Shown piece by piece: positions 1 to 64,000 of a stretch of 64,000 nt of DNA (within the stretch, counting starts at the first letter, position 1; the number at the start of each line of letters is the position of its first letter). The stretch covers positions 1 through 64,000 of the forward strand of contig NZ_JAPNOZ010000010.1 in NCBI RefSeq assembly GCF_029955155.1, in the 5' to 3' direction. The notes under the pieces are model-generated. The model was not told the DNA's origin. It ran no database searches and was given only the letters and a program-made list of their open reading frames with translations. The stretch comes from Psychrobacillus sp. NEAU-3TGS (lineage in GTDB: Bacteria; Bacillota; Bacilli; Bacillales_A; Planococcaceae). Position numbers and translations under genes: made by a program.

Positions 1-157
1 CTCACTTTGTTTTGCTGGCATCATCATTAAATGATGTCAAAAAAATGTATTGCTATCAAGCTAACCGAGGTTAGTCTTTCAAGCTGTATGTCTTAACGTT
101 TTGCATGTTCAGTTTTCAATGTTCATTTTTCGTAACCGATTATTCAGGGCAACTTTT
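1..157 (-). other. Probable rRNA operon leader with boxA-like sequence
   Basis: Read on the minus strand, about 90-127 contains TGAACATTGAAAACTGAAC followed by GCAAAACGTTAAGAC. This is the signature of Bacillales rRNA leaders and spacers (boxA and processing region). A small CATCAT/ATGATG hairpin lies at about 23-37. No 16S sequence is visible, so the operon body, if present, begins left of the window. The assignment is from pattern memory, not from a search. Confidence 0.5.
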
Positions 158-190
158 ATATGATAACAAGTTCAGTTGTCGTTGTCAACA
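158..190 (-). promoter_or_regulatory. Strong sigma-A promoter, probably rRNA operon P2
   Basis: On the minus strand a perfect -35 TTGACA (183-188) is followed, after exactly 17 bases, by a -10 TATCAT (160-165). The DNA upstream of the -35 is AT-rich, as in an UP element. A second -10 TATAAT lies at 258-263, about 98 bases upstream, with only a weak -35, giving the tandem P1/P2 layout typical of Bacillus rRNA operons. Transcription would run leftward out of the window. The rRNA assignment rests on the boxA-like leader just downstream. Confidence 0.65.
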
Positions 191-342
191 AATTTTAATG
201 TCGTTTTTAAAAATTAGTAATTAAAACGACAGGTGATTATCATACCACCCTCTAAATATTATAGCAAGTTTTTTCTCGAAATTTCTAAAAAAATTTCGAA
301 CAATTGATTTACCGAAAATTATATATAGAAGAAACTCATTTC

Positions 343-1200
343 ATGTATTTCCTCTTACTAAGAAGAGGCCGACCAGATGTTACAGTAACAGAAGAGTTTA
401 AGATCCCCTAAGACCGTGGTAGTTATAAGTACATCTTCAAAATTTAAGATTGGAATTTCTTTTATTTTTCACTCTATGATATCCACATTTATTAAAACCC
501 GAAAAATCTTAGGTGATTCACTAGAGCTTGATGGATATTGTGAGTTACCAAATCAATTAAAAATTGCTTTTGAATATCTAGGAGAGCAACATTATAAATT
601 TAATAAGTACTTTCATGGCAATGCTGATGGATTTATGAAACAAATAATTCTCGACTTAGAAAAAAGGCATCGCTGCAAGGAGTTAAACATTCATTTAATT
701 GAAATCCCCCTACAATCATCCCGAAGAATTAAGTGATTTTATCAAACATGAATTAATTAAGCGTAACATCCCTTATAACGAGAAGATAGAAATTAGTACG
801 GACTTGGTTTACAGATCTAAAAGTAAAATAGCTTATCTGAAATCTCTTGCAAAATTGAATAGCGGCGAACTCCTAACTAACCATTATGAGCATTATTTGA
901 CCAAACTCGACTTCAAGTGCCACAAGGGCCATACTTTCCAACTAAAACCTTATGATTTAGAAGTACTCGGTAAATGGTGTAAACATTGCAACTCTGAGAA
1001 ACGGCGTCAAATACATTTTGAAGAATTACTTAAAATCGTTCATGAAAGAGAAGGAACTTGTTTATCTAATGAGTACATTGATTCAAAAACACCTTTAGTT
1101 TTCCGTTGTAAGGAAGGTCATAAATGGCATACTATACCATACGTAATAAAAAAGGACATTGGTGTACAGATTCAGATATCACGATTCATTTAGTATGATC
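343..1200 (+). pseudogene. Decayed zinc-ribbon / endonuclease-like gene
   Basis: Two overlapping reading frames (416-736 and 699-1193) form one broken protein. The first contains SLELDGYC...LKIAFEYLGEQHY, a nuclease-like block often found before treble-clef repeats. The second has CxxGH (CHKGH) and CKHC, then CKEGHKW, typical of tandem zinc-ribbon repeats. The frames join at a C5 run (706-710) that has one base too many. A second shift in A6 (1148-1153) hides the expected continuation KKGHWC. A short ORF at 343 (RRGRPDV) may be the decayed 5' end. Unlike the other frameshifted genes here it carries several lesions and no good start, so it is probably truly dead. The ancestral function is unclear. 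Confidence 0.55.
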
Positions 1201-1635
1201 TACTGGCATAGATGTGATTATGCTAAGCGATAATAAGAAATTTATGCATAAGTTTATATTTAGATATAAATTTCAATTTTATTGCGATAAATTTGCGACA
1301 AACCAAAAATCCATAAAAAAACACCCCAACCATTTCTGGAAGGAGTGCTCTATAAACCTTGCTATAATAAGCTTTTAAATAAGCCGCCTTTGCCGTATTT
1401 TATTAGAAAGTTTTAAACCACCACTCCTCAAAGTGGGTGTTCGCAAAAGCTATCTTGCATGTCCTTATTGTCAAAAGAGAATAAGGCCTGTCATTCCAGC
1501 TTCTATATAAAACTCCCTGTTACAGCATAAAGGTTAAAACTTAATATCCATACGTACAATGCAGCTCGTATTTATATAATAGACCTATTTCCTGCGAAAA
1601 TCAACGGAAATGATTGCCACAGATTTTACTTTTAA
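1201..1635. other. Non-coding gap with a leftward terminator-like hairpin
   Basis: No supported gene. At about 1315-1350 the minus strand reads CACTCC...GGGGTG followed by a run of T, a plausible rho-independent terminator facing left. A short plus-strand frame near 1420-1510 contains a CPYC motif but has no start or ribosome binding site, so it is not called. Confidence 0.4.
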
Positions 1636-2157
1636 TTAATGTGCATCTGGGAATACTCTTTTTACCGTATCCGAAAACTCTTCAAAAAATCCTTCTACAG
1701 GTTCATTTGCTCTAATTTTCTCGCCGTATTCATTAAATTGTTTAGTGAAATCTGGATTTGTTGTCACGTACACATTATTAAAGTTTGCATTTGCCGCTCT
1801 AGCCTCATCTGCAACTTTATTTTCCAATTCTTCGCTCGCGTCTACCCCATCTTTCAGGTCAACAGCTACATAAGCATTGTTATCTGTTACAAATACACTT
1901 GCACCTTTTACTTCTTCCATTCCTTCGATTTTGTCAGCCACATCATCCGCTAGCTCTACTTTATGACCTTCGTGACCATTTGTATCGTCCGTGTCGGTAT
2001 TAACAGTATCGGTGTCTGTATTGATGTTTGTATCCGTCGCATTATCCGTTGTAGTAGCGTTATTGTCAGCAACATCATCATTTTTGTTATTTGTTCCACA
2101 CGCTGCTAATGATCCAACCAGAAGCATCATCATAGAAATTTGTAGCAATTTGTTCAT
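1636..2157 (-). CDS. YhcN/YlaJ family sporulation lipoprotein
   Basis: 173 aa. The N-terminus is a lipoprotein signal peptide with lipobox LAAC (Cys20). A low-complexity Asp/Asn/Thr linker (about 24-62) follows, then the YhcN/YlaJ domain (about 68-165) with AYVAVDLKDG and a C-terminal alternating helix/strand pattern. In Bacillus, YhcN is a spore inner-membrane lipoprotein and YlaJ is a relative; loss affects germination or outgrowth. The start is set by AAAGGAGG on the minus strand just upstream of ATG. It stands alone, with DUF2071 upstream on the same strand. Family confident; role inferred from relatives. Confidence 0.85.
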   Translation of the reverse strand: MNKLLQISMMMLLVGSLAACGTNNKNDDVADNNATTTDNATDTNINTDTDTVNTDTDDTNGHEGHKVELADDVADKIEGMEEVKGASVFVTDNNAYVAVDLKDGVDASEELENKVADEARAANANFNNVYVTTNPDFTKQFNEYGEKIRANEPVEGFFEEFSDTVKRVFPDAH

Positions 2158-2221
2158 ATTAAATCCTCCTTTTAATCTAATTACTCGAGGATAGTGTGCG
2201 TTGTTTTTTACTATTTATTCA

Positions 2222-2905
2222 TTACTTTTCTAATATTGGAGGGTAAAATCGAGCTTTTTTCATCGTGGAATAATGAGCTATGGGACGCTTCATACTAAAA
2301 TTCTCTTTTAAATAGGGAGCCATTGTATTCTCATAAACAAGCCCATTTACATTTTGCAGTTTCCAAGGAGTATGGGATATCTCTACTCGGAACAATCGTC
2401 CTTTTGTTTTCGTCCATAGACAGTACCTTTCTGTAAGCCAAGTATTGAGCCGAGTGCTTTCCAAAGGTTTAGCGTTCGGTTTGAATGTAGTAAGGATACT
2501 TTCATTTGGGCGTTCGTATTTGCTGTAAAGTAAAAATGTTTTTTTATGTTTTTTAAAACTTATTTTGGCATTACGATACGGTAAAAAACCACCCAGGTTC
2601 GCTAATTCCACAACAAAGGGATGATTAGCATCTAAACTGAAGAAATAAACTCCTTTTTTTCCTTTATAAGTAACGTATGTTCGAATATTTAGTTCTAAAT
2701 AAGATTTGAACCCAGGTAAAGGAGGGATGAATCTTGGGCGATTTCCTTTCACTTGGAAAAATACTACTCCAATCCATGCTTGATGATTATATAAATCCAT
2801 TTCGAGTTCGGCGGGGATATATGTGCGTACTTTCTCAGGAGAAACTGGCCAATGCAGAAATAATACATGATGCCATTCCTGAGTCATGATCCAAGTTTTT
2901 TTCAC
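2222..2905 (-). CDS. DUF2071 (YqjF-like) protein
   Basis: 227 aa, a full-length match to the DUF2071/YqjF pattern. It opens with WIMTQEWHHVLFLHWPV, then the proline-rich PRFIPPLPGFKSYLELNIRTYV block and KKGVYFFSLDA. No signal peptide or membrane segment is apparent, so it is probably cytoplasmic. The family has a beta-rich acetoacetate-decarboxylase-like fold but no established reaction, so none is claimed. A ribosome binding site (AAAGGAGAAAC on the minus strand) precedes ATG. It lies upstream of the YhcN gene and is separated from the VCBS gene by a terminator, so it has its own promoter. Confidence 0.8.
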   Translation of the reverse strand: MKKTWIMTQEWHHVLFLHWPVSPEKVRTYIPAELEMDLYNHQAWIGVVFFQVKGNRPRFIPPLPGFKSYLELNIRTYVTYKGKKGVYFFSLDANHPFVVELANLGGFLPYRNAKISFKKHKKTFLLYSKYERPNESILTTFKPNAKPLESTRLNTWLTERYCLWTKTKGRLFRVEISHTPWKLQNVNGLVYENTMAPYLKENFSMKRPIAHYSTMKKARFYPPILEK

Positions 2906-2973
2906 ATGAAGTTTCTCCTTTCATTTGAGATAACACGCTTATAGTGCCCTATTTTTTATTCCTCAAACCCAAA

Positions 2974-2999
2974 AACCCCTTTCAATTAAAAAAGGGGTT
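2974..2999 (-). terminator. Rho-independent terminator
   Basis: Stem AACCCCTTT (2974-2982) pairs with AAAGGGGTT (2991-2999). On the minus strand it is followed by T-rich sequence. It sits just after the VCBS gene and terminates it. Confidence 0.8.
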
Positions 3000-3012
3000 G
3001 TAACTTGTTCCT

Positions 3013-4463
3013 CTATGCATTTAAATCCTTACCGAATATAGAAACACTTTGTCGATTGACTACAAATTCCTGTCCATCCCATTTCCATTCATTTTGAACG
3101 TATCCCAGTGCATCCGCGTGATATCTACCTGCAATTTCTTGATAAGACAGTAGCTCGTAAGTGCCATCCCTTGCATAATCAACCGGATATAAACCACTAA
3201 TCGGGTCTACCCATCCTTCTATCGGTTCTTTTAGCGTACCGTCCTTATTATAAATTTCCGATAAATACTCTTCTCCTTTGTACATTAAATCTAGTGTGTA
3301 TTCCTTCTTTGGATTCGAGCTATTTACTGTTACTTTATAATGGTCTCGGTAGTTAACTTCATATTTGGAATGCTCATTATATACATCGGTATCAAATATT
3401 TGTTTCATTTCCCCATCTAAAAATGCAAATACATATGCATAAATCGTTCCGCCACTTCCGCCAGTATCGATTACTATTTGTATGTCATCTACATGATTTC
3501 CAGTAAAATCACCGAGAAAAATAGTTGGGTTATATCCCATATTTTCTTTCAAAGGAATACTTTCATACATATTCGTTTTTCCATTTAGTATTACAAGGGT
3601 AATGTTTTTCCAAAGTGGACTTCCCTTTGTCATTTCCCCGGATAAATAGACAGTATCCTGGACTCCATCACCGGTTACATCTCCCATCGCCCAATCTATT
3701 ACAACTGGTCTATCTGAATTTGTTGTCCCCAGGTGATTTAAAATTTCTTGTCTTTTTTCTGTCAGCACTTCTTTTGATGGATAAGGAGTAGAAAAAGATA
3801 GAGCTTTATCAATAGAAGCTAAAGCTTGATCGAGCTCTCCCGCTTTCATTTGAGCATCAGCCAAGTAGTACCAGTAATAAGAATAATCATTTGTTTGTAG
3901 TAGCTTTTCATAATAGGCTGCGACTTTTTTAAAATAATAAGGATAGACATCTTTTGTCTGTACAAGATTATTTTTATCGACCCGATAAACTTCCACTTTA
4001 TAAGCTTCCCCAGTATCATGCGTCCAAATAGCAAATTCATACTTGCCGTCTTTGTTCATATCTTCTACTTCCAACTTACTATAGACGATATCATTTGTAG
4101 GTAACCAGACAAAACCATTATTTGTCCATTGCAGTAAATTTAATTGGGACCATATACTACCTTGTCGCCAACCAATGATTAGCGTATTTATACCAGTATC
4201 TGTGAGTGGTAAGGCTACTAAATCTGAAATACCGTAACCACTTCCACTTAAAATAATTAATGGCTGCCACTGATTGTTTCTGTTTTTTAATATTAAAATA
4301 TAGTTTTCCCTTGATACTGGAACGCCCCGATTAACTCAGCCACCTGATCCCCATCGATATCTGCTACTATCACTGCTGGTTTCTTTTCAGGTTGTTGCAA
4401 TTCTAATATAGTTGCAGTTTGCGGCAAAAATTGCTTAAACATCTTTATATAATCGTTCATCAT
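3013..4463 (-). pseudogene. VCBS/FG-GAP and TPR-containing protein, one-base frameshift
   Basis: The long frame 3013-4074 has no true start; in-frame coding continues upstream to about 4310. There the frame breaks and continues one frame over to ATG 4463, which has the ribosome binding site GAAGGAG. Adding one base to the G3/C3 run at 4308-4310 gives a continuous protein of about 483 aa through DIDGDQVAELIGAFQYQG-ENYILILKN. It contains FG-GAP/VCBS-like calcium-loop repeats (DIDGDQ, DMNKDGKYE, DVTGDGVQD) at both ends and a TPR-like hairpin (YYWYYLADAQMKAGELDQAL) between. No signal peptide is seen. Role unknown. The single lesion and well-kept frame suggest a sequencing error rather than a dead gene. 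Confidence 0.75.
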
Positions 4464-4815
4464 ACACTCCTTCTACACATCATATGCAGAAATTTGGGCA
4501 AATGTGGCCTATTCGTTTAAAAATAAAGTGATTGATCTTTTCATTAGAATTAATGGTACAAATTAGACTTAGCCAAACCATAAAGATACATCTACTAGTA
4601 GAGCAGACACTACTTTCCACCCTTGTATACCAAGATATATAAGGATTTTTGTAACATTTGTAATCAAACTGTAAAGTTCCTCGACAAACCTTTTAGTGGC
4701 AAGGCTTCCTTCCTGTCACATTATCACGTGGAATAATCTACCTAAAAGTAGTCATACTTTTACATGCTAAAATCAGTGCAGTGAAAGCCACCAATAAAAA
4801 TTCAGGAGGGACATA
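4464..4815 (+). promoter_or_regulatory. Upstream region of the NlpC/P60 gene
   Basis: This 350-base divergent gap holds the WalR-type box (annotated separately) and a 20-base inverted repeat: TAAAAGTA (4743-4750), GTCA, TACTTTTA (4755-4762). The repeat lies about 55 bases before the start codon and is operator-like. A sigma-A promoter is not obvious; TAAAAT near 4770 is a weak -10 candidate. No gene is seen. Confidence 0.4.
4659..4675 (+). promoter_or_regulatory. WalR-type binding site
   Basis: TGTAAT-CAAAC-TGTAAA matches the WalR consensus TGTWAH-N5-TGTWAH at every constrained position. A third half-site TGTAAC lies at 4650-4655. WalR of Bacillales controls cell-wall hydrolases, and the downstream gene is one. 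About 140 bases separate the box from the start codon. Confidence 0.55.
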
Positions 4816-5745
4816 ATGAAAAAAAAATTCGTCACAACTACATTATCAGTCGTAATCGGTTTTAGTGCATTAGGGGTTTCTCCTACTGTTATTCATCCAA
4901 TAGAGGCTTCAGCTGCAGCCGTTAATAGTCAGCATAACCAACAAGCAGTAGAAGCAAAGGCCAATCAATTAATTCAAACAGCTAAGAGTTTAATAGGCAA
5001 AGCTACTTATAGTAATACGGTGTACAAGGATACATATCCTTACAAATTTTCATGTGCAAGTTTTCTAATGTACATTTTCGAGAAAAATGGAGTAGACCTT
5101 GGAACGTATAATGAAGATTATATGATGAAACAAGGAACAGCCGTTTCCAGAACTCAACTACAAAAAGGGGATCTTCTTTTCTTTGATAGCAGAGGTGGTA
5201 AAGTGCCAAATCACGTTGCCATGTATATAGGGAACAATAAAGTCATTCACATGGCAGACCCAAAACAAAATATTGTTATTTCAGACTTAAACAGTAAGCC
5301 ATATTATAAAGATAACTATATTACAGCAAGAAGAGTATTACCGACTCTACTTCCTGCAAACCCTGCAACTAAAGGGGATAACATCGTTGCAAAAACGATC
5401 AGTTTAAAGAGTAAGGTGAAGATGGGTAATGTCAATAATGCTGCAGCATTACGTTTCACTGCTACTGGATTTGTGGATTATGTATACAAAGCAAATGGTG
5501 TTAAATTAGGGACAACTAATATGAAAGAACTTATGAAAAAAGGGACAACCGTATCTCGCTCCAACTTAAAGAAAGGTGATTTAATTTTCTTTAACAGTAC
5601 TAAAGGATCTAAAACACCAACTATGGTAGCAATTTACGCGGGTGATCATCGTATCATTATTCCAAATTCAAAGGGAGTTATAACAAGAGTGCTATTTGTT
5701 GATTATTATAATCAGCATTATATAACAGCAAAACGCGTTCTTTAA
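4816..5745 (+). CDS. Secreted NlpC/P60 peptidase with a second, degenerate domain
   Basis: 309 aa. A Sec signal peptide (residues 1 to about 34, ending ASA) marks it as an exported cell-wall hydrolase. The first NlpC/P60 domain (about 50-176) keeps the catalytic set: Cys80 (FSCASF), His133 (NHVAMYIG) and His145 (VIHM). The second (about 192-309) aligns throughout, but the equivalent positions are Ala216, Met270 and Ile282, so it should be inactive and may bind wall peptides. NlpC/P60 enzymes usually cut D-gamma-glutamyl to meso-DAP bonds in stem peptides. No LysM or SH3 domain is present. The start has AGGAGGG seven bases upstream. A WalR-type box lies upstream and a strong terminator follows. 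Confidence 0.88.
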   Translation: MKKKFVTTTLSVVIGFSALGVSPTVIHPIEASAAAVNSQHNQQAVEAKANQLIQTAKSLIGKATYSNTVYKDTYPYKFSCASFLMYIFEKNGVDLGTYNEDYMMKQGTAVSRTQLQKGDLLFFDSRGGKVPNHVAMYIGNNKVIHMADPKQNIVISDLNSKPYYKDNYITARRVLPTLLPANPATKGDNIVAKTISLKSKVKMGNVNNAAALRFTATGFVDYVYKANGVKLGTTNMKELMKKGTTVSRSNLKKGDLIFFNSTKGSKTPTMVAIYAGDHRIIIPNSKGVITRVLFVDYYNQHYITAKRVL

Positions 5746-5760
5746 GTCACTATAATATAA

Positions 5761-5801
5761 GAGGGAAGGAAAGTGGTCCGCCACTTCCCTTCCCTCTTTT
5801 T
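5761..5801 (+). terminator. Rho-independent terminator
   Basis: A 16-base stem (5761-5776 with 5781-5796, one mismatch, loop TCCG) is followed by a run of T. It terminates the NlpC/P60 gene. Confidence 0.9.
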
Positions 5802-5876
5802 CGATATATTAAAAGCTGTGAAAACAAAAGAAGTATTTAATGCGTAGTGCCTGAATGCTTCTATTTTAGCATTCTA

Positions 5877-7271
5877 TTATTTTCTTTTATTTTCTTTCAA
5901 GCTATTGGCAAATTCAATCATAGATCTGCTCGACATAGGACCTTTTATCAATAATATGGAATTTTCGTCAAGGATAGGCTCTAATACATCAATAACACCT
6001 TTGACATCTTTAAAGATATGGACTGTGGCCTCTGTTCCATCTTTCTTTGCTTGGTTTGCTATATCTTCTGCTTTGCTCCCTATTGTGATAAGTGTATGAA
6101 TGTTTCTTTTTGCAACCATACTTCCAATTTCCCGATGATATTTCTTTTCAAAGTTTCCTAATCGCTTAATATCGCCGAGTACAAGGATGACCTTTTTCCC
6201 CTGCCCAATAGAATCTAGCACCTTTAATGCAGCTTCGACAGATGTAGGATTATTTGTCCAAGTATCATCTATAATTGTACTTCCACCTAGTCCATCTGAA
6301 AACTCTAAGTGTCTTGTCATATTTTTATAGGTCGCTAATTGGGAAATGGCTTCATTTATATCCATCCCCATTTCGTTTACAGCTGCGATTGCTGCGAGCG
6401 CGTTATATACTTGATGTTCACCATATCCTGGTATAAATGCATTATATTTTTTATTAGAAATATGAATTTGAAAATTCATTCCATTATTTGCAAATTTTAT
6501 ATTGGATGCTCTAAAATGAGACTTCTCACTTACTCCAAAATAAATTATTTTTCCTTTAAATGATTGTAAAGGAACTTTTTTTGAATTGGCATCATCGGCA
6601 TTTAGTATTAATGTGCCGTTTTTCTTTATACCATCCACTATCTCTGACTTCGCTTTTATATATCCTTCCAGATTTCCACAACCATCTAAATGATGAACTC
6701 CGATATTTGTAATAATTCCGATTGTCGGCTGATAAATATTGCACTGATGTTTTATATTGCCGGTGTTACCCAATCCAAGCTCAAAAACAGCTGCATTTGT
6801 GTTTTCAGCAATACCCATCAAATAAGGTAAAGATTGACGTGGTTCATTTTTGCTGCTAATGGATGCTTGCACATTCCATCTTTTACTTAAAATATGTTTG
6901 ATCATTTCCTTCGTTGTAGTTTTACCACATGTCCCTGTTATTGCAACTACTGGTATTTGAAATAGATTTCTATAGTAGTCCATAAATTTCCAATACGCTT
7001 GTACGAGACTTCTTACTCTTATAACGGTTGTATCCGATAGAGCATTTTTCAATTCTGAGGAAGGCTTATCTGAAATCACAAGAGAAGGTCCCTTATTATT
7101 AATTTCCTGCCAATTAATAGAATCACTCCTGCTTACAAACATTAGCGAATTTCGTTTTGTTAGTTCATGCCGATTATAGTAGATAGCATTACTTACATTC
7201 CAAAGTTCGGAACCACTTATTAGTTCCCCTTGTAATAAATTTCGGATTTCTTTCACGCGTAAAGGTTTCAT
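5877..7271 (-). CDS. MurF-like ATP-dependent Mur ligase, paralog 1
   Basis: 464 aa from ATG 7271, which has GGAGGG five to ten bases upstream; a longer frame to 7373 lacks a ribosome binding site. Mur-ligase order: small N-terminal domain (1 to about 100), central ATPase with P-loop ITGTCGKTTTKE (111-122), FELGLGNTGNI, ITNIGVHHLDGCGNLE, then a C-terminal domain with DDTWTNNP and VLVLGDIKRLG. MurF joins D-Ala-D-Ala to UDP-MurNAc-tripeptide, but housekeeping murF normally sits beside ddl. Here it sits with a close paralog and ATP-grasp ligases, so another acid-amine ligation is more likely. A CATANNNTA box lies 20 bases upstream. Family confident, substrate unknown. Confidence 0.82.
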   Translation of the reverse strand: MKPLRVKEIRNLLQGELISGSELWNVSNAIYYNRHELTKRNSLMFVSRSDSINWQEINNKGPSLVISDKPSSELKNALSDTTVIRVRSLVQAYWKFMDYYRNLFQIPVVAITGTCGKTTTKEMIKHILSKRWNVQASISSKNEPRQSLPYLMGIAENTNAAVFELGLGNTGNIKHQCNIYQPTIGIITNIGVHHLDGCGNLEGYIKAKSEIVDGIKKNGTLILNADDANSKKVPLQSFKGKIIYFGVSEKSHFRASNIKFANNGMNFQIHISNKKYNAFIPGYGEHQVYNALAAIAAVNEMGMDINEAISQLATYKNMTRHLEFSDGLGGSTIIDDTWTNNPTSVEAALKVLDSIGQGKKVILVLGDIKRLGNFEKKYHREIGSMVAKRNIHTLITIGSKAEDIANQAKKDGTEATVHIFKDVKGVIDVLEPILDENSILLIKGPMSSRSMIEFANSLKENKRK

Positions 7272-7290
7272 AGTACCCTCCTTCCCTCTG

Positions 7291-7299
7291 TATAGTATG
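7291..7299 (-). promoter_or_regulatory. Sigma-K-like -10 element
   Basis: On the minus strand this reads CATACTATA, a perfect match to CATANNNTA, the -10 of mother-cell sigma-K promoters. The -35 position has AAT instead of the AC core. The predicted leader would be only about 13 bases. It is taken seriously mainly because similar boxes precede two neighbouring genes of the same cluster. Confidence 0.4.
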
Positions 7300-7415
7300 A
7301 AATCAGTTTTTAGATGATTAGGTATGAAATGTGCATAGTGTTTGTCCATCTTTTTAAATTTATTTATCACCAATATTTCAGAACAGTATTATTAGTAGCT
7401 TGGTGCAGTAATGAA

Positions 7416-8795
7416 TTATTTCTTCTTCCTCAATAATGCAGCTAACTCAATTATAGGTTGGCTGTACATATCTCCCTTAATCAGAACAATTGTATTGGAG
7501 TCTACAATGTTATTTAATAGATTTAAAACGAGGACTTCATTCCTAAATGTGTAGACCGGTGAAGTTAAACCTCTTTTTACAGCATGGTCTGCTATTATGC
7601 TCGCATGCTCTCCTATCGTAATGAGGACATCCACTCCATTTTGATAAATTAAATCTCCTGCCTGTTCATGAATAATATAACCCCATGAACCTAAATCAGT
7701 AATTGTCCCTATGATTGCTACCTTCTTTTTTCCTTTGCCAATTTCATTTAATACTTTTAATGCTGCTTCTAAAGAGGTTGTTGTTATACTCCATGTATCA
7801 TCTATAATTACAGAGTCATTTATACCATCCACCACTTGCAGTTGCTTATTGAACTTCCGAAATGTTTTTAATAGAAAAGCAGCTTCCGGGATAGTTACTC
7901 CCATTTCATAAACAGCCGCAATAGCTGCAAGCGCATTGTAGACTTGATGAACCCCCAGCCCAGGTACATATACTTGATAATTTCTCTTCTTGTGCCTAAC
8001 ACTGAATTCCATACCGTCTTGACAGTACTGAATATTACGAGCTCGAAAATGGCAAGATCTATGAGTCCCAACTTTTATAATTTTCCCTTTAAAGCTACTC
8101 ATATTAATCTTGCTTGTATTGCTATCCTCCGCATTTATTATTAATATACCCGCCGGATTAACAATTTGTAACATCTCCCCTTTTGCCTCAATATAGGCTT
8201 CTAGCGTTTTACAATAATTTAGGTGATGTGCCCCGATATTCGTAATAATCCCTATTGTAGGTTTGAAATATTCTCCTGCTTTTAATACATCCCCTGGTGA
8301 ACCAACAGCCGTTTCAAAAATAGCCGCATCCGTTTCTTCATCTATGCTTAAAAGATACTGCAAATTTGCCGTTCTAGAATTACTAGTAAGACTTGTAGCT
8401 GTAACTATCCTATCTGCCGAAAGAATATGCTTGATCATTTCTTTTGTTGTTGTTTTCCCAGAGGTTCCTGTTATGGCTACCACAGGGATATGAAATAGAC
8501 TGCGATAGTAGTGAACAAATTTCCAATATGCTTCGTCGGCATTCGTTACTTGGATGACAGTTACATTCTCAGGAATTTCATCTTTATTATATTTCCACTC
8601 TGTTGCAAGTACTAAAGGGAAAAACTTTTTAAGGCTTCTCCAGTCGATAATTCTTTTATCTGTAAAAAGTATGGTATTTTGATTTTTTATTTGTTTTAAA
8701 CGGTATGCTCCATATTTTACTAGCACTTCATCAGAACCTTGCACCAACTCACCAGAGATGATTGCTCTTATATTGCCGACTGTATGGGATTTCAT
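7416..8795 (-). CDS. MurF-like ATP-dependent Mur ligase, paralog 2
   Basis: 459 aa from ATG 8795. An in-frame GTG at 8807 lies only one base after the AAAGGAG, too close to use, so ATG is preferred. The protein is collinear with its neighbour at 5877: P-loop ITGTSGKTTTKE (108-119), FETAVGSPGDV, ITNIGAHHLNYCKTLE, DDTWSITTTSLEAALKVL, VAIIGTITDLGSWG. The two share long identical stretches (for example TTTKEMIKHIL and VYNALAAIAAV), so they arose by tandem duplication. They have diverged in the presumed substrate-contact loops. A 144-base gap separates them, with a sigma-K-like box before each, so each may have its own promoter. Likely a cytoplasmic amide ligase; substrate unknown. Confidence 0.82.
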   Translation of the reverse strand: MKSHTVGNIRAIISGELVQGSDEVLVKYGAYRLKQIKNQNTILFTDKRIIDWRSLKKFFPLVLATEWKYNKDEIPENVTVIQVTNADEAYWKFVHYYRSLFHIPVVAITGTSGKTTTKEMIKHILSADRIVTATSLTSNSRTANLQYLLSIDEETDAAIFETAVGSPGDVLKAGEYFKPTIGIITNIGAHHLNYCKTLEAYIEAKGEMLQIVNPAGILIINAEDSNTSKINMSSFKGKIIKVGTHRSCHFRARNIQYCQDGMEFSVRHKKRNYQVYVPGLGVHQVYNALAAIAAVYEMGVTIPEAAFLLKTFRKFNKQLQVVDGINDSVIIDDTWSITTTSLEAALKVLNEIGKGKKKVAIIGTITDLGSWGYIIHEQAGDLIYQNGVDVLITIGEHASIIADHAVKRGLTSPVYTFRNEVLVLNLLNNIVDSNTIVLIKGDMYSQPIIELAALLRKKK

Positions 8796-8821
8796 TAGCT
8801 TATTCACACTCCTTTCCTCTA

Positions 8822-8830
8822 TATAATATG
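8822..8830 (-). promoter_or_regulatory. Sigma-K-like -10 element
   Basis: The minus strand reads CATATTATA, a perfect CATANNNTA. It lies 27 bases upstream of the ATG of the MurF-like gene ending at 7416 and just before its ribosome binding site. No good AC -35 at the expected distance, so this is tentative. Confidence 0.4.
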
Positions 8831-8958
8831 TTTTTAAACGGAAGTTGACTGGATAAATGGAACATAATTGCGTGATACATAACTATGCCAAAGCTAGAAC
8901 ATGTCATAAATATAGAAAGAAACATATTAATGAAAATTTTGAGAAGGGAGTGAGCCGT

Positions 8959-10179
8959 TTGAAAGCAATTATTTTTATCAGCACAAACAAATCCGGATCT
9001 AGCAGGGAAGCGATTAAAGCAGCCGGAGATTTAGGATACTTTACCATCCTTTTCACAAATAACGAGAAGCAAATCCAACAAAGACAGGAATATACAGACG
9101 TCCACAAAATGGTTTTTGTAAACACATACGAGCTAGACGATATGAGAGAAGAAATTTTCAAGTTACAAAAAGTTGGTGTCGATATAAAAATCATCGTTAG
9201 TTTTGTTGATCCTTTTGTTCATACCGCTTCTATCCTTTGTGATGAATTTTGTCACAATTATGTTCTGTCTAAAGCCATTGAAATAATGGAAAATAAAGAG
9301 GAGACACGGTCGGTTTTAAAAGATCAGCCCTATACCCCTAAATTTTTCTTGATCAACCCAGGCGATTCAATTCCTATAGAAACGATATGTGAACAGTTTG
9401 ATTTTCCTATTATTATAAAATCACCCAAATCCACCGGATCTAAAGACGTATTGTTAGCCGAAGGAAAAGAACAACTAAAAAAACATATTGAAAATCTTCT
9501 AAGTAAGAATCCAGATACCACTATAATGATAGAAGAATATATAGAAGGTGATCAATATTTGGTAGAAGTAATCGTTCACAAACATAAACCACGTATTGTT
9601 GGAATTCTTGAACAAGAAATTACAAAGAACAAGCGATTTATCATTACAGGTTATGGTGTGCTTGCAAATGTTCCTTTAACGATTAGAAAAGGAATTGAAA
9701 ATGTTCTGCTATCCATTATTCAAGAGCTCAATATTGAAAATGGCGCTTTACATTTGGAAATCCGTTTAGCTAAGAATGGTTGGAAACTCATCGAGATTAA
9801 TCCAAGAATTTCCGGAGGTGCCATGAACAAAATGATTCAAGCAGCATTCGGAATAAATTTAGTAGAAGAGACGCTTAAATTATATTTAGGAAAAAGTCCT
9901 GCTCTATTACCGAAATTTAAGAAGTTTGTTTTTACCAAATATGTTATTGCCACAAAGAAAGGAATACTAGCTAAAGTAACTGGTAAAGCGAGGGCTAAAA
10001 AGTCTCCGGGAGTCGTAGAGGTTTACGTGAAGCCTAAAAAAGGAACTCTTTTAACGCCACCATTATCCATGGGACATCGATATGCTTATGTAATTGCTGT
10101 TGGTAGTAGTTTAGAAGAAGCCAAAAAACTCGCAAATACTGCAGCAGGCGAAATTACTTTCCATTTAGAAGAGGAGTAA
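8959..10179 (+). CDS. ATP-grasp carboxylate-amine ligase
   Basis: 406 aa from TTG 8959, which has GGGAG seven bases upstream. The frame is open back to 8857 but that extension has no ribosome binding site. An N-terminal Rossmann-like pre-ATP-grasp domain (KAIIFISTNKSGSSREA) precedes the ATP-grasp fold (about 115-310). There FPIIIKSPKSTGSKDV forms the nucleotide loop, MIEEYIEGDQYLVEV is the central strand and LIEINPRISGGAMN supplies the Mg-binding Glu/Asn. The family joins an acyl-phosphate to an amine (compare BacD-type amino-acid ligases). It is the only plus-strand gene of the cluster, divergent from a MurF-like gene. It closely resembles the frameshifted ATP-grasp gene at 13433-14655. Substrates cannot be read from sequence. 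Confidence 0.82.
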   Translation: MKAIIFISTNKSGSSREAIKAAGDLGYFTILFTNNEKQIQQRQEYTDVHKMVFVNTYELDDMREEIFKLQKVGVDIKIIVSFVDPFVHTASILCDEFCHNYVLSKAIEIMENKEETRSVLKDQPYTPKFFLINPGDSIPIETICEQFDFPIIIKSPKSTGSKDVLLAEGKEQLKKHIENLLSKNPDTTIMIEEYIEGDQYLVEVIVHKHKPRIVGILEQEITKNKRFIITGYGVLANVPLTIRKGIENVLLSIIQELNIENGALHLEIRLAKNGWKLIEINPRISGGAMNKMIQAAFGINLVEETLKLYLGKSPALLPKFKKFVFTKYVIATKKGILAKVTGKARAKKSPGVVEVYVKPKKGTLLTPPLSMGHRYAYVIAVGSSLEEAKKLANTAAGEITFHLEEE

Positions 10180-10185
10180 AACTAA

Positions 10186-10211
10186 GAACACCTTACAGGT
10201 GCTCTTTTTTT
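10186..10211 (+). terminator. Rho-independent terminator
   Basis: GAACACCT (10186-10193), loop TAC, AGGTGCTC (10197-10204), one mismatch, then a run of T. It lies six bases after the ATP-grasp stop codon. Confidence 0.8.
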
Positions 10212-10289
10212 AATTTTATAAACAAAAGTGTAGTTCCTATCTCTGTCCGATGTCGCAAGGTGGAAATATAAATAGAGTAACGAATATTA

Positions 10290-10469
10290 TAGGAATAATA
10301 CGTGATAAGACAGAGCTATTAAGTGTCTGTTGGGATTTCCGCTACAGGGTGGACGCTTTCCGCGGGCACGGCTTCAATCTCCTCGTCGCTCACCTGGCGG
10401 AAAGCGTCCATATAGTAACGAAAATCACAGCTGTCACTAGTCAACACACTACGTCGCACTTTCTCTATA
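10290..10469. repeat. Dispersed inverted-repeat element, short form (copy A)
   Basis: A 180-base member of the repeat family described in the findings. Core GGCTTCAATCTCCTCG and the 14-base perfect palindrome arms TGGACGCTTTCCGC (10350-10363) and GCGGAAAGCGTCCA (10397-10410) are clear. Outer ends are degenerate versions of TAGGGAAACTGC. It looks like a full paired element whose middle has been deleted, leaving a compact hairpin. Open frames in it are not genes. Confidence 0.7.
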
Positions 10470-10543
10470 CCACGCATCATAAAAAAAGTCATATCTTATT
10501 TTACTTAAAAAGTTATTAGCTTGTTTTTCTTAGCCCAAATACA

Positions 10544-10591
10544 AGAAACCTGAATAACGCTCCTTTAGTCAGAGTGTTATTCAGGTTTCTT
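10544..10591 (-). terminator. Terminator of the fusion ligase gene
   Basis: About 19 paired bases (10544-10562 with 10572-10591, sequence AGAAACCTGAATAACGCTC and its near complement) lie directly after the stop codon of the minus-strand gene at 10597. The T tract is modest on both strands, so it may work bidirectionally. Confidence 0.75.
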
Positions 10592-10596
10592 TAAGA

Positions 10597-12765
10597 TTAT
10601 TCTTTAAACGTTTGATCCAAAAACTTGACTGTATCAAACATATTCGTTTTACTTGCTCCTTTGATCAAAATCGTATCGTCTTTCTCCACAATCTCTGCCA
10701 ATAATTCATGTAATTGTTCCTTATTTAGAAAATGATAAACATTTTTAGAGGGAAATCCTTTTGCCTTCGCTTGAGCTCCAATTTCTTCCGTTCTAAACCC
10801 ATAGGTGATTAATATATCAATGCCTTTTTCCTGAACGTAATCGCCTACTTTCCGATATTCTTGTTCTCTTAACTCACCTAGCTCTCTCATTTGACCAATA
10901 ATTGCTATTTTTCGTTGTTTCCCTATATTAGCTAGTACATCCAACGCAGCACGTACTCCTTGTGGATGAGAGTGGACAGTGTCATCAATTACTGTAATGT
11001 TGTCCCGACAATTATATATTGTTAATCTTCTAGGCGGTTTTCTAAAAATCAACCCGGCTTTAATTTCCATTGGGGTGAACCCTAAATAGTCAGCCACAGC
11101 AATCGCATTTAAAGCATTGTATACATGATGCTCGCCTAAAATAGGGATAAATAGTTCAATTTCTTGCCGCTGCAGTCTCATTTTGAAACTCATACCATTC
11201 TCTTTATATTGAATCTTATAGGCCCTGTAGTTAGCTGGTGACTTTGTACTGACCGTCATTATTTTCCCTTTAAATTGCTGAGTCTCCAAATACTTAGAGT
11301 TTTCATCATCTTTGTTTACGACGAGGATACCTTCTTGATCCATCCCGTGAATTAGTTCAGATTTTGCATGAGCAACTCCTCTAATATCACTATCAAAGTT
11401 TCCGACATGTGCAAGACCGATATTGGTCACTATGCTAATGTTTGGTCTAATAATGCTACAATGTTCCGTGATAACCCCTGGATAAGCCATACCATATTCT
11501 AATACTACCGCCTCGTGAGCATCATTAATTTCTGCAGCATGTTTTTTGGTATGCTCCGTTGTATTCCAATAATCTTTGGATTCAAAAATGTTCCACCTCT
11601 TAGACAATATCGATGCAAGGAATGCCTTAGTCGTTGTTTTACCAGCGCTTCCCGTTATCGCAATGATTGGTATTTCTCCTTTTTCTTCGATCTTTTTCCT
11701 CTTTACTTTGCTAATTTCCTTTGTTATTTTCGTTTGATTTTCTGCTATAAATTTTGCATATTGAATGGAATGGATTACTACATCTAGTTCCAAATAAAAA
11801 GCAGGAGGACAGCCTGGACGCCAGTTTACTTCGTAAATCCAAATTTTTAAATTTTCATCTAGTCCAACGTCAATTCCTATTTCATCGATAACTTCTCCAT
11901 ATTTCACCATTTGTATTTCATCTAAATGATTAGCTAACGACAACGAAAAGTGCTCAAGCATCCGTCTAATATCAAATGCTTCTTCCTTAAATTCCTGTAG
12001 CAAAAATGGATCTAAATAATTTGTGAAACCACCATTATTAATATTGGGAATGATAGATCCGTTTGGAGCGACTCGTGGATAAATAGTAGTAATCACCCAC
12101 TTGCCTTCCCCATTTTTTTGTACATGAAGCCTAAAATCATACACTTGACCAGATTTATTGACCGATTGTATATATGGTTGAACTATAAAAGTGCCAGACG
12201 ATAGCTTATCCTCCAAAAATACATTCAGCTGTTCCCTTGTATAAAATACATTATCTGAGTCCTTCCTCACTTCATAACCCTTTTCTATTTCAGAAATAAA
12301 AAAGATTCCTTTCCCCTTTCTTCCATCAATCGGTTTAAGGACAACTTTATGAAAAGAAGAGATGAACTTGTAAAAATTCTCTACATTCTTTACCACTTCA
12401 GAGGGGATTAAGTAGCTTGCAAATTCCTTGGCCTCCATTAGGCGCTCAGTGATATTCCACTTATTACCTATTGAGTTTGTAGTAAATGGGATTTCACTTT
12501 TCAATTTATCAATGATTTCTTTTGACTTCGCTAATTTTTCAGGGCTCCCTGCATTATAAATAACATCTGGAAAAGGCATGATTTTCTCTTTCCAGCTTCC
12601 ATTTTCATAAACTTGACCTCGAATAGATCGATTCACAAAATTTACTACACCTGGTGAAAAGTAAAAAAAGTTGACCCCCTCCGCTTTAGCGACTGCAGCA
12701 TATGCATATGACTTGATGACGGATTTTGGATCTTTACGATGGTGCAGCATTCCTATTGTTGTCAT
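10597..12765 (-). CDS. YheC/YheD-type ATP-grasp fused to a Mur ligase
   Basis: 722 aa. Residues 1 to about 350 resemble YheC/YheD, ATP-grasp proteins known from Bacillus spore coats: opening GMLHHRKDP, nucleotide-binding VVLKPIDGRKGKGIFF (141-156), IVQPYIQ, and a C-terminal EIGIDVGLDENLKIWIYEVN metal/ATP site with WRPG. After a Lys-rich linker (about 348-363), residues 365-722 form a Mur-ligase ATPase and C-terminal domain: P-loop ITGSAGKTTTK (370-380), ITNIGLAHVGNFDS, DDTVHSHPQG and IIGQMRELGE. The N-terminal UDP-sugar domain of normal Mur enzymes is absent, replaced by the ATP-grasp. The order resembles cyanophycin synthetase. A strong AAAAGGAG precedes ATG. Probably makes two successive amide bonds; substrates unknown. 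Confidence 0.85.
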   Translation of the reverse strand: MTTIGMLHHRKDPKSVIKSYAYAAVAKAEGVNFFYFSPGVVNFVNRSIRGQVYENGSWKEKIMPFPDVIYNAGSPEKLAKSKEIIDKLKSEIPFTTNSIGNKWNITERLMEAKEFASYLIPSEVVKNVENFYKFISSFHKVVLKPIDGRKGKGIFFISEIEKGYEVRKDSDNVFYTREQLNVFLEDKLSSGTFIVQPYIQSVNKSGQVYDFRLHVQKNGEGKWVITTIYPRVAPNGSIIPNINNGGFTNYLDPFLLQEFKEEAFDIRRMLEHFSLSLANHLDEIQMVKYGEVIDEIGIDVGLDENLKIWIYEVNWRPGCPPAFYLELDVVIHSIQYAKFIAENQTKITKEISKVKRKKIEEKGEIPIIAITGSAGKTTTKAFLASILSKRWNIFESKDYWNTTEHTKKHAAEINDAHEAVVLEYGMAYPGVITEHCSIIRPNISIVTNIGLAHVGNFDSDIRGVAHAKSELIHGMDQEGILVVNKDDENSKYLETQQFKGKIMTVSTKSPANYRAYKIQYKENGMSFKMRLQRQEIELFIPILGEHHVYNALNAIAVADYLGFTPMEIKAGLIFRKPPRRLTIYNCRDNITVIDDTVHSHPQGVRAALDVLANIGKQRKIAIIGQMRELGELREQEYRKVGDYVQEKGIDILITYGFRTEEIGAQAKAKGFPSKNVYHFLNKEQLHELLAEIVEKDDTILIKGASKTNMFDTVKFLDQTFKE

Positions 12766-12869
12766 TTAATATTCTCCTTTTAACATTTGTGTGATTATAT
12801 TTGTATTAAATTCATCCATCTTGCATTGGATACGGACAAACGTTCAGTTTTTTTAGTAAAAATAAAAAA

Positions 12870-12890
12870 CACCCCAAGACTTGTAGGGTG
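12870..12890 (-). terminator. Rho-independent terminator
   Basis: On the minus strand CACCCTA...TTGGGGTG is followed by a long T-rich tract (12855-12869). It lies just after the CotZ-like gene stop and separates it from the fusion ligase gene. Confidence 0.8.
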
Positions 12891-12901
12891 AAGAGGTGCC
12901 A

Positions 12902-13345
12902 TTACCATTTCGGCTCAATAATTATTTTTCTTGTTAACAATTCGGTCTCCAATAGTTGTATGGCACAAATACGTGACAAATCAACATTCTTACATATAGA
13001 TGTTTTTTCTAATCTAACCAAATCACAAAAAGAATTAGAGTAATTCCCCTCAATATCAAGAGGACGTAGTAACGAAATTGTTGTACAACATCTTTCTTTA
13101 TCGATGGACTCTATTCTAAAATAAATTGTTTCAAAACACTCTTCCCTACTGCTAAAGCTTAATGGGTCCCCTTTTTTGGTTATTAAGAGTAAGGGAATCG
13201 TATCGGTACCTGCTATTTTGGCAAGTAATCGACCGAAAAATTTCGTTTGGGAATTATTTAATAAATCCTGGAGCAATTTCAATTCACAGAGTGCATCACA
13301 TATACATTGGTTACTTTTTATTTCGCTGCTCAATTGATTTTTCAA
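12902..13345 (-). CDS. CotY/CotZ-family spore coat protein
   Basis: 147 aa, the usual CotZ length. The family pattern is collinear: CICDALCELKLLQDLL at the N-terminus, a small-residue segment with DTIPLLLITKKGDPL, FETIYFRIESIDKERCCTTISLLRPL, and FCDLVRLEKTSICKNVDLSRICAIQ near the end. Nine cysteines, including CxC and CC, fit the disulfide-linked two-dimensional lattices these crust/exosporium proteins form. The start is TTG 13345 or the TTG four codons later; GGAAGGGGG lies one base before the first and 12 before the second, so the start is uncertain. Its place between the fusion ligase and an ATP-grasp gene, all on one strand, ties this cluster to sporulation. Confidence 0.85.
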   Translation of the reverse strand: MKNQLSSEIKSNQCICDALCELKLLQDLLNNSQTKFFGRLLAKIAGTDTIPLLLITKKGDPLSFSSREECFETIYFRIESIDKERCCTTISLLRPLDIEGNYSNSFCDLVRLEKTSICKNVDLSRICAIQLLETELLTRKIIIEPKW

Positions 13346-13432
13346 CCCCCTTCCTACTCTTAGTACTTATAATATTACGGCTTGAGAAGGTTACACGGGT
13401 AAACAGACTAACTTATTGAACCACTGTTGCTT

Positions 13433-14655
13433 TCAAAAAGGTTCTAGATAAAATTTAATTTCTTTTGCAGCTTCTAAGGCAATCTCTTCTGCTTGTTCCG
13501 CTGTTTCTGAAACAGCAATGACACATGCATAGCGATTTCCCATTGAATATGGGCTCGTTATAATTCTTCCTTCCAGAGGTTTAATGTGAACATGCCTCAC
13601 ACCTTCATGCATTAAAGCCTGTTCTTTTCCGGAAATTTTGAGTAGTTTTCCACGGGAACCTATTGTTAAATATTTGGCATACACTTGCTTTTTCTTCTTT
13701 TCTAGTAAAATAGGCTCCTCACCTAAATATATTTTTAAAATTTGTTCTAACAGATTAATCCCGGTTCCTTCTTCGATAATTCTATTCATCTCTCCTCCAG
13801 CCATTCTCGGATTTATTTCTATTAGTTTCCATTCACCACTAACAAGTTTCATCTCCATATGACAGGATCCATTCTCAAGACCTATTTCTTCTATAATTTT
13901 GGAAATGCCAGCATATAAACTGCGATATTCATCCATATCGACTTTCCCAGGAAAACTATAACCAGTAACGATAAATCTGCCATTGTATAACACTTCCTGC
14001 TCCACTAATCCTAGGAACTTAATTTCATTGTTATAAACCAAAATTTCAATAAGATACTGTGGTCCTTGTAAAAATTCTTCTATTAAAAATGGGTAATGTG
14101 GGTGATTTTTTTTAGTAACGTTAAAGCATTTACTAGCTTTTCTATCGTTTCAACAAGTAGTACATCCTTTGAACCATTTGATATTGGGGGTTTTATAATA
14201 AAGGGAAAGAGGGATTTATATTCTTTTTCAAACTTTTCAAGGGAATCATCTGACCGAAAAATTGTATAAAAGGGGGTAGTCGGAAAGTTCTTTAGTTTTT
14301 CCCTTATCGCTATTTTGTTTTCCATTAATATTAAGGAATCGATGGACGTTTCAGCTAGCTCAAAAAACTTTGATATCCTAGCTGCATAAGAAACATATGG
14401 ATCAATTAAACTGACGCATGCGCAAATATGCTTCCCTTGTTCCATCAGCCTCGTTATTTCTTCCACCATTTGCTGTTCGTCTAATAAATCTTCCATTAGC
14501 ACAAACTGATCCACTTCCGAGAAATCAGAATTACTCGTGATGCGCTTAGTCTTGTCCGTGCAAAGAACGACACAATATCCCATTTCTTTTGCTATCTTCA
14601 GGGCTTCCTTACTTGTTCCATATTTATAACTTCCGATAAATACAATTGTTTTCAT
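13433..14655 (-). pseudogene. ATP-grasp carboxylate-amine ligase, frameshift in an A8 run
   Basis: Two frames (14083-14667 and 13433-14041) make one protein of about 407 aa, collinear with the 406-aa ATP-grasp gene at 8959. The junction is T8 on the plus strand (14106-14113). One more base restores LLKKNHPHYPFLIEEFLQGPQYLIEILVYN. The N-terminal part has KTIVFIGSYKYGTSKEA and FPFIIKPPISNGSKDV; the C-terminal part has LIEINPRMAGGEMN. Start ATG 14655 has AGGTGG eight bases upstream; the GTG at 14667 overlaps that site. A CATACTTTA box lies 39 bases upstream. The lesion could be a sequencing error, real loss, or a site for slippage on eight A residues. Confidence 0.8.
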
Positions 14656-14693
14656 AGGAATAGCCACCTATTCATTTATACACTTTTTCTCTA

Positions 14694-14702
14694 TAAAGTA
14701 TG
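14694..14702 (-). promoter_or_regulatory. Sigma-K-like -10 element
   Basis: The minus strand reads CATACTTTA, a perfect CATANNNTA, 39 bases before the start of the frameshifted ATP-grasp gene. No clear AC at the -35 distance. An overlapping CATACATA also resembles a sigma-E -10, so a mother-cell promoter of either type is possible. Confidence 0.4.
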
Positions 14703-14869
14703 TATGCAAAACCATTTAGCCACTACATTCGCCTAATAGGATATTTCTTTTCATTAAGTTGTTTTATAGTGGGTTTTATTGTAGTATTAGTTGTTTACTT
14801 TTACTATGTAATATAAATAACGGTAGGTGTTTTTTCATCTATTCGTTAGTAGAAAGTCTGGTGAAAAAA

Positions 14870-15760
14870 TTGAATAAGAAAGCACTCATTTTAGCCTCAT
14901 TTACAGTCTTTATCTGGGGATCCACTTTTGCAGCAATTAGTTCTAGCTTACACGGTGGCTATTCTGCCGGTCATTTGATATTATTCCGCTTTATCATTGC
15001 ATCCATTATTTTCGCTATAATTGCATGTTGGCCAGGGGTTAGTTTTCGCTTGCCGAAAAAAGAAGATTTACTCAAAATAGCGTTTCTTGGATGGATTGGA
15101 ATCAGTTTATATCATATATGTGTAACCTTTGGACAACTGACTATTACTGCCGGCACTGCAGGGATGCTAATCGGTTCTGCTCCCATCTTCACAACTATTA
15201 TCGCAGTGATTGTATTAAAAGAACGTCTCGGAACGATTGGATGGTTTGGATTAGCATTTGGTTTTGTTGGTATTGTGTTAATCGGAATAGGTACTGGAGA
15301 TTCCTTATTCAACATCTCACCTGGCGTATTTTTAGTTATTATAGCAGCTATTGCAACTTCCATATTTTTTGTATATCAGAAATCATTACTGTTAAAATAC
15401 AATCCAATTGAGTTAACCGCTTATTTCACTTGGACAGGTACCATTCCTTTTCTTGTGTTTGCTCCAGGATTGCTAGACGACATCGGGCATGCAACTCTTG
15501 AAGCAAATTTGTCCGCAATATACATAGGAGTATTTCCAACAGCCATTGCCTATTTAACTTGGGCGATTGCTTTATCGCTAAGCAAAGCAAGCTCCATCTC
15601 TAGCTTACTCTATGCAGAACCGGTTATTGCGATAGTGGTCGCTTGGTTGTGGTTAGGTGAACTACCAACCATTCTTTCTATCATTGGAGGATTTATCGCA
15701 ATCGCAGGTGTATTGATCGTACATTTGTATGGTAGAAGACGAGGTTCTGTTCGAAAATGA
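14870..15760 (+). CDS. EamA-family (DMT) transporter
   Basis: About 296 aa with ten hydrophobic segments in two EamA halves, the family's usual design. The first half starts ILASFTVFIWGSTFAAISSSL and the second near FLVIIAAIATSIFFVYQKSLLL, ending in short basic GRRRGSVRK. The start is uncertain: TTG 14870 has GGTGA six bases upstream, and GTG 14861 gives three extra residues. The open frame to 14759 has no ribosome binding site and a poor signal. Such proteins export or import small metabolites such as amino acids and drugs; the substrate cannot be inferred. It is divergent from the ATP-grasp gene, so it could export a product of that cluster, but this is speculation. Confidence 0.82.
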   Translation: MNKKALILASFTVFIWGSTFAAISSSLHGGYSAGHLILFRFIIASIIFAIIACWPGVSFRLPKKEDLLKIAFLGWIGISLYHICVTFGQLTITAGTAGMLIGSAPIFTTIIAVIVLKERLGTIGWFGLAFGFVGIVLIGIGTGDSLFNISPGVFLVIIAAIATSIFFVYQKSLLLKYNPIELTAYFTWTGTIPFLVFAPGLLDDIGHATLEANLSAIYIGVFPTAIAYLTWAIALSLSKASSISSLLYAEPVIAIVVAWLWLGELPTILSIIGGFIAIAGVLIVHLYGRRRGSVRK

Positions 15761-15835
15761 AATATAAAAGTGCTAAAGCTCCCGTTTCTGATCCGATTTA
15801 GCTTATAGGAATGATAAATGGAATAACGCGCATAA

Positions 15836-16259
15836 TAGGGAAACTGCGTGGTAGAGAGTTGAATGAAGGGACCGCTGGGATTTTAGCTACAGGGTGGACG
15901 CTTTCCGCGGGCACGGCTTCAATCTCCTCGGAGCTCACGCTCCTGCGGGGCTTTCAGCTCGTACTGTTCCCGCCGGAGACGCCACCCCTTCGCTACAATC
16001 TAATAGAGTTTGCTATTTACTCCATAAGGAGACACTAAATTTAGTACTATGTTGCATTTTCTATGGGTGAAAACCTTTGATTAGTCAGCAAGTTCTATTG
16101 ATTGAAGCGCAAGGCGGCGACACCTGCGGGAACAGCGGGACAGATGAGACCCCGCAGGAGCGTGCGACGAGGAGGCTCACCGCCCGCCCCGCGGTAAGCG
16201 TCCGCCTGGAGCGGAAATCAATTGCCTTTGCCATGTCTCTTTACCGTGCAGTTTCCCTA
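15836..16259. repeat. Paired inverted-repeat element (copy B)
   Basis: About 424 bases. It begins TAGGGAAACTGCGTGGTA and ends with the inverted TTACCGTGCAGTTTCCCTA. The left half contains GGACGCTTTCCGCGGGCACG and GGCTTCAATCTCCTCGGAGC; the right half is a diverged inverted half with CCCCGCAGGAGCGTG. The halves are separated by an AT-rich spacer (about 16020-16075). GC content is far above the flanks. Open frames inside are not genes. Confidence 0.75.
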
Positions 16260-16341
16260 TACCCCGTTTAAAATAAAAATATCCCATCCCTGACGCTACT
16301 TGAAAAAGTATCACATGACTAAACCTTTATAGATCCCCATT

Positions 16342-16378
16342 AAAAAATATTAGGTTTCAGTATAACCTAATATTTTTT
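16342..16378 (-). terminator. Bidirectional rho-independent terminator
   Basis: A 15-base perfect stem AAAAAATATTAGGTT (16342-16356) pairs with 16364-16378, loop TCAGTAT. The stop codon of the small minus-strand gene lies inside the stem. Confidence 0.8.
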
Positions 16379-16612
16379 CGTTTTATCTATTCTGTGATAT
16401 TCGGATATTTGAATCACTCGAACGTTTCGCGTATTCAGTTCATGGTAAATTCCTCTACTATCGGTGAAGGAAATATATTGATCTCGCTCCATTTGAACAA
16501 GTTCTTCCGCTTTTTCTTGGGACTCTACATGGATGAATCTTCGAATATAATGCTCTTCATCAAAAAAGTAAGTTATTTTGAATTCTTTCACCGCTACTAT
16601 CTCCTGTTCCAT
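16367..16612 (-). CDS. Small hypothetical protein coupled to the P450
   Basis: 81 aa, charged and soluble, starting MEQEIVAVKEFKITYFF, with EEHYIRRFIHVESQEKAEELVQ in the middle and VRVIQISEYHR near the end. I do not recognise the family; the strand/helix pattern suggests a compact alpha-beta fold. The upstream P450 ends TAG and this ATG follows after one base (TAGTATG), so it is almost certainly translated by coupling and may be a partner of the P450. No own promoter is seen. It ends inside a terminator stem. Confidence 0.6.
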   Translation of the reverse strand: MEQEIVAVKEFKITYFFDEEHYIRRFIHVESQEKAEELVQMERDQYISFTDSRGIYHELNTRNVRVIQISEYHRIDKTKKY

Positions 16613-16613
16613 A

Positions 16614-17870
16614 CTATAATCGTTTGACGTTTTTAAGAATTACTTTGCTATGAGGCATACTTGGCATGCTTACCAGACTGTAACTCAAATCTTGCGAGGG
16701 AATTTGATAGGATAGACGATTCGCTAAGTAATCCAAGCTTACCTTCATCACTTCAATTGTGACAAATTCTCCTGCACAGCGATGCCCCATCATATAATCT
16801 CCACCGCCTTGAGGAACAAAACTAAAAGGACTCCCCTTCCAATCAGCAAACCTTTCTGGATTGAATGTATCAACATCATCCCAAAGCTCAGCATCATGAT
16901 TTGTTCCATACAAATCAAGCAAGGTTAGTGTTCCTTCTTCAAATGTGTAATCTTTCCATGTGAATTCTTTCTTTACTCTAGCCGCAACTAATGGGAAAAA
17001 AGGATAGTAACGTCGAATCTCTTGTACAAACATATGAGCATACCGGTCGTCACTGTTTTTCAACTTTTCACTTTCCTTAGGATTATGATGTATAGCCAAC
17101 GCCGTAAAATTAATGAATATGGCAATCGCCACAATCGGGCGTAATATATTGACCAATTCCACAGCAGCTATTTCTATATCCAACAATTTTCCTTCTAAGT
17201 CACGATGCATAGAAATAGTATATAGCGCAGATTCTTCAGAGCATTTCATCGTTCCTTCTCTTACTTGTACGATCATCTCCTCTATCCACTTTTCCACTTT
17301 CTTGCGGGAATGTCGGACTTTCCAATACTCTGGACCTACGGAGATTGGAGATTCAAATAGATTCCCTAACTGATTTGCTCGTTCTAGTACTTCTCTTTCC
17401 TCCAATGGAATACCAGCCCATTGGCAAGCTATGCGGCACATAATTTGTTTGCTTTCTTCATAAAGTATGATCTCTTCTTTATGTTCCCATTTTTCCGCAG
17501 CATATGCCCATTGCTTTGTAGTAATACTTTTAAGTTCTTCTAGCTTTTCCGGAGTCATTAAGGACATGAACATCTTTTTACGATGCGTATGGGCCTCTCC
17601 ATCTAAGGTTTGAACCCCTTTTTCACCAAATAATGTTTTCTGCACACGTTTGGGAGCTGCCCCATTTCTTATGAATTTTTCGTTATCATAAAAAACCTCT
17701 ACTGCTTCTTCTCCGCCCATACAAATTGCTTTTTGCCCTAATAAACGTGTTTCAAATACCTCAGTTACAAAGCTATGTCTTCTATTTGGAATATACATGT
17801 ATCCTTCTCTTAACAAGCTTAAACTATTATCTATTCCTTCTTCACGCGGTACTTGGCTAGAACCCGTCAT
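16614..17870 (-). CDS. cypC: CYP152-type cytochrome P450 (fatty-acid peroxygenase)
   Basis: 418 aa, full-length match to the B. subtilis CypC/YbdT (P450-BS-beta) pattern: [23 protein letters not shown]-like [30 protein letters not shown] and [16 protein letters not shown] [13 protein letters not shown]. The heme loop is [16 protein letters not shown], with Cys as axial ligand. The I-helix motif is ILRPIVA, whose Arg-Pro binds the substrate carboxylate in CYP152 enzymes. They use hydrogen peroxide directly to hydroxylate long-chain fatty acids at alpha/beta positions, so no reductase is needed and none is here. ATG 17870 has AAAGGAG upstream. Followed one base later by the 81-aa ORF. Confidence 0.9.
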
Positions 17871-18022
17871 ATAATCCGTCTCCTTTTACTTCTCCATAGT
17901 TTTCTCCTTTCCTTATTCTTCCCTTTTCCTTCCCATTAAAACTCACTAAATAGATATCTGGCGATGAATAACTTCTGCTATGTTAAAATGGATATACTTT
18001 TAGCTTGAAAGGAAGAAATGAA

Positions 18023-18649
18023 ATGAAATCACCTTTTACTTATAAACATACAGCTCCTGTGGAAACCGGAAAGCAACCGGGTATCTTTTTATTACACGGC
18101 ATGGGAAGTAGCGAAGAAGACTTACCACAGCTTGTCAGAAGTTTTGAAGAAAGCCATCACATTTTCAGTTTACGTGGCCCGATTGTTTACAATCCAGGCT
18201 ATGCGTTTTTTACAATTGCAGAAGTAGGTAAACCCGATCGTGATGTATTTGATAAAGTACTAACTTTTATTCAATCTTTTATACACGAAGCAATCGAAGA
18301 GTATGACCTTGATCCAAACGATATTACACTATTAGGCTTTAGCCAAGGAGCCATACTCGTACAATCTTTAGCACTAGTTATGGGGAATTCGATTAACAGA
18401 GTTGTTGCATTAAGTGGATACATACCTGCTTTTGTAAAAGAAGAATATAGTAAACGTCCAATCGACCATTTGAACATCTTTATTTCTCATGGGGATTATG
18501 ATTACGTGATTCCTTCCCAGTGGGGGGCAGAAAGCAAAGATTATTTCGAAGCGCTCGGAGCAAATGTTACGTTTAAAACATACGGGGATGGGCACGGTGT
18601 AACACCGGAAAATCATCAAGATTTACTAACATTTCTAAAGGATCAATAA
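18023..18649 (+). CDS. Alpha/beta-hydrolase, phospholipase/carboxylesterase family
   Basis: 208 aa from ATG 18023 (GAAAGGAAG upstream; the TTG at 18005 overlaps that site). Oxyanion loop LLHGMGSSEEDL, nucleophile elbow GFSQG, acid Asp in SHGDYDYVIP and His in YGDGHGVTPE form a complete triad in the right order. It matches the small serine-esterase group that includes B. subtilis MhqD/YodD. No signal peptide, so cytoplasmic. Divergent from the P450 gene across a 150-base gap and closed by its own terminator. Natural substrate unknown. Confidence 0.85.
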   Translation: MKSPFTYKHTAPVETGKQPGIFLLHGMGSSEEDLPQLVRSFEESHHIFSLRGPIVYNPGYAFFTIAEVGKPDRDVFDKVLTFIQSFIHEAIEEYDLDPNDITLLGFSQGAILVQSLALVMGNSINRVVALSGYIPAFVKEEYSKRPIDHLNIFISHGDYDYVIPSQWGAESKDYFEALGANVTFKTYGDGHGVTPENHQDLLTFLKDQ

Positions 18650-18660
18650 TACCAACTTTC

Positions 18661-18683
18661 GGGACTCTTCTAGAGTCCCTTTT
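18661..18683 (+). terminator. Rho-independent terminator
   Basis: GGGACTCT and AGAGTCCC around a TCT loop (18661-18679), then four T. Sits between the convergent esterase and GGDEF genes. Confidence 0.75.
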
Positions 18684-18724
18684 CAATTTCGAGAATAATT
18701 ATCTGGCTCGGAATTTTCGTATAT

Positions 18725-20128
18725 TTAACTTCTAGCATACACTTGATTCTTACCATTTTGTTTTGCCTGATACAGCCGCATGTCGGCCAGATGAAAAAGC
18801 TCATCAAAAGAATGAATGGACTCATGTTCCGTAGAAGAAATCCCAAAACTGGCCGCAATTTGTATAAATTGCCCGTTTTTCACTAATTGTAGGCTTGCTA
18901 TTGTTTCTTTCAGGACATTCGCAAGTCTCAACGTCTCCTCAAAAGATTCTCTACCGATTATGACAAACTCATCTCCACCGTAACGACCAACAAAGAACCC
19001 AGCACTCAAAGTACTTTTACATAGCATCCCTACTTCTCGAATAACTTCGTCACCTACTAAATGTCCATGTACATCATTAACCATCTTAAACCCATCTAGG
19101 TCAAATGCTATACAACTAATTGGTGCATTTACATTTTTCAAGTCACTGAACCAACTTGTAGCAAGTTCATTTAAGTAGCTTCGATTGTACAAACCTGTCA
19201 AATAATCTAATTCTGCTTTTTTCCGTATCTTGGATAATTGATGCTTTACATTCAGCTTTATAGCCTTAAATTCAAGTTCTCGTTCATTAATCTTCTGCAG
19301 CAGTTGGATATACTCTTTTTGCACTTGGTAGGATTGATGGATGTCCTTCATAGCCTCGCTTATTTTCAATCGTTTTTCTTGGATAGTCTTCAATAAATAC
19401 ACATCCTGATAAGTATCTACAATTTCCTTTGCAGTGGAATATGCTTCAAAGGTTTCTTTATATGATCCTCTCTTACTCAGCCAGTCCCCTTTTAACATAT
19501 GAAACTGTGCACGTTCTCGTATAAAGGATTCGAACACATTTTTCTTTTCCATTTCATCCATCACTAATTTCGCTTCTTCCAGTAGATTCAAGCAAATATA
19601 CGCATGAGCAATATTAAACATTACTCGTACTTCTAACACAGAAGAATAAGGCTTATGTAGCTTTGCGGCAACAAGCCCTTTTTTAGCATTTTCTAATGCT
19701 TCTTCATAAGCATCGAGCTTAATACAAACATGACTATAATTACTATAGGCATTACTCAAAATGTTATATCTCTTTAGTCGCTTCGCAAGTTGCATACTTT
19801 TGTTTAAGGTTTCCTTTGCATACTCATATTGCTTATTGAATTCATATAACAAGAACATAACATTATATAATTGCAGATAGTCTGTATCATCCCCATGAAC
19901 CATTGTAATTTCCTCATACCGTTCCATACTTGCAAAGGCTTCCTCTATGTATCCAATTGAATAATAAGAAGCGGCCTGAGTGATATGAGCAATAAGTATA
20001 GATTTGTAATCTTTATGTGCTATTCCAAGCTCTAATAGCTCGCTTGCCAGTTCTATTGTTTCTTGGTATTTCCCGTCAGCTCTTAACTGCGTAACCTCTG
20101 CCTGCAAACTGCTTAATACTTCTTTCAT
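18725..20128 (-). CDS. GGDEF diguanylate cyclase with TPR-like N-terminus
   Basis: 467 aa from ATG 20128, which has GGAGTAAAGTGATC upstream. The open frame to 20215 has no ribosome binding site. Residues 1 to about 300 are helical repeats of TPR type (for example ASYYSIGYIEEAFASMERYEE and AYICLNLLEEAKLVMDEME). A coiled segment then leads to a GGDEF domain (about 310-465) with intact YGGDEF, LAFDLDGFKMVND-like metal site and DYLTGLYNRSYL. The inhibitory RxxD motif before GGDEF is absent, so product feedback is probably missing. No membrane segment, so cytoplasmic. It should make cyclic di-GMP in response to a TPR-sensed partner. It is divergent from the lipoprotein/chemoreceptor operon. Confidence 0.85.
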   Translation of the reverse strand: MKEVLSSLQAEVTQLRADGKYQETIELASELLELGIAHKDYKSILIAHITQAASYYSIGYIEEAFASMERYEEITMVHGDDTDYLQLYNVMFLLYEFNKQYEYAKETLNKSMQLAKRLKRYNILSNAYSNYSHVCIKLDAYEEALENAKKGLVAAKLHKPYSSVLEVRVMFNIAHAYICLNLLEEAKLVMDEMEKKNVFESFIRERAQFHMLKGDWLSKRGSYKETFEAYSTAKEIVDTYQDVYLLKTIQEKRLKISEAMKDIHQSYQVQKEYIQLLQKINERELEFKAIKLNVKHQLSKIRKKAELDYLTGLYNRSYLNELATSWFSDLKNVNAPISCIAFDLDGFKMVNDVHGHLVGDEVIREVGMLCKSTLSAGFFVGRYGGDEFVIIGRESFEETLRLANVLKETIASLQLVKNGQFIQIAASFGISSTEHESIHSFDELFHLADMRLYQAKQNGKNQVYARS

Positions 20129-20377
20129 GATCACTTTACTCCAATCTTTTCGGGATTCTAGATTAAAATAATATGAATGATACTTAACACCTATTCTATA
20201 AAATGTGTTGAACACCCTTTTCCCTATATATCCATTTTTTTATAATCACTTTTTACTCAATTTATTATAACTTGGAAATGTCTAATTATCTAATCATTGT
20301 ATTTATTCATAAGTGTGAAATAATTTGTCAATAGATTGTAATTTATCATTACTTTTAACATGCCATATCTCTAATTA

Positions 20378-20404
20378 TTAATAACTTTACCGAGTTGCCG
20401 ATAC
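20378..20404 (+). promoter_or_regulatory. Sigma-D-type (motility) promoter
   Basis: -10 GCCGATAC (20397-20404) matches seven of eight bases of GCCGATAT. Fifteen bases upstream is TTAA (20378-20381), three of four for TAAA. The start codon follows 39 bases later. It drives a lipoprotein/chemoreceptor pair, which fits the sigma-D regulon. Confidence 0.55.
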
Positions 20405-20442
20405 ATATTAAGTGGAAATAATAAATAGTTAGGAATGATTTT

Positions 20443-21420
20443 ATGAAGAAGAGCATCATTTTATATATGGCCATCATTTTTTCGCTTATACTCACTGGAT
20501 GTTCGAATAAGGAAGAGAGTACAGATGCCAAAGAAAGAGTAAAGATAGGGGTGATGCTTTCAGATGACGGTCTAGGAGATCAATCATTCTCGGACCTTGG
20601 ATTGATAGGCTTGGAACAAGCTCGTGATGAGTTAAATATATCTTTTGATTACCGAGAAATTCAAAATACAAATACATATGAAAATGGACTGGAAGAGCTA
20701 GTTGCACAAGGGAATGATTTAATCATAGGACTGGGCTTTTCTTTACAAGAGGCGCTTGAAACAATAGCTCCAAAATATCCAGATACTATGTTTGTACTTA
20801 TTGATTCCGTATCAGATGTGCCTAATATTTATAATGTTACTTTTAAAGAAGATGAAGGCTCTTATTTATTAGGAGCTTTAGCTGCACTTAGAACAGAAAG
20901 CAATGTTGTTGGATTTATAGGAGGTATGGATACCCCCCTTATTCAAAAATTTGAGAGAGGTTTCACAGCAGGAGTCAAATCCCAAAACCCAGAAGCACAA
21001 GTGCTTACTACTTATGCAAATAGTTTTAGCGACGACAAACTCGGAGCAAGTATTGCAAAAGAAATGATTTCTGCTGGAGCTGATTTTATTTATCCTGCAG
21101 CTGGATTTACAGGAGTTGGGGCAATTCTAGAAGCCCAGAAAGCTGGTATTTACTCATTCGGAGTAGATAGTGATCAATACTATTTAGCTGAGAACAGTAT
21201 CGTGTCCTCTATGTTAAAACAAGTAGACATCGCTATTTTCAAGACGATCAAAGAGTTCGTGGAAACCGGGGAAATTTCCGAAAAAAATCAGGTGTTAGGC
21301 ATAAAAGAAAACGGTGTAAACTTGGCTCCTATTCGTGTCATTAATCTTTCACCCGCCGAACAGAGTAAACTCGATAAACTACAAGAAGATATTTCAAATG
21401 GCTCGATTACAATACAATAA
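20443..21420 (+). CDS. BMP-family (Med/PnrA-like) substrate-binding lipoprotein
   Basis: 325 aa. Lipobox LTGC (Cys20) follows a 19-residue signal, so it is anchored outside the membrane. The type-I periplasmic-binding fold starts VKIGVMLSDDGLGDQSFSDLGLIGLEQA, with NVTFKEDEGSYLLGALAAL and DFIYPAAGFTGVGAILEAQKAG as in basic-membrane-protein/nucleoside-binding proteins. No permease or ATPase genes follow. Instead a chemoreceptor gene begins 21 bases later, so it may act as a ligand-capturing sensor rather than an import component. GGAATGATTTT precedes ATG. A sigma-D-type promoter lies upstream. Confidence 0.85.
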   Translation: MKKSIILYMAIIFSLILTGCSNKEESTDAKERVKIGVMLSDDGLGDQSFSDLGLIGLEQARDELNISFDYREIQNTNTYENGLEELVAQGNDLIIGLGFSLQEALETIAPKYPDTMFVLIDSVSDVPNIYNVTFKEDEGSYLLGALAALRTESNVVGFIGGMDTPLIQKFERGFTAGVKSQNPEAQVLTTYANSFSDDKLGASIAKEMISAGADFIYPAAGFTGVGAILEAQKAGIYSFGVDSDQYYLAENSIVSSMLKQVDIAIFKTIKEFVETGEISEKNQVLGIKENGVNLAPIRVINLSPAEQSKLDKLQEDISNGSITIQ

Positions 21421-21441
21421 TAAAAAGCGAGGTGAAATTAG

Positions 21442-23090
21442 ATGAAACTTAAACAAAAAATATTATTGATCTCTCTTATCCCATTACTGCTTTCAACTTG
21501 CATTATTGGATATAACATTACTCAATTAGCTTCACTAAAATCTTCTACCGAACAAATCGTGAAGGACTTAGTGAAAGTAGAAGAACTGAATAGCACAGCA
21601 AAAAGCCTTCAAAAATCTTTAAGCGCTTATTCTTTAAATATTTCCGAGAGCAATAAAAACGATATAGACGTCGACTTAGCAAATATGCAATCACTCTACG
21701 ACGCACTAAGCCCCACCTTAACAAAAGAGGACCAGCAAGCTATTTCGAAACAACTTTTTCGTAAATATGAAGAAATTTTAAACGAGACAAATAACGCGTT
21801 AAGTACGCAAAATATAGCCGAAATAAAGCGGCAATCTCTTCGAACAAAAGGGATGATAAATGATGTAATCGAACTAAAACGAAGTATTACATCTGAATAT
21901 CTAATGATGCAGACTGACTTACAAACGAAGATAAATGGAATTATGTCTATTTCAATTATTTTAGTGGCAGTCCTTTTAATTGGCAGTATTTTATCGACTT
22001 TCTTCTTTACGAACCGGATTGTACGTCCAATAAAACAAATTACTAAAAGTGCAGAAGAAATTGCAAAGGAAATTTAACTGTCAAACTAGCAGATGTCACA
22101 ACTCGTGACGAAGTGGCAGCTTTACAAAATTCCTTCCAACAAATGACCATCCATTTAAGAGATGTCATTACCCATGTTTCAGATAGCTCCAGCCAAGTTG
22201 CTGCTTCTGCAGAAGAGTTAATGGCAAGTGCAGATGAAACAATGAAAGGAACCGAGCTAATCTCTACTTCCATTCAACTTGTTTCAGATGGAGCGGACCA
22301 ACAAACCTTCATGTCTGATGAGTCTGCTCGTTCAGCTGAAGAAAGTTTAAACGCAGTCACTCAAATAGCTGAGCAAGCGAATGCAGTCATGGAGCTTTCC
22401 GTTTCAACCAATGAAAAAACAAAACAAGGTGCTGAGTTCGTTCAAGAAACCGTCTCACAGATGAAATCGATCAGCACATCCGTTGTGGAAACAGACAAAG
22501 CACTTATTATACTAAACGATCGCACCAAAGAAATCGTACACGTATTAAAACTAATTACTGATATCGCAGAACAAACAAATTTACTTGCATTAAACGCTGC
22601 AATTGAGGCTGCAAGAGCTGGTGAAGCAGGAAAAGGATTTGCTGTGGTAGCAGATGAGGTAAGAAAACTTTCCGAGCAAACAAGAAATTCTGTTTCAAGT
22701 ATTTCCGGAATTGCATCAGAAATCGAACTAGATACTAACAAGACCGTTGCTTCGATAAATGATGTGAAGAATAGAGTCAATGCTGGTCTAGAAATTGCCC
22801 ATCAGACCGAAGAGACATTCCATGATATCCTGGTTTCTGTAGAGCTTGTAAAAGAACAAGTAAGTACTATTACAATAGTTACTAACAATATTAATGATCA
22901 AATGCTACAAGTATCTACTCACGCGCAAGAGATGACCAATGTCGCTAAAATAACTGCGGACAGCTCCAATTCCGTTGCAGCTGCTTCCGAGGAGCAATTA
23001 GCCTCTATGGAAGAGGTCACTGCTGCGGCCGTTTCCTTAGCAAACCTTGCAGAAGAATTGCAACAAAGAATTTCCAAGTTTACGGTTTAG
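21442..23090 (+). pseudogene. Methyl-accepting chemotaxis protein, one-base frameshift
   Basis: Two frames (21442-22077 and the frame ending at 23090) are one chemoreceptor of about 549 aa. Adding one A to AAA at 22065-22067 restores [24 protein letters not shown] exactly across the HAMP domain. Order: TM1 (about 7-28), a helical sensor domain of about 140 residues (four-helix-bundle type), TM2 (about 170-193), HAMP, and a signalling hairpin with the hallmark [20 protein letters not shown]. Methylation-type helices flank it. The ribosome binding site is GAGGTGA. It follows the BMP lipoprotein by 21 bases in a likely sigma-D operon. Its stop codon TAG is the first three bases of repeat copy C. 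The single lesion suggests an intact gene in the organism. Confidence 0.82.
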
Positions 23091-23525
23091 GGGAAACTGC
23101 GAGGTAAAGATGTCCGCCATAATTTCCGCTCCAGGCGGACGCTTTCCGTGGGGCGAGCAGTGAGCCTCCTCCGCTAATGCTACGTGCGGGGTCTCACCTG
23201 TCTCGCTAAATCCCACAGGAGTCGCCGCCTTGCGCTTCAATCAATAGAACTTGCTAATAATCTAAAGTAAATCTTATTCAAATATTGATAGGTTTTCCCT
23301 ATAGAAAACAATCTAGTACGAGATCAAGTACATTATTTCTTAGTAATTAGCAAACTCTACTGGATTGTAGCGAAAGGATGGCGACTCAGCGGGAAAAGCA
23401 CGAGCTGAAAGCCCCGCAGGAGCGTGAGCGACGAGGAGATTGAAGCCGTGCCCGCGGAAAGCGTCCACCCTGTAGCGAAAATCACGACGGACACCCAATG
23501 AAGCCTTACCGCACAGTTTCCCTTA
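23088..23525. repeat. Paired inverted-repeat element (copy C)
   Basis: Begins TAGGGGAAACTGCGAGGTA and ends CTTACCGCACAGTTTCCCTTA. The left half has GGCGGACGCTTTCCGTGGGG; the right half has GATTGAAGCCGTGCCCGCGG, the exact inverse of the core in copies A and B. The inner boundaries are marked by TTGCTAATAA (about 23250) and TTAGCAAACTC (about 23347). Its first bases supply the stop codon of the chemoreceptor gene. Confidence 0.75.
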
Positions 23526-23576
23526 ATAGCGATTACCTTGTGAATTATTTTAATGCATTTTATCATGCAACAAAAT

Positions 23577-23618
23577 TAGGCTATCTCTTAAGTCAAAATA
23601 GACTTTAGAGATAGCCTT
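23577..23618 (-). terminator. Rho-independent terminator
   Basis: About 18 paired bases around TATTTT: TAAGGCTATCTCTAAAGTC and its near complement on the minus strand, followed by AATTTTG. Terminates the amidohydrolase gene. Confidence 0.85.
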
Positions 23619-23624
23619 ACTTTT

Positions 23625-24806
23625 TTATTCCTGCAAACTACATACAACTTGCCCTACAGCTTTTGCAGCGACTAATAAAGATGCTTCATCAATATCAAAT
23701 TTGGGATGATGATTAAAATATGGATCCTCCACTCCTTCAGGCGTACAGCCAATATAGAAGAAGCACGCTGGGAATTTCTCCGCATAGTAAGCAAAATCTT
23801 CTGATGGAGCTAGCGCCGGGAACTCTCTCACTTCTTTAATATGTGGATCATTGGCATTTTTAAGTGTCTCAGCCACTTTCGCTGTCAATTCAGGGTTATT
23901 GTATACTGGTGGATAATCTGGTGTATATGTTAACTCACAAGTAACACCAAATTCTTCTTCCAGTCCTTTCACAAGACGTCTTATTTCTCTTTCAATCGTT
24001 TCTTTCGTTTCCACTGTCATATAACGAATGTCGGCTTCAAGTTCTACACTATCTTTAATGACATTGAATGTACCTTTTCCATCAAATGAACCAATGGTAA
24101 TCACTCCAATATCAAACGGACTTAATCTGCGACTAATAATCGTCTGAACTGCTGTAACAAAATGTGCACCTGCAACAATTGCATCATTCGCTAAATGAGG
24201 AGAGGAACCATGTCCACCTCTACCTTGAATTTTTAATTTCATATATGCTCTTCCATTGAATGCGAAGCCAGCGTGATAGCCGACTAATCCTGCCGGACCC
24301 ATCGGTAGCAAATGAATTCCATACACTTCATCTAAATCATCAATTAATCCAGATTCTACAATACTTTTTGCCCCACCTGGTGGAACCTCTTCAGCATGCT
24401 GATGAATGATTTTAATCGTTCCAGACAACTCTGATTTCAATTGGATCAAGCAATCTGCCAATACCAATAAATAAGCTGTATGACCATCATGACCACACGC
24501 ATGCATTACACCTTCATTTTTCGATTTAAATGGGACTGGTGTTTCTTCTACAATTGGGAGTGCATCAAAATCTGCACGAAGCCCAATTGTTTTACCAGGT
24601 TTAGCCCCTTTGATTGTTACAATAATACCGTATCCATTCCCAACATTCGTTTGAACTTCCACATCTTTACCTTTATAAAAGTCTTCAATATATTTAGCCG
24701 TGTTTTCTTCTTTAAAAGATAACTCTGGGTTTTCGTGTAAATATCGACGAATTTGAATAATTTCTTCTTCTCGCTCTTCTAACATTTTCATTAATGTTTC
24801 TTTCAT
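23625..24806 (-). CDS. M20-family amidohydrolase (aminoacylase/hippurate type)
   Basis: 393 aa from ATG 24806 (AAGGGAGA nine bases upstream; GTG 24815 is too close to it). Family motifs: RRYLHENPELSFKE, GLRADFDALPI, metal ligands in MHACGHDGHTA and HQHAEEVPPGG, the dimerisation-domain GRGGHGSSPH, and PSEDFAYY near the end. Members remove acyl groups from N-acyl amino acids using a dinuclear metal site in the cytoplasm. The stop-to-start gap to the upstream MFS gene is 15 bases, so they form an operon: import or export of a compound coupled to its deacylation is likely. Exact substrate unknown. Confidence 0.88.
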   Translation of the reverse strand: MKETLMKMLEEREEEIIQIRRYLHENPELSFKEENTAKYIEDFYKGKDVEVQTNVGNGYGIIVTIKGAKPGKTIGLRADFDALPIVEETPVPFKSKNEGVMHACGHDGHTAYLLVLADCLIQLKSELSGTIKIIHQHAEEVPPGGAKSIVESGLIDDLDEVYGIHLLPMGPAGLVGYHAGFAFNGRAYMKLKIQGRGGHGSSPHLANDAIVAGAHFVTAVQTIISRRLSPFDIGVITIGSFDGKGTFNVIKDSVELEADIRYMTVETKETIEREIRRLVKGLEEEFGVTCELTYTPDYPPVYNNPELTAKVAETLKNANDPHIKEVREFPALAPSEDFAYYAEKFPACFFYIGCTPEGVEDPYFNHHPKFDIDEASLLVAAKAVGQVVCSLQE

Positions 24807-24821
24807 AATCTGCACTCTCCC

Positions 24822-26207
24822 TTATTTAACTTCACTTTTACCAGCGTTATTAGGAACCATGAAGAGAATTGATAGCAATGCAATAATTGCGAAAATCACG
24901 TTTGTTATAATACCACCAGTTGCCGCTGCATCAACTCCACTTTTGTCTGCAATCATTGCATATACAGTAGCAGAAATTGCAACCCCAAAAGCTGAGCCGA
25001 GGGAACTAGCCATCTTATATATACCAGATGCTGCACCAATTTTATCATCCGGTGCATTGGATACAGCTGTATCTGTAGACGGCGTTGCGTACAGACCTAA
25101 GCCTAAACCGAACAAAGCAAAACCGATGAATACGACAACTGTATACGCTACGTCTGGTAAAAATGTTAAGCCCATTACACCAACGCCGATTAGAGTCAAA
25201 AATGCACCCCAAAGCATCGGTTTTTTCGCACCAATTTTTTGTAGAATTTTTTCACCAACACGAATCATTCCTAGAACTGCAATGAGGTAGCCTATTGATA
25301 ACATACCTGATTGGAAAGATGTAAATCCTCTCCCCTCTTGTACATACGTATTTGCAACCACTAATGTCCCTGCAACCGCATTAAGCAAGAAGTTAGAAAC
25401 TGTTGCACCTGTATATGGTGCATTTTTAAATAGCGCAAAATCGATTAACGCATTTGATTTACCATTTTCTACTTTCACGAATATTATCGCACCAATGATT
25501 GTCACCGCTACTAAAACGATTGTAATCCAGTTTGTCCAACCAATTTCAGCACCTTGTGTGATGAAAATATTCAGCGCCAACATCGTAATAATGAAGACAA
25601 TTAATCCACCTATATCGAATTTCGAATTACCATTGTCTTTTGCTTTACTTTCAGGCGTGTCTTTTATTAACCATAACGCAAGAACTGCGAAGATAATTGA
25701 AAAAATGAAAATCCATTTCCATCCCATATACGTTGCGATTGCTCCGCCCAGTAAAGAACAAACACCAGATCCACCCCATGAACCAATAGACCAAAAGCTT
25801 AGCGCACGCTGACGTTCTGCTCCTTCGAAGTAAGCTTTCATTAATGCGATTGTAGAAGGCATAATACATGCCGCTGAAATCCCTTGAATAATACGACCAA
25901 TAATGAGTAAAGTAGCACCATTTGCTAACACTAAGCAAAGTGAACCGATAATACTTAAGATCAGCCCAATATTAGTAATTTTCTTACGTCCCACTTTATC
26001 AGCAAGTCCACCTGCTGCTACGATAAAAATACCTGAGAATAATGCCGTTAAGCTAATAGCAATATTTAATGTTCCCATCGAAATCCCTAAATCTTGTTGG
26101 ATAGCTGGAACCACGTTAACCATCGCTTGGGCAAATAACCAGAATGTTAATACACCAAAAACGATACCTGTAATCATTTTATTTGAACCTTTATAGGTTG
26201 TTTCCAT
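24822..26207 (-). CDS. MFS transporter (EmrB/QacA-like, SdrM-type)
   Basis: About 461 aa with roughly 14 hydrophobic segments. MFS signatures include GGLADKVGRKKITNIGL after TM2 and IMPSTIALMKAYF. The DHA2-type length and the TPSTDTAVSNAPDDKIGAASGIYKMASSLGSAFGVAI block near the end resemble SdrM/EmrB-like exporters. The start is ATG 26207 or the adjacent ATG 26210, with AGGAG five to eight bases upstream. It is first in an operon with the M20 amidohydrolase. A perfect 14-base palindrome lies just upstream and is a likely operator, though no regulator gene is adjacent. Confidence 0.85.
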   Translation of the reverse strand: METTYKGSNKMITGIVFGVLTFWLFAQAMVNVVPAIQQDLGISMGTLNIAISLTALFSGIFIVAAGGLADKVGRKKITNIGLILSIIGSLCLVLANGATLLIIGRIIQGISAACIMPSTIALMKAYFEGAERQRALSFWSIGSWGGSGVCSLLGGAIATYMGWKWIFIFSIIFAVLALWLIKDTPESKAKDNGNSKFDIGGLIVFIITMLALNIFITQGAEIGWTNWITIVLVAVTIIGAIIFVKVENGKSNALIDFALFKNAPYTGATVSNFLLNAVAGTLVVANTYVQEGRGFTSFQSGMLSIGYLIAVLGMIRVGEKILQKIGAKKPMLWGAFLTLIGVGVMGLTFLPDVAYTVVVFIGFALFGLGLGLYATPSTDTAVSNAPDDKIGAASGIYKMASSLGSAFGVAISATVYAMIADKSGVDAAATGGIITNVIFAIIALLSILFMVPNNAGKSEVK

Positions 26208-26232
26208 CATGTACACTCCTAATTTCGTTGTT

Positions 26233-26246
26233 TCACTACGTAGTGA
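26233..26246. promoter_or_regulatory. Perfect 14-base palindrome, likely operator
   Basis: TCACTACGTAGTGA, exactly self-complementary, 26-39 bases upstream of the MFS start codon in the likely 5' leader or promoter downstream edge. A weak sigma-A promoter (TTGTAC, 18 bases, TATGAA on the minus strand) ends about 20 bases upstream. The arrangement suits repression by a TetR- or MarR-type factor encoded elsewhere. Confidence 0.5.
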
Positions 26247-26537
26247 TTATTTGTTAAAAATGCTGTTTCATACAAAATACCTTAGAATTAGTACAAGGCC
26301 TGTTTTAACTTGTTGGGTAAGCTTCCCTATAGCTATATTTTAAAAGAAAGATCATTTTATCATCATGCCTTTTTTGATGTGTTCCTATATAAAATTAGGC
26401 ATTATTTTGATTGACGAAATGTTAGGTACAAAAAAGACGGTTAATATTGTACCTTTTAGTGTAGATTTTTCTCAAAGGTTCGTTCGGAAATATAGAACAA
26501 TGGACAACGAAAAATATTATATTTGGTTGCACAAAAA

Positions 26538-26583
26538 AACACACCAGTGGAGACACTAGCTACGCTAGTATCACTGGTGTGTT
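26538..26583 (-). terminator. Rho-independent terminator
   Basis: AACACACCAGTG (26538-26549) pairs with CACTGGTGTGTT (26572-26583), with an inner ACTAGC/GCTAGT stem. On the minus strand it is followed by TTTTT. Terminates the AraC-type gene. Confidence 0.85.
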
Positions 26584-26604
26584 CTGATGTCCATATGACT
26601 GCTG

Positions 26605-28943
26605 TTAAACATACGATTTGCGTATATCAAAAAAGTGAATGGCGTTGATTGTTAAATAGGAGTAGAATGACCAGTCTTCATCTATTGTTTCATCAAAAAT
26701 TTGCAAGGATGGATGACTAAGTCGATTAATATATTCAGCTATTTCTATATCTACTCCATGCTTACTACCTAAGTTCCACCAATTTGTATAAAGTGCTCCA
26801 TTATCTTTATCATACGTATACTTTCTAACCTGATACTCACCAGGCTTCAACCCCTCTATAATTACCCGTACATCCTTATTCAACTTTTTCAAAAATGCAT
26901 CTTCAATGGAGAAATAAGGGTTTATATTAATACAATTCATGAGCACTAATTGATAGCCCCTCTCATACTCCGTCATGATGAAATCTAGTCCTTGTGCAAC
27001 AATGCTTCCAGACAGTTTTTCTGCAAACGACATTGCATAAAAAGCAGGACGTTTTCCATTAAAATAATGAAACAATTCCATTCCTTCCAATTGAATACGA
27101 TGGTGTTGATCATCAACTTCATGCAATTCCGTGTTAATCCAAAAAGCAAGTGAGTCGACATCATTTGAAATATCCCATGCACTTTTTAACACTAAAGCCC
27201 CTCGAAAAAATGTGCCGTTTGTATAACGTGTATTTCCAGATAACGTATTCCACGTCACTAAATGGAGGGGTTTGTCGATATGATGCTGCTTTAAATAATA
27301 TTTCACCTTATTTGTTTTTTCTTTAATATAATCCTTTGCCAGCAAAAATCGATCATTACTCGTATCCTCAAAATCAATGACTTCATTTTGATTGGCATGG
27401 AAACCAATAAAATCTATGTTATCTTCTTCTTGTAAAATCCATGAATGACGATTGCTTGTTTTTTCTTCTTCAAAAGAAAACGGCAAATACACACCGATAT
27501 GGATACCGGGAACAATTTTTTTGATACTGCTGTACAATTTCGTATACATACGGCACAATTCTTTTTGATCAACTGCTGTAAAATACGATTCATAAAAGAG
27601 AACATGCCACTTACTAACATAATTCTCGCCAAACACTTGAAGACAATGGCGAAGAAATTCCTCCAATTTTTTAAAATAAGAAGCTTCATTCGCTGATATA
27701 TCTTGATAGCTAACACGACTAAATATGGCAAGATCATGCTTTTTCAAAAAGTTAATAGCCATATCTGCCTTAAAATACGGAGAAGAAGTCGCAATCGCCT
27801 CATCTGTTTCAACAGTTGGTAGAAATGTTGCATTACTTACTAAGTTTTGAATCCCTACATAGCTAAGCCTTAAATCTTCTTTTACAGTTAATACTTGCTC
27901 CCGTATATCCTCTTTTAACAGCTCTTTTAATTCTCGAACGATTAAGACATGATCTGGGCGAGTAATTTTGTCATTTATAGGAACAGAAACATCAATTCGT
28001 AACTCTTCAAAACGTGTTTCTGTATTGCTGTATGTTTTATTTGTTTCAGCAAGCATTGATCCTAATTGAAGAAAAATGGAGGATGAGTTAGTGATTGTTT
28101 CCACGCCTTTTATATTTCCAGTGTTATCGATGGTTATATCCTCTTTCATATGACGTTCCCGATATATTTTTGGTGTTTCCTCGTAAATTTCTTTAAAAAG
28201 GCTCGTAAAGGATTTAGTGTTCGGAAAGCCATTATTCATCGCTATAGAAGCAATGGAATCTGACGTATAAAGTAAGTCTTTCACACTATGCTTTAATCGA
28301 ATATCCATTAAAAAACGACTAAATCCCAAGCCCATTTTTCGTTTGAAATAGCGGGATAAGTACCCTGGTGACACATAGAGCATATGAGCCATCTGTTCTA
28401 GTGTAATCTGTTCTTGATAATGTCTCTCCATATAATCAATGAGCTGTACGAGTCTATCATCTTCAGTATCTAGCTGCCCTAATGCATTTCCTTCCTCTTT
28501 GAAACGACGAATAAGTATAAGAAGAATTTCACTTACAATTCGTTGCATTTCTATCGTGTAAATATCGTCTTTCCGGTAGAAAGTGATGACCATTTCACCA
28601 AATAATGTACGGAGCTGATCCATTAATGCTTCCCGCCCGATGTCTATGTCTTGTGAAAAGCATTCAAACCATTGATGGCGATACTCTTTAAAGGATTGTT
28701 CCATATATAAATCAGAAATGGTGAATCGCAGAACACTGTTTTCTTTATTTCCCTTCATTTCAAAGAGCTCGTTTCGATTAATAACAAGTAAATCCTTTTC
28801 TTTCATTTGATAAATTCTACTACTCGTCTCAATGGTAAGTTCCCCTTCGATCACTAAAACTAATTCGATCCCGCGATTACTTCACGGTCCACATTTCCAA
28901 TTTTTTGTATCCGAAGATGAAAATCTTTTAATCGCTCGTCCAT
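26605..28943 (-). pseudogene. AraC-type regulator fused to glycosidase-like domain, frameshift near its start
   Basis: The frame 26605-28854 lacks a proper start. Upstream, ATG 28943 has the ideal AGGAGGTGATCG and reads MDERLKDFHLRIQKIGNVDREV. Adding one A at 28877-28878 joins it to NRGIELVLVIEGELT, giving about 779 aa. Domains: cupin-like sensor (to about 110), AraC double helix-turn-helix (about 175-275: ITLEQMAHMLYVSPGYLSRYFKRKMG, DSIASIAMNNGFPNTKSFTSLFKEIY), then about 500 residues like a GH39 beta-xylosidase barrel (SKWHVLFYESYF, HIGVYLPFSF, IDFIGFHANQNEVIDF, PLHLVTWN). The C-terminal part may sense sugars rather than cut them. No sugar genes adjoin it. Likely intact in the cell. Confidence 0.75.
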
Positions 28944-29254
28944 AACGATCACCTCCTAAACTCTTATCGTCATCTTACTAATAGAGAAGTATATGGTGCA
29001 ACATTTATCAGTTCATCTTAGCACTCTATCTTTTTACAGAGGGTTAATTTTGAGATTGTATTTATCGCAGTTTCTATTTTCAACGACCTCGATTGGTTAA
29101 AATAAAAAGAAAATAAAAAAACATTTACGGGACACTTTCATATTAAGTGAAGTTCAGCTCATTTTGTGTTAATAATAGTAATAGGTAAAAGATTCTGATA
29201 TACATTCTCTACCTGCTCTTTATAAAAACAGAATGTATGATTTGTTCTATTTTT
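28944..29254. other. Divergent intergenic region upstream of the Ter operon
   Basis: AT-rich, with no supported gene. An imperfect inverted repeat AGAATGTA / TACATTCT lies at about 29200-29238, around GAGAATGTATATCAG-like sequence and ACAGAATGTATG. The sigma-W promoter follows. Confidence 0.35.
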
Positions 29255-29280
29255 TGAAACTTTTTGCACGCAATAACGTA
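29255..29280 (+). promoter_or_regulatory. Sigma-W (ECF) promoter of the Ter operon
   Basis: TGAAAC (29255-29260), exactly 16 bases, CGTA (29277-29280). This is the canonical sigma-W/ECF pattern with no mismatch. It lies 36 bases before the first TerD gene. The B. subtilis yceC-yceI operon is likewise under ECF sigma factors, so the envelope-stress control appears conserved. Confidence 0.85.
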
Positions 29281-29315
29281 TCATTATAAGGCTATTTTTA
29301 AATGGAGGGATATGA

Positions 29316-29930
29316 ATGGGCATTAATTTGGTAAAAGGTCAAAAAATAGATTTAACTAAAGGGAGATCTTCCTTATCAAGCGTTATGGTTGGTTTAGGTT
29401 GGGACCCTGTTGAAAAGAAAAAAAGTGGTGGCTTTTTAGGAGGTCTACTAGGTGGCGGTGCTAGCGGTGCTGAAGTAGATTGTGATGCTTCTGTATTACT
29501 GCTAGATGAGAACGGCAAATTGCAATCTAAAAAAAACCTAGTGTATTTTGGCAACAAAGCAAGCCAAGATGGTAGTGTCGTTCACTCAGGCGATAATTTA
29601 ACTGGAGCTGGAGAAGGCGATGACGAGGTTATCAATGTTAACTTAAACGCGATTTCATCTTCCGTACATAGGTTGGTATTCGTAGTTAACATTTATCAAG
29701 CGAAACAAAGAAAGCAAGATTTCGGTCTTATTCAAAATGCCTTCATCCGACTGGTAGATAATGGAACGAAAGAAGAGTTAGTACATTATAACTTATCTGA
29801 AAGCTATGCTGGAAAAACCTCTCTTTTCCCAGGTGAGTTATATCGTCATGGTTCTGAATGGAAATTCTCCGCTGTCGGTGAAGGCACATCTGATTTAGAC
29901 ATAGGTTCTATTGCAAACAAATACTTATAA
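29316..29930 (+). CDS. TerD-family stress protein (YceC-like)
   Basis: 204 aa. Starts [16 protein letters not shown], the TerD signature, then VGLGWDP, an unusual Gly-rich insert (KKKSGGFLGGLLGGGASG, about 31-50), and the acidic metal-loop region DCDASVLLLDENGK and GDNLTGAGEGDDEVINVNL. TerD proteins bind calcium through Asp clusters and confer tellurite, phage and general stress resistance by an unresolved mechanism. One loop is altered here (AEVDCDAS instead of NDFDLDAS). ATG has GGAGG at the right distance. First gene of the operon, 14 bases before the next TerD gene. Confidence 0.88.
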   Translation: MGINLVKGQKIDLTKGRSSLSSVMVGLGWDPVEKKKSGGFLGGLLGGGASGAEVDCDASVLLLDENGKLQSKKNLVYFGNKASQDGSVVHSGDNLTGAGEGDDEVINVNLNAISSSVHRLVFVVNIYQAKQRKQDFGLIQNAFIRLVDNGTKEELVHYNLSESYAGKTSLFPGELYRHGSEWKFSAVGEGTSDLDIGSIANKYL

Positions 29931-29944
29931 GGAGTTGTTTATGA

Positions 29945-30520
29945 ATGGGCATTAATTTATCAAAAGGACAAAAGGTAGATTTAACAAAAACAAACCCAGG
30001 TTTAGTGAATGTAACAGTAGGATTAGGTTGGGATACAAATAAATATGACGGTGGGAACGATTTTGACTTAGACTCATCTGTATTCTTACTTGGAAGCAAT
30101 GGAAAATGCTCTTCTGAAAGTGACTTCATTTTCTATAATAATACAACGGGTGCTGGTGGTGCTGTTGTCCATACAGGAGACAATCGTACTGGAGACGGAG
30201 ATGGGGACGATGAGCAAGTAAATATTAACCTATCAACTGTGCCGGCTTCCATTGAAAAAATTGCATTTAGTATTACTATTCACGATGCAGAAGCACGTGG
30301 GCAAAACTTTGGTCAAGTAAACAATTCATATGCACGAATTTTAAATGCTGATAGTGGAGAAGAATTGATCCGTTATGACCTAGGAGAAGATTTCTCTATT
30401 GAAACTGCAGTAGTAGTAGGAGAATTGTATCGTCATAACGGCGAATGGAAATTCAATGCCATTGGTAGTGGATACCAAGGTGGTTTAGCAGCTTTAGTTA
30501 CTGACTTCGGTCTTAACTAA
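29945..30520 (+). CDS. TerD-family stress protein (YceD-like)
   Basis: 191 aa, canonical TerD throughout: [89 protein letters not shown]. The Asp-rich loops for calcium are intact. Cytoplasmic. It follows YceC-like TerD by 14 bases with AAGGAG upstream. A terminator after it may limit read-through to the biosynthetic genes. Closely similar to the third TerD at 37765. Confidence 0.92.
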
Positions 30521-30532
30521 AACAGCACAAGC

Positions 30533-30562
30533 AAAAAGCAAGGGTCTTTTTCCTTGCTTTTT
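30533..30562 (+). terminator. Intra-operon terminator
   Basis: AAAAAGCAAGG (30533-30543) pairs with CCTTGCTTTTT (30552-30562). It lies between the second TerD gene and the CitE-like gene, and probably lowers expression of the downstream module relative to the TerD genes. Confidence 0.8.
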
Positions 30563-30638
30563 ATTTTACAAAAAGTAAAACATAAGTGGAATATGGGTGA
30601 ACCTAACAGCGCCTTCTTCATTTTTAGGAGTGAAATTC

Positions 30639-31798
30639 ATGAAGCATTTTCGAGGAGTGCATGACAATGAATTACAACATTTTTTTCATGTACCGCCTAA
30701 AGATTTTTCGAAAGATCTAGATAAAAAAAATTAGGCATTGCACTAGGAGCTACCTTATATATTCCAGGTTCCATGCCGGACATCAAATCAAAGTTAACAA
30801 ACAATAATTTACGAAATTTAACAAACGCTATTATTTGCTTAGAAGACTCGATTGCAGATTCTGAGCTTATCTTGGCAGAACATAACGTCATCCATGAGCT
30901 CCGCCTAATAGACCAAGGTTTTGAAAAAGGAGTAATTTCAGAACATGAACTCCCCCTTCTATTCCTTCGCATTAGAAACGTAGAGCAGCTTCAAAAACTA
31001 GCAGAACAATTAGGTAGCACCATTGGCCTTTTTACTGGGATTGTTTTCCCCAAATGTACAACTTCGAATGCCGAGAATTTTTTAGCCTGCTTGCAAGACA
31101 TTAATCGATATTATTCAACCTATTTATACGCATTGCCTATTTTAGAAACAAAAGAAATAATTTATACAGAGTTGAGAGAACAAGAGCTTACTAGCTTGTA
31201 CAAGTTATTCAAGGAATATGAAGATACTATTTTAACCATCCGTGTAGGGGCAACCGACTTTACAAGCCTCTTTGGTTTAAGACGCCCTGGCAACCGAACA
31301 GTATATGATATAAAGCTTGTTTCAGATTGTTTAACTGCTGTTTTAAACCAATTCACAAGGCAAGAGGATAACTTTATCGTCTCTGGTCCTGTTTATGATT
31401 ATTTTAGCTCGCAAAACCATGCGATAACTACTGATGACTTAAATGGATTTGAAGCTGTTCTATGGAACGAAGTACAACTAGATATTGACAATGGTTTTTT
31501 CGGGAAAACCTGTATTCATCCTTCTCAAATTGACATTGTGAATGCTGCTTACATAGTACCAAAAGAAATATACGATGATGCACGATTAATCGTCGGAAAT
31601 AAAGACGAGACGAACGGAGTTTTACGAAGTTCGGCGAGAAATAAAATGAATGAAGTGAAGCCTCATTATAACTGGGCTTTAAAAATACTAACACAAGCAG
31701 AAATATATGGGGTGCTTAAAGAAAATGTTACATCACTCGACTTCCTCCAACATATCAAAAACGTACAACTTACACGGAGACTTAAAATTAACAATTGA
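30639..31798 (+). pseudogene. CitE-like (HpcH/HpaI) aldolase of the Ter module, frameshift in A8
   Basis: ATG 30639 (AGGAG eight bases upstream) opens MKHFRGVHDNELQHFFHVPPKD and runs into A8 at 30723-30730. One more A restores DKKKLGIALGATLYIPGSMPDI and a continuous protein of about 386 aa. Features include MVICLEDSI-like NAIICLEDSIADSE, PLLFLRIRN, GIVFPKCT, LPILETKEIIY, TILTIRVGATDF (metal/substrate strand) and GKTCIHPSQI. This CitE-like lyase group is a fixed member of Ter-linked biosynthetic operons, where it is predicted to build a nucleoside-like metabolite. It overlaps the next gene by about 74 bases. The single-base lesion is probably not real. Confidence 0.8.
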
Positions 31799-33080
31799 AG
31801 TAAAAAACAATCCAAATAACTTTTCACCTGATGCCCTTTTTGAAATGGGGGTAAGAATAAACAAAAAAAGAAACTTTTTATTCGTAAGCCGCTTACTCGG
31901 AAAGCATTTGGCAGTAGACCCCACCATCTCTCTTGCAACTGGGTCTATTTTAGCTTCTATGCTTCTTGAGAATGAAGGTCAAAAACCTCTTCCACAGTTA
32001 GATGAAATTGTGGAAATGATTAATTCAGGTATTCCAGATCGAGCATTAAGCGCAAAATCATTGGCATACAAAGCAAAATTACCAACCAAAACTGTTTTTA
32101 TTGGTTTTGCTGAAACTGCTACTGGCTTAGGACATGCGGTATTCAACCACTTTTATGATGCAACATATATCCATACAACGAGAGAAGAAATAATCAATTT
32201 AAAGCCTTCCTTTTATTTTGAAGAAGAGCATTCTCATGCTACCTCACACCGCGTCTATGCACCTGAAGAAATATTAATGGAAGCGGAAACGATTGTCCTG
32301 GTGGATGATGAAATTACAACAGGCCTTACCGCCTCCAACCTTATCGCAGCATTAAGTAAATCATTTCCTGACAAACAATATAAAGTTTTATCTATTTTAG
32401 ATTGGCGAAGTGACGATCAACGAAGTGAATTTAATCATGTGATGAAAGCTCGCGGTATATCAGCAGAAGTAATTTCTATTCTCTCTGGTCAGTTTTTATT
32501 GAGCAATGAAGCATCGATTGAAGAAAAAGAGCAGAGTTATCTTGAAGGCGGGAAGGAATTCGAACTATTTGCGGATAAATCATTAACGGCACCAGTCACT
32601 TCTTCTTATTATAGTGCACATGCTGCGTACAACAGTTTTACAGGCAGATTTGGTATAACCGCTGATCATCATGAAGAAATGGAAGAATGGATTCAAAATA
32701 TGTTTAATAAGCTCCCTTCCATAGATAGAAACAAATCTACACTCGTGATTGGTGTGGGAGAAAATATATATGTTCCATTAAGATTTGCTTTGGCTTTTGG
32801 CGAAAAAACGAAAGTACAAACAACGACAAGAAGCCCTATTTTCGCTAAAGATGAAAAATCCTATCCTATTAAACAAAAATGTAAATTCACTTTACCGGAC
32901 TCAATCGGAATCGATCAATATATATATAACCTAGCAGAAGTTGAAGCCGAACAAATCATTGTAATAGCAGAATCTGTGAAAGAAAAAACGAGCTGGTTTC
33001 CACTGCTTACACATCTAGAGAATTTTGCACCTGTTACATGGATATCCCTTACTATGCCATATGAAGAAGGAGGAGAATAA
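31725..33080 (+). CDS. Phosphoribosyltransferase with TRSP domain (Ter module)
   Basis: About 451 aa. ATG 31725 is preferred (GGGGTG ten bases upstream) over ATG 31707; both overlap the CitE-like gene. The N-terminal part (about 25-265) is an orotate-type PRTase: TKTVFIGFAETATGLGHAVF and the PRPP loop TIVLVDDEITTGLTASNL. The C-terminal part carries the visible TRSP motif (VQTTTRSPIF) that names the companion domain. In Ter-linked operons this PRTase_2/TRSP protein is predicted to handle a ribosylated base. The next gene's ribosome binding site (AAGGAGG) lies within its last codons, indicating coupled expression. Confidence 0.85.
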   Translation: MLHHSTSSNISKTYNLHGDLKLTIEVKNNPNNFSPDALFEMGVRINKKRNFLFVSRLLGKHLAVDPTISLATGSILASMLLENEGQKPLPQLDEIVEMINSGIPDRALSAKSLAYKAKLPTKTVFIGFAETATGLGHAVFNHFYDATYIHTTREEIINLKPSFYFEEEHSHATSHRVYAPEEILMEAETIVLVDDEITTGLTASNLIAALSKSFPDKQYKVLSILDWRSDDQRSEFNHVMKARGISAEVISILSGQFLLSNEASIEEKEQSYLEGGKEFELFADKSLTAPVTSSYYSAHAAYNSFTGRFGITADHHEEMEEWIQNMFNKLPSIDRNKSTLVIGVGENIYVPLRFALAFGEKTKVQTTTRSPIFAKDEKSYPIKQKCKFTLPDSIGIDQYIYNLAEVEAEQIIVIAESVKEKTSWFPLLTHLENFAPVTWISLTMPYEEGGE

Positions 33081-33081
33081 G

Positions 33082-34197
33082 ATGAAGTTACATACGAATG
33101 AGTTAGTAAAAACAAGCTATTCTCCAGAAGATATTACTTTTTTATTGAAGGATTTATCGAACGAACAAATCGAGTCATCGATCGAATCACGGGAAAAGTC
33201 TTTTCAAAACGGTTCTCACTATGCTGAGTCATTACCGATTGAATATCGCCCCACCGCTGAATACGTTAAAGTATACGAGCAAGCGCTAAAGGATTCTGCT
33301 GATCATATCGCACAACTAGTTGGTATTTTAACAAGACGAGTGCGTAAATTCGCAAATACGGATGATGTCGTACTTGTTTCTCTTGCACGAGCAGGAAGCC
33401 CAATTGGCATATTAATGAAAAGATATGCTAAAAACTTTTTGAAACTTAATTGGCCTCATTTTAGTATATCTATACTAAGAGGAAAAGGAATCGATGAGGA
33501 AGCAGTTAAAACAATCAGGGAACTTCACCCAAATAGCCATATACAATTTGTAGATGGTTGGACTGGAAAAGGAGCCATTCAAAACGAGCTGACAAAATCA
33601 GTACTGCATTTAAATGAAGCATACAAACTTCGTTTAAATGATGATTTGGCTGTTTTAACCGACCCTGGGGAATGCGCCACTCTATTTGGTACAAGGGAAG
33701 ATTTCCTTATTCCAAATGCATGCTTAAACTCAACCGTATCCGGCCTTGTTAGTCGCACCGTTTTAAACGATCAACTTCATCACCCTGGTGATTTTCACGG
33801 GGCGAAGTATTATGCAGAACTTGAAAATGAAGATGTATCTAATGAATTTATTGACCATATTTCTAAACGATTTTCAGAGCAGGAAACTAGCATTAAGAAA
33901 TTAGCAGCAGAATTCCCTATTACGGATACAAGAACTTGGAGAGGTATGCAAGAAGTAGAAGCAATTGGTAAACAGTTCTATAAAACAATAGATATTAGTA
34001 AAGTAAAACCAAGTGTTGGAGAAACAACAAGGGTATTATTGAGAAGAAAACCATATAAAATATTAGTACGTGATACGAGCCATGAGTCAGTCCGCCATAT
34101 CCTGCAGTTGAGCAAGGAAAAAAACATTCCAATTGAAGTAGTTCCCGAATTATTTTATCTTGCCATTGGACTGATTGAATCGGAGGATCTACGATGA
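33082..34197 (+). CDS. StiP-family PRTase-like protein with PELOTA-type C-terminus
   Basis: 371 aa from ATG 33082, one base after the previous stop, with AAGGAGG upstream; the longer frame to 33025 is not used. It belongs to the family named 'cysteine protease StiP' in databases, which is in fact PRTase-like. Key blocks are LSNEQIESSIESREKSFQNGSHYAESLPIEYRP, VVLVSLARAGSPIGILMKRY, HIQFVDGWTGKGAIQNEL (PRPP-type loop) and LTDPGECATLFGTREDFLIPNACLNSTVSGLVSRT. The last 70 residues (TRVLLRRKPYKILVRD...) match the PELOTA-like RNA-binding unit seen in Ter operons. Overlaps the next gene by ATGA. Confidence 0.85.
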   Translation: MKLHTNELVKTSYSPEDITFLLKDLSNEQIESSIESREKSFQNGSHYAESLPIEYRPTAEYVKVYEQALKDSADHIAQLVGILTRRVRKFANTDDVVLVSLARAGSPIGILMKRYAKNFLKLNWPHFSISILRGKGIDEEAVKTIRELHPNSHIQFVDGWTGKGAIQNELTKSVLHLNEAYKLRLNDDLAVLTDPGECATLFGTREDFLIPNACLNSTVSGLVSRTVLNDQLHHPGDFHGAKYYAELENEDVSNEFIDHISKRFSEQETSIKKLAAEFPITDTRTWRGMQEVEAIGKQFYKTIDISKVKPSVGETTRVLLRRKPYKILVRDTSHESVRHILQLSKEKNIPIEVVPELFYLAIGLIESEDLR

Positions 34198-35000
34198 CTA
34201 TCCTTTTTGCCAGTGATTTAGATCGTACACTTATCTATAGTAAAAACTCCAGAGGTGCCGAGGTCCAAGAAAAGGACCTTTCCCCTGTAGAATGGGTCGA
34301 TGAAAAACCAACTGCTTTTATGACCACAAAAGAAATTGAATACTTTCATAAACTTTCACCTACCATCACTTTTGTACCAGTTACTACAAGAACTGCGAGT
34401 CAATATAATCGGATTACAGGGATATTCAAACCATCTGAAAAACCAACCTATGCAATCGTTTCCAATGGAGCTGTTATTTTAGAAAATGGAAAACCTCTTA
34501 CGGAGTGGTCAGACAAAGTGAAAAAGCAACTCCAGCTAGATTGCACATCGATTGAACATGTAATGCCCCAGTTAGAGGCATATGCTAAAAAAGAGTTCGT
34601 TCTCCGCGTTTTACATGCAGAGTCTTGGTTTGTATATATGATTATTGATGAAAAAATGTTCTCAGTGGAAGAGCTTGAAAATCTTTCGCAAATTTTTTAT
34701 GAACAAGGTTTTACACTTTCTCATCAAGGCAGAAAATTGTATATTATGCCAAATTGTATTAATAAATCAACGGCACTTCAATTTGTGAAAGAACGAATAG
34801 AGGCTAAAACTGTTATTGCTGCAGGTGATTCCATGCTTGATTTTGATATGGTTATAAGTGCTGATCAAGGCTATATCCCCTCTCACGGGGAAGCAGTAAA
34901 ACAAAAGGAACTACTCCCTCCTCATGTTTTCGTTACAAACAATATCGGAGTACTTGCTGGGGAAGAAATAGTAAAAAAAGTATGTGAGTATTTGTTATAA
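34194..35000 (+). CDS. HAD-superfamily phosphatase of the Ter module
   Basis: 268 aa. HAD motif I is FASDLDRTLIYS (nucleophile Asp8, acid Asp10), motif II FVPVTTRTASQY, the cap Lys lies near INKSTALQFVKE, and motif IV is AAGDSMLDFDM. It should remove phosphate from a small metabolite, presumably the product of the PRTase/aldolase steps. The four-base ATGA overlap with the StiP-type gene shows translational coupling. The YceG-like gene follows after 24 bases. Confidence 0.88.
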   Translation: MTILFASDLDRTLIYSKNSRGAEVQEKDLSPVEWVDEKPTAFMTTKEIEYFHKLSPTITFVPVTTRTASQYNRITGIFKPSEKPTYAIVSNGAVILENGKPLTEWSDKVKKQLQLDCTSIEHVMPQLEAYAKKEFVLRVLHAESWFVYMIIDEKMFSVEELENLSQIFYEQGFTLSHQGRKLYIMPNCINKSTALQFVKERIEAKTVIAAGDSMLDFDMVISADQGYIPSHGEAVKQKELLPPHVFVTNNIGVLAGEEIVKKVCEYLL

Positions 35001-35024
35001 TAGTTGTGAATAGGGGGAGAACCC

Positions 35025-36637
35025 ATGGTGAATTTAAATCCAAAACGGATGAACTCGTGGGATTCATCCAATATTGGAAATTGGTTAAAAGATTCTTTAG
35101 GAGATCCTACGAAAGTATCTATTGACGGGGAAACATTAACTTACCCTCAATTAATTTGCCAATACGTCGGTATGTCCTTAGATGAAGATGAATATTTCTC
35201 TTTCCTGCATACACAAGTAAACGAGTCTTCTGGCATGTTAACCATCCTTTCTGATGCGCTCAATAAAGAAATCACAGCAGAAAGGTTACGCTCGATCAAT
35301 CAATTGTTTGATATGCATCGAAAAGAAAAAGGATTATCCCCAAATCGGATGGTCGCCTTTTTAGACGGGTATGCACTATTGCCTTCTTTAAATGATGCTG
35401 ACCTAAATAGAAGAATTCGAACTACATTAATAGATCTATTAAAAACCTGCAAGCTACTTATGCAGAAGGAACCCTTCATCACGAATATAGACGAATTACA
35501 ACCGATCTAGTGAAGTGGATTTTCAACCATGTAGAACCTGCTTTAGAAATAGTAGATTTTAAAAAAGGACTACCTGGATTTCTTTGGTATGGCGACTCTA
35601 CACCGAGCGAAAAATGGTTCCTTTCCTATCTAGCTAATTTCGGTTTTCATGTAGTTGTATTTAATCCTTCCGATGAGGCTTGGCCAAAACAAATGCTAGG
35701 AATTGATGCAGAGCATAGCCATCGCTTTCCGAAAATAGAAACTGAACTAAAACCATTGCCAGATGAAATGCCTAAAATTGCAGGAACTGTTGCTTTTAAA
35801 GCAACACAAGAGATTAATGAACTATTACATCATGAAAACTCAGGATTATATAAGCCATTCCAATTCAAGTCTTTTTCTACGAATTCTATTCGGTTAAAAA
35901 CGACGGAAGATGAAGTATTTTTAATCGCAAAAGAAAGAGCGATGATTCGCCCATATTTTGAGGTAAGCAATAAGCAAGTAACTATCCCTGTTGTGTTTGC
36001 TAAAATGATGGGAATTGATAAAAATCGAAAGCGCTTCTGGAACAATGTGCATTCTTTAACTGAACGTGAGGATACACATGTCATTCGACATTTCCCTTTC
36101 ACAAAGGAGCAAAAAACAAATCAGCTTTTTCATTATCGAGATGCATTAGGAGCAAATGGAATACTAGATGCCGAAAAGATGAAATCTGCCAATTGGTGGA
36201 CATATGGAAAATTACCCACAGGAACACAAACTGTCATTGGAGAAGCGATAGCTAAACATGCAGAAGATCCAATTTTACTTCCTCAAGGAAAAGAATCAAC
36301 GGAAGATCTTCAGCTATATGCATTTGCACAATCGATGGTATTACCAGACTTTGTGATTCGTCTTTTACAAACTTTTGACTATCCACAATTTGTCCCCACC
36401 ATTTTTCTTTATAATGAGGAAAATGGTCCAGAGTTAAGTAGAGCAGACGCTAATGCATTGTGTATGATGCATTTACTAGGACTAGATGTTATCATTGTTA
36501 ACCCCAAAGGTCATTTGGACATTGAAAAATGGGTACAAGAAGGCACATTCGACTTACATTGGATGGATGATCGAAGTTTTAATGAACCATTTAAAAATCC
36601 AAGTGTCGTACAAAAAATCTTTAAAAAATTTCGATAG
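35025..36637 (+). pseudogene. yceG: YceG-like Ter-operon protein, frameshift in A5
   Basis: Two frames (35025-35510 and 35510-36637) form one protein. Adding one A to A5 at 35441-35445 gives ...RRIRTTLIDLLKNLQATYAEG then TLHHEYRRITTDLVKWIFNH. The total is about 537 aa, which I recall as the length of B. subtilis YceG. The GTG at 35510 is not a real start. The N-terminal region is helical; the C-terminal region has FLWYGDSTPSEKWFLSYLANFGFHVVVFNPS and MHLLGLDVIIVNPKGHLDIEKWV, repeated Rossmann-like units suggesting a nucleotide-binding role, unproven. It precedes telA as in Bacillus. The single lesion argues for a sequencing error. Confidence 0.78.
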
Positions 36638-36655
36638 TATGAGGGGGAATAGAAA

Positions 36656-37732
36656 ATGGAACTAGAAAAGCTAGAAATAGACCAACAAGAAAAGCTTTTA
36701 GAAGAAAGTAACGATTTAAAAGCACAACTAAAGCGAGATCCTCAAGTGTTACAGCTAGTAGCTAGAATAGATCCTAAAAACCAAGTGGAACTTCTAGAAT
36801 TTGGTCGTGAGCCAGCAAATGAAATATCCACGTTTACAAGCAAAATTTTAAACACGATCAAATCGAGCAGCATGGAAGAATCAAGCGAACTTTTAAAACA
36901 GCTTGGTAAAATCATGGATAAATTCGACAAAAAAGATTTCGTTGAAAAGCCTTCATTCCTCGGTAAAATATTCAAACAAGGTGAAAAGCTTATCGAAAAG
37001 TTATTCAACAAATACCAAACAATGGGCAGTGAAATCGATAAAGTATATGTTGAAATAACAAAATATGAAAAAGAGATGAAAAATTCAACAGCTACATTAG
37101 AAGAGCTGTATGATAAAAACTTTAACTACTTTATGGAACTAGAAAAGTATATTGTTGCAGGTGAACTCAAAGTAAACCAGCTAAGACAACTTGTTCCTAA
37201 TTTACAACAAAAAGCAGAATCCGGTGATCAGCTTGTATTAATGGAGCTAAATAGCCTACAAAACGCAATCGAGCTACTCGACCAACGCATATACGATTTA
37301 GAAATGGCTAAACAAGTTTCCTATCAATCGGCTCCACAAATTAGAATGCTACAACGAGGCAATACAAAGTTAATCGGTAAGATAAACTCTGCATTTGTCA
37401 CGACTATTCCAATTTTTAAAACCGGACTAATCAATGCCATTTCTGCTAAGAGACAAAACCTTGTGGCACAATCGATGAGTGAATTAGACCGTAGAACAAA
37501 TGAAATGCTTCTTCGGAATGCCAATGACATTTCGAAACAAAGTGTAGATATCGCTCGAATGTCCGGCCAACCGAGCATTAAAATTGAAACGATTGAACAA
37601 ACATGGGATACAATTATGCGTGGAATGAATGAAACAAAGGCAATTGAAGAAGAAAACCGCAAAATGAGGGAACAAGGACGTCTTCGACTAGAAGAGCTAC
37701 AAAAGAAATACGAGGACGGACAAAGAAAATAA
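36656..37732 (+). CDS. Toxic anion resistance protein TelA/KlaA family (YceH-like)
   Basis: 358 aa, close to the family's usual length. Extensively helical with coiled-coil stretches (VYVEITKYEKEMKNSTATLEELYDKNF), the hallmark SGDQLVLMELNSLQNAIELLDQRIYDLEMAK, and SAPQIRMLQRGNTKLIGKINSAFVTTIP. The C-terminal segment is charged. TelA proteins contribute to tellurite and lantibiotic-type envelope stress resistance; they lack membrane spans and probably act at the membrane face. The ribosome binding site GGGGG precedes ATG. It lies between the YceG-like gene and a third TerD gene in the sigma-W operon. Confidence 0.9.
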   Translation: MELEKLEIDQQEKLLEESNDLKAQLKRDPQVLQLVARIDPKNQVELLEFGREPANEISTFTSKILNTIKSSSMEESSELLKQLGKIMDKFDKKDFVEKPSFLGKIFKQGEKLIEKLFNKYQTMGSEIDKVYVEITKYEKEMKNSTATLEELYDKNFNYFMELEKYIVAGELKVNQLRQLVPNLQQKAESGDQLVLMELNSLQNAIELLDQRIYDLEMAKQVSYQSAPQIRMLQRGNTKLIGKINSAFVTTIPIFKTGLINAISAKRQNLVAQSMSELDRRTNEMLLRNANDISKQSVDIARMSGQPSIKIETIEQTWDTIMRGMNETKAIEEENRKMREQGRLRLEELQKKYEDGQRK

Positions 37733-37764
37733 TTATTTTTAACAATGGATGAGGAGGAAACAGA

Positions 37765-38343
37765 ATGTCAGTTATCAACCTTTCAAAGGGGCAAAAAATT
37801 GATTTAACGAAAACGAATCCAGGATTGAAAAATGTCTTAGTCGGATTAGGCTGGGATACGAATAGGTATAGTGGTGGGAATGACTTTGACTTAGACGCTT
37901 CCGCATTTATCGTAGATGGAAATGGGAAAGCATTTAATGAAAAAAGCTTTATCTTTTATAATAATCTTCAAAGTGAAGATGGCTCAGTTATCCACACTGG
38001 GGATAACCGTACTGGAGTCGGTGACGGAGATGATGAACAATTACTCATCAAATTACCACTTGTTCCAAGCGTTGTACAAAAAGTCGTTTTTACGGTTACT
38101 ATTCACGATGCAGAATTACGTAAACAAAACTTTGGTCAAGTTTCCAATGCGTTTATCCGAATTGTCAATGAAGATACAAATGAAGAAATCGTCCGTTATG
38201 ATTTAGGTGAAGACTTTTCCATTGAAACAGCACTTGTAGTTGGAGAAATTTACCGACATAATAACGAATGGAAGTTCAATGCAATAGGTAGCGGCTTCCA
38301 AGGCGGATTAGCTGCATTAATTACCGAATTTGGACTAAACTAA
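37765..38343 (+). CDS. TerD-family stress protein (third copy, YceE-like)
   Basis: 192 aa, canonical: [91 protein letters not shown]. All acidic calcium-loop positions are present. GAGGAGG precedes ATG. It is the last gene of the Ter operon and is followed by a terminator. Placing a TerD gene at the distal end differs from the yceCDE block of B. subtilis, and no TerC membrane protein is present. Confidence 0.92.
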
Positions 38344-38359
38344 AGCGAAAACGTTTTGA

Positions 38360-38402
38360 GGCTATCCCCAATGTCAATAATGACTTGTGGATAGCCCCTT
38401 TT
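38360..38402 (+). terminator. Terminator of the Ter operon
   Basis: GGCTATCC (38360-38367) pairs with GGATAGCC (38389-38396); a run of T follows. It lies between the convergent Ter operon and the small minus-strand gene. Confidence 0.75.
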
Positions 38403-38405
38403 TAC

Positions 38406-38597
38406 TTAACCTTTATCTTTGTACATTTTATCCGCTATACCCTCTTTACGTTGGTTCGGCGTCATTGGCTCTTGCTTTGGTAGTAAGCTATCAAATTCAG
38501 CCTCAATCGAAATTTCTTCTTTCATATTTTTGCTTTTAATGTCTGGATTTAACGAATTCGTGTATTTACTTGCTTTTTTATAATTTTCAAAAGACAT
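38406..38597 (-). CDS. Small hydrophilic hypothetical protein
   Basis: 63 aa, highly charged, no cysteine, no membrane segment. Sequence features are ENYKKASKYTNSLNPDI, an acidic centre EEISIEAEFDSLL and the end ADKMYKDKG. I do not recognise the family; the composition resembles small spore or stress proteins of Bacillales. AAGGGTGAT lies upstream of ATG 38597, which is a usable ribosome binding site. It sits 58 bases downstream of the MFS gene on the same strand, possibly co-transcribed, and convergent with the Ter operon. Confidence 0.5.
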   Translation of the reverse strand: MSFENYKKASKYTNSLNPDIKSKNMKEEISIEAEFDSLLPKQEPMTPNQRKEGIADKMYKDKG

Positions 38598-38655
38598 GTC
38601 TACATCACCCTTTCATCTCATTCGTGCCTTTTTAATATGGCTAGTAAACCTGTTT

Positions 38656-39843
38656 TCATTCATGCACTAAAAATCGACGAAGGAAGCGTGAAAGTAACAT
38701 CGCCACTAGAAGAAAAAAAGCGATCAAACTTACAACTCCAGCCCAACCAAAGTTGGACCAAAAAATACCACCCACAGTACCACCAATACTCGACCCGACA
38801 TAATAAAAGAATAAATAAAGCGATGAACCTTGTGCTTTATCATGATCAGCTCGATGACTTACCCATCCACTCGCAATCGAATGAGTACCAAAAAAACCAA
38901 AAGTAAATATGGTAATGCCAACAATCTTTAATGCTAGATGAATATCAAGCGTGATAAGACTACCAGCAAACATGATGACAATCCCTGAAATCAAAACTTT
39001 TTGGCGGCCAAAACGATCAGCAAGGCTACCAAACCATGTAGAACTGAACGTTCCAACCAAATAAATGATAAAAATCCAACCGACAATGGTTGTACTCAAC
39101 GAATAGGGAGGATTAAGTAATTTAAAACTAATATAATTATACAAAGAAACAAAACCGGCCATTAATGTAAAGCCTATACCAAAAAGACATAGCATTGCCG
39201 GATCTTTTAAATGAGCCATTAGCGATTTTGCCAAAGCCTTCACCTGTAACTTTCGCGGTTCAAAATGTTTAGAAATAGGCAAGGCTGCAACAAAGTAAAT
39301 ACTAATCGCAATACTAAGTAACCCAAGAAAAATCATTCCAATTTTCCAGCTAAACAAATCTGTCATCGTTCCCATAATAATTCGTCCTGCTAATCCACCA
39401 ACCGAATTCCCACTTATATAAAGTCCCATAGCAACTCCAAGGCTTTTTGGCTCCACCTCTTCACCCAAATACGCCATCGCAATAGCCGGAAGACCTGCAA
39501 ACGCAATTCCCTGAATGATTCGCAAAGCAAGCAGAAGTTCAAAACTGGGTGAAAAAGCAATTGCTAACGTTAAGACAGATGCCGAAATAATAGAAATCGT
39601 CATCAATCTTTTACGTCCCCATGCCTCTGAGAGAGATCCAAATATGACGAGACTAATCGCTAATGCAAAAGTTGCAAAAGACAAGGATAAACTCGCTACT
39701 GCCGGTGAAATATGATATTCCTTTGAAAACTCTGGTAGCACTGCTTGCGTACTATATAAATTAGCAAACGTTATAAACCCCGCAGCAAATAAAGCCAAAT
39801 TCGTCTTTTTAAATTCTTTTGTTCCTCTTTGTATATAATTCAT
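38656..39843 (-). CDS. MFS transporter (YnfM-like)
   Basis: 395 aa with about 12 hydrophobic segments. Signatures include YSTQAVLPEFSKEYHISPAVASLSLS, SEAWGRKRLMTISI after TM2, the gating-helix LRIIQGIAFAGLPAIAMAYLGEEV and LADRFGRQKVLISG in the second half. It resembles the YnfM-type drug/arabinose exporter-like branch, but the substrate is unknown. Its end is 58 bases upstream of the small 63-aa gene. The peptidase E gene lies upstream on the same strand, 35 bases away, so the three may form one transcript. Confidence 0.85.
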   Translation of the reverse strand: MNYIQRGTKEFKKTNLALFAAGFITFANLYSTQAVLPEFSKEYHISPAVASLSLSFATFALAISLVIFGSLSEAWGRKRLMTISIISASVLTLAIAFSPSFELLLALRIIQGIAFAGLPAIAMAYLGEEVEPKSLGVAMGLYISGNSVGGLAGRIIMGTMTDLFSWKIGMIFLGLLSIAISIYFVAALPISKHFEPRKLQVKALAKSLMAHLKDPAMLCLFGIGFTLMAGFVSLYNYISFKLLNPPYSLSTTIVGWIFIIYLVGTFSSTWFGSLADRFGRQKVLISGIVIMFAGSLITLDIHLALKIVGITIFTFGFFGTHSIASGWVSHRADHDKAQGSSLYLFFYYVGSSIGGTVGGIFWSNFGWAGVVSLIAFFLLVAMLLSRFLRRFLVHE

Positions 39844-39878
39844 TTCTAAAAAATCGCCTCTTTATCGAAAACTACCCA

Positions 39879-40592
39879 TTACATTTTATTATCACCATTT
39901 ATTTCTTCTTTGCCTAAATACATTGTGGATAACTTTGTTTCTAAGCCCTTATCCACATAATATCCGTGTGCTTGTGGACGAGAGCTCACAACCTTGGACA
40001 ACTTTTCATCTGTAAAATGTAGAGCAACTCCATCATCGGCAGCGTATCCCGCCCCAATAATGTCTTGTCCTATAAACTTTTGATACATAGGACGTCTATC
40101 TGCCTCACCATCATAATGGGGACAATTGCTCCCGCTTATTAAACCAAGACATGAAATAGGCTCAAGTTCATCTCCATAAGAGTCCGTCACCCCTTCTTCA
40201 AACCAGCAAAGCGATCCAGCACTAATACCTGATAAAATTGTTCCATTGTTATAAGCTTCTCGAATAGCTTTATCAAGCTCCCACTCTTTCCAAAGAACCA
40301 TTAGGTTTTTGGTGTTTCCTCCACCTACATATAAGATGTCTTGTTCCATGATGAATTTCTTAATATCACGCGTAGAAGGTTTAAATAAAGAGAAATGCGT
40401 CGGTTCACATTCTTCTTGTCGAAAAAACTGATAAAACTTGTCTATATAACTATCTGCATCCCCACTTGCCGTTCCAATAAAACAAATTTTCGGTCTCTTT
40501 TTCGTGGATTGCTGCAAAATATATCGATCTAATAACGGGTTTTCCGGTTCCATTGAAAAACCGCCGCCCCCCATTGCAATAATTTGTCTCAT
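39879..40592 (-). CDS. Peptidase E family (S51) serine peptidase, YgaJ-like
   Basis: 237 aa. It opens IIAMGGGGFSMEPENP, then KICFIGTASGDADSYID, LYVGGGNTKNLMVLWKEW, the nucleophile elbow GISAGSLCWFEEG and CPHYDGEADRRP with the catalytic His. Peptidase E enzymes cut Asp-X dipeptides (cyanophycinases are relatives), so a role in breaking aspartyl or isoaspartyl peptides is expected. No signal peptide; cytoplasmic. AAGGAGG precedes ATG. Because cyanophycinase is a relative, it is worth comparing with the ligase cluster at 5.9-14.7 kb, although they are not linked. Confidence 0.88.
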   Translation of the reverse strand: MRQIIAMGGGGFSMEPENPLLDRYILQQSTKKRPKICFIGTASGDADSYIDKFYQFFRQEECEPTHFSLFKPSTRDIKKFIMEQDILYVGGGNTKNLMVLWKEWELDKAIREAYNNGTILSGISAGSLCWFEEGVTDSYGDELEPISCLGLISGSNCPHYDGEADRRPMYQKFIGQDIIGAGYAADDGVALHFTDEKLSKVVSSRPQAHGYYVDKGLETKLSTMYLGKEEINGDNKM

Positions 40593-40733
40593 TTCTTTAT
40601 CCTCCTTTTAATATTGACATGGAAACAAGTTCCTTTATTGTTCCTATAATAACACGAAAAAAGAGCTATCACTAGAAAGCTAAAGCGCTTATCGCATGCC
40701 CAGAGGAACGATCATATGGATTAACGCACCTAA

Positions 40734-41417
40734 TAGGGAAACTGCGCGGTAAGTTGCTCTATTAGGTGTCCACTATGATTTTCGCTGCAGGGCGGACGCT
40801 TTCCGCGGGCATGGCTTCAGCCTCCTCGGAGCTCTCGCTCCTGCGGGGTCTTCAGCTCACGCTATTCCCGCCGGAGTCGCCGCCAACAGTGAAAATCAAT
40901 GGTAATTTCTTTTAATTGATAATCGACTTGCTAAAAACAAAATCATCAACATTTTTTCGATATTTAAATCCAATAAATGGCTAAGGGCAACCAAACAGCT
41001 GTCGAAAGCAACCGGATCTAGTCTGAGAGCAATTAATTTTCCTAAAACAAGTTAACTTGGATTAAGACGGCAATAATAACAGATTATTAACTAGGATTAC
41101 TTTTCCAAAAGCTTCCGTTTGCTCGGCTTTGTCACGTTCCTAGTATCTATTGTAGGGTTACACCATTTATTGGCATTTGATAGTTGAAAAATCTTTGAAG
41201 AGGTTTCATTTGTTAAACAGTGACGGCTATTAGATGGCGTTATACTTCATAGATTGTAGCGGAAGGGCGTCGACTCCAACCGGAATAGCTTGAGTTGAAG
41301 ACCCTGGACTGAGCGTAGCGAAGGAAGCGGCTGAAGCCAAGCCGGTGGAAAGCGTACGCCCTGTAGCGGAAATCTTAGCGGACTCTTCATTCAATGCACT
41401 ACCGCGCAGTTTCCCTA
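40734..41417. repeat. Paired inverted-repeat element with long spacer (copy D)
   Basis: Starts TAGGGAAACTGCGCGGTAAG and ends ACCGCGCAGTTTCCCTA, the best-conserved terminal repeats in the window. The left half (about 40734-40930) has GGCGGACGCTTTCCGCGGGC; the right half (about 41225-41417) is inverted but diverged. The spacer of about 300 bases contains recurring purine-rich motifs such as GAAAGCAACCGGATCTAG, similar to sequence after copy E. Confidence 0.75.
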
Positions 41418-41508
41418 TATCATAGTTAAAACATGCCATTCTTTATGCTACTTGAAAAAGTTATCCACATGTCTACATTTTTTATAGTTACCTAACCAAT
41501 AAAATAAA

Positions 41509-41534
41509 CCACTCTTCCAAAAATAGAAGAGTGG
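41509..41534 (-). terminator. Terminator of the MsmX-type ATPase gene
   Basis: CCACTCTTC (41509-41517) pairs with GAAGAGTGG (41526-41534) around an A/T loop. On the minus strand TTTATTTTATT follows. Confidence 0.85.
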
Positions 41535-41568
41535 CTCTTGTCATAATGATACATTGTGCGGCAACCGT

Positions 41569-42666
41569 TTATACAATCCGATTCTCTGTATTTGCATCGA
41601 AGAAATGCGCTTTCTCCATGTCGAAAGCTAATGAAATAGTATCTAATGGTTGAATTGTTGAGTTTGACTCAATTCTAGCGATAAATTCTGATCCGTTTAA
41701 CGTTGAGTAAAGGTAAGTTTCTGCACCCATTAACTCGGCAACATCAATTGTAGCTTGAAATGTAGAATGGACATGTGCGCTAATATCTTTAGTGTCTGTA
41801 TAAATATCCTCAGGTCTAATCCCTAAAATTATTTCTTTTCCAAAATAGCCTTTTTCTTTTAGGAGTCCCTGTTTGTTTTCAGGAACACGTATTTTTATAT
41901 CTCCTAATAGTAAGCCATCAGCAGTCAACATTCCTTTAAAGAAGTTCATAGCAGGTGAACCGATAAACCCTCCTACAAATACGTTTACAGGTAGATCGTA
42001 TACCTCTTTTGGAGTTCCTACTTGTTGAATAATACCATCTTTCATCACTACAAGTCGTGTAGCCATCGTCATTGCTTCCGTCTGATCATGAGTCACGTAA
42101 ATGGTTGTCGTTTGTAATCGACGATGCAATTTTTGAATTTCTGTTCGCATTTGAACTCGCAATTTTGCATCCAAGTTGGATAATGGTTCATCCATCAAGA
42201 AAATTTTCGCATCTCGCACGATAGCACGACCTAATGCAACACGTTGTCGTTGTCCTCCGGATAAAGCTTTTGGTTTTCGATTTAAATACTCTTCTAAGCC
42301 TAATATGTTGGCCGCTTGTTGTACTCGTTCGTCAATTTGTTTCTTCGGTACTTTACGAAGTTTTAAGCTAAATGCCATATTTTCATAAACAGTCATGTGT
42401 GGATATAACGCATAGTTTTGAAAAACCATGGCAATGTCACGATTTTTAGGAGCGACATCATTCATTCGTCTTCCATCAATTTCAAAGTCCCCTGCTGAAA
42501 TATCCTCTAGGCCTGCAATCATCCTTAGTGTAGTGGATTTCCCACAACCAGATGGCCCAACAAATACGATGAACTCTTTATCTTGGATATGTAAGTTAAA
42601 ATCTTTTACCGCTAAGACACCTTTTTCGTATTCCTTTGTTAGATTAGTTAATTTTAACTCTGCCAT
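41569..42666 (-). CDS. msmX: Sugar ABC transporter ATPase, MsmX/UgpC type
   Basis: 365 aa. Walker A GPSGCGKST, Q-loop MVFQNYALYPHMTV, signature LSGGQRQRVALGRA, Walker B IFLMDEPLSNLDAKLR and H-loop VTHDQTEAMTMA are all intact. The roughly 130-residue C-terminal OB/TOBE domain is typical of MsmX/UgpC/MalK ATPases that serve several sugar importers. It ends the salvage cluster and is the only ATPase near the two permeases and binding protein at 48.8-52.2 kb, so it probably energises them. A gap of 283 bases with hairpins separates it from nagB, so it may have its own expression. GGGAGGAAAAG lies before ATG. Confidence 0.88.
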   Translation of the reverse strand: MAELKLTNLTKEYEKGVLAVKDFNLHIQDKEFIVFVGPSGCGKSTTLRMIAGLEDISAGDFEIDGRRMNDVAPKNRDIAMVFQNYALYPHMTVYENMAFSLKLRKVPKKQIDERVQQAANILGLEEYLNRKPKALSGGQRQRVALGRAIVRDAKIFLMDEPLSNLDAKLRVQMRTEIQKLHRRLQTTTIYVTHDQTEAMTMATRLVVMKDGIIQQVGTPKEVYDLPVNVFVGGFIGSPAMNFFKGMLTADGLLLGDIKIRVPENKQGLLKEKGYFGKEIILGIRPEDIYTDTKDISAHVHSTFQATIDVAELMGAETYLYSTLNGSEFIARIESNSTIQPLDTISLAFDMEKAHFFDANTENRIV

Positions 42667-42699
42667 ACGACTTTTCCTCCCAAACTGTTATTAACTTTT

Positions 42700-42945
42700 T
42701 ATCCCGCATTAACGGACTGTAAAACTCCCACTTCAAGATTTAAGAAAAGCGAAAAGATAAGTGGGAGATCAACTGCCCGTAAAAGCCCGATGAAATGATC
42801 CCAGACTAAGTACGCAACATCGTGTTGCTCCTGCGCAAAGCTCGTCGCAAAATAAAAGAGCGTTTGCAACGTCTGTGTGACCCACATCGTGTGGGTCACA
42901 ACTAACAATCAGTGGAGGATGAAGACCCCCCACTGATTGAAGTTT
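42700..42945. repeat. Hairpin-rich intergenic repeat between nagB and msmX
   Basis: Three strong inverted repeats occur in 240 bases. They are AACTCCCACTT paired with AAGTGGGAG (about 42722-42765), a perfect 11-base stem TGTGACCCACA/TGTGGGTCACA (42876-42886 with 42890-42900), and CAATCAGTGG/CCACTGATTG (42906-42915 with 42930-42939). Minus-strand text such as GCGACGAGCTTTGCGCAGG is, from memory, common between Planococcaceae genes. Small open frames here are not genes. It may attenuate read-through to msmX. Confidence 0.5.
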
Positions 42946-42949
42946 CACT

Positions 42950-43675
42950 TTATCTACCATAAATTATTGTTACGTTTGGATGTTCCTTTAATCGACTTGC
43001 CGGGAAATCTTCTGATATGCCTTCTTGTTTTAATCGTTCTATCGCTCTCATCTTCTGTTCACCAAAAGCAAGTAGTATAATTTCCTTTGCTTGCATTATC
43101 GTTTCTATTCCCATAGAAATTGCATATTCCGGGACCTCCTGCTTAGAAGGGAAATATATCGAATTTGCTGCCCTCGTATCATCTGCTAATGTTACTACAT
43201 GCGTTTTTGATTGAAACGAAGTACCTGGTTCATTGAAACCAATATGACCATTCACACCAATTCCAAGTAGCTGTAAGTCAATACCTCCGCTTTGTAGAAT
43301 TAATTGTTCGTAACGAACACATTCTTCCTGCAAGTTTGGAGCTAATCCGTTTGGTATATGAATATCATTCTTCTCTATATCAACCTGACTAAATAAGTGT
43401 TCTTCCATGTAACTGTGATAACTAGTCACATCAGCTGGAGATACTCCAACATACTCATCTAAGTTAAATGTCTTCACTTGAGAAAATGAAAAAACCCTTT
43501 GCTTATATCTCTTCACGAGCTCTTCATAAAGTCCTATAGGACTACCACCGGTTGCTAATCCGAGCACACTATCTGGTTTCTGTAATAGTTGCTGTTCAAA
43601 GCAATCTGCGGCCTTTAAACTCATTTCTTGGTAAGTGTCTACTTCAATCCAGCGTATTTTCTTCGAACTAATCAT
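42950..43675 (-). CDS. nagB: Glucosamine-6-phosphate deaminase
   Basis: 241 aa, the usual Bacillus NagB length. Motifs: LGLATGGSPIGLYEELV, TFNLDEYVGVSPADVTSYHSYM (catalytic Asp and His region), GIGVNGHIGFNEPG and EYAISMGIETIMQAKEI. It converts glucosamine-6-phosphate to fructose-6-phosphate and ammonia, the last step of the salvage route. Its start codon overlaps the end of nagA by eight bases, so the pair is translationally coupled. The allosteric C-terminal extension of the E. coli enzyme is absent. Confidence 0.95.
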   Translation of the reverse strand: MISSKKIRWIEVDTYQEMSLKAADCFEQQLLQKPDSVLGLATGGSPIGLYEELVKRYKQRVFSFSQVKTFNLDEYVGVSPADVTSYHSYMEEHLFSQVDIEKNDIHIPNGLAPNLQEECVRYEQLILQSGGIDLQLLGIGVNGHIGFNEPGTSFQSKTHVVTLADDTRAANSIYFPSKQEVPEYAISMGIETIMQAKEIILLAFGEQKMRAIERLKQEGISEDFPASRLKEHPNVTIIYGR

Positions 43676-44834
43676 GAGAATAACTTAGCCTACCTTTGCA
43701 AAAAGTGTAACGTACGTCAAATTCTTTACTAAGTAATACAATATCCGCATCTTTCCCAACCGTTAGGCTGCCTTTTCTGTCGTAAACTCCTAGCCTTTTA
43801 GCTGCATTCATCGATGTCATTTTTGCTAAATCCAAAACAGGAATTTCGGTCAGACTTTGTATTTTTTTTAGTGCATCATTCATTTTCAGCACACTTCCTG
43901 CTAGTGTTCCATTTTCTAAAGTTGCTTTGGATCCAATCACTTGTACTTTTTGGTCCGCTAACATGTAATTGCCTGACGGTAAGCCTTTAGCACGCATTGA
44001 ATCAGTGATGAGTATTAAACGATCTGATCCGATTACTTGAACAATTAGCTTTAACATGTCATCGGATAAATGAATTCCATCAGCGATTACTTCACAAAAT
44101 AATTGGTTATTCAAAAAACCTGCACCTACAACCCCAATTTCTCTATGGTGCAAGCCAGTCATGGCATTAGTGAAATGAGTTAAATGCGTTAATCCATGTC
44201 GAGTAGCTTCCGTAATATCTGCAAATGTTCCTGTTGTATGACCTGCTGAAGAGATTACCTCTTTTTTTGTAAGAAATTGAATCATTTCAAAGTTGGAATC
44301 TAACTCTGGTGCTAACGTTACTATTTTTAAATAGTTCAACTGTTCACCAAACCACTCTTTGACTAATTCAATAGAAGGCTTACGTATATGCTGTAACGGT
44401 TGTGCTCCTGATTGGTCTGGATGAATAAATGGACCTTCTAAATGGAATCCCAACATTTCAGCACCTTCATATTCCTCAAGCCCTGACAGAAAGCGGGAAT
44501 TCACTTCCACACATTTCTGAATTTGTTGAGGAGAGTGTGTAAGGGTCGTCGCTAAAAACGAGGTCGTCCCTTCTTGAGGTAAGTATGCCGCAATTTCCTT
44601 TGTTGCTTGTTCCTCGCCATCCATAAAATCAGCACCTACTGCCCCATGAATATGAATGTCTATAAAACCGGGAAGTGCTAAGAACCCTTTACCATCGAAC
44701 CGGGTTGCAATATTATTTTCTATGGACTGTTCAGAAATTAGCGCAATTTTTCCTTCTTGTATTAATATTTCTCCCCATTTCACTTGCCCATCTTCTAAAC
44801 ATATTCGGATATTGTGAAGGATATAATCAGACAT
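43668..44834 (-). CDS. nagA: N-acetylglucosamine-6-phosphate deacetylase
   Basis: 388 aa from ATG 44834, with GAGGGTG six bases upstream; the frame is open to 44927 but without a site. Amidohydrolase motifs are in order: LPGFIDIHIHGAVGADFMDG (metal HxH), LGFHLEGPFIHPDQSGA (metal Glu), SSAGHTTGTF, GLTHLTHFTNAMTGLHHR and the catalytic Asp in LILITDSMRAKG. It removes the acetyl group from GlcNAc-6-phosphate produced by MurQ or by a kinase. Overlaps nagB by eight bases; murR ends 28 bases upstream. Confidence 0.94.
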   Translation of the reverse strand: MSDYILHNIRICLEDGQVKWGEILIQEGKIALISEQSIENNIATRFDGKGFLALPGFIDIHIHGAVGADFMDGEEQATKEIAAYLPQEGTTSFLATTLTHSPQQIQKCVEVNSRFLSGLEEYEGAEMLGFHLEGPFIHPDQSGAQPLQHIRKPSIELVKEWFGEQLNYLKIVTLAPELDSNFEMIQFLTKKEVISSAGHTTGTFADITEATRHGLTHLTHFTNAMTGLHHREIGVVGAGFLNNQLFCEVIADGIHLSDDMLKLIVQVIGSDRLILITDSMRAKGLPSGNYMLADQKVQVIGSKATLENGTLAGSVLKMNDALKKIQSLTEIPVLDLAKMTSMNAAKRLGVYDRKGSLTVGKDADIVLLSKEFDVRYTFCKGRLSYSHD

Positions 44835-44862
44835 TTTATGCACCCTCTTATTTTTAGAAACG

Positions 44863-45741
44863 TTATTTTTTCTTCTTTCGAAAGGTTTGATTTTGGATAT
44901 CCTCAATTGCTTCTCTTGTAGAATCAAGATAAGTTATGGTTGTATCAAATTGTTTGGAAGCTACAGACATAAATAATATGTCCATCACATGTAATTGCGC
45001 CAATCTTGAAGAGGTCGCGCCACTTCGGAAATTGGCCTCTCTTGTTGGAGAGGTATATAGCTGGATATCTGATATTTGGGAAATAGGAGATTGACCGTAC
45101 TTAGTTAAACTAATAGTCGTAGCTCCCTTCTCATTTGCTAATTCTAATATTTTCTCCACTTCGAACGTGTTTCCTGAGAATGAAATACCAAATACAACAT
45201 CTTCTTTACTGGTGTTCGCAACAATCGTAGCTCCCATATGTAAATCTGTACTAACCGTTGATGCTTTATGAATACGTAAAAACTTCTGTTGAGCATCTAT
45301 TGCGGAAATACCGGAAGCACCTACTCCAAAAAAATGGATGTTGTTAGCCTTTACAATTGCTTTTACAGCTAATTCTAACTGCTGACTGTCAATTAACTCT
45401 GCAGTTTCTAGTAATGTTTGGACTGCTTGTTCGGTCACCTTTTGTATCGTGATAGATACTGGCTCATTTGGTTTAATATCGCGGTCAATCGTTTCAACTT
45501 TACGGCCTAAGTCTCCATTTATCCGAAGCTTTAACTCTTGAAATCCTTTTAGTTTCAAAGATTTACATAATCTCGTTACCGCCGCTCCACTTGTTTGACT
45601 CAGTTCTCCTAGTTCGGACACCGTCATCCCTACTGTCTTTTCAGGATTTTCTAAAATATAGTCCGCAATTTTTTGCTCAGACGGTGGAAGCGTCTCTCGC
45701 ATTTCACTTAATAAAACTAATCCTCCGCTCGCAATTCCCAT
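44863..45741 (-). CDS. murR: RpiR/MurR-family transcriptional regulator
   Basis: 292 aa. The N-terminal RpiR helix-turn-helix (about 15-90) contains PSEQKIADYILENPEKTVGMTVSELG and TSGAAVTRLCKSLKLKGFQELKL. The C-terminal SIS domain (about 125-265) contains NNIHFFGVGASGISAIDAQQKFLRI and VVFGISFSGNTFEVEKIL. MurR-type proteins sense amino-sugar phosphates such as MurNAc-6-phosphate. It sits between nagA and a GNAT gene in the salvage operon. It is the natural candidate to bind the matching palindromes at 58805-58821 and 53406-53420. An AGAAGGA site precedes ATG. Confidence 0.87.
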   Translation of the reverse strand: MGIASGGLVLLSEMRETLPPSEQKIADYILENPEKTVGMTVSELGELSQTSGAAVTRLCKSLKLKGFQELKLRINGDLGRKVETIDRDIKPNEPVSITIQKVTEQAVQTLLETAELIDSQQLELAVKAIVKANNIHFFGVGASGISAIDAQQKFLRIHKASTVSTDLHMGATIVANTSKEDVVFGISFSGNTFEVEKILELANEKGATTISLTKYGQSPISQISDIQLYTSPTREANFRSGATSSRLAQLHVMDILFMSVASKQFDTTITYLDSTREAIEDIQNQTFRKKKK

Positions 45742-45781
45742 CCAATCAATCCTTCTACCTATATTTCAATAGTTACAGTAT

Positions 45782-46750
45782 TTATTCTTGTTGTCCATTT
45801 GTCAGTTCTTTTACCATGACATGGAACTTTCTAAAGGTTTGGAAACCATTTTTTAGATAAAGATGTCCTGCAGCACTCGTTTCACTCGTCCATAAAAACC
45901 ATGCCCCAAGAATGGTTTGTTCTCTCATTGCTTGTAATGTCTCATGTAAAAGAATTTTTCCTAAGCCTTTACCTTGCTCATTTTCATCCACACCAAACGG
46001 TCCAAATCTCTCTCGAATCCCTTCATAGCCTCCGTAGAGGGCAAATCCAACTATATTATTATGCTTTTTTGCTACTAGAATTTGCGATGGATCCATTCCT
46101 TGTAATATACCCTCGCGGATCGCTCTTCCCCAATCAGGATTAAAATGGATATTCGCAAATTGGATTAATGCATATAAATCTCCGTCTTGAACTCGTCCAA
46201 AGGAGTACCCTTCCTGTTCACGTTGCTTTTTTAATTCCAGAACGTTTAATGGATATTCATAATTTGTTAATACACGATGCATAGCTACAGGAGAATATAC
46301 TCTTTTAAACTTTTCTTTTCTTAAAAAAGCATAGCCACTTGAATATCGTTCTTCATCGATACCTGGTAAAAAGTAGTTGGGAGCATACGATGAAAAGAAA
46401 ACCTTTTCTGCCCCTTGATCTTTAATATATTGACATGCTCGTTCTACCAATTTATGCCCGATTCCTTTTCTTTCATAACCTGCTTCCACCATGAAAAATG
46501 TAATCCATCCTGTATCTGATTCCAAATTCGTTCCTTCCATCGGCAGCTTCCTTGTTATCGCTAATATCGCTCCTACTATTCTTTCTTCTTGAACTGCTAC
46601 AATCAATCCATTTGGATCAAAGTTTGCATCTAGTAATACTTGCTTCCGAAATCGTGATGCATTAATCGGATCGCGATTTAAAACTTTGTTCCACAATTCA
46701 ATGATTCCTATTTCATCCCCGCTTCGAAATGATCGGTACATATCGTTCAC
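45782..46750 (-). CDS. Tandem-GNAT acetyltransferase of the salvage operon
   Basis: 322 aa with two GNAT domains. The first (about 5-150) has the CoA loop VEAGYERKGIGHKLVERA. The second (about 180-318) has GVDENEQGKGLGKILLHETL and ends in GHLYLKNGFQTFRKFHV. Both acetyl-CoA loops (Q/RxxGxG/A) look intact. It overlaps murQ by ATGA, so it is translated with it. A second tandem GNAT of the same layout is at 56824-57770. Known salvage pathways do not use such an enzyme; it could re-acetylate de-N-acetylated sugars or acetylate peptides, but this is inference. Confidence 0.8.
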   Translation of the reverse strand: MNDMYRSFRSGDEIGIIELWNKVLNRDPINASRFRKQVLLDANFDPNGLIVAVQEERIVGAILAITRKLPMEGTNLESDTGWITFFMVEAGYERKGIGHKLVERACQYIKDQGAEKVFFSSYAPNYFLPGIDEERYSSGYAFLRKEKFKRVYSPVAMHRVLTNYEYPLNVLELKKQREQEGYSFGRVQDGDLYALIQFANIHFNPDWGRAIREGILQGMDPSQILVAKKHNNIVGFALYGGYEGIRERFGPFGVDENEQGKGLGKILLHETLQAMREQTILGAWFLWTSETSAAGHLYLKNGFQTFRKFHVMVKELTNGQQE

Positions 46751-47661
46751 CCCTCTTTTATAGAAGCTAATTTTACCGCGTCTCTTACAAATCCTCCTGT
46801 TTCTGAAATAAGCTTTTTTGCTTTAGCTTTATCTACACCTGTTAAAATAATGACAATTGCTAGTTTTACGTCATAAGCAGTTTCTTCAAGGATATGTTCT
46901 GCTTCCTCATCTGAAACACCTGTACTGTAACAAACCATTTTTTTAGCACGTTCTCTAAGCTTGAAATTGCTAGCATTCAAATCTACCATTAAATTTTTAT
47001 ATACTTTTCCAGTCTTAACCATAGCTGTAGTGGATATCATATTTAAAATCATTTTGTGAGCAGTGGCTGCGCGCAAACGTGTCGATCCTGTCAGTACTTC
47101 GGGACCTGTTACAACCTCAATATTAATAGAAGCAAATTCACTTATCGTCGAGTTATTATTACTTGAAAGACTCACAGTTGTTGCTTTACAGGAATTTGCA
47201 TATATTAATGCACCTTTCACGTAAGGAGTTCGACCGCTTGCAGCTATTCCTATAACCACATCATTTTCGCTCACATTTAGTTTTTGCAAATCTTCTGCAC
47301 CGAGCAATTCATCATCTTCTGCTCCTTCTACCGCTGTGAACATAGCTCCTTCTCCACCCGCTAAAACAGCTTTCACCTTATTTGGAGAAGTACTGAAAGT
47401 CGGAGGGCATTCTACTGCATCTAAGACACCAATTCTACCACTTGTTCCAGCTCCGATATAAATGAGACTACCTCCACTTTCAAAAGCTTTTACTACTTTT
47501 TTAACGGTTTCCTCAATTTGTGGAATCACTCTCTGAACTGCTTGGGGAATTGATTGATCCTCCTTGTTCATGAGTTCTAAGATTTCTTTTATATTCATCT
47601 CATCTAAGTGATGCGACTTCGGGTTAAACTCTTCAGTTGTTAGAAGTGATATATTGTTCAT
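46747..47661 (-). CDS. murQ: N-acetylmuramic acid 6-phosphate etherase
   Basis: 304 aa. The MurQ signature LIYIGAGTSGRIGVLDAVECPPTF, AGGEGAMFTAVEGAEDD, VIGIAASGRTPYVKGALIYA and GPEVLTGSTRLRAATAHKMILNMIST are all present, over an SIS-type fold with a UBA-like C-terminus (SDEEAEHILEETAYDVKLAIVIIL). It splits MurNAc-6-phosphate into GlcNAc-6-phosphate and D-lactate in the cytoplasm. ATGA overlap with the GNAT gene downstream; namZ ends 12 bases upstream. Confidence 0.95.
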   Translation of the reverse strand: MNNISLLTTEEFNPKSHHLDEMNIKEILELMNKEDQSIPQAVQRVIPQIEETVKKVVKAFESGGSLIYIGAGTSGRIGVLDAVECPPTFSTSPNKVKAVLAGGEGAMFTAVEGAEDDELLGAEDLQKLNVSENDVVIGIAASGRTPYVKGALIYANSCKATTVSLSSNNNSTISEFASINIEVVTGPEVLTGSTRLRAATAHKMILNMISTTAMVKTGKVYKNLMVDLNASNFKLRERAKKMVCYSTGVSDEEAEHILEETAYDVKLAIVIILTGVDKAKAKKLISETGGFVRDAVKLASIKEG

Positions 47662-47673
47662 CGCTCTTCCTTC

Positions 47674-48837
47674 CTATCTATATCGTAAGTATGGTCGTCT
47701 ATTTTCTATGAATTTATCACTGTCTAATTGACATGTTAATAGAAATTTATCTGTTTGATTTGTTACCAATCCTTTTCGTAAACTATCGCTGCCAGCTAGC
47801 AAATCGAACATGGGATGCTTTAAGTTGTCGTATTCTAGAAACTTTAATTCGTCCGGATACATTTTAGCAATTACCCTTAACACTTGGGCAATAGTAGATA
47901 ATGGTTTAAACAATGTTCGATTGGTGATATGTAGCTGAATACCTTCACAACTTTTGCCTTCGTACTTTTGATACGTAGGGTTGAATGAGATTTCTCTAGC
48001 GGTTACCCCCTCCATCCCCAAAGCATTGATCTCATCCTGTAAATAGACTCCGTTTATAAATGGAGCACCAATAATTTCAAATGGTTGTGTGGTGCCGCGG
48101 CCTTCAGATAAATTAGTTCCTTCTATTAAGCAGGTGCCTGGATACAACAGCATCATATCTAAATTCGTTGTATTAGGCGAAGGTGGGATCCATGGCAATT
48201 GTATATCGGTTATATAACAATCTCTTACCCAGCCTTCCATTTCTACGACAGTCAAATCACAGTGTATGGAAAACTCTTCATTGAAATAGGTCGCCAATTC
48301 GCCGACAGTCATACCATGACGATTGGGTATTGGGTACAAACCGACAAATGATTTGAAATCATCCTCCAATAAATTACCCTCCACCGCAGATCCTCCAATT
48401 GGATTCGGACGATCTAATATAATAACCTTCTTCCCAATTTTGGCACATGCCTGCATCATGTAAACAAGTGAATATAAATAGGTGTAGTATCTCGAACCAA
48501 TGTCCTGAATATCAAAAACTACTACGTCTACTTGTTCCATCATAATAGGCGTTGGCTTCTTAGATTGACCATACAGGCTAAATACTGTTATACCTGTTTC
48601 TTCATGGACCATATGAGAAAATCTTTCGCCTTCCTTCACAGCTGTTTTCAATCCATGCTCAGGAGCAAACAGTGTGGTTAAGTGAATGTCCGGATGTTGG
48701 TGAAATAAACGAATAGTAGATATTAACTTGGCATTAGCACCGGTTTGATTGGTTAAAAGCCCTACTCTTTTTCCCTTTAATACACTTACATGCTTTTCCA
48801 TAAAAACATCTATACCCAATTTAACGTTATGTTTCAT
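47674..48837 (-). CDS. namZ: NamZ-type exo-beta-N-acetylmuramidase without signal peptide
   Basis: 387 aa, DUF1343 (YbbC/NamZ, GH171). Blocks: GKRVGLLTNQTGANA, TTLFAPEHGLKT, VVVFDIQDIGSRYYTYLYSLVYMM, ILDRPNPIGGSAVEGN, GLYPIPNRHGMTVGELA, IPPSPNTTNLDMMLLYPGTCLIEGTNLSEGRGTTQPFE. NamZ releases MurNAc from the non-reducing end of peptidoglycan fragments. B. subtilis NamZ is secreted, but this protein starts MKHNVKLGIDVFMEKHV with no signal peptide and no alternative upstream start. It should act in the cytoplasm on imported fragments. It overlaps the permease gene by four bases. Confidence 0.9.
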   Translation of the reverse strand: MKHNVKLGIDVFMEKHVSVLKGKRVGLLTNQTGANAKLISTIRLFHQHPDIHLTTLFAPEHGLKTAVKEGERFSHMVHEETGITVFSLYGQSKKPTPIMMEQVDVVVFDIQDIGSRYYTYLYSLVYMMQACAKIGKKVIILDRPNPIGGSAVEGNLLEDDFKSFVGLYPIPNRHGMTVGELATYFNEEFSIHCDLTVVEMEGWVRDCYITDIQLPWIPPSPNTTNLDMMLLYPGTCLIEGTNLSEGRGTTQPFEIIGAPFINGVYLQDEINALGMEGVTAREISFNPTYQKYEGKSCEGIQLHITNRTLFKPLSTIAQVLRVIAKMYPDELKFLEYDNLKHPMFDLLAGSDSLRKGLVTNQTDKFLLTCQLDSDKFIENRRPYLRYR

Positions 48838-49805
48838 TCTTTTACTCCGCCTATCGTTAACCCCTTTACGAAGTAACGTTGGAATAAAATAAATACAATA
48901 ATCATTGGAATAGCTGCAACCGTTGCGCCACTCATCAACAATTTAAAACTAGCTAAGTTGGCATCTTGTAATGTTTTTAATCCTACAGGCAATGTATATA
49001 ACTCAGCACTATTCAAGACGATAATCGGCCATAAAAATGAGTTCCAAACATTCATGAAGGTAAAAATACCCAGAGCAGCCAGTCCTGGCTTTGCAAGAGG
49101 TAAAACGACAGTCCAGAACGTCCTCCACTCACTCGCCCCGTCCATTCTCGCCGCTTCGAGTAACTCGTCCGGGATAGAATACATAAATTGTCTCATTAAG
49201 AACACACCGAACACCATCGATAAATCAGGTAAAATGAGCGCCCAATGTGTATCCATCAGTTCCAAATCACGAATCATCATGAAAAGCGGTACGAGTGTCA
49301 CTTGTCCTGGAATCATCATCGTAGAAATAATAATCCAAAAAATTAAATTTCTACCTGGAAATTTCTTTTTAGCTAATACGTAACCCGCCATCGAATCTAT
49401 TAATAAGATTCCGAACGTAACAACCACTGAAATATACAAGCTATTAAAAAACCACTTTCCAATATCATGCTTTTGAAAGAGACTCTTAAAGCTTGAGAAT
49501 GTATTGTCAACAATATGCTCCATCATCTCGCGGTGATATTTCTCATCTTCTATATTGTCTGCTTTTTTTGCTTCTCTAGCTCCAGACCAATGCTCAAAAT
49601 ATAAAGGAATTCCCATAGGATACATTTTTGGTGGATTTGCATCTACATAAGATATAGGGCGTTCCATATCTTTTGATTGATAGCTACTTAGCTGTAGTGA
49701 TGTAGAGAATACCCAATAAAGTGGAAGTAGTGAAACAACCGCAAATATCGTTAATAGTACATAAATAATTAGTTTATTTAATCCGTTAAACGAATTTTTT
49801 TTCAT
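48834..49805 (-). CDS. Carbohydrate ABC transporter permease (MalG/UgpE type)
   Basis: About 323 aa from ATG 49805 (GGAGG six bases upstream; the frame opens to 49823). Six predicted membrane helices, with the ABC permease EAA-type loop LLEAARMDGASEWRTFWTVVLPLAKPGLAALG. An enlarged extracytoplasmic loop of about 85 residues follows TM1 (SYQSKDMERPIS...FQKHDIGKWF). It pairs with the MalF-type permease upstream and the binding protein at 50825. Given the neighbours, the cargo is probably a peptidoglycan-derived sugar or muropeptide. Ends in a four-base overlap with namZ. Confidence 0.88.
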   Translation of the reverse strand: MKKNSFNGLNKLIIYVLLTIFAVVSLLPLYWVFSTSLQLSSYQSKDMERPISYVDANPPKMYPMGIPLYFEHWSGAREAKKADNIEDEKYHREMMEHIVDNTFSSFKSLFQKHDIGKWFFNSLYISVVVTFGILLIDSMAGYVLAKKKFPGRNLIFWIIISTMMIPGQVTLVPLFMMIRDLELMDTHWALILPDLSMVFGVFLMRQFMYSIPDELLEAARMDGASEWRTFWTVVLPLAKPGLAALGIFTFMNVWNSFLWPIIVLNSAELYTLPVGLKTLQDANLASFKLLMSGATVAAIPMIIVFILFQRYFVKGLTIGGVKE

Positions 49806-49819
49806 AGTCGTTCCTCCAA

Positions 49820-50764
49820 TCACTCATCATGACGTAGTACCCGAAATTGGATAATCGAGAAGATAAGGATGATAACAAATAATACAACCGATTGTGCAGC
49901 AGCGAAACCAAATTCAAAATCCCGGAAACCCGTTTTATAAATAAGATGGACTAACGTTTCGGTAGCGCTACCCGGTCCTCCACCCGTCATCATAATGATC
50001 TGAGTAAATACTTGAAAGGAGCCAATTGTACTTAATAACACTAGATACAATGTTGTAGGTTTCAGTAATGGCACTGTAATATAAAGCCATTGCTTAAAGG
50101 TACTTGCTCCATCAATCCTTGCTGCCTCGTAAAGAGATTCTGAAATAGAACCCATCGATGCTAAATACATAATGATACCAACGCCAAAGGGGATGAGGCA
50201 TTGCATAATAATCAAAGCCCATAAAGCGCTTGATGATTGCCCTAACCAGTTGAGAGGTTCGATTCCAAACCAACCTAATACGTAGTTAAATAATCCAAAT
50301 TCATAGTTATACATCCAACGCCATACCATTGCGATAATGACCATGGAAGTAACTGTTGGCAGGTAAAAAGCTGAACGAAAGAAGCTTTGAGATAGCTTTC
50401 CTAATACAAATATCATGGATGCAATGACAAGAGCACTAATCACACTAAACGGAACCGTTACAACCGTGAAAAGCAACGTGTTTTTCAAAGCTATTCGAAA
50501 AGCTTCGCTTTCAAATACTTTTATGTAGTTATCAATTCCAACAAACTCACTACCAAATACTTTGTACTCTTGAAATGAAAGCACAAAAGCCCAAACGACC
50601 GGAATGGCCACGAACAGTATAAATAAAAGCAATTTCGGCATTAAAAAGAGGTAGGAACTATAGTTTTTTCTCATTTGGAGAAAAATCGTTCTCCTTGGTT
50701 TTTTTCTTACTTTTAAAGCAGTTCCTTCTTTTTTTGGTGTTGCACCAATTGGCTGTTGTGTCAA
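49820..50764 (-). CDS. Carbohydrate ABC transporter permease (MalF/UgpA type)
   Basis: 314 aa. A basic N-terminus (KVRKKPRRTIFLQMRKNYSSYL) precedes six membrane helices. The conserved loop SLYEAARIDGASTFKQWLYITVPLLKPTTLY binds the ATPase. It should form a heterodimer with the permease encoded next. AGGAGGTG precedes ATG. The 60-base gap from the binding-protein gene holds a hairpin that may balance expression. Confidence 0.9.
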   Translation of the reverse strand: MTQQPIGATPKKEGTALKVRKKPRRTIFLQMRKNYSSYLFLMPKLLLFILFVAIPVVWAFVLSFQEYKVFGSEFVGIDNYIKVFESEAFRIALKNTLLFTVVTVPFSVISALVIASMIFVLGKLSQSFFRSAFYLPTVTSMVIIAMVWRWMYNYEFGLFNYVLGWFGIEPLNWLGQSSSALWALIIMQCLIPFGVGIIMYLASMGSISESLYEAARIDGASTFKQWLYITVPLLKPTTLYLVLLSTIGSFQVFTQIIMMTGGGPGSATETLVHLIYKTGFRDFEFGFAAAQSVVLFVIILIFSIIQFRVLRHDE

Positions 50765-50787
50765 AATGGGACACCTCCTAAAATTGA

Positions 50788-50815
50788 AGCAGGCTTGCGT
50801 AATGCAGAGCCTGCT
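50788..50815 (-). promoter_or_regulatory. Intercistronic hairpin after the binding-protein gene
   Basis: AGCAGGCT (50788-50795) pairs with AGCCTGCT (50808-50815), without a T tract. It lies between the binding protein stop and the permease ribosome binding site. Such hairpins often protect the binding-protein mRNA and raise its level relative to permeases. Confidence 0.5.
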
Positions 50816-50824
50816 ATAACCTAA

Positions 50825-52159
50825 TTATTTTAGTAACTCGTCAACAGCTTTCTTTGCATCTGCCATTGCATCTTCTGCTGATTTTTCTCCATTAAAAACC
50901 AATTGAAGCTGTGTTTGAATTGCTTCGTCAATTTTTCTCCATTCAGGATGACGAGGAAGCATAACAACTTGGTCAGACATCTCCATTGCACGAGTCATCT
51001 CTGGATTATCTTTAAAAGGATCCATCTCGGCCGCACTAACACGGGCTGGGAAAATACCATAATTTTGTGCCATATGGTATTGCTCTTCAGTTGTCGAGAT
51101 AAATTTCATAAAATCAGCTACTGCTGCTTTTTTGTTTGCGTCTTCTCCTTGATGGAACATTACCCAACCACCTACACCACCGATTGTTGTAGGTTTTTCA
51201 GATTCGCCTGTAGGATAGTTAGCTACAGCAAAGTTTGTCGGATATTTACCTTGTGCAGCACCAATTGCCCATGTTGCCCAAGGTTGCATTGCCACCGTAC
51301 GTTGTTCCTCATTTGCCCAAGCTTGGAATGTGCCACCAACGTCATTTCCACCATGAGTTTCAGGTGCGACTTTTTCTTTCAGCTTTAAGTCTGCCAGGTC
51401 TTGAATTGCTTGAACCACTTCTGGAGTATCAAATGTAAATTCTGTCATGTCTTCGTTAAGTGGTGATCCTCCGTTTTTATAGAAGAATGGCCATGCCTCA
51501 TAGTATCCAGGCATAATATAAGTTGAAAAACCATAAACATCTATCTTTCCATCGCCGTCACGATCAAACGTTAGCTTTTTGGCAGCATCCAAAAACTCTT
51601 CATACGTCCATTCTCCACCTTCGGGAGGGGTTACTCCTGCTTCAGCAAACAAATCTAAGTTTAGAAGCATAGAGTGAAGCGTGATTGAGTTCGGAATGCC
51701 GTACATTTTTCCGTCATACGTGTAAGCATCTAAAGCATTTTCATAAAAATCGGCTTTTGCCTCTTTATCAAAATAGTCATCTAACGGCTCTACAACCCCT
51801 TGCTCGATATGATCGATACTTACAGCACTGCCGCTAATATCGACAGGTGCAATGTCTGGCCATGATTTTCCGGCAATAGCTACCCCTAGTTTATCTCCCA
51901 TTTCCGCCCAAGGAACTTGAACTAGTTCAATTTCTACTCCTTCGTGTGCATCTTCGTATTCTTTTATCTTAGCTTCTAACCAATGAAATTTATTTTCATC
52001 TTTGTCTGGCCATCTTGGACCGTCCCAAACAGTTATCTTCCCTTTGAATTCATCCGCTGTACCGACTTCCTTTGTATCATCGCTACAAGCTGCTAATACA
52101 GAAGCTGCTAAACCTAGTGAAGCGATGGAAAGCATCGACTTTTTCCATATTTTCTTCAT
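50825..52159 (-). CDS. Extracellular solute-binding lipoprotein (family 1)
   Basis: 444 aa. Signal peptide with lipobox LAAC (Cys25), then a type-1 sugar-binding fold: KITVWDGPRWPDKDE, VEIELVQVPWAEMGDKLGVAIAGKSWPDIAPVD, DGKMYGIPNSITLHSMLLNLDLFAEAGV, and a calcium-like loop DRDGDGKIDVYG. Aromatic-rich segments (YYEAWPFFYKNGG, QPWATWAIGAAQGK) suit carbohydrate stacking. The context of NamZ, NagZ, AnmK and an amidase-like protein makes a muropeptide, MurNAc-GlcNAc or anhydro-sugar the probable ligand. Not tested by sequence alone. First transporter gene after anmK. Confidence 0.88.
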   Translation of the reverse strand: MKKIWKKSMLSIASLGLAASVLAACSDDTKEVGTADEFKGKITVWDGPRWPDKDENKFHWLEAKIKEYEDAHEGVEIELVQVPWAEMGDKLGVAIAGKSWPDIAPVDISGSAVSIDHIEQGVVEPLDDYFDKEAKADFYENALDAYTYDGKMYGIPNSITLHSMLLNLDLFAEAGVTPPEGGEWTYEEFLDAAKKLTFDRDGDGKIDVYGFSTYIMPGYYEAWPFFYKNGGSPLNEDMTEFTFDTPEVVQAIQDLADLKLKEKVAPETHGGNDVGGTFQAWANEEQRTVAMQPWATWAIGAAQGKYPTNFAVANYPTGESEKPTTIGGVGGWVMFHQGEDANKKAAVADFMKFISTTEEQYHMAQNYGIFPARVSAAEMDPFKDNPEMTRAMEMSDQVVMLPRHPEWRKIDEAIQTQLQLVFNGEKSAEDAMADAKKAVDELLK

Positions 52160-52183
52160 TCTACATTTCCCCTTTAAATGTTC

Positions 52184-53343
52184 TCACCAAGCAATTTTCC
52201 CCAAAATCGTTTGACGCTTCGCTCCTGTAGTGGAAGGTAAGTTATTCGGTACTTTATGAAATCCTAAATAACCAAGTAACGCAAAAACAAATGCTTCCTT
52301 TGCGTCACTATTTATACCTAAGGCATCTGATGGTTTCACAACTATATCTTCAGGTAAAAATTCCTTAAAATAAGCTAACAATGTAGCGTTATGAACCCCT
52401 CCACCACTAATGAATACCTCTTTTAATGATGTGTCTGAATGTATTTTTGAATTTCCCTTGCTATTGAACATGCAGTAAACATAGTTATTGTTGCTATTTT
52501 ATCTAAAGCGGAAATTCCAAATTGATCCCCCTCTAACCAAAGATGCTCTGCATAGGCCTTCCCAAATAATTCTCTACCTGTACTTTTGGGCACAGGTAAA
52601 CTGAAATAATCATTATTCATCAGTATTTTTAACCATTCCTGATGTACAGTACCCTCTTTAGCAAAATTACCATTTTCGTCATAAGGTTGCTCTCCATTTG
52701 TATACAATGAAACAAATGCATCAATAATCATGTTTCCGGGACCCGTATCATACGCAAGAACATCTTGCTCTGCATTCTTAGGAGGAAGTACAGTAATATT
52801 TGCAATTCCTCCAATATTGACAAGTACTCTTCCTACTTCCTCGGCTTGAAAAAGGAGTTGGTCTGCAAATGGCACAAGTGGAGCACCTTGCCCACCTGCA
52901 GCCATATCTCTCGTTCTGAAATCTCCGATTACTGGAATACCGCTATATTCCGCAAGTACGGAGATATCTCCAATTTGCAATGTATTCGATCGTGCAAACA
53001 TTCCATCATATTCAATAATAGGTTCATGCCAAATTGTTTGACCGTGCGTACTGATTAAATCGATTGAATTATAATCCATTGAAAAATTTTCAAGAGCAGC
53101 TTTAATGAGTTGTGCGTAAAGTTCGCCTAAGTACATATTCATAGAAGACACTTCTTGAATGGTTACAGTTGGATTCATTAATTGTAATAATTGGGTCGTC
53201 AATTCCTTTGAATACGGGATCGTCATAAATTGCTTTAATTCATACTGAAGTTGTTTATCAACAAATGAAAAGTCTACAATGGCGATGTCTAGCCCGTCGA
53301 GAGAAGTTCCTGACATAAGACCACACACACGCATAGGTTTCAA
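52184..53343 (-). pseudogene. anmK: Anhydro-N-acetylmuramic acid kinase, one-base frameshift
   Basis: Two frames (52423-53343 and 52184-52471) are one AnmK of about 386 aa. Adding one A to A5 (plus-strand T5 at 52444-52448) gives AREIQKIHSDTSLKEVFISGGGVHN. Motifs: CGLMSGTSLDGLDIAIVDF, LISTHGQTIWHEP, IPVIGDFRTRDMAAGGQGAPLVPFADQLLF, VLVNIGGIANITVLP, AYDTGPGNMIIDAF and the restored SGGG. AnmK hydrolyses and phosphorylates 1,6-anhydro-MurNAc to MurNAc-6-phosphate, feeding MurQ. B. subtilis lacks this pathway. It is the first gene after the promoter with the cre site. The single lesion is likely a sequencing error. Confidence 0.85.
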
Positions 53344-53375
53344 CGTGACACTCCCTTTCTATTAAAATAATAAGA

Positions 53376-53389
53376 TGAAAGCGCTTAAC
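53376..53389. promoter_or_regulatory. Probable CcpA cre site
   Basis: TGAAAGCGCTTAAC matches the first eleven bases of the ideal cre TGAAAGCGCTTTCA. On the minus strand it begins only a few bases after the -10 of the anmK promoter, a position typical of catabolite repression. Approximate, since the last three bases differ. Confidence 0.6.
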
Positions 53390-53392
53390 TGT

Positions 53393-53421
53393 ATTTTAAA
53401 TGTTCTGAAATTAAATTTCAA
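53393..53421 (-). promoter_or_regulatory. Sigma-A promoter of the anmK-nagB operon, with operator
   Basis: On the minus strand TTGAAA (53416-53421), 17 bases, TAAAAT (53393-53398). The -35 and half the spacer form the palindrome TGAAATTTAATTTCA (53406-53420 on the plus strand as its complement). This is the same TGAAAT-N3-ATTTCA design as the kinase promoter at 58794-58821, so MurR is the likely regulator. The cre site lies just downstream. Confidence 0.7.
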
Positions 53422-53453
53422 TACTTTTCTAAATTACCGAAAAATATTTTCAC

Positions 53454-55022
53454 TTATTGTAATGCTACTGGTAATTTCCCTTTAATATCTCTTTTTCCAA
53501 CCAAATATTCAGCAACGATTTCAAATGCCACTTTCGTAAATTCGTATGTGCAAATCATGCGATTTACCTGTGGAAATAATTTTGCATCATAAGGTGAACG
53601 TACGGCTACAACATCTATCGGTCTTCCTGTTTCTAATAATTTATTTACTAGTGTTTGTTGACCTTTGTGCTGAACTGCATTCAAGGTTAAAACAACTACT
53701 CTATCAAAGTTTTTCACTTGGTAGACTATAAATTCTATTTGATCTATGAATTGGGGTGACTTTATTTCTATTATTTCCATATTCGAATGTACCTTTTTTA
53801 ATTGCTCCGCCATTTCTAATGTTGCGTATCGTTTATCTTCGACCATTGTTGCATATTCATTGGTCGGGAAAATGAGCAACACACGATCACTAGGTAATAT
53901 AGCTGATTCCTGTCCACTAGCAATTGTAATACCAGCTTGATAAATCTCTCTCATCTCATTTTGATGACTTTCAGATCCAACGAAGTCTGCCACTACTTGC
54001 GAGGCCTCTATCTCCTCCCAGGAAGTATATTTGGCAATCATACGCTCAATTCTGGCAATAGAATCATCCAGTTGCCGCTCTTCTATATCTCCATTTTTTA
54101 CCGCTTCCATAATTTCTAGTATTGCCTGCTCTTGCAAGGAATGTATGTGAGATACCATCACTAAGTCGACGCCTGCTTTAATGGCTTGTACGCATCCATT
54201 TACAGTTCCTATACCTTTTGCAATTGCATCCATCTCCATGCAATCAGTTGTCACAACCCCATCAAAACCAAGTTTCCCTCGAAGTAAACCTGTGATAACT
54301 GAGCGGGATAATGTAGCAGGTGTGTTCGCTTCCGTTTCAAGTGCCGGAAAATACACATGGGCACTCATGATGGCGTCAGCACCTGCCTGAATACACCCTT
54401 TAAAAGGAACTAATTCCACGTCGTGTAGCCTTTTAAGATCATGAGTAATAACAGGTAAATCCAAGTGAGAGTCCACACTTGTATCACCATGTCCCGGAAA
54501 GTGTTTTAAAGTCGTCATGACTCCTGCTGCTTGCATACCTAACATAGACTGTTTAGCCATTTCCGTTACTTCATCTGGTTTTTCACCAAAAGATCGCACT
54601 CCTATCACAGGATTTTCAGGATTATTATTGATATCTACCACAGGAGACAAGTTCCAATTAATACCGAGTGCTTTTATCTCTTTGCCAGTTACAAATCCTG
54701 CCTGATAAGCGTAATTAGGTCGATAAGTTGCACCAAGTAACATCGCACCCGGCACAATCGTTGTTCCTTCTCCCAAACGACGAACTACTCCATTTTCTTG
54801 ATCGATACACATTAACAAAGGTGTCTTATAGCCGGCTTCTTTAGCTTCCTGCTGTAAGCTTTGGGTGAGGGCCAGAATATCTTTTGGAGTTCCTATGTTA
54901 CGACCAAATAATATTACTCCACCTATGTGGTATTCATGTATAAGATGTTTGATCTCTTCGGAAATGGTCGTTCCTTTAAAACCAGCTATTAATAATCGAC
55001 CTGCTTTTTTCTGCAAACTCAT
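53454..55022 (-). CDS. nagZ: Cytoplasmic beta-N-acetylglucosaminidase (GH3)
   Basis: 522 aa from ATG 55022 (AAGGAGGAG upstream). GH3 blocks: GGVILFGRNIGTP, LLMCIDQENGVVRRL, ALGINWNLSPVVDINNNPENPVIGVRSFG, and the catalytic loop TTLKHFPGHGDTSVDSHLDLP with the His-Asp acid/base dyad. The nucleophile Asp is in GFDGVVTTDCMEMDAI. A second domain (about 345-522) is present as in Bacillus NagZ. Unlike B. subtilis NagZ there is no signal peptide, so it cuts GlcNAc from imported fragments inside the cell. Lies 11 bases after the PIG-L gene; the anmK promoter follows it. Confidence 0.92.
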   Translation of the reverse strand: MSLQKKAGRLLIAGFKGTTISEEIKHLIHEYHIGGVILFGRNIGTPKDILALTQSLQQEAKEAGYKTPLLMCIDQENGVVRRLGEGTTIVPGAMLLGATYRPNYAYQAGFVTGKEIKALGINWNLSPVVDINNNPENPVIGVRSFGEKPDEVTEMAKQSMLGMQAAGVMTTLKHFPGHGDTSVDSHLDLPVITHDLKRLHDVELVPFKGCIQAGADAIMSAHVYFPALETEANTPATLSRSVITGLLRGKLGFDGVVTTDCMEMDAIAKGIGTVNGCVQAIKAGVDLVMVSHIHSLQEQAILEIMEAVKNGDIEERQLDDSIARIERMIAKYTSWEEIEASQVVADFVGSESHQNEMREIYQAGITIASGQESAILPSDRVLLIFPTNEYATMVEDKRYATLEMAEQLKKVHSNMEIIEIKSPQFIDQIEFIVYQVKNFDRVVVLTLNAVQHKGQQTLVNKLLETGRPIDVVAVRSPYDAKLFPQVNRMICTYEFTKVAFEIVAEYLVGKRDIKGKLPVALQ

Positions 55023-55033
55023 TGTGCTCCTCC

Positions 55034-55741
55034 TTATCCAATCGGAAATCCAGGAATATGTCCTTCTTTTCTTACATGTAGTCCCTTTGAGTTTTGTAGT
55101 GTCTGCGCATATGTTGTCCTTGCTAAACAACCACGCATCGTCCCTAATGCTTTGTAATAATCATAGTAGCGAAAACTGGAAGAATTCATGATAAACCAAT
55201 AACAAGACAATGCTTCTAAGTAGGCGTCAAAAGATTCCGACACATCTACATATATATCCGGCTCATATCCCTCCATGTCCTCCCAATTTTCACTATGGAA
55301 AACTCTTCGAAGTCCGTGAGGTGGCAATCCGTCCAAATCAAAACCTGGAAGTGATGCTTTTAGCCAAGCGTCCTGCACAACTAATTGGCAAAGACGATGA
55401 TCTGGATGCATGCTATTTATCCAGTGTGTTATGACAAAATCAGGCTTTTCTTTTCTGAAAACTGTTGCCACTTCTTTAACAAGCCCATCATTAAAAGTAA
55501 GCTCAGCATCCTTGTGATTTAGCGTAATACTTGTCCCACCTAAAACAGCTGCCGCTTTCTCCGCTTCTTGTATTTTTTGTTTTCTATACGTTTCTACATC
55601 TAAATGGGGAGGAGTACCTTTTTCTCCCGCAGTCAAATGTAGAAAGGTCACTTTATATCCTGCTTTTGCATATTTGTGTGCAATTGCACCAGCTTGTATT
55701 TCTCCATCTCCACAATGCGCACCTACAATCATTAAATGCAT
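55034..55741 (-). CDS. PIG-L/LmbE-family deacetylase-like protein, altered active site
   Basis: 235 aa. The family metal motif AHPDDxE appears as AHCGDGE (8-14), so the zinc ligands His9 and Asp12 remain with His115 of MHPDH. The position of the catalytic base Asp (Asp14 in BshB) is Gly11, and Pro is Cys10. The rest is well conserved (VTFLHLTAGEKGTP, QEAEKAAAVLGG, PDFVITHWINSMHPDHRL). Relatives deacetylate GlcNAc-linked molecules. Here it may be inactive, use another base, or have a changed reaction. It lies between the amidase-like gene and nagZ with 10-11 base gaps, so a role in muropeptide processing is likely. Confidence 0.82.
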   Translation of the reverse strand: MHLMIVGAHCGDGEIQAGAIAHKYAKAGYKVTFLHLTAGEKGTPPHLDVETYRKQKIQEAEKAAAVLGGTSITLNHKDAELTFNDGLVKEVATVFRKEKPDFVITHWINSMHPDHRLCQLVVQDAWLKASLPGFDLDGLPPHGLRRVFHSENWEDMEGYEPDIYVDVSESFDAYLEALSCYWFIMNSSSFRYYDYYKALGTMRGCLARTTYAQTLQNSKGLHVRKEGHIPGFPIG

Positions 55742-55751
55742 AATTACGCTC

Positions 55752-56804
55752 CTAACTAGTTAAATTTGTCATAATGAGATTGTGTAGCCGTGGTCTTAAA
55801 CGAACCATTTCATCGTGCCTGCCAAAATACACACGATTTGTTAACAAAATAATAACAAGTTCGCTTTTTGGATCTATATAAAAGCTTGTTCCCGTAAACC
55901 CTGTATGTCCATAAGTTTGAGTAGACATCAAATCACCTATAGGATTCGTTCCATTTCCTTTTAATTGCCATCCAATTCCTCTTGCTTCTGAGGAGAACGA
56001 GGTGAAATTCTCTCGAGACTTTTGAATCCATAATGGATGTAGAAACTGCTTGCCATCTTTTTCTCCATTGCATTCCAACATATCACAAAACTTCGCAATA
56101 TCTCCTATAGTTGAGAACAATCCTGCATGCCCACTAATTCCTCCCATAAATTCCGTATTGTCATCGTGGACAATCCCGTACTTAAAGTCTTGCAAGTGTG
56201 GCAAATACTCAGTTGGTGCATATTGATGTCTTTCTACACTAGGTAAATAGGTTGTATGGGACATTTGTAGAGGTTTATAAATATTATTCTTCACATAGTC
56301 TTGTAGAGGTTGATCAGTTACTTTTTCAATAATGGCGCCTAAAAGTATATAACCTAAATCACTATAAACTACTTTTGTCTCGGGAGTATAAACTAGATTT
56401 TCTTTGTAAATATCAGCTAACACCTCATCATACGTAAGCTGTTTTTCAAAATAAGGACGGTGGGCAATGAGTCCAGATGAGTGAGTCAATAATTGTTGAA
56501 GCGTTATATTTCCTTTATCATTTTGCGCGAAATTTGGTAGAAATCGGACTACCTTATCTTGCAAATAAATATCCCCAGTTTGAAAAAGTTGAAGTATTGC
56601 TGGTAAGGTAGCCATGACTTTTGTCAAGGAAGCCACATCAAAAAGATGCTCAGCTGTCATAGGAACTTTATCATCTTCCAAACTATTGCTTCCTAATGCC
56701 TCTTCTATAATCCATTCCCCTTTATGCTTGATGCGAATGACTGCACCAGGTGTTACTCTGTTATCTATTTCTTTTTGTAAAAAAGAAATAATCTGTGATT
56801 TCAT
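55752..56804 (-). CDS. Serine hydrolase of the beta-lactamase family (AmiE-like)
   Basis: 350 aa from ATG 56804 (GGGGGATGG upstream). Class C beta-lactamase fold: SxxK motif in FDVASLTKVMATLP, YxN-like VVYSDLGYILLG, and the third motif YGHTGFTGTSF. LLTHSSGL and ISGHAGLFSTIGDIAKFC are typical. B. subtilis AmiE (YbbE), in the murQ-nagZ operon, is a secreted MurNAc-L-Ala amidase of this family. Here no signal peptide exists (start MKSQIISFLQKEIDNRV), so it would strip peptides from MurNAc in the cytoplasm. Position between GNAT and PIG-L genes fits. Confidence 0.85.
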   Translation of the reverse strand: MKSQIISFLQKEIDNRVTPGAVIRIKHKGEWIIEEALGSNSLEDDKVPMTAEHLFDVASLTKVMATLPAILQLFQTGDIYLQDKVVRFLPNFAQNDKGNITLQQLLTHSSGLIAHRPYFEKQLTYDEVLADIYKENLVYTPETKVVYSDLGYILLGAIIEKVTDQPLQDYVKNNIYKPLQMSHTTYLPSVERHQYAPTEYLPHLQDFKYGIVHDDNTEFMGGISGHAGLFSTIGDIAKFCDMLECNGEKDGKQFLHPLWIQKSRENFTSFSSEARGIGWQLKGNGTNPIGDLMSTQTYGHTGFTGTSFYIDPKSELVIILLTNRVYFGRHDEMVRLRPRLHNLIMTNLTS

Positions 56805-56823
56805 CAACCATCCCCCTAAAATA

Positions 56824-57770
56824 CTAAATAGATTTTGACATCGTTTGATACTCTTTCCATGGCATAAAAGAGAGTTTTTCATAAAAGCTAACTAGTTGAG
56901 TCCAGTCGATAACGATATAGTCCATCCCTCTAGCCATTAACTCATTGGCTGCAGCTCTTATCAAATCAATACCATACTGATTTCCCCTTACATGACGTGC
57001 AATCCCTAATGGACCAATTCCTCCGAGTGGTCCCGAAACTAAAGGAGACCAATATACATTCTGGGCGATAATAGGAGACTTTGTGTCATTTATCCTACAG
57101 AAGCCTTGCAATTCATCACCCAAAAATAATCCAATAAATTCTCTTCCATTTCCGCCCATGTCCGCATAACGCAAAGCTTCATAATGCCATCTCCCTGGAA
57201 ATACTACTTTAAGAAATGAGAGCAATTTTGGAACGTCTTCCTTCGTTAATACTCTAAATGATGGGAGGAATTTTCAAGCTTGTATGGTTTCATGTTTCTT
57301 ACTTCCTTCAATAAATCTGTTACGATGGAGCTGTTCTTATATCCATGTTTTTCAAACCATTTTATTGCTACTGTATCCTCGTAAGGTACTCCCGGAAAAT
57401 AGTGCCAAGGATCTCCTCCTAATCGAATCTCACTTAGAGATAGATCGCAAAATACCTTCTCAACATGATTTAAAAGTTTGTATCCAATACCTTGATTTCT
57501 GGCTGATTTCCTAACAAGTAGACATTGAATCCAACCTATATTTGGAGATATATTTACCTGAAAATCTTCTTGATAATATTTCGCTACTACTAACCCCATT
57601 AACTGCTCGTTTTGATAAATTGCAATGGACGCCTCTCTTAAAACATTTTTATCCTGCAATGTGTTTTGCGTCCACAGTTTTTCAGACATCGGAAATTTTT
57701 CACCGATACTATCATTCCAAAGTTGGATTATGTCATCTATCTCTATATCTAAAACATTTTTTAATATCAT
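56824..57770 (-). pseudogene. Second tandem-GNAT acetyltransferase, one-base frameshift
   Basis: Frames 57246-57770 and 56824-57225 join into about 315 aa when one A is added to A4 (plus T4 at 57271-57274). The joined segment reads KPYKLEKFLPSFRVLTKEDVPKLLSF. Layout and length match the 322-aa tandem GNAT at 45782: domain one has CLLVRKSARNQGIGYKLLNH; domain two has GPLGIARHVRGNQYGIDLIRAAANELM and a WTQLVSFYEKLSF end. It overlaps the kinase gene by four bases (ATGA) and precedes the amidase-like gene by 19. Function unknown; its repetition in one cluster suggests it matters. Lesion probably artefactual. Confidence 0.78.
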
Positions 57771-58753
57771 AGTATATCAAACTCTTTAAACTGCTTATAG
57801 AACGTTTCAGCAAATTCTACTCCAGGCTTCATCTGTAGATTATTTAAACCAGCTACAATGGCACCGCCCACTGGTGGGATTATATTTTTACGAAACATGA
57901 GATTGGGTAAAGTGCTACTCATCGCTAATTTCTGGAAGCGTTGAATGAACAGTTTTGAATCTGTAAAAACCCCACCAGACAGCACTATTATAGTAGGCTC
58001 TTCATTTTGAAAGAGAACTTGGTGACAAGTCTTAATAGAATGGAACATTTTCTCACACGCCTCACCTATAATTTTCAGTGCTACTACGTCTTGATTTATT
58101 GCTTCTTCTACTACAAAACGACTAATTGTGGCTATCACAGATTTAGGATGTTCCCGACCATATACTCTTTCAATAATTTCAGGAACTGATTCTAGTTGAA
58201 AATAACTCAAAATGTGCTTTTTCAATGTAGTGGAAGGTCCACGACCATCATGTTCTTTGAATACAGCTTTTAGAGCCTCATTCCCCAAGTAAAAGCCACT
58301 ACCTTCATCATCAAATAAATAACCCCAGCCACCTACACGTGACACTTTCTTATTTTTGTTGATCCCAAATGTGATGGCACCAGTTCCCGCTATTTGTACA
58401 ATCCCTGCATCTCCTAACGTACCGGAATACAAAGCATTAACGGCATCGTTATCTACGAAGATATTGATTCTTGAAGGTAAATATTTTTTTAATAGTTCCT
58501 TCGCATATCTTTGACTACCTTTCTCTCCAACTCCAGCCATTCCCGCGAAGCAAACTTCAATTTGATTAAATATATCTGGATTTTTACTTTGTATTTGTTG
58601 CAATAATTCGCTTATAGTCCGTTCAAATTCTTCTTTAGACATGGAAGTTGGATTGCTTGGACCCGTTACTACCCTAACGAAAACGTTTCCATATGCATCT
58701 GCTACCACTCCTTCTGTTTTCGTGCCGCCTCCATCTATCCCTAATAGATACAA
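57767..58753 (-). CDS. Amino-sugar kinase, BadF/BadG family (MurK/NagK-like)
   Basis: 328 aa. ASKHA nucleotide-binding motifs: YLLGIDGGGTKTEGVVAD (phosphate 1), FVDNDAVNALYSG, VQIAGTGAITFGINK with RVGGWGYLFDDEGSGFYLG (the GlcNAc-kinase signature), and VLSGGVFTDSKLF (adenosine). Relatives phosphorylate GlcNAc, and in Clostridium MurK acts on MurNAc and GlcNAc. It would therefore supply MurNAc-6-phosphate to MurQ and GlcNAc-6-phosphate to NagA. The start is TTG 58753 with AGGGGAAGTGA upstream. First gene of the upstream salvage transcript, directly behind a promoter with an operator-like palindrome. Confidence 0.88.
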   Translation of the reverse strand: MYLLGIDGGGTKTEGVVADAYGNVFVRVVTGPSNPTSMSKEEFERTISELLQQIQSKNPDIFNQIEVCFAGMAGVGEKGSQRYAKELLKKYLPSRINIFVDNDAVNALYSGTLGDAGIVQIAGTGAITFGINKNKKVSRVGGWGYLFDDEGSGFYLGNEALKAVFKEHDGRGPSTTLKKHILSYFQLESVPEIIERVYGREHPKSVIATISRFVVEEAINQDVVALKIIGEACEKMFHSIKTCHQVLFQNEEPTIIVLSGGVFTDSKLFIQRFQKLAMSSTLPNLMFRKNIIPPVGGAIVAGLNNLQMKPGVEFAETFYKQFKEFDIL

Positions 58754-58793
58754 TGAATCACTTCCCCTATTATTAATACAATTATATTCATCT

Positions 58794-58821
58794 ATTATAA
58801 ATATTTGAAATATTATTTCAA
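58794..58821 (-). promoter_or_regulatory. Sigma-A promoter of the salvage cluster with palindromic operator
   Basis: On the minus strand TTGAAA (58816-58821), 16 bases, perfect TATAAT (58794-58799). The 17-base palindrome TTGAAATAATATTTCAA (58805-58821) covers the -35 and much of the spacer. Its TGAAAT-N3-ATTTCA core is shared with the anmK promoter. RpiR-family operators are often of this kind, and murR is in the same cluster. Confidence 0.75.
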
Positions 58822-58862
58822 CTTTTTATTTTAATTTCGTTAATTAATTTCATTAACACAAA

Positions 58863-58910
58863 AAGGTGCTAAAACTTTACTATTAAAAATAGATAAAGCG
58901 TTAGCACCTT
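58863..58910 (-). terminator. Rho-independent terminator
   Basis: AAGGTGCTAA (58863-58872) pairs with TTAGCACCTT (58901-58910). On the minus strand TTTTTG follows. It ends the Yip1-type gene before the salvage promoter. Confidence 0.85.
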
Positions 58911-58928
58911 CTATATATGAATATATGT

Positions 58929-59561
58929 TTAACCCAGAGATGAAAATACAATAGTGATTGTAATAATGAATACAATAATAAAAATCACAGTAGAAGGGAT
59001 AATTATCGTCCAAAACCCTTTCCAACTAGAAAACTGATGTACTTCTCCAATTGCCTTACTTTGAATGACAATCATCCAAATCGTGAATGTCGTCATGATC
59101 AAAAACGATAGTAACGACCAACCAATTGCACCTGCGGATAATTGCCAAGTTATCGTATCTGCCTTTGCCTTGTTAGTAATTAATGCATCTACTATATAGT
59201 AAGGTGTCATCCAAATAATAGGAATCATACTTACTCCTACAGCTTGAACCATTTCTTTAAACTTTCCAGATCCACCAAACCATTTTCCGACAAAGGTATA
59301 CAAAGCTGCTCCAATTGGTAATCCAATTAAACCGATTATGGGACCTAATATTAAACTCCCAATCAGCAACTGCCATAAAGGTATATCAAACCTCGTTTCC
59401 CATTCTCCTATCGCACCAATTGCATTTGGTATACTTGCAATAGCCACGATCATTAATGAAAACCTTATATCTTTATAATCCAACACATAACGAATCGTTT
59501 CTCTTGTGGAAAGCCAAATGGAGAAAAACGGATTTAGCGATTCAACTTCTTCCTTTTTCAA
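58929..59561 (-). CDS. Yip1-domain membrane protein
   Basis: 210 aa with about five hydrophobic helices. A soluble start (MKKEEVESLNPFFSIWLSTRETIRYVLD) with the SIWxxPRET-like entry motif is typical of bacterial Yip1 proteins. It is followed by LLIGSLILGPIIGLIGLPIGAALYTFVGKWFGGSGKF and a last helix IIIPSTVIFIIVFIITITIVF. Function unknown in bacteria. AAAGGGG-type site before ATG. Monocistronic, bounded by its own terminator, upstream of the salvage cluster on the same strand. Confidence 0.82.
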   Translation of the reverse strand: MKKEEVESLNPFFSIWLSTRETIRYVLDYKDIRFSLMIVAIASIPNAIGAIGEWETRFDIPLWQLLIGSLILGPIIGLIGLPIGAALYTFVGKWFGGSGKFKEMVQAVGVSMIPIIWMTPYYIVDALITNKAKADTITWQLSAGAIGWSLLSFLIMTTFTIWMIVIQSKAIGEVHQFSSWKGFWTIIIPSTVIFIIVFIITITIVFSSLG

Positions 59562-60039
59562 ACTACTCCCCCCTCATGAATTTCTTTCTCTCTTAAAATA
59601 TGCAAATACACCCATTTTTATTTAAAGGTTTACATATAGATTCGACAAAAAAACACCAAATTCCTTCCAATTTTATAATTTTCAATTAAAATTGCACTAG
59701 ACTTTTTTCTATTCAAGATAGGAACCTAAGCGTTTCCAAGTAGATTTAATACACTATACTATCTCTTTAAAAGAGATAAAACTTGCAATTCGGAGGTGAT
59801 TATATAGAGCGGATTGTATAAAAGTTGACTCAATCGGTTTCTGTCAATGGATTACGAAAGACTATTATCTCCTATCGTCTCACCATGTATTTGTCTAAAA
59901 TGAAAAAGTAAGTGTCACTCAATTGGTTCGCGATGAATCAATTGAGCTTTTTTCATGGTTTCATATCAACTTCTTTTTATTATTTACTCAAGTAATGTAA
60001 GATATAGACAGTGATCTAGAACAAGGGGTGGAATAGCTT
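59562..60039 (+). other. Intergenic region with a possible short transcript
   Basis: No full gene. A candidate unit at 59734-59950 consists of a sigma-A-like TTTCCA, 16 bases, TATACT (about 59733-59760), a small hairpin ATCTCTT/AAGAGAT (59761-59777), a perfect GGAGGTGAT site (about 59792), and a terminator. After the site the frame is closed by an early TAA, then open for about 29 codons ending LSKMKK. It may be a small RNA or a broken small-protein gene. Confidence 0.35.
59918..59952 (+). terminator. Rho-independent terminator
   Basis: CTCAATTG (59918-59925) pairs with CAATTGAG (59939-59946), then CTTTTTTC. It faces plus-strand transcription although no complete gene lies directly upstream, supporting a short transcript there. 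Confidence 0.75.
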
Positions 60040-60741
60040 TTGTCCAAAGAATCTATTTTAGTTGTAGAAGATGAAGAGAAAATTTTAAGACTTCTGGAAA
60101 TCGAGTTAGAATATGAAGGATATGAACTAGGGAAAGCTACAAATGGCATGGATGCACTAGAAGCGTATCTTTCTAAAAAATGGGACCTCATATTATTAGA
60201 TGTCATGCTGCCCGGGATGAGTGGAATTGAATTACTCCGACGCATCCGATTAAAAGACTCTTTAATCCCAGTCATATTGTTGACTGCCAAAGATTCGATT
60301 GAAGACAAAGTATCTGGTCTTGATCTCGGTGCCAATGACTATATTACCAAACCCTTTCGCATGGAAGAATTACTTGCAAGAATTCGTGCAGTTTTGCGAA
60401 TAAAACAAGTTGCAACCTCCACAGTAACAGTAGATGATGAATGGCTTCATGCAGGCGATTTAAAGGTAAATGAAAAAACACGAGAAGTAATTCGCCAAGA
60501 ATGCGATATTGACTTAACGCCAAAAGAATATGACTTACTTTTATATTTATTAAAAAATAAGCGACAGGTTTTAGACCGTGAGCAAATTTTAGAAGCGGTT
60601 TGGGGCTATGATTATGATGGAGAAACAAAAATCGTAGATGTATATATTCGTTATTTACGCAAAAAAGTGGATGCCAATTACGATCACGCACTCATCCATA
60701 CGGTAAGAGGCGTCGGTTATGTCTTAAAGGATGCGACATGA
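60040..60741 (+). CDS. OmpR-family response regulator (YkoG-like)
   Basis: 233 aa from TTG 60040 (GGGGTGG upstream). Receiver domain: acidic pocket VVEDEEK, phosphoacceptor Asp in LILLDVMLPGMSG, Thr in VILLTAKDS and Lys in YITKPFRMEELLAR. Winged-helix DNA-binding domain from about 130: LTPKEYDLLLYLLKNKRQVLDREQILEAVWG and TVRGVGYVL. Its stop overlaps the kinase start (ATGA). Two PepSY protein genes follow the pair, the arrangement of B. subtilis ykoG-ykoH-ykoJ. Stimulus unknown. Confidence 0.92.
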   Translation: MSKESILVVEDEEKILRLLEIELEYEGYELGKATNGMDALEAYLSKKWDLILLDVMLPGMSGIELLRRIRLKDSLIPVILLTAKDSIEDKVSGLDLGANDYITKPFRMEELLARIRAVLRIKQVATSTVTVDDEWLHAGDLKVNEKTREVIRQECDIDLTPKEYDLLLYLLKNKRQVLDREQILEAVWGYDYDGETKIVDVYIRYLRKKVDANYDHALIHTVRGVGYVLKDAT

Positions 60742-62096
60742 GACTTAGAAATAAGATAAATTTATATACTTCCGTTTTATTTATTGTTTTATTAATCCTA
60801 ATGAACGCTTCTATCTATTTTCTTTTCAGCCATTTAATGCTGACGAACGAACTTAATAGAGCAGAGGCGAATGTAGAAAAGATTGTCACAGATATCGGAA
60901 AGACAAAAGATCGTCTTCCTCCTGATCAACTTCTTCGTGCTTATCTTCCCGTCGAAGGGATGATTCGAGTAGTAAAAGATGATTTAACAACTCACGCGAA
61001 AATCACCTCTCCTTCTGAGGCAGCACTAGAATCACGACCAAAGAATTTTTTGACTGGGGAGACAAGTGAAGTAGTCAAACTGGAAAAGAAACGCTATGTA
61101 TTCGTCTCGTATCCAGTTGTTTGGAATGATGGAAGTGTTGTGAACCTACAAGTAACAAGTAGCATACAGGAAATGGATAACATGCTCAATATATTACGAA
61201 TTGTGCTTATTGTTGTAACCATAATTGCGATGATACCTGTTTTTCTGTCTAGTAGAGTTTTGAGTAACTTGATAATCCAACCAATTAGATCCATGATTGA
61301 TACGATGAAGGAAATCCAAAAAAATGCTCAATTTAAAAGATTAGAACTGGAAAATACTTCGGAGAGTGAACTAGTAGAAATGGGAGAAACATTTAATCAT
61401 ATGATTGATATACTCCAGTCAAACTTTGAAAAACAGGAACAATTCGTCTCCAATGCTTCACACGAATTGAGAACTCCCCTAACTATCATTGAAAATTATG
61501 CTGACCTTCTAAAACGAAGAGGCTTAGGAAGACCCGATTTGTTTGAGGAATCGATTGATGCCATTCACTCAGAAGCTGTGCGGATGAGAGAAATGACAGA
61601 GCAATTATTACAACTAGCAAGACAGCAGGAACAATGGAATATCCAAATAGAACAAATCAACTTAACAGAGCTTGTAACAGACACAGCAAACACCTTTCAA
61701 AATACTTATCAACGAAAAGTATTAGTGGAGGGCAACGGAATCACGACTGGTTACACAGATGCACAAAAACTGAGACAATTACTTTATATATTTTTAGATA
61801 ATGCCAGAAAATATAGTGAGGACCAAATTATAGTTCATATCGGACAAGCATCCGATGAGAGATATATCCAAATTGAAGATAAAGGAATAGGAATACCAAA
61901 GGATGATTTACCTCATGTATTTGACCGTTTTTACCGTGTAGACCAAGCAAGAAGCAGAAAACAAGGTGGTTCTGGACTAGGACTTACAATGGCAAAGCAA
62001 ATAGCAAATGCAATCGGGATACGGATAGAGCTTAATAGCTTAGAAAATCGTGGTACTACTGTTACGCTTTTTTTCAAATCAACAGAAAGCAGATAG
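60738..62096 (+). CDS. Sensor histidine kinase (YkoH-like)
   Basis: 452 aa. TM1 (about 10-32), an extracytoplasmic sensor of roughly 120 residues, TM2 (about 153-175), HAMP (PIRSMIDTMKEIQ...), HisKA with phosphoacceptor His in FVSNASHELRTPLTIIENYADLL, and HATPase with N box FLDNARKYSED, G1 IEDKGIGIP, F box and G2 RKQGGSGLGLTMAKQIA. All catalytic boxes are intact. Four-base overlap with its response regulator. The PepSY protein gene starts 80 bases downstream and may modulate or be controlled by it. Confidence 0.93.
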   Translation: MRLRNKINLYTSVLFIVLLILMNASIYFLFSHLMLTNELNRAEANVEKIVTDIGKTKDRLPPDQLLRAYLPVEGMIRVVKDDLTTHAKITSPSEAALESRPKNFLTGETSEVVKLEKKRYVFVSYPVVWNDGSVVNLQVTSSIQEMDNMLNILRIVLIVVTIIAMIPVFLSSRVLSNLIIQPIRSMIDTMKEIQKNAQFKRLELENTSESELVEMGETFNHMIDILQSNFEKQEQFVSNASHELRTPLTIIENYADLLKRRGLGRPDLFEESIDAIHSEAVRMREMTEQLLQLARQQEQWNIQIEQINLTELVTDTANTFQNTYQRKVLVEGNGITTGYTDAQKLRQLLYIFLDNARKYSEDQIIVHIGQASDERYIQIEDKGIGIPKDDLPHVFDRFYRVDQARSRKQGGSGLGLTMAKQIANAIGIRIELNSLENRGTTVTLFFKSTESR

Positions 62097-62176
62097 AAAA
62101 TCATCTATTTCTCATCATTTTCTTACTTTCAGGTTGTATACTATGGCTAACAAATTGTGACATGGAGTGATACAGA

Positions 62177-62743
62177 ATGAAAAAGAAATGGGTATGGCCA
62201 GTAGGAATTATTCTCCTTGTGGTTTGCCTGGTCTTTTGGCTAGCCCCTTCAATCTCAGCAAAAGACCTAACAGAAGAAGAAGCGAACTCAGTTGTACTTG
62301 AAAAGTATCCCGGAGATATTATAAAAACAACAAAGACTAAAGACGAATATCAAATAGAAATAAAGCTCGAAACCGGCGTATATGTCATTAAAATAGATGC
62401 AAAAAGTGGGGACGTGCTTTCTCTAGCCCAAACAGAAAAGCCAGTGCAAGTAGCACCGGAACAAGTAGAAAAGGAAGAACCAGTACGGACAAATGAAGAA
62501 GAAAAACCAGCAGAAGAACCTGCTGAAGTCACCTTAATAACTAAACAAGAAGCTGTAGAAATAGCAGCCAATCATCTTAAAGGGATGGCAGATGAGGATG
62601 ACGCAGAGTTTCATGCGATTTCTGGTCAATCTCCCTATTACCTAGTAGAAGTGGAAATCGAGAATGGGGACGAGGATCGTGAAGCCGTCGTTCAAGTGGA
62701 TGCCTACACCGGAGAAGTGAAATCAGTAGATTGGGATGACTAA
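62177..62743 (+). CDS. Membrane-anchored PepSY-domain protein (two repeats)
   Basis: 188 aa. An N-terminal anchor (WPVGIILLVVCLVFWLAP, 6-23) leads to two PepSY units: about 30-80 (LTEEEANSVVLEKYPGDI...YVIKIDAKSGDVLSL) and about 120-186 (ITKQEAVEIAANHLKG...AVVQVDAYTGEVKSVDWDD). A Glu/Pro/Lys-rich linker (about 90-117) joins them. PepSY domains are often inhibitory or regulatory for extracellular proteases or kinases. It lies 80 bases after the sensor kinase, so it probably belongs to the same operon, and ends in a strong terminator. GGAGTGATACAG precedes ATG. Confidence 0.85.
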   Translation: MKKKWVWPVGIILLVVCLVFWLAPSISAKDLTEEEANSVVLEKYPGDIIKTTKTKDEYQIEIKLETGVYVIKIDAKSGDVLSLAQTEKPVQVAPEQVEKEEPVRTNEEEKPAEEPAEVTLITKQEAVEIAANHLKGMADEDDAEFHAISGQSPYYLVEVEIENGDEDREAVVQVDAYTGEVKSVDWDD

Positions 62744-62752
62744 TAGAATCTA

Positions 62753-62795
62753 AACACCAGGTTCACCTAATTAGAGGGTCGAACCTGGTGTTTTA
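62753..62795 (+). terminator. Rho-independent terminator
   Basis: AACACCAGGTTC (62753-62764) pairs exactly with GAACCTGGTGTT (62781-62792), followed by TTATTT. Closes the two-component/PepSY operon. Confidence 0.88.
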
Positions 62796-62858
62796 TTTGG
62801 TTAATATAATGAAATCTTTTTCTCTCCAAATTTTAACCTTCCTTTCCCCGTCCTTTAG

Positions 62859-62893
62859 TTTTGTCTGGTTATAGTATTAACTGTAAGACAAAA
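62859..62893 (+). promoter_or_regulatory. Inverted repeat upstream of the second PepSY gene
   Basis: TTTTGTCT (62859-62866) and AGACAAAA (62886-62893) form an 8-base inverted repeat 19 bases apart, just before the ribosome binding site. It overlaps a possible -35 (TTGTCT) and may be an operator, for example of the adjacent response regulator. Untested. Confidence 0.4.
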
Positions 62894-62911
62894 CAAACTT
62901 AGGAGGCACAA

Positions 62912-63475
62912 ATGATGAAAAAATTATTTATTGGTTCATTAGCAACTACTCTTTTAGTAAGCGGTGCAATCGGACTTCACGCATATGCACAAGAAGATAA
63001 TGGAAAATTAGAAAACAAACAGTTAGCGAGTATTTCAAAATCACCTATTACTGAACAAGAAGCCATTGTTATTGCACAAAAACAAGTGGATGGCGAAGTG
63101 ACTAGAATCAAACTAGATTCAGATGATGGAAGATATGAATATGAGGTAGACCTCCAAAATGACGATGGAGAATACGATATCAAGATCGATGCTACTACCG
63201 GCAAAGTGCTTGAACAAGAATGGGACGCTTTTGATAACAAAGCTGTTGCTAAGACATCGGCAAATCAAACACTTATCACTCAAAAAGAAGCCATTGCTAT
63301 AGCAAAAAAGCAAGTAAACGGCGAAGTAACTGAGATTGAATTAGATAAAGATGATAATAGATATGAGTATGAAATAGAACTACGTACAAATAAAGGAGAA
63401 GCTGACATTACAATCGACGCTTCTACTGGAAAAGTGTTGGAATTAGATCTTGATGACGATGGCTACGACGACTGA
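62912..63475 (+). CDS. Secreted PepSY-domain protein (two repeats, acidic tail)
   Basis: 187 aa (one residue shorter from the second Met). Sec signal peptide to about residue 27 (HAYAQ). Two near-duplicate PepSY repeats follow: about 45-102 (ITEQEAIVIAQKQVDGEVTRIKLDSDDGRYEYEV) and about 122-178 (ITQKEAIAIAKKQVNGEVTEIELDKDDNRYEYEI). Their similarity shows recent internal duplication. The tail LDLDDDGYDD is strongly acidic and could bind calcium. Likely exported and free in the wall. AGGAGG precedes ATG, and it has its own promoter region after the upstream terminator. Probably controlled with the neighbouring two-component system. Confidence 0.87.
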   Translation: MMKKLFIGSLATTLLVSGAIGLHAYAQEDNGKLENKQLASISKSPITEQEAIVIAQKQVDGEVTRIKLDSDDGRYEYEVDLQNDDGEYDIKIDATTGKVLEQEWDAFDNKAVAKTSANQTLITQKEAIAIAKKQVNGEVTEIELDKDDNRYEYEIELRTNKGEADITIDASTGKVLELDLDDDGYDD

Positions 63476-64000
63476 GTTTTAAAATGAAGGAACAAAAGTG
63501 CAAGGGCCTATGTCTACCTTGATATAGCAAATGAAAATGAGGAACAATATTGGTATATCGCGTAAAAGAGGGATACTGCGCAGTAAGACTTTAACAGGTG
63601 TCCACCGAGATTTTCCCTGCAGTCGTACGCTTTCCGCGGGCATGGCTTCAGCCTCCTCGTCGCTTGCGCTCCTGCGGGGTCTTCAGCTCACGCTATTCCC
63701 GCTGGAGTCGACGCCTGCAGGGAAAATCAGTGGTAATTGCTTATTTAAATTGTATCTACTTGTTAAACAAAATTTTAAGCAGATTTACGATTGTCGATTG
63801 TTCATTGAAAGCAAGTAAATCTACTAGGAAAGCAACTAGATCAGCACGTGAGTAACCAAATTACTGGTGAAAGCAATCAATTCTTAAAATTACAAGTTTC
63901 CTTTTAAAAGCGGTAATTATGAAGAGATGTTATCTCCATAAATGGTGTAGTAATTCGAGTTTTATTCTGCTAAATGCAGATACTAAATGAGCAAGAAATT
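63476..64000. other. Gene-free right edge with repeat copy E
   Basis: No supported gene. Repeat E begins at about 63568; after it, AT-rich sequence with recurring GAAAGCAA motifs (GAAAGCAAGTAAATCTAC, GGAAAGCAACTAGATCAG, GTGAAAGCAATCAATTC) runs toward the window end. Confidence 0.5.
63568..63770. repeat. Dispersed repeat element, left half (copy E)
   Basis: Starts GAGGGATACTGCGCAGTAAG, a variant of the terminal repeat, and contains TACGCTTTCCGCGGGCATGG, CTTCAGCCTCCTCGTCGC and TCCTGCGGGGTCTTCAGC, almost identical to copy D's left half. The inverted right half is not in the window; it may lie beyond 64000, since the following sequence resembles the spacer of copy D. Confidence 0.7.

What the first reader, a model, noticed from the sequence alone, without database searches (positions are those of the whole stretch)
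5877..14702. Candidate undescribed sporulation pathway of Mur-type and ATP-grasp ligases
Five amide-ligase genes (two MurF-like, one ATP-grasp/Mur fusion, two ATP-grasp) occur together with a CotY/CotZ-family coat gene, with none of the usual murF neighbours (ddl, division genes). Seen directly: intact P-loops and ATP-grasp metal sites, CATANNNTA boxes before three of the genes, and a CotZ-like neighbour. Known: YheC/YheD ATP-grasp proteins associate with Bacillus spore coats. Inference: a mother-cell pathway that builds or attaches a peptide-like or amino-acid polymer on the spore surface, or makes a spore-specific metabolite.
Basis: partly seen in the sequence, partly recalled or inferred. 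Interest (0 to 1): 0.88.

Follow-up and report, generated by a model that had tools for sequence, protein, structure and literature searches.

The report
Sporulation-linked amide-ligase gene cluster
A conserved set of peptide-bond-making enzymes, seen in the genomes sampled only where a key spore-formation gene is also present, sits beside a spore-coat gene and probably builds an amino-acid polymer or tag for the spore surface; the product is unknown.

Summary
The window is Psychrobacillus. The genes are real: two MurF-like ligases, a YheC/D ATP-grasp–Mur fusion, two L-amino-acid-ligase-type ATP-grasps and a divergent CotZ paralogue. One ATP-grasp gene is frameshifted here but intact in two close relatives.

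The cluster recurs: of 64 relatives with at least 22 kb of DNA, 42 carry all six core genes. In a 200-genome family sample the fusion is in 62 genomes, all with SpoIVA, and in none of the 50 without. CATANNNTA boxes are enriched before five of its gene families over 599 control genes, so mother-cell expression is likely but not shown.

The Mur domains keep catalytic residues but have lost, or degraded, the UDP-MurNAc-binding domain. Standalone relatives of the fusion's Mur half adjoin CapA-type genes in 13 of 25 loci. The hydrolase has tandem NlpC domains with one active copy, as in PgdS.

Best reading: a spore-envelope polyamide or peptide pathway working like poly-γ-glutamate or cyanophycin synthesis. 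Chemistry untested; ten paper searches showed no description.

The parts
4816..5745 (+). nlpC: secreted protein with two tandem NlpC/P60 domains; the first has the catalytic Cys/His motifs, the second does not. Conserved neighbour of mur1.
   Evidence: Pfam 6.4e-34; within 1.5 kb of mur1 in 53 of 57 loci; of 66 NlpC proteins of these loci (at least 50% identity and 280 aa) 34 have two and 32 three domains, the first with Cys and His motifs in 62 and Cys only in 4, later domains with neither; signal sequence read from the translation
5877..7271 (-). mur1: MurF-like amide ligase with a degenerate domain 1 (ORF listed to 7373; likely ATG at 7271)
   Evidence: catalytic residues kept, GNxNN-type motif of MurF replaced; clade with support 100/99
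7291..7299 (-). CATACTATA, sigma-E/sigma-K-type -10 box before mur1
7416..8807 (-). mur2: second MurF-like amide ligase (likely ATG at 8795); K for R at one position held to be invariant in Mur ligases (recalled)
8822..8830 (-). CATATTATA box before mur2
8959..10179 (+). ag1: ATP-grasp ligase of the L-amino-acid-ligase type (ORF from 8857; likely TTG 8959, 406 aa)
   Evidence: LAL_C2 9.9e-22, ATP-grasp_4 3.2e-18; 74 of 78 related loci
10597..12765 (-). fus: YheC/D ATP-grasp (res. 92-339) fused to MurF-like middle and C-terminal domains (370-704), no Mur domain 1; holds the only YheC/D domain found in this genome
   Evidence: AlphaFold mean pLDDT 87, pTM 0.63; fold matches MurF and, less well, cyanophycin synthetase
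12902..13345 (-). cotZ-like coat protein, a divergent paralogue; a stronger CotZ match lies elsewhere in the genome
   Evidence: PF10612 48 bits; other copy 152 bits on C4; a CotZ hit in 66 of 78 related loci, within 1.5 kb of the fusion in 59 of 74 (window counted)
13433..14041 (-). ag2, 3' part: second LAL-type ATP-grasp gene, separated from its 5' part by a frameshift
   Evidence: LAL_C2 1.9e-18
14083..14667 (-). ag2, 5' part
   Evidence: ATPgrasp_N 2.2e-4, below the curated cut-off; intact orthologue L006:8051-9334
14694..14702 (-). CATACTTTA box before ag2

Best explanation
A sporulation-linked, probably mother-cell-expressed set of ATP-dependent amide ligases that makes a non-ribosomal, amino-acid-based polymer (or oligopeptide) for the spore envelope. 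ag1/ag2 would join or prime amino acids, as L-amino acid ligases do. The YheC/D–Mur fusion would extend the chain with two active sites, one per half, as cyanophycin synthetase does. mur1 and mur2 would add further residues. The YheC/D half (YheD coats the B. subtilis spore) would place synthesis at the forespore surface beside the CotZ-like protein. The secreted tandem-NlpC hydrolase would trim or remove the product. Shown: gene set, conservation, promoter boxes, occurrence only in SpoIVA+ genomes of the samples, intact catalytic residues, loss or decay of the UDP-MurNAc-binding domain, CapA/NlpC neighbours of standalone relatives. Inferred: expression, substrates, product, location, and the division of labour.
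For: Neighbourhood: 42 of 64 long loci have all six core genes. Occurrence: 62 of 200 family genomes, all SpoIVA+, 0 of 50 SpoIVA-; at class level the Mur half is in 45 of 299 genomes, all among the 209 SpoIVA+. Promoters: of 69 loci with at least three of ag2, cotZ, ag1, mur2, mur1, 66 have at least one CATANNNTA and 47 at least two, against 52/599 control genes. CotZ hit in 66 of 78 loci. Catalytic residues kept. Domain 1 absent in the fusion and no PF01225 match in mur1/mur2, whereas the genome's own MurF matches it. Tree: the fusion's Mur half groups with the standalone ligases (100/97), MurF on its own long branch beside them. Standalone relatives adjoin CapA in 13 of 25 and an NlpC protein (25-35% identity to the window's) in 6 of 25 loci (two CapA confirmed by Pfam). 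The 66 NlpC proteins examined have 2-3 tandem domains with catalytic motifs only in the first; PgdS has three with one functional (PMC5880399 passages). Cyanophycin synthetase is matched across both halves. Split forms of the fusion occur as adjacent genes. On Priestia megaterium plasmids an ATP-grasp + YheC/D pair occurs, in one record among YjcZ, germination and SASP genes. YheD forms a shell around the B. subtilis spore, function unknown (PMC7911427 passages).
Against: No expression or chemical data. Six of 19 sampled genomes of the same genus lack the fusion though SpoIVA+, so it is dispensable for sporulation. nlpC and the orphan gene have no box above background (3/73 and 1/33) and the fusion only background (10/74, shuffles 13%), so co-expression is assumed for them. 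CapA is not in the fused cluster; this genome has one strong PGA_cap match, on another contig. At genus level the SpoIVA association is weak in the family (6/13 v 0/6, p=0.11) and modest in the class (25/101 v 0/17, p=0.02). The cyanophycin synthetase match superposes poorly as a whole (rmsd 25.6 Å, TM 0.38 by query length). In the tree MurF is sister to the fusion/standalone clade and mur1/mur2 lie outside both (99/95), with long-branch warnings. NlpC enzymes also cleave peptidoglycan, and the named solved relatives of this one are mostly wall hydrolases.
Confidence: 0.5

Rival explanations
1. Coat-protein modification: the ligases attach peptides or amino acids to coat proteins (CotZ-like protein, the Cys-rich 147-aa orphan protein) rather than making a free polymer.
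For: CotZ hit in 66 of 78 and the orphan protein in 32 of 78 loci; the orphan family had 117 proteins at E <= 0.001 in a word-limited search of 5.8 billion, those with names being from these or related genera; the fusion scores 24.8 bits for the tubulin-tyrosine ligase family (cut-off 20.1), though no single stretch passes.
Against: The orphan protein is missing from most loci, this window included; Mur-type ligases acting on proteins are not known to me; no shared C-terminal tag motif was tested.
Confidence: 0.2
2. Sporulation-specific isozymes of peptidoglycan precursor synthesis (cortex), mur1/mur2 being spare MurF enzymes.
For: Closest named model is MurF (268, 236 and 264 bits) and the closest solved relatives or folds of mur1 and the fusion are MurF; a CapA-linked standalone relative even passes the MurF cut-off (293.4 bits); NlpC hydrolases act on peptidoglycan; the genome has two MurE-type proteins over cut-off.
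Against: mur1, mur2 and the fusion fall below the MurF cut-off of 288.6, lack or have eroded domain 1 and the GNxNN-type motif; the ATP-grasps are LAL-type, not Ddl, while true MurF+Ddl are elsewhere; CotZ and CapA are not cortex genes (recalled).
Confidence: 0.12
3. A small soluble spore metabolite (dipeptide, osmolyte, germination modulator or antibiotic) made during sporulation.
For: ag1/ag2 carry the L-amino-acid-ligase C-terminal domain and ag1 resembles dipeptide ligases; an EamA transporter gene flanks the cluster in the window and two close relatives; most Lysinibacillus loci have, upstream of cotZ, small multidrug-resistance-type proteins and an osmoprotectant-type ABC transporter (families 6 and 7, in 18 and 17 loci; named by eye).
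Against: No transporter family is shared across the genera except one of generic ABC ATPases (28 loci, the window's member about 30 kb away); the multi-domain hydrolase and CotZ fit a surface product better.
Confidence: 0.13
4. An ordinary vegetative cell-wall or storage cluster unrelated to sporulation.
For: Expression was not measured; nlpC lacks the sporulation-type box.
Against: Found only in SpoIVA+ genomes of the samples, boxes enriched several-fold before five gene families, CotZ member.
Confidence: 0.05

Closest known systems
Poly-γ-glutamate system (PgsB/CapB, CapC, CapA/PgsA, PgdS; gene set recalled)
   Same: Mur-type ligase without a UDP-sugar-binding domain (for PgsB recalled); standalone relatives next to CapA in 13 of 25 loci; a tandem NlpC/P60 hydrolase with one active domain (PgdS from PMC5880399 passages).
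   Different: Fused to an ATP-grasp domain, several ligases, CotZ neighbour, sporulation-type boxes; no CapA in the fused cluster; no PgsB model among the NCBIfam hits shown.
Cyanophycin synthetase CphA1
   Same: ATP-grasp followed by a Mur-type domain in one chain; matched across both (7wae, 809 columns, E 7.5e-21).
   Different: YheC/D-type ATP-grasp; overall superposition poor (rmsd 25.6 Å) and Mur half nearer MurF; only 71.7 bits against a cut-off of 850.
B. subtilis YheC/YheD spore proteins (PF14398)
   Same: Same ATP-grasp family (the PF14398 control search rang in B. subtilis); YheD coats the spore (PMC7911427 passages).
   Different: Fused to a Mur ligase and embedded in a ligase cluster.
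MurF
   Same: Middle and C-terminal domains, P-loop, carbamate-type Lys and catalytic Glu/His kept.
   Different: Domain 1 lost or degenerate, substrate motifs changed, below cut-off.
L-amino acid ligases (BacD, DdaF, BL00235)
   Same: ATP-grasp + LAL_C2 architecture of ag1/ag2; BL00235 structure matched by ag1 at 1.4e-8.
   Different: Far below the DdaF cut-off, and for ag2 the BacD cut-off.

Membership tests
MurF (TIGR01143) | Score over the curated cut-off, 288.6 bits | tested here: not met
   mur1 268.4, mur2 235.7, fusion 263.8; the genome's own MurF 426.3. A CapA-linked standalone relative does pass (293.4), so the cut-off alone does not decide.
MurF (TIGR01143) | UDP-MurNAc-binding domain 1 (PF01225) | tested here: not met
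   No PF01225 match in mur1, mur2 or fusion; own MurF matches at 2e-8
MurF (TIGR01143) | Adds D-Ala-D-Ala to UDP-MurNAc-tripeptide | not testable with these tools
   needs an enzyme assay
Cyanophycin synthetase (TIGR02068) | Score over the curated cut-off, 850 bits | tested here: not met
   fusion 71.7 bits, Mur part only
Cyanophycin synthetase (TIGR02068) | ATP-grasp + Mur-type ligase in one chain | tested here: met
Poly-γ-glutamate synthase | CapA/PgsA partner gene in the cluster | tested here: not met
   Not among the window's cluster genes; one strong PGA_cap match on contig 12. Met for 13 of 25 standalone relatives
Poly-γ-glutamate synthase | PgsB/CapB sequence membership | tested here: inconclusive
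   No PgsB model among the hits shown; whether NCBIfam holds one was not checked
PgdS-type hydrolase | Tandem NlpC/P60 domains, one catalytic | tested here: met
   two domains in the window, 2 or 3 in relatives; the active copy is the first, in PgdS the second
PgdS-type hydrolase | Cleaves poly-γ-glutamate | not testable with these tools
   needs an assay; sequence comparison with PgdS itself was not made
YheC/D ATP-grasp (PF14398) | Score over the gathering cut-off, 26.8 bits | tested here: met
   204.8 bits
L-amino acid ligase | ATP-grasp + LAL_C2 domains over cut-off | tested here: met
   ag1: LAL_C2 77.4 bits, ATP-grasp_4 66.3 bits
CotZ/CotY coat protein (PF10612) | Score over the gathering cut-off, 24 bits | tested here: met
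   48 bits; below the NCBIfam CotZ_rel cut-off of 90 (33.6)
σE/σK-controlled gene set | Expression dependent on σE or σK | not testable with these tools
   only -10 boxes seen; -35 elements weak: σK-like full sites 14/41 for ag2, 13/56 for mur1, 1/60 for mur2

The most novel reading that the evidence does not exclude
A further class of ribosome-independent polyamide, specific to endospores: a YheC/D–Mur synthetase with two active sites makes an amino-acid copolymer on the forespore surface, anchored to CotZ-type or Cys-rich orphan coat proteins and removed by a PgdS-like hydrolase. This would also give the YheC/YheD coat proteins, of unknown function, an enzymatic role.
Probability: 0.3. Interest if true: 0.87.

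Novelty: new variant of a known kind. Interest (0 to 1): 0.7.

Why it matters
Spore coats are regarded mainly as layered proteins and polysaccharides (general knowledge). A conserved ligase pathway would add a new kind of spore-surface material and a function for the YheC/D family, whose B. subtilis member YheD coats the spore with no known role. The cluster names exact genes, hosts and a hydrolase, so the question is directly testable by deletion, spore chemistry and enzyme assay. It could also yield new amide-ligase enzymes for making polyamides.

Tried and rejected
Rejected: 'spare MurF' (below cut-off, domain 1 lost); 'mobile island' (the plasmid search listed only matches to the YheC/D half, in 16 Priestia records of which the ten best were shown, none covering 80% of the fusion; chromosomal mobility was not tested). 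Other sigma factors: strict patterns for σA, σF, σG and σH gave nothing convincing; nlpC shows a weak σF- and σH-like excess, 11/73 and 8/73. Led nowhere: PDB fold search of the orphan 147-aa protein (model pLDDT 91; no match at E <= 0.001); box enrichment before standalone Mur genes is weak (5/26 against 7% shuffled). Literature (ten searches answered): no listed paper appeared to describe this cluster, judged from titles, abstract starts and term counts; lists were capped. I read passages of PMC7911427, PMC3533761 and PMC5880399, no whole paper. The 2009 amidoligase survey by Iyer and colleagues (recalled) is not held and may mention YheC/D contexts.

Limits and dropped rows: the 78 loci were found by similarity to the fusion (80 best of 107), so its own count is by construction; species are not independent. 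CotZ and NlpC counts take any blastp hit at E <= 1e-4 in the locus; one search gives the stricter ones. In one search, mur1/mur2/ag1 orthologues needed over 50% identity, which put 8 further Mur and 12 further fusion-like ORFs in 'other'. The tree used 10 of 57 mur1, 10 of 61 mur2, 9 fusions (a tenth dropped out for want of the P-loop pattern), 25 standalone ligases, 17 'other' rows and 1 of 3 tried MurE/MurX rows; two rows named MurF (L143, L146) group with MurE and appear to be a wrongly picked neighbouring frame. In one search, L114 was counted as a miss because an antisense frame hid the gene. Genus labels were typed's titles; L014 (Bacillus sp. FJAT-22090) I placed with Psychrobacillus by similarity, and 12 loci were lumped as 'Bacillus sp.'.
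Full report
WHAT IS THERE. The window is from a Psychrobacillus genome: the best loci are P. lasiicapitis (97% to the fusion) and other Psychrobacillus. From left to right: a secreted NlpC/P60 protein (4816-5745 +), mur1 (5877-7271 -), mur2 (7416-8807 -), ag1 (8959-10179 +), the YheC/D–Mur fusion (10597-12765 -), a CotZ-like coat protein (12902-13345 -) and ag2 (13433-14667 -, in two pieces). Family assignments are from Pfam and NCBIfam. The canonical murF sits on another contig directly after a ddl gene; both pass curated cut-offs. A stronger CotZ match is elsewhere (152 against 44 bits), so the cluster copy is a divergent paralogue. The fusion holds the only YheC/D domain found in the genome.

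ag2 is broken here by a frameshift in an A-run; intact copies exist in two close relatives (427 and 411 aa). mur1, mur2 and ag1 have likely starts inside the listed ORFs. The NlpC gene belongs to the unit: it lies within 1.5 kb of mur1 in 53 of 57 loci with mur1.

CONSERVATION. A scan of one genome per species gave 107 stretches encoding a relative of the fusion; the best 80 were kept as 78 loci, in Psychrobacillus, Lysinibacillus, Sporosarcina, Neobacillus, Lederbergia, Domibacillus and others. Of these 78: ag1 74, fusion 73, nlpC 68, cotZ 66, mur2 60, mur1 56, extra YheC/D genes 45, ag2 41, orphan 147-aa protein 32. Of 64 loci of at least 22 kb, 42 have all six core genes (mur1, mur2, fusion, ag1, cotZ, nlpC), 51 at least five, 56 at least four. 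The loci were chosen by the fusion, so only the other genes are informative. Counting strictly, cotZ is within 1.5 kb of the fusion in 59 of 74 loci. The orphan protein had 117 relatives in a word-limited search of 5.8 billion proteins, those with names being from these or related genera. It has invariant cysteines, is predicted as an all-beta protein with no PDB match at E <= 0.001, and looks like a structural coat protein (inference).

SPORULATION LINK. In 200 genomes of the family, the fusion (E <= 1e-120) is in 62 and SpoIVA in 150; all 62 are SpoIVA+ and none of the 50 SpoIVA- genomes has the fusion. Six of 19 genomes of the window's genus lack it, so it is not essential. In 299 genomes of the class, a relative of the Mur half (E <= 1e-85) is in 45, all among the 209 SpoIVA+; the 14 carriers of the fusion or of either half found outside the family in a 398-genome class search were all SpoIVA+ too. 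By genus the contrast is 6 of 13 against 0 of 6 (p=0.11) and 25 of 101 against 0 of 17 (p=0.02). The box CATANNNTA lies within -200/+60 of the longest ORF start in ag2 26/41, mur2 33/60, mur1 27/56, cotZ 23/66, ag1 24/74, YheC/D 18/76, fusion 10/74, nlpC 3/73 and orphan 1/33, against 52/599 other genes of the same loci. In Lysinibacillus, where no ag2 was seen, the box is before cotZ (17/18), as expected if it drives the first gene of an ag2-cotZ-fusion unit. Of 69 loci with at least three of the five scored genes, 66 have at least one box. The -35 part is less clear, so σE or σK cannot be named.

ENZYMES. In the three Mur domains the P-loop, catalytic Glu, His and carbamate-type Lys are kept; the GNxNN-type motif of MurF is replaced, and mur2 has Lys for one Mur-invariant Arg (the list of Mur invariants is recalled). 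Domain 1 is absent in the fusion and unrecognisable by Pfam in mur1/mur2, while the genome's own MurF matches it. The fusion's ATP-grasp and Mur active-site residues are invariant in 46 sequences. The Mur-domain tree gives mur1 and mur2 as clades (100/99 each) and puts the fusion's Mur half inside a clade of standalone ligases (100/97); MurF is the sister of that clade on a long branch and mur1/mur2 lie outside both, a placement for which the program warns of long branches. The model of the fusion (pLDDT 87, pTM 0.63) matches MurF best; cyanophycin synthetase is matched across both halves but with a poor overall superposition (rmsd 25.6 Å), so the likeness is in architecture. Related halves also occur as separate adjacent genes (L082, L077, G292), which supports joint action.

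CLUES TO THE PRODUCT. Standalone relatives of the Mur half, all in SpoIVA+ genomes, adjoin a CapA (PGA_cap) gene in 13 of 25 loci and an NlpC gene in 6 of 25 (Pfam 8.6e-75 and 1.3e-69 for the two CapA tested). These resemble the partners of poly-γ-glutamate synthesis (recalled). The one standalone ligase tested against NCBIfam passes the MurF cut-off, which speaks for caution. Of the 66 NlpC proteins examined 34 have two and 32 three tandem domains; the Cys and His motifs are both in the first domain of 62, Cys alone in 4, and neither in any later domain. The passages of PMC5880399 that I read say that PgdS, the poly-γ-glutamate hydrolase, has three such repeats with only the second functional, and name one other protein with a duplicated domain. 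On Priestia megaterium plasmids an ATP-grasp and a YheC/D gene stand side by side in the three records opened, of 16, one of them in a stretch annotated with YjcZ, germination and small acid-soluble spore proteins.

HOW IT PROBABLY WORKS. Shown: the parts, their conservation, their restriction to SpoIVA+ genomes in the samples, the boxes, intact active sites, altered substrate sites. Inferred: expression in the mother cell, ag1/ag2 priming or supplying dipeptides, the fusion alternating two ligations, mur1/mur2 adding residues, deposition with CotZ-type proteins, trimming by NlpC. I put the polymer or oligopeptide reading at 0.5, protein tagging at 0.2, small metabolite 0.13, cortex precursors 0.12, non-sporulation 0.05.

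NOVELTY. Every component family but the orphan is known. The cluster, its sporulation link and the YheC/D–Mur fusion as a two-site ligase did not show in ten searches of an open-access library; subscription papers are missing and the 2009 amidoligase survey could not be read. I file it as a new variant of known amide-ligase systems.

Noticed in passing
G000:C4:930571-931914 (L084) and G000:C12:88328-89689 (L085): The genome has two MurE-type proteins over the MurE cut-off (392.8 and 298.5 bits); one could be a second, sporulation-related or amino-acid-specific MurE.
   Followed up: no
L075:15123-15566 and 32 further members: Orphan 147-aa protein family with invariant cysteines, found in ligase clusters of 32 of 78 loci; predicted all-beta (pLDDT 91), no PDB match at E <= 0.001.
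   Followed up: partly
L150, L151, L152 (Priestia megaterium plasmids): An ATP-grasp gene beside a YheC/YheD-family gene (47-48% to the fusion's first half) on plasmids; in L150 the region also carries spore germination, YjcZ and SASP genes.
   Followed up: partly
L102-L125, L130: Mur ligase without domain 1 next to CapA in 13 of 25 loci, NlpC in 6, in SpoIVA+ Bacilli: a possible second, more widespread form of the same pathway.
   Followed up: partly
window 29316-38343: Proteins that look like TerD domains, phosphoribosyltransferases and an HAD hydrolase, suggesting a tellurite/stress (ter) biosynthetic cluster; recognised by eye, not searched.
   Followed up: no
window 42950-58753: By eye, an amino-sugar and cell-wall recycling cluster (NagA/NagB-, MurQ-, AnmK- and NagZ-like proteins with a sugar ABC transporter); not searched.
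   Followed up: no
window 10240-10500: The stretch between ag1 and the fusion contains a GC-richer palindrome-like element that resembles dispersed intergenic repeats of Bacillales (impression, recalled).
   Followed up: no
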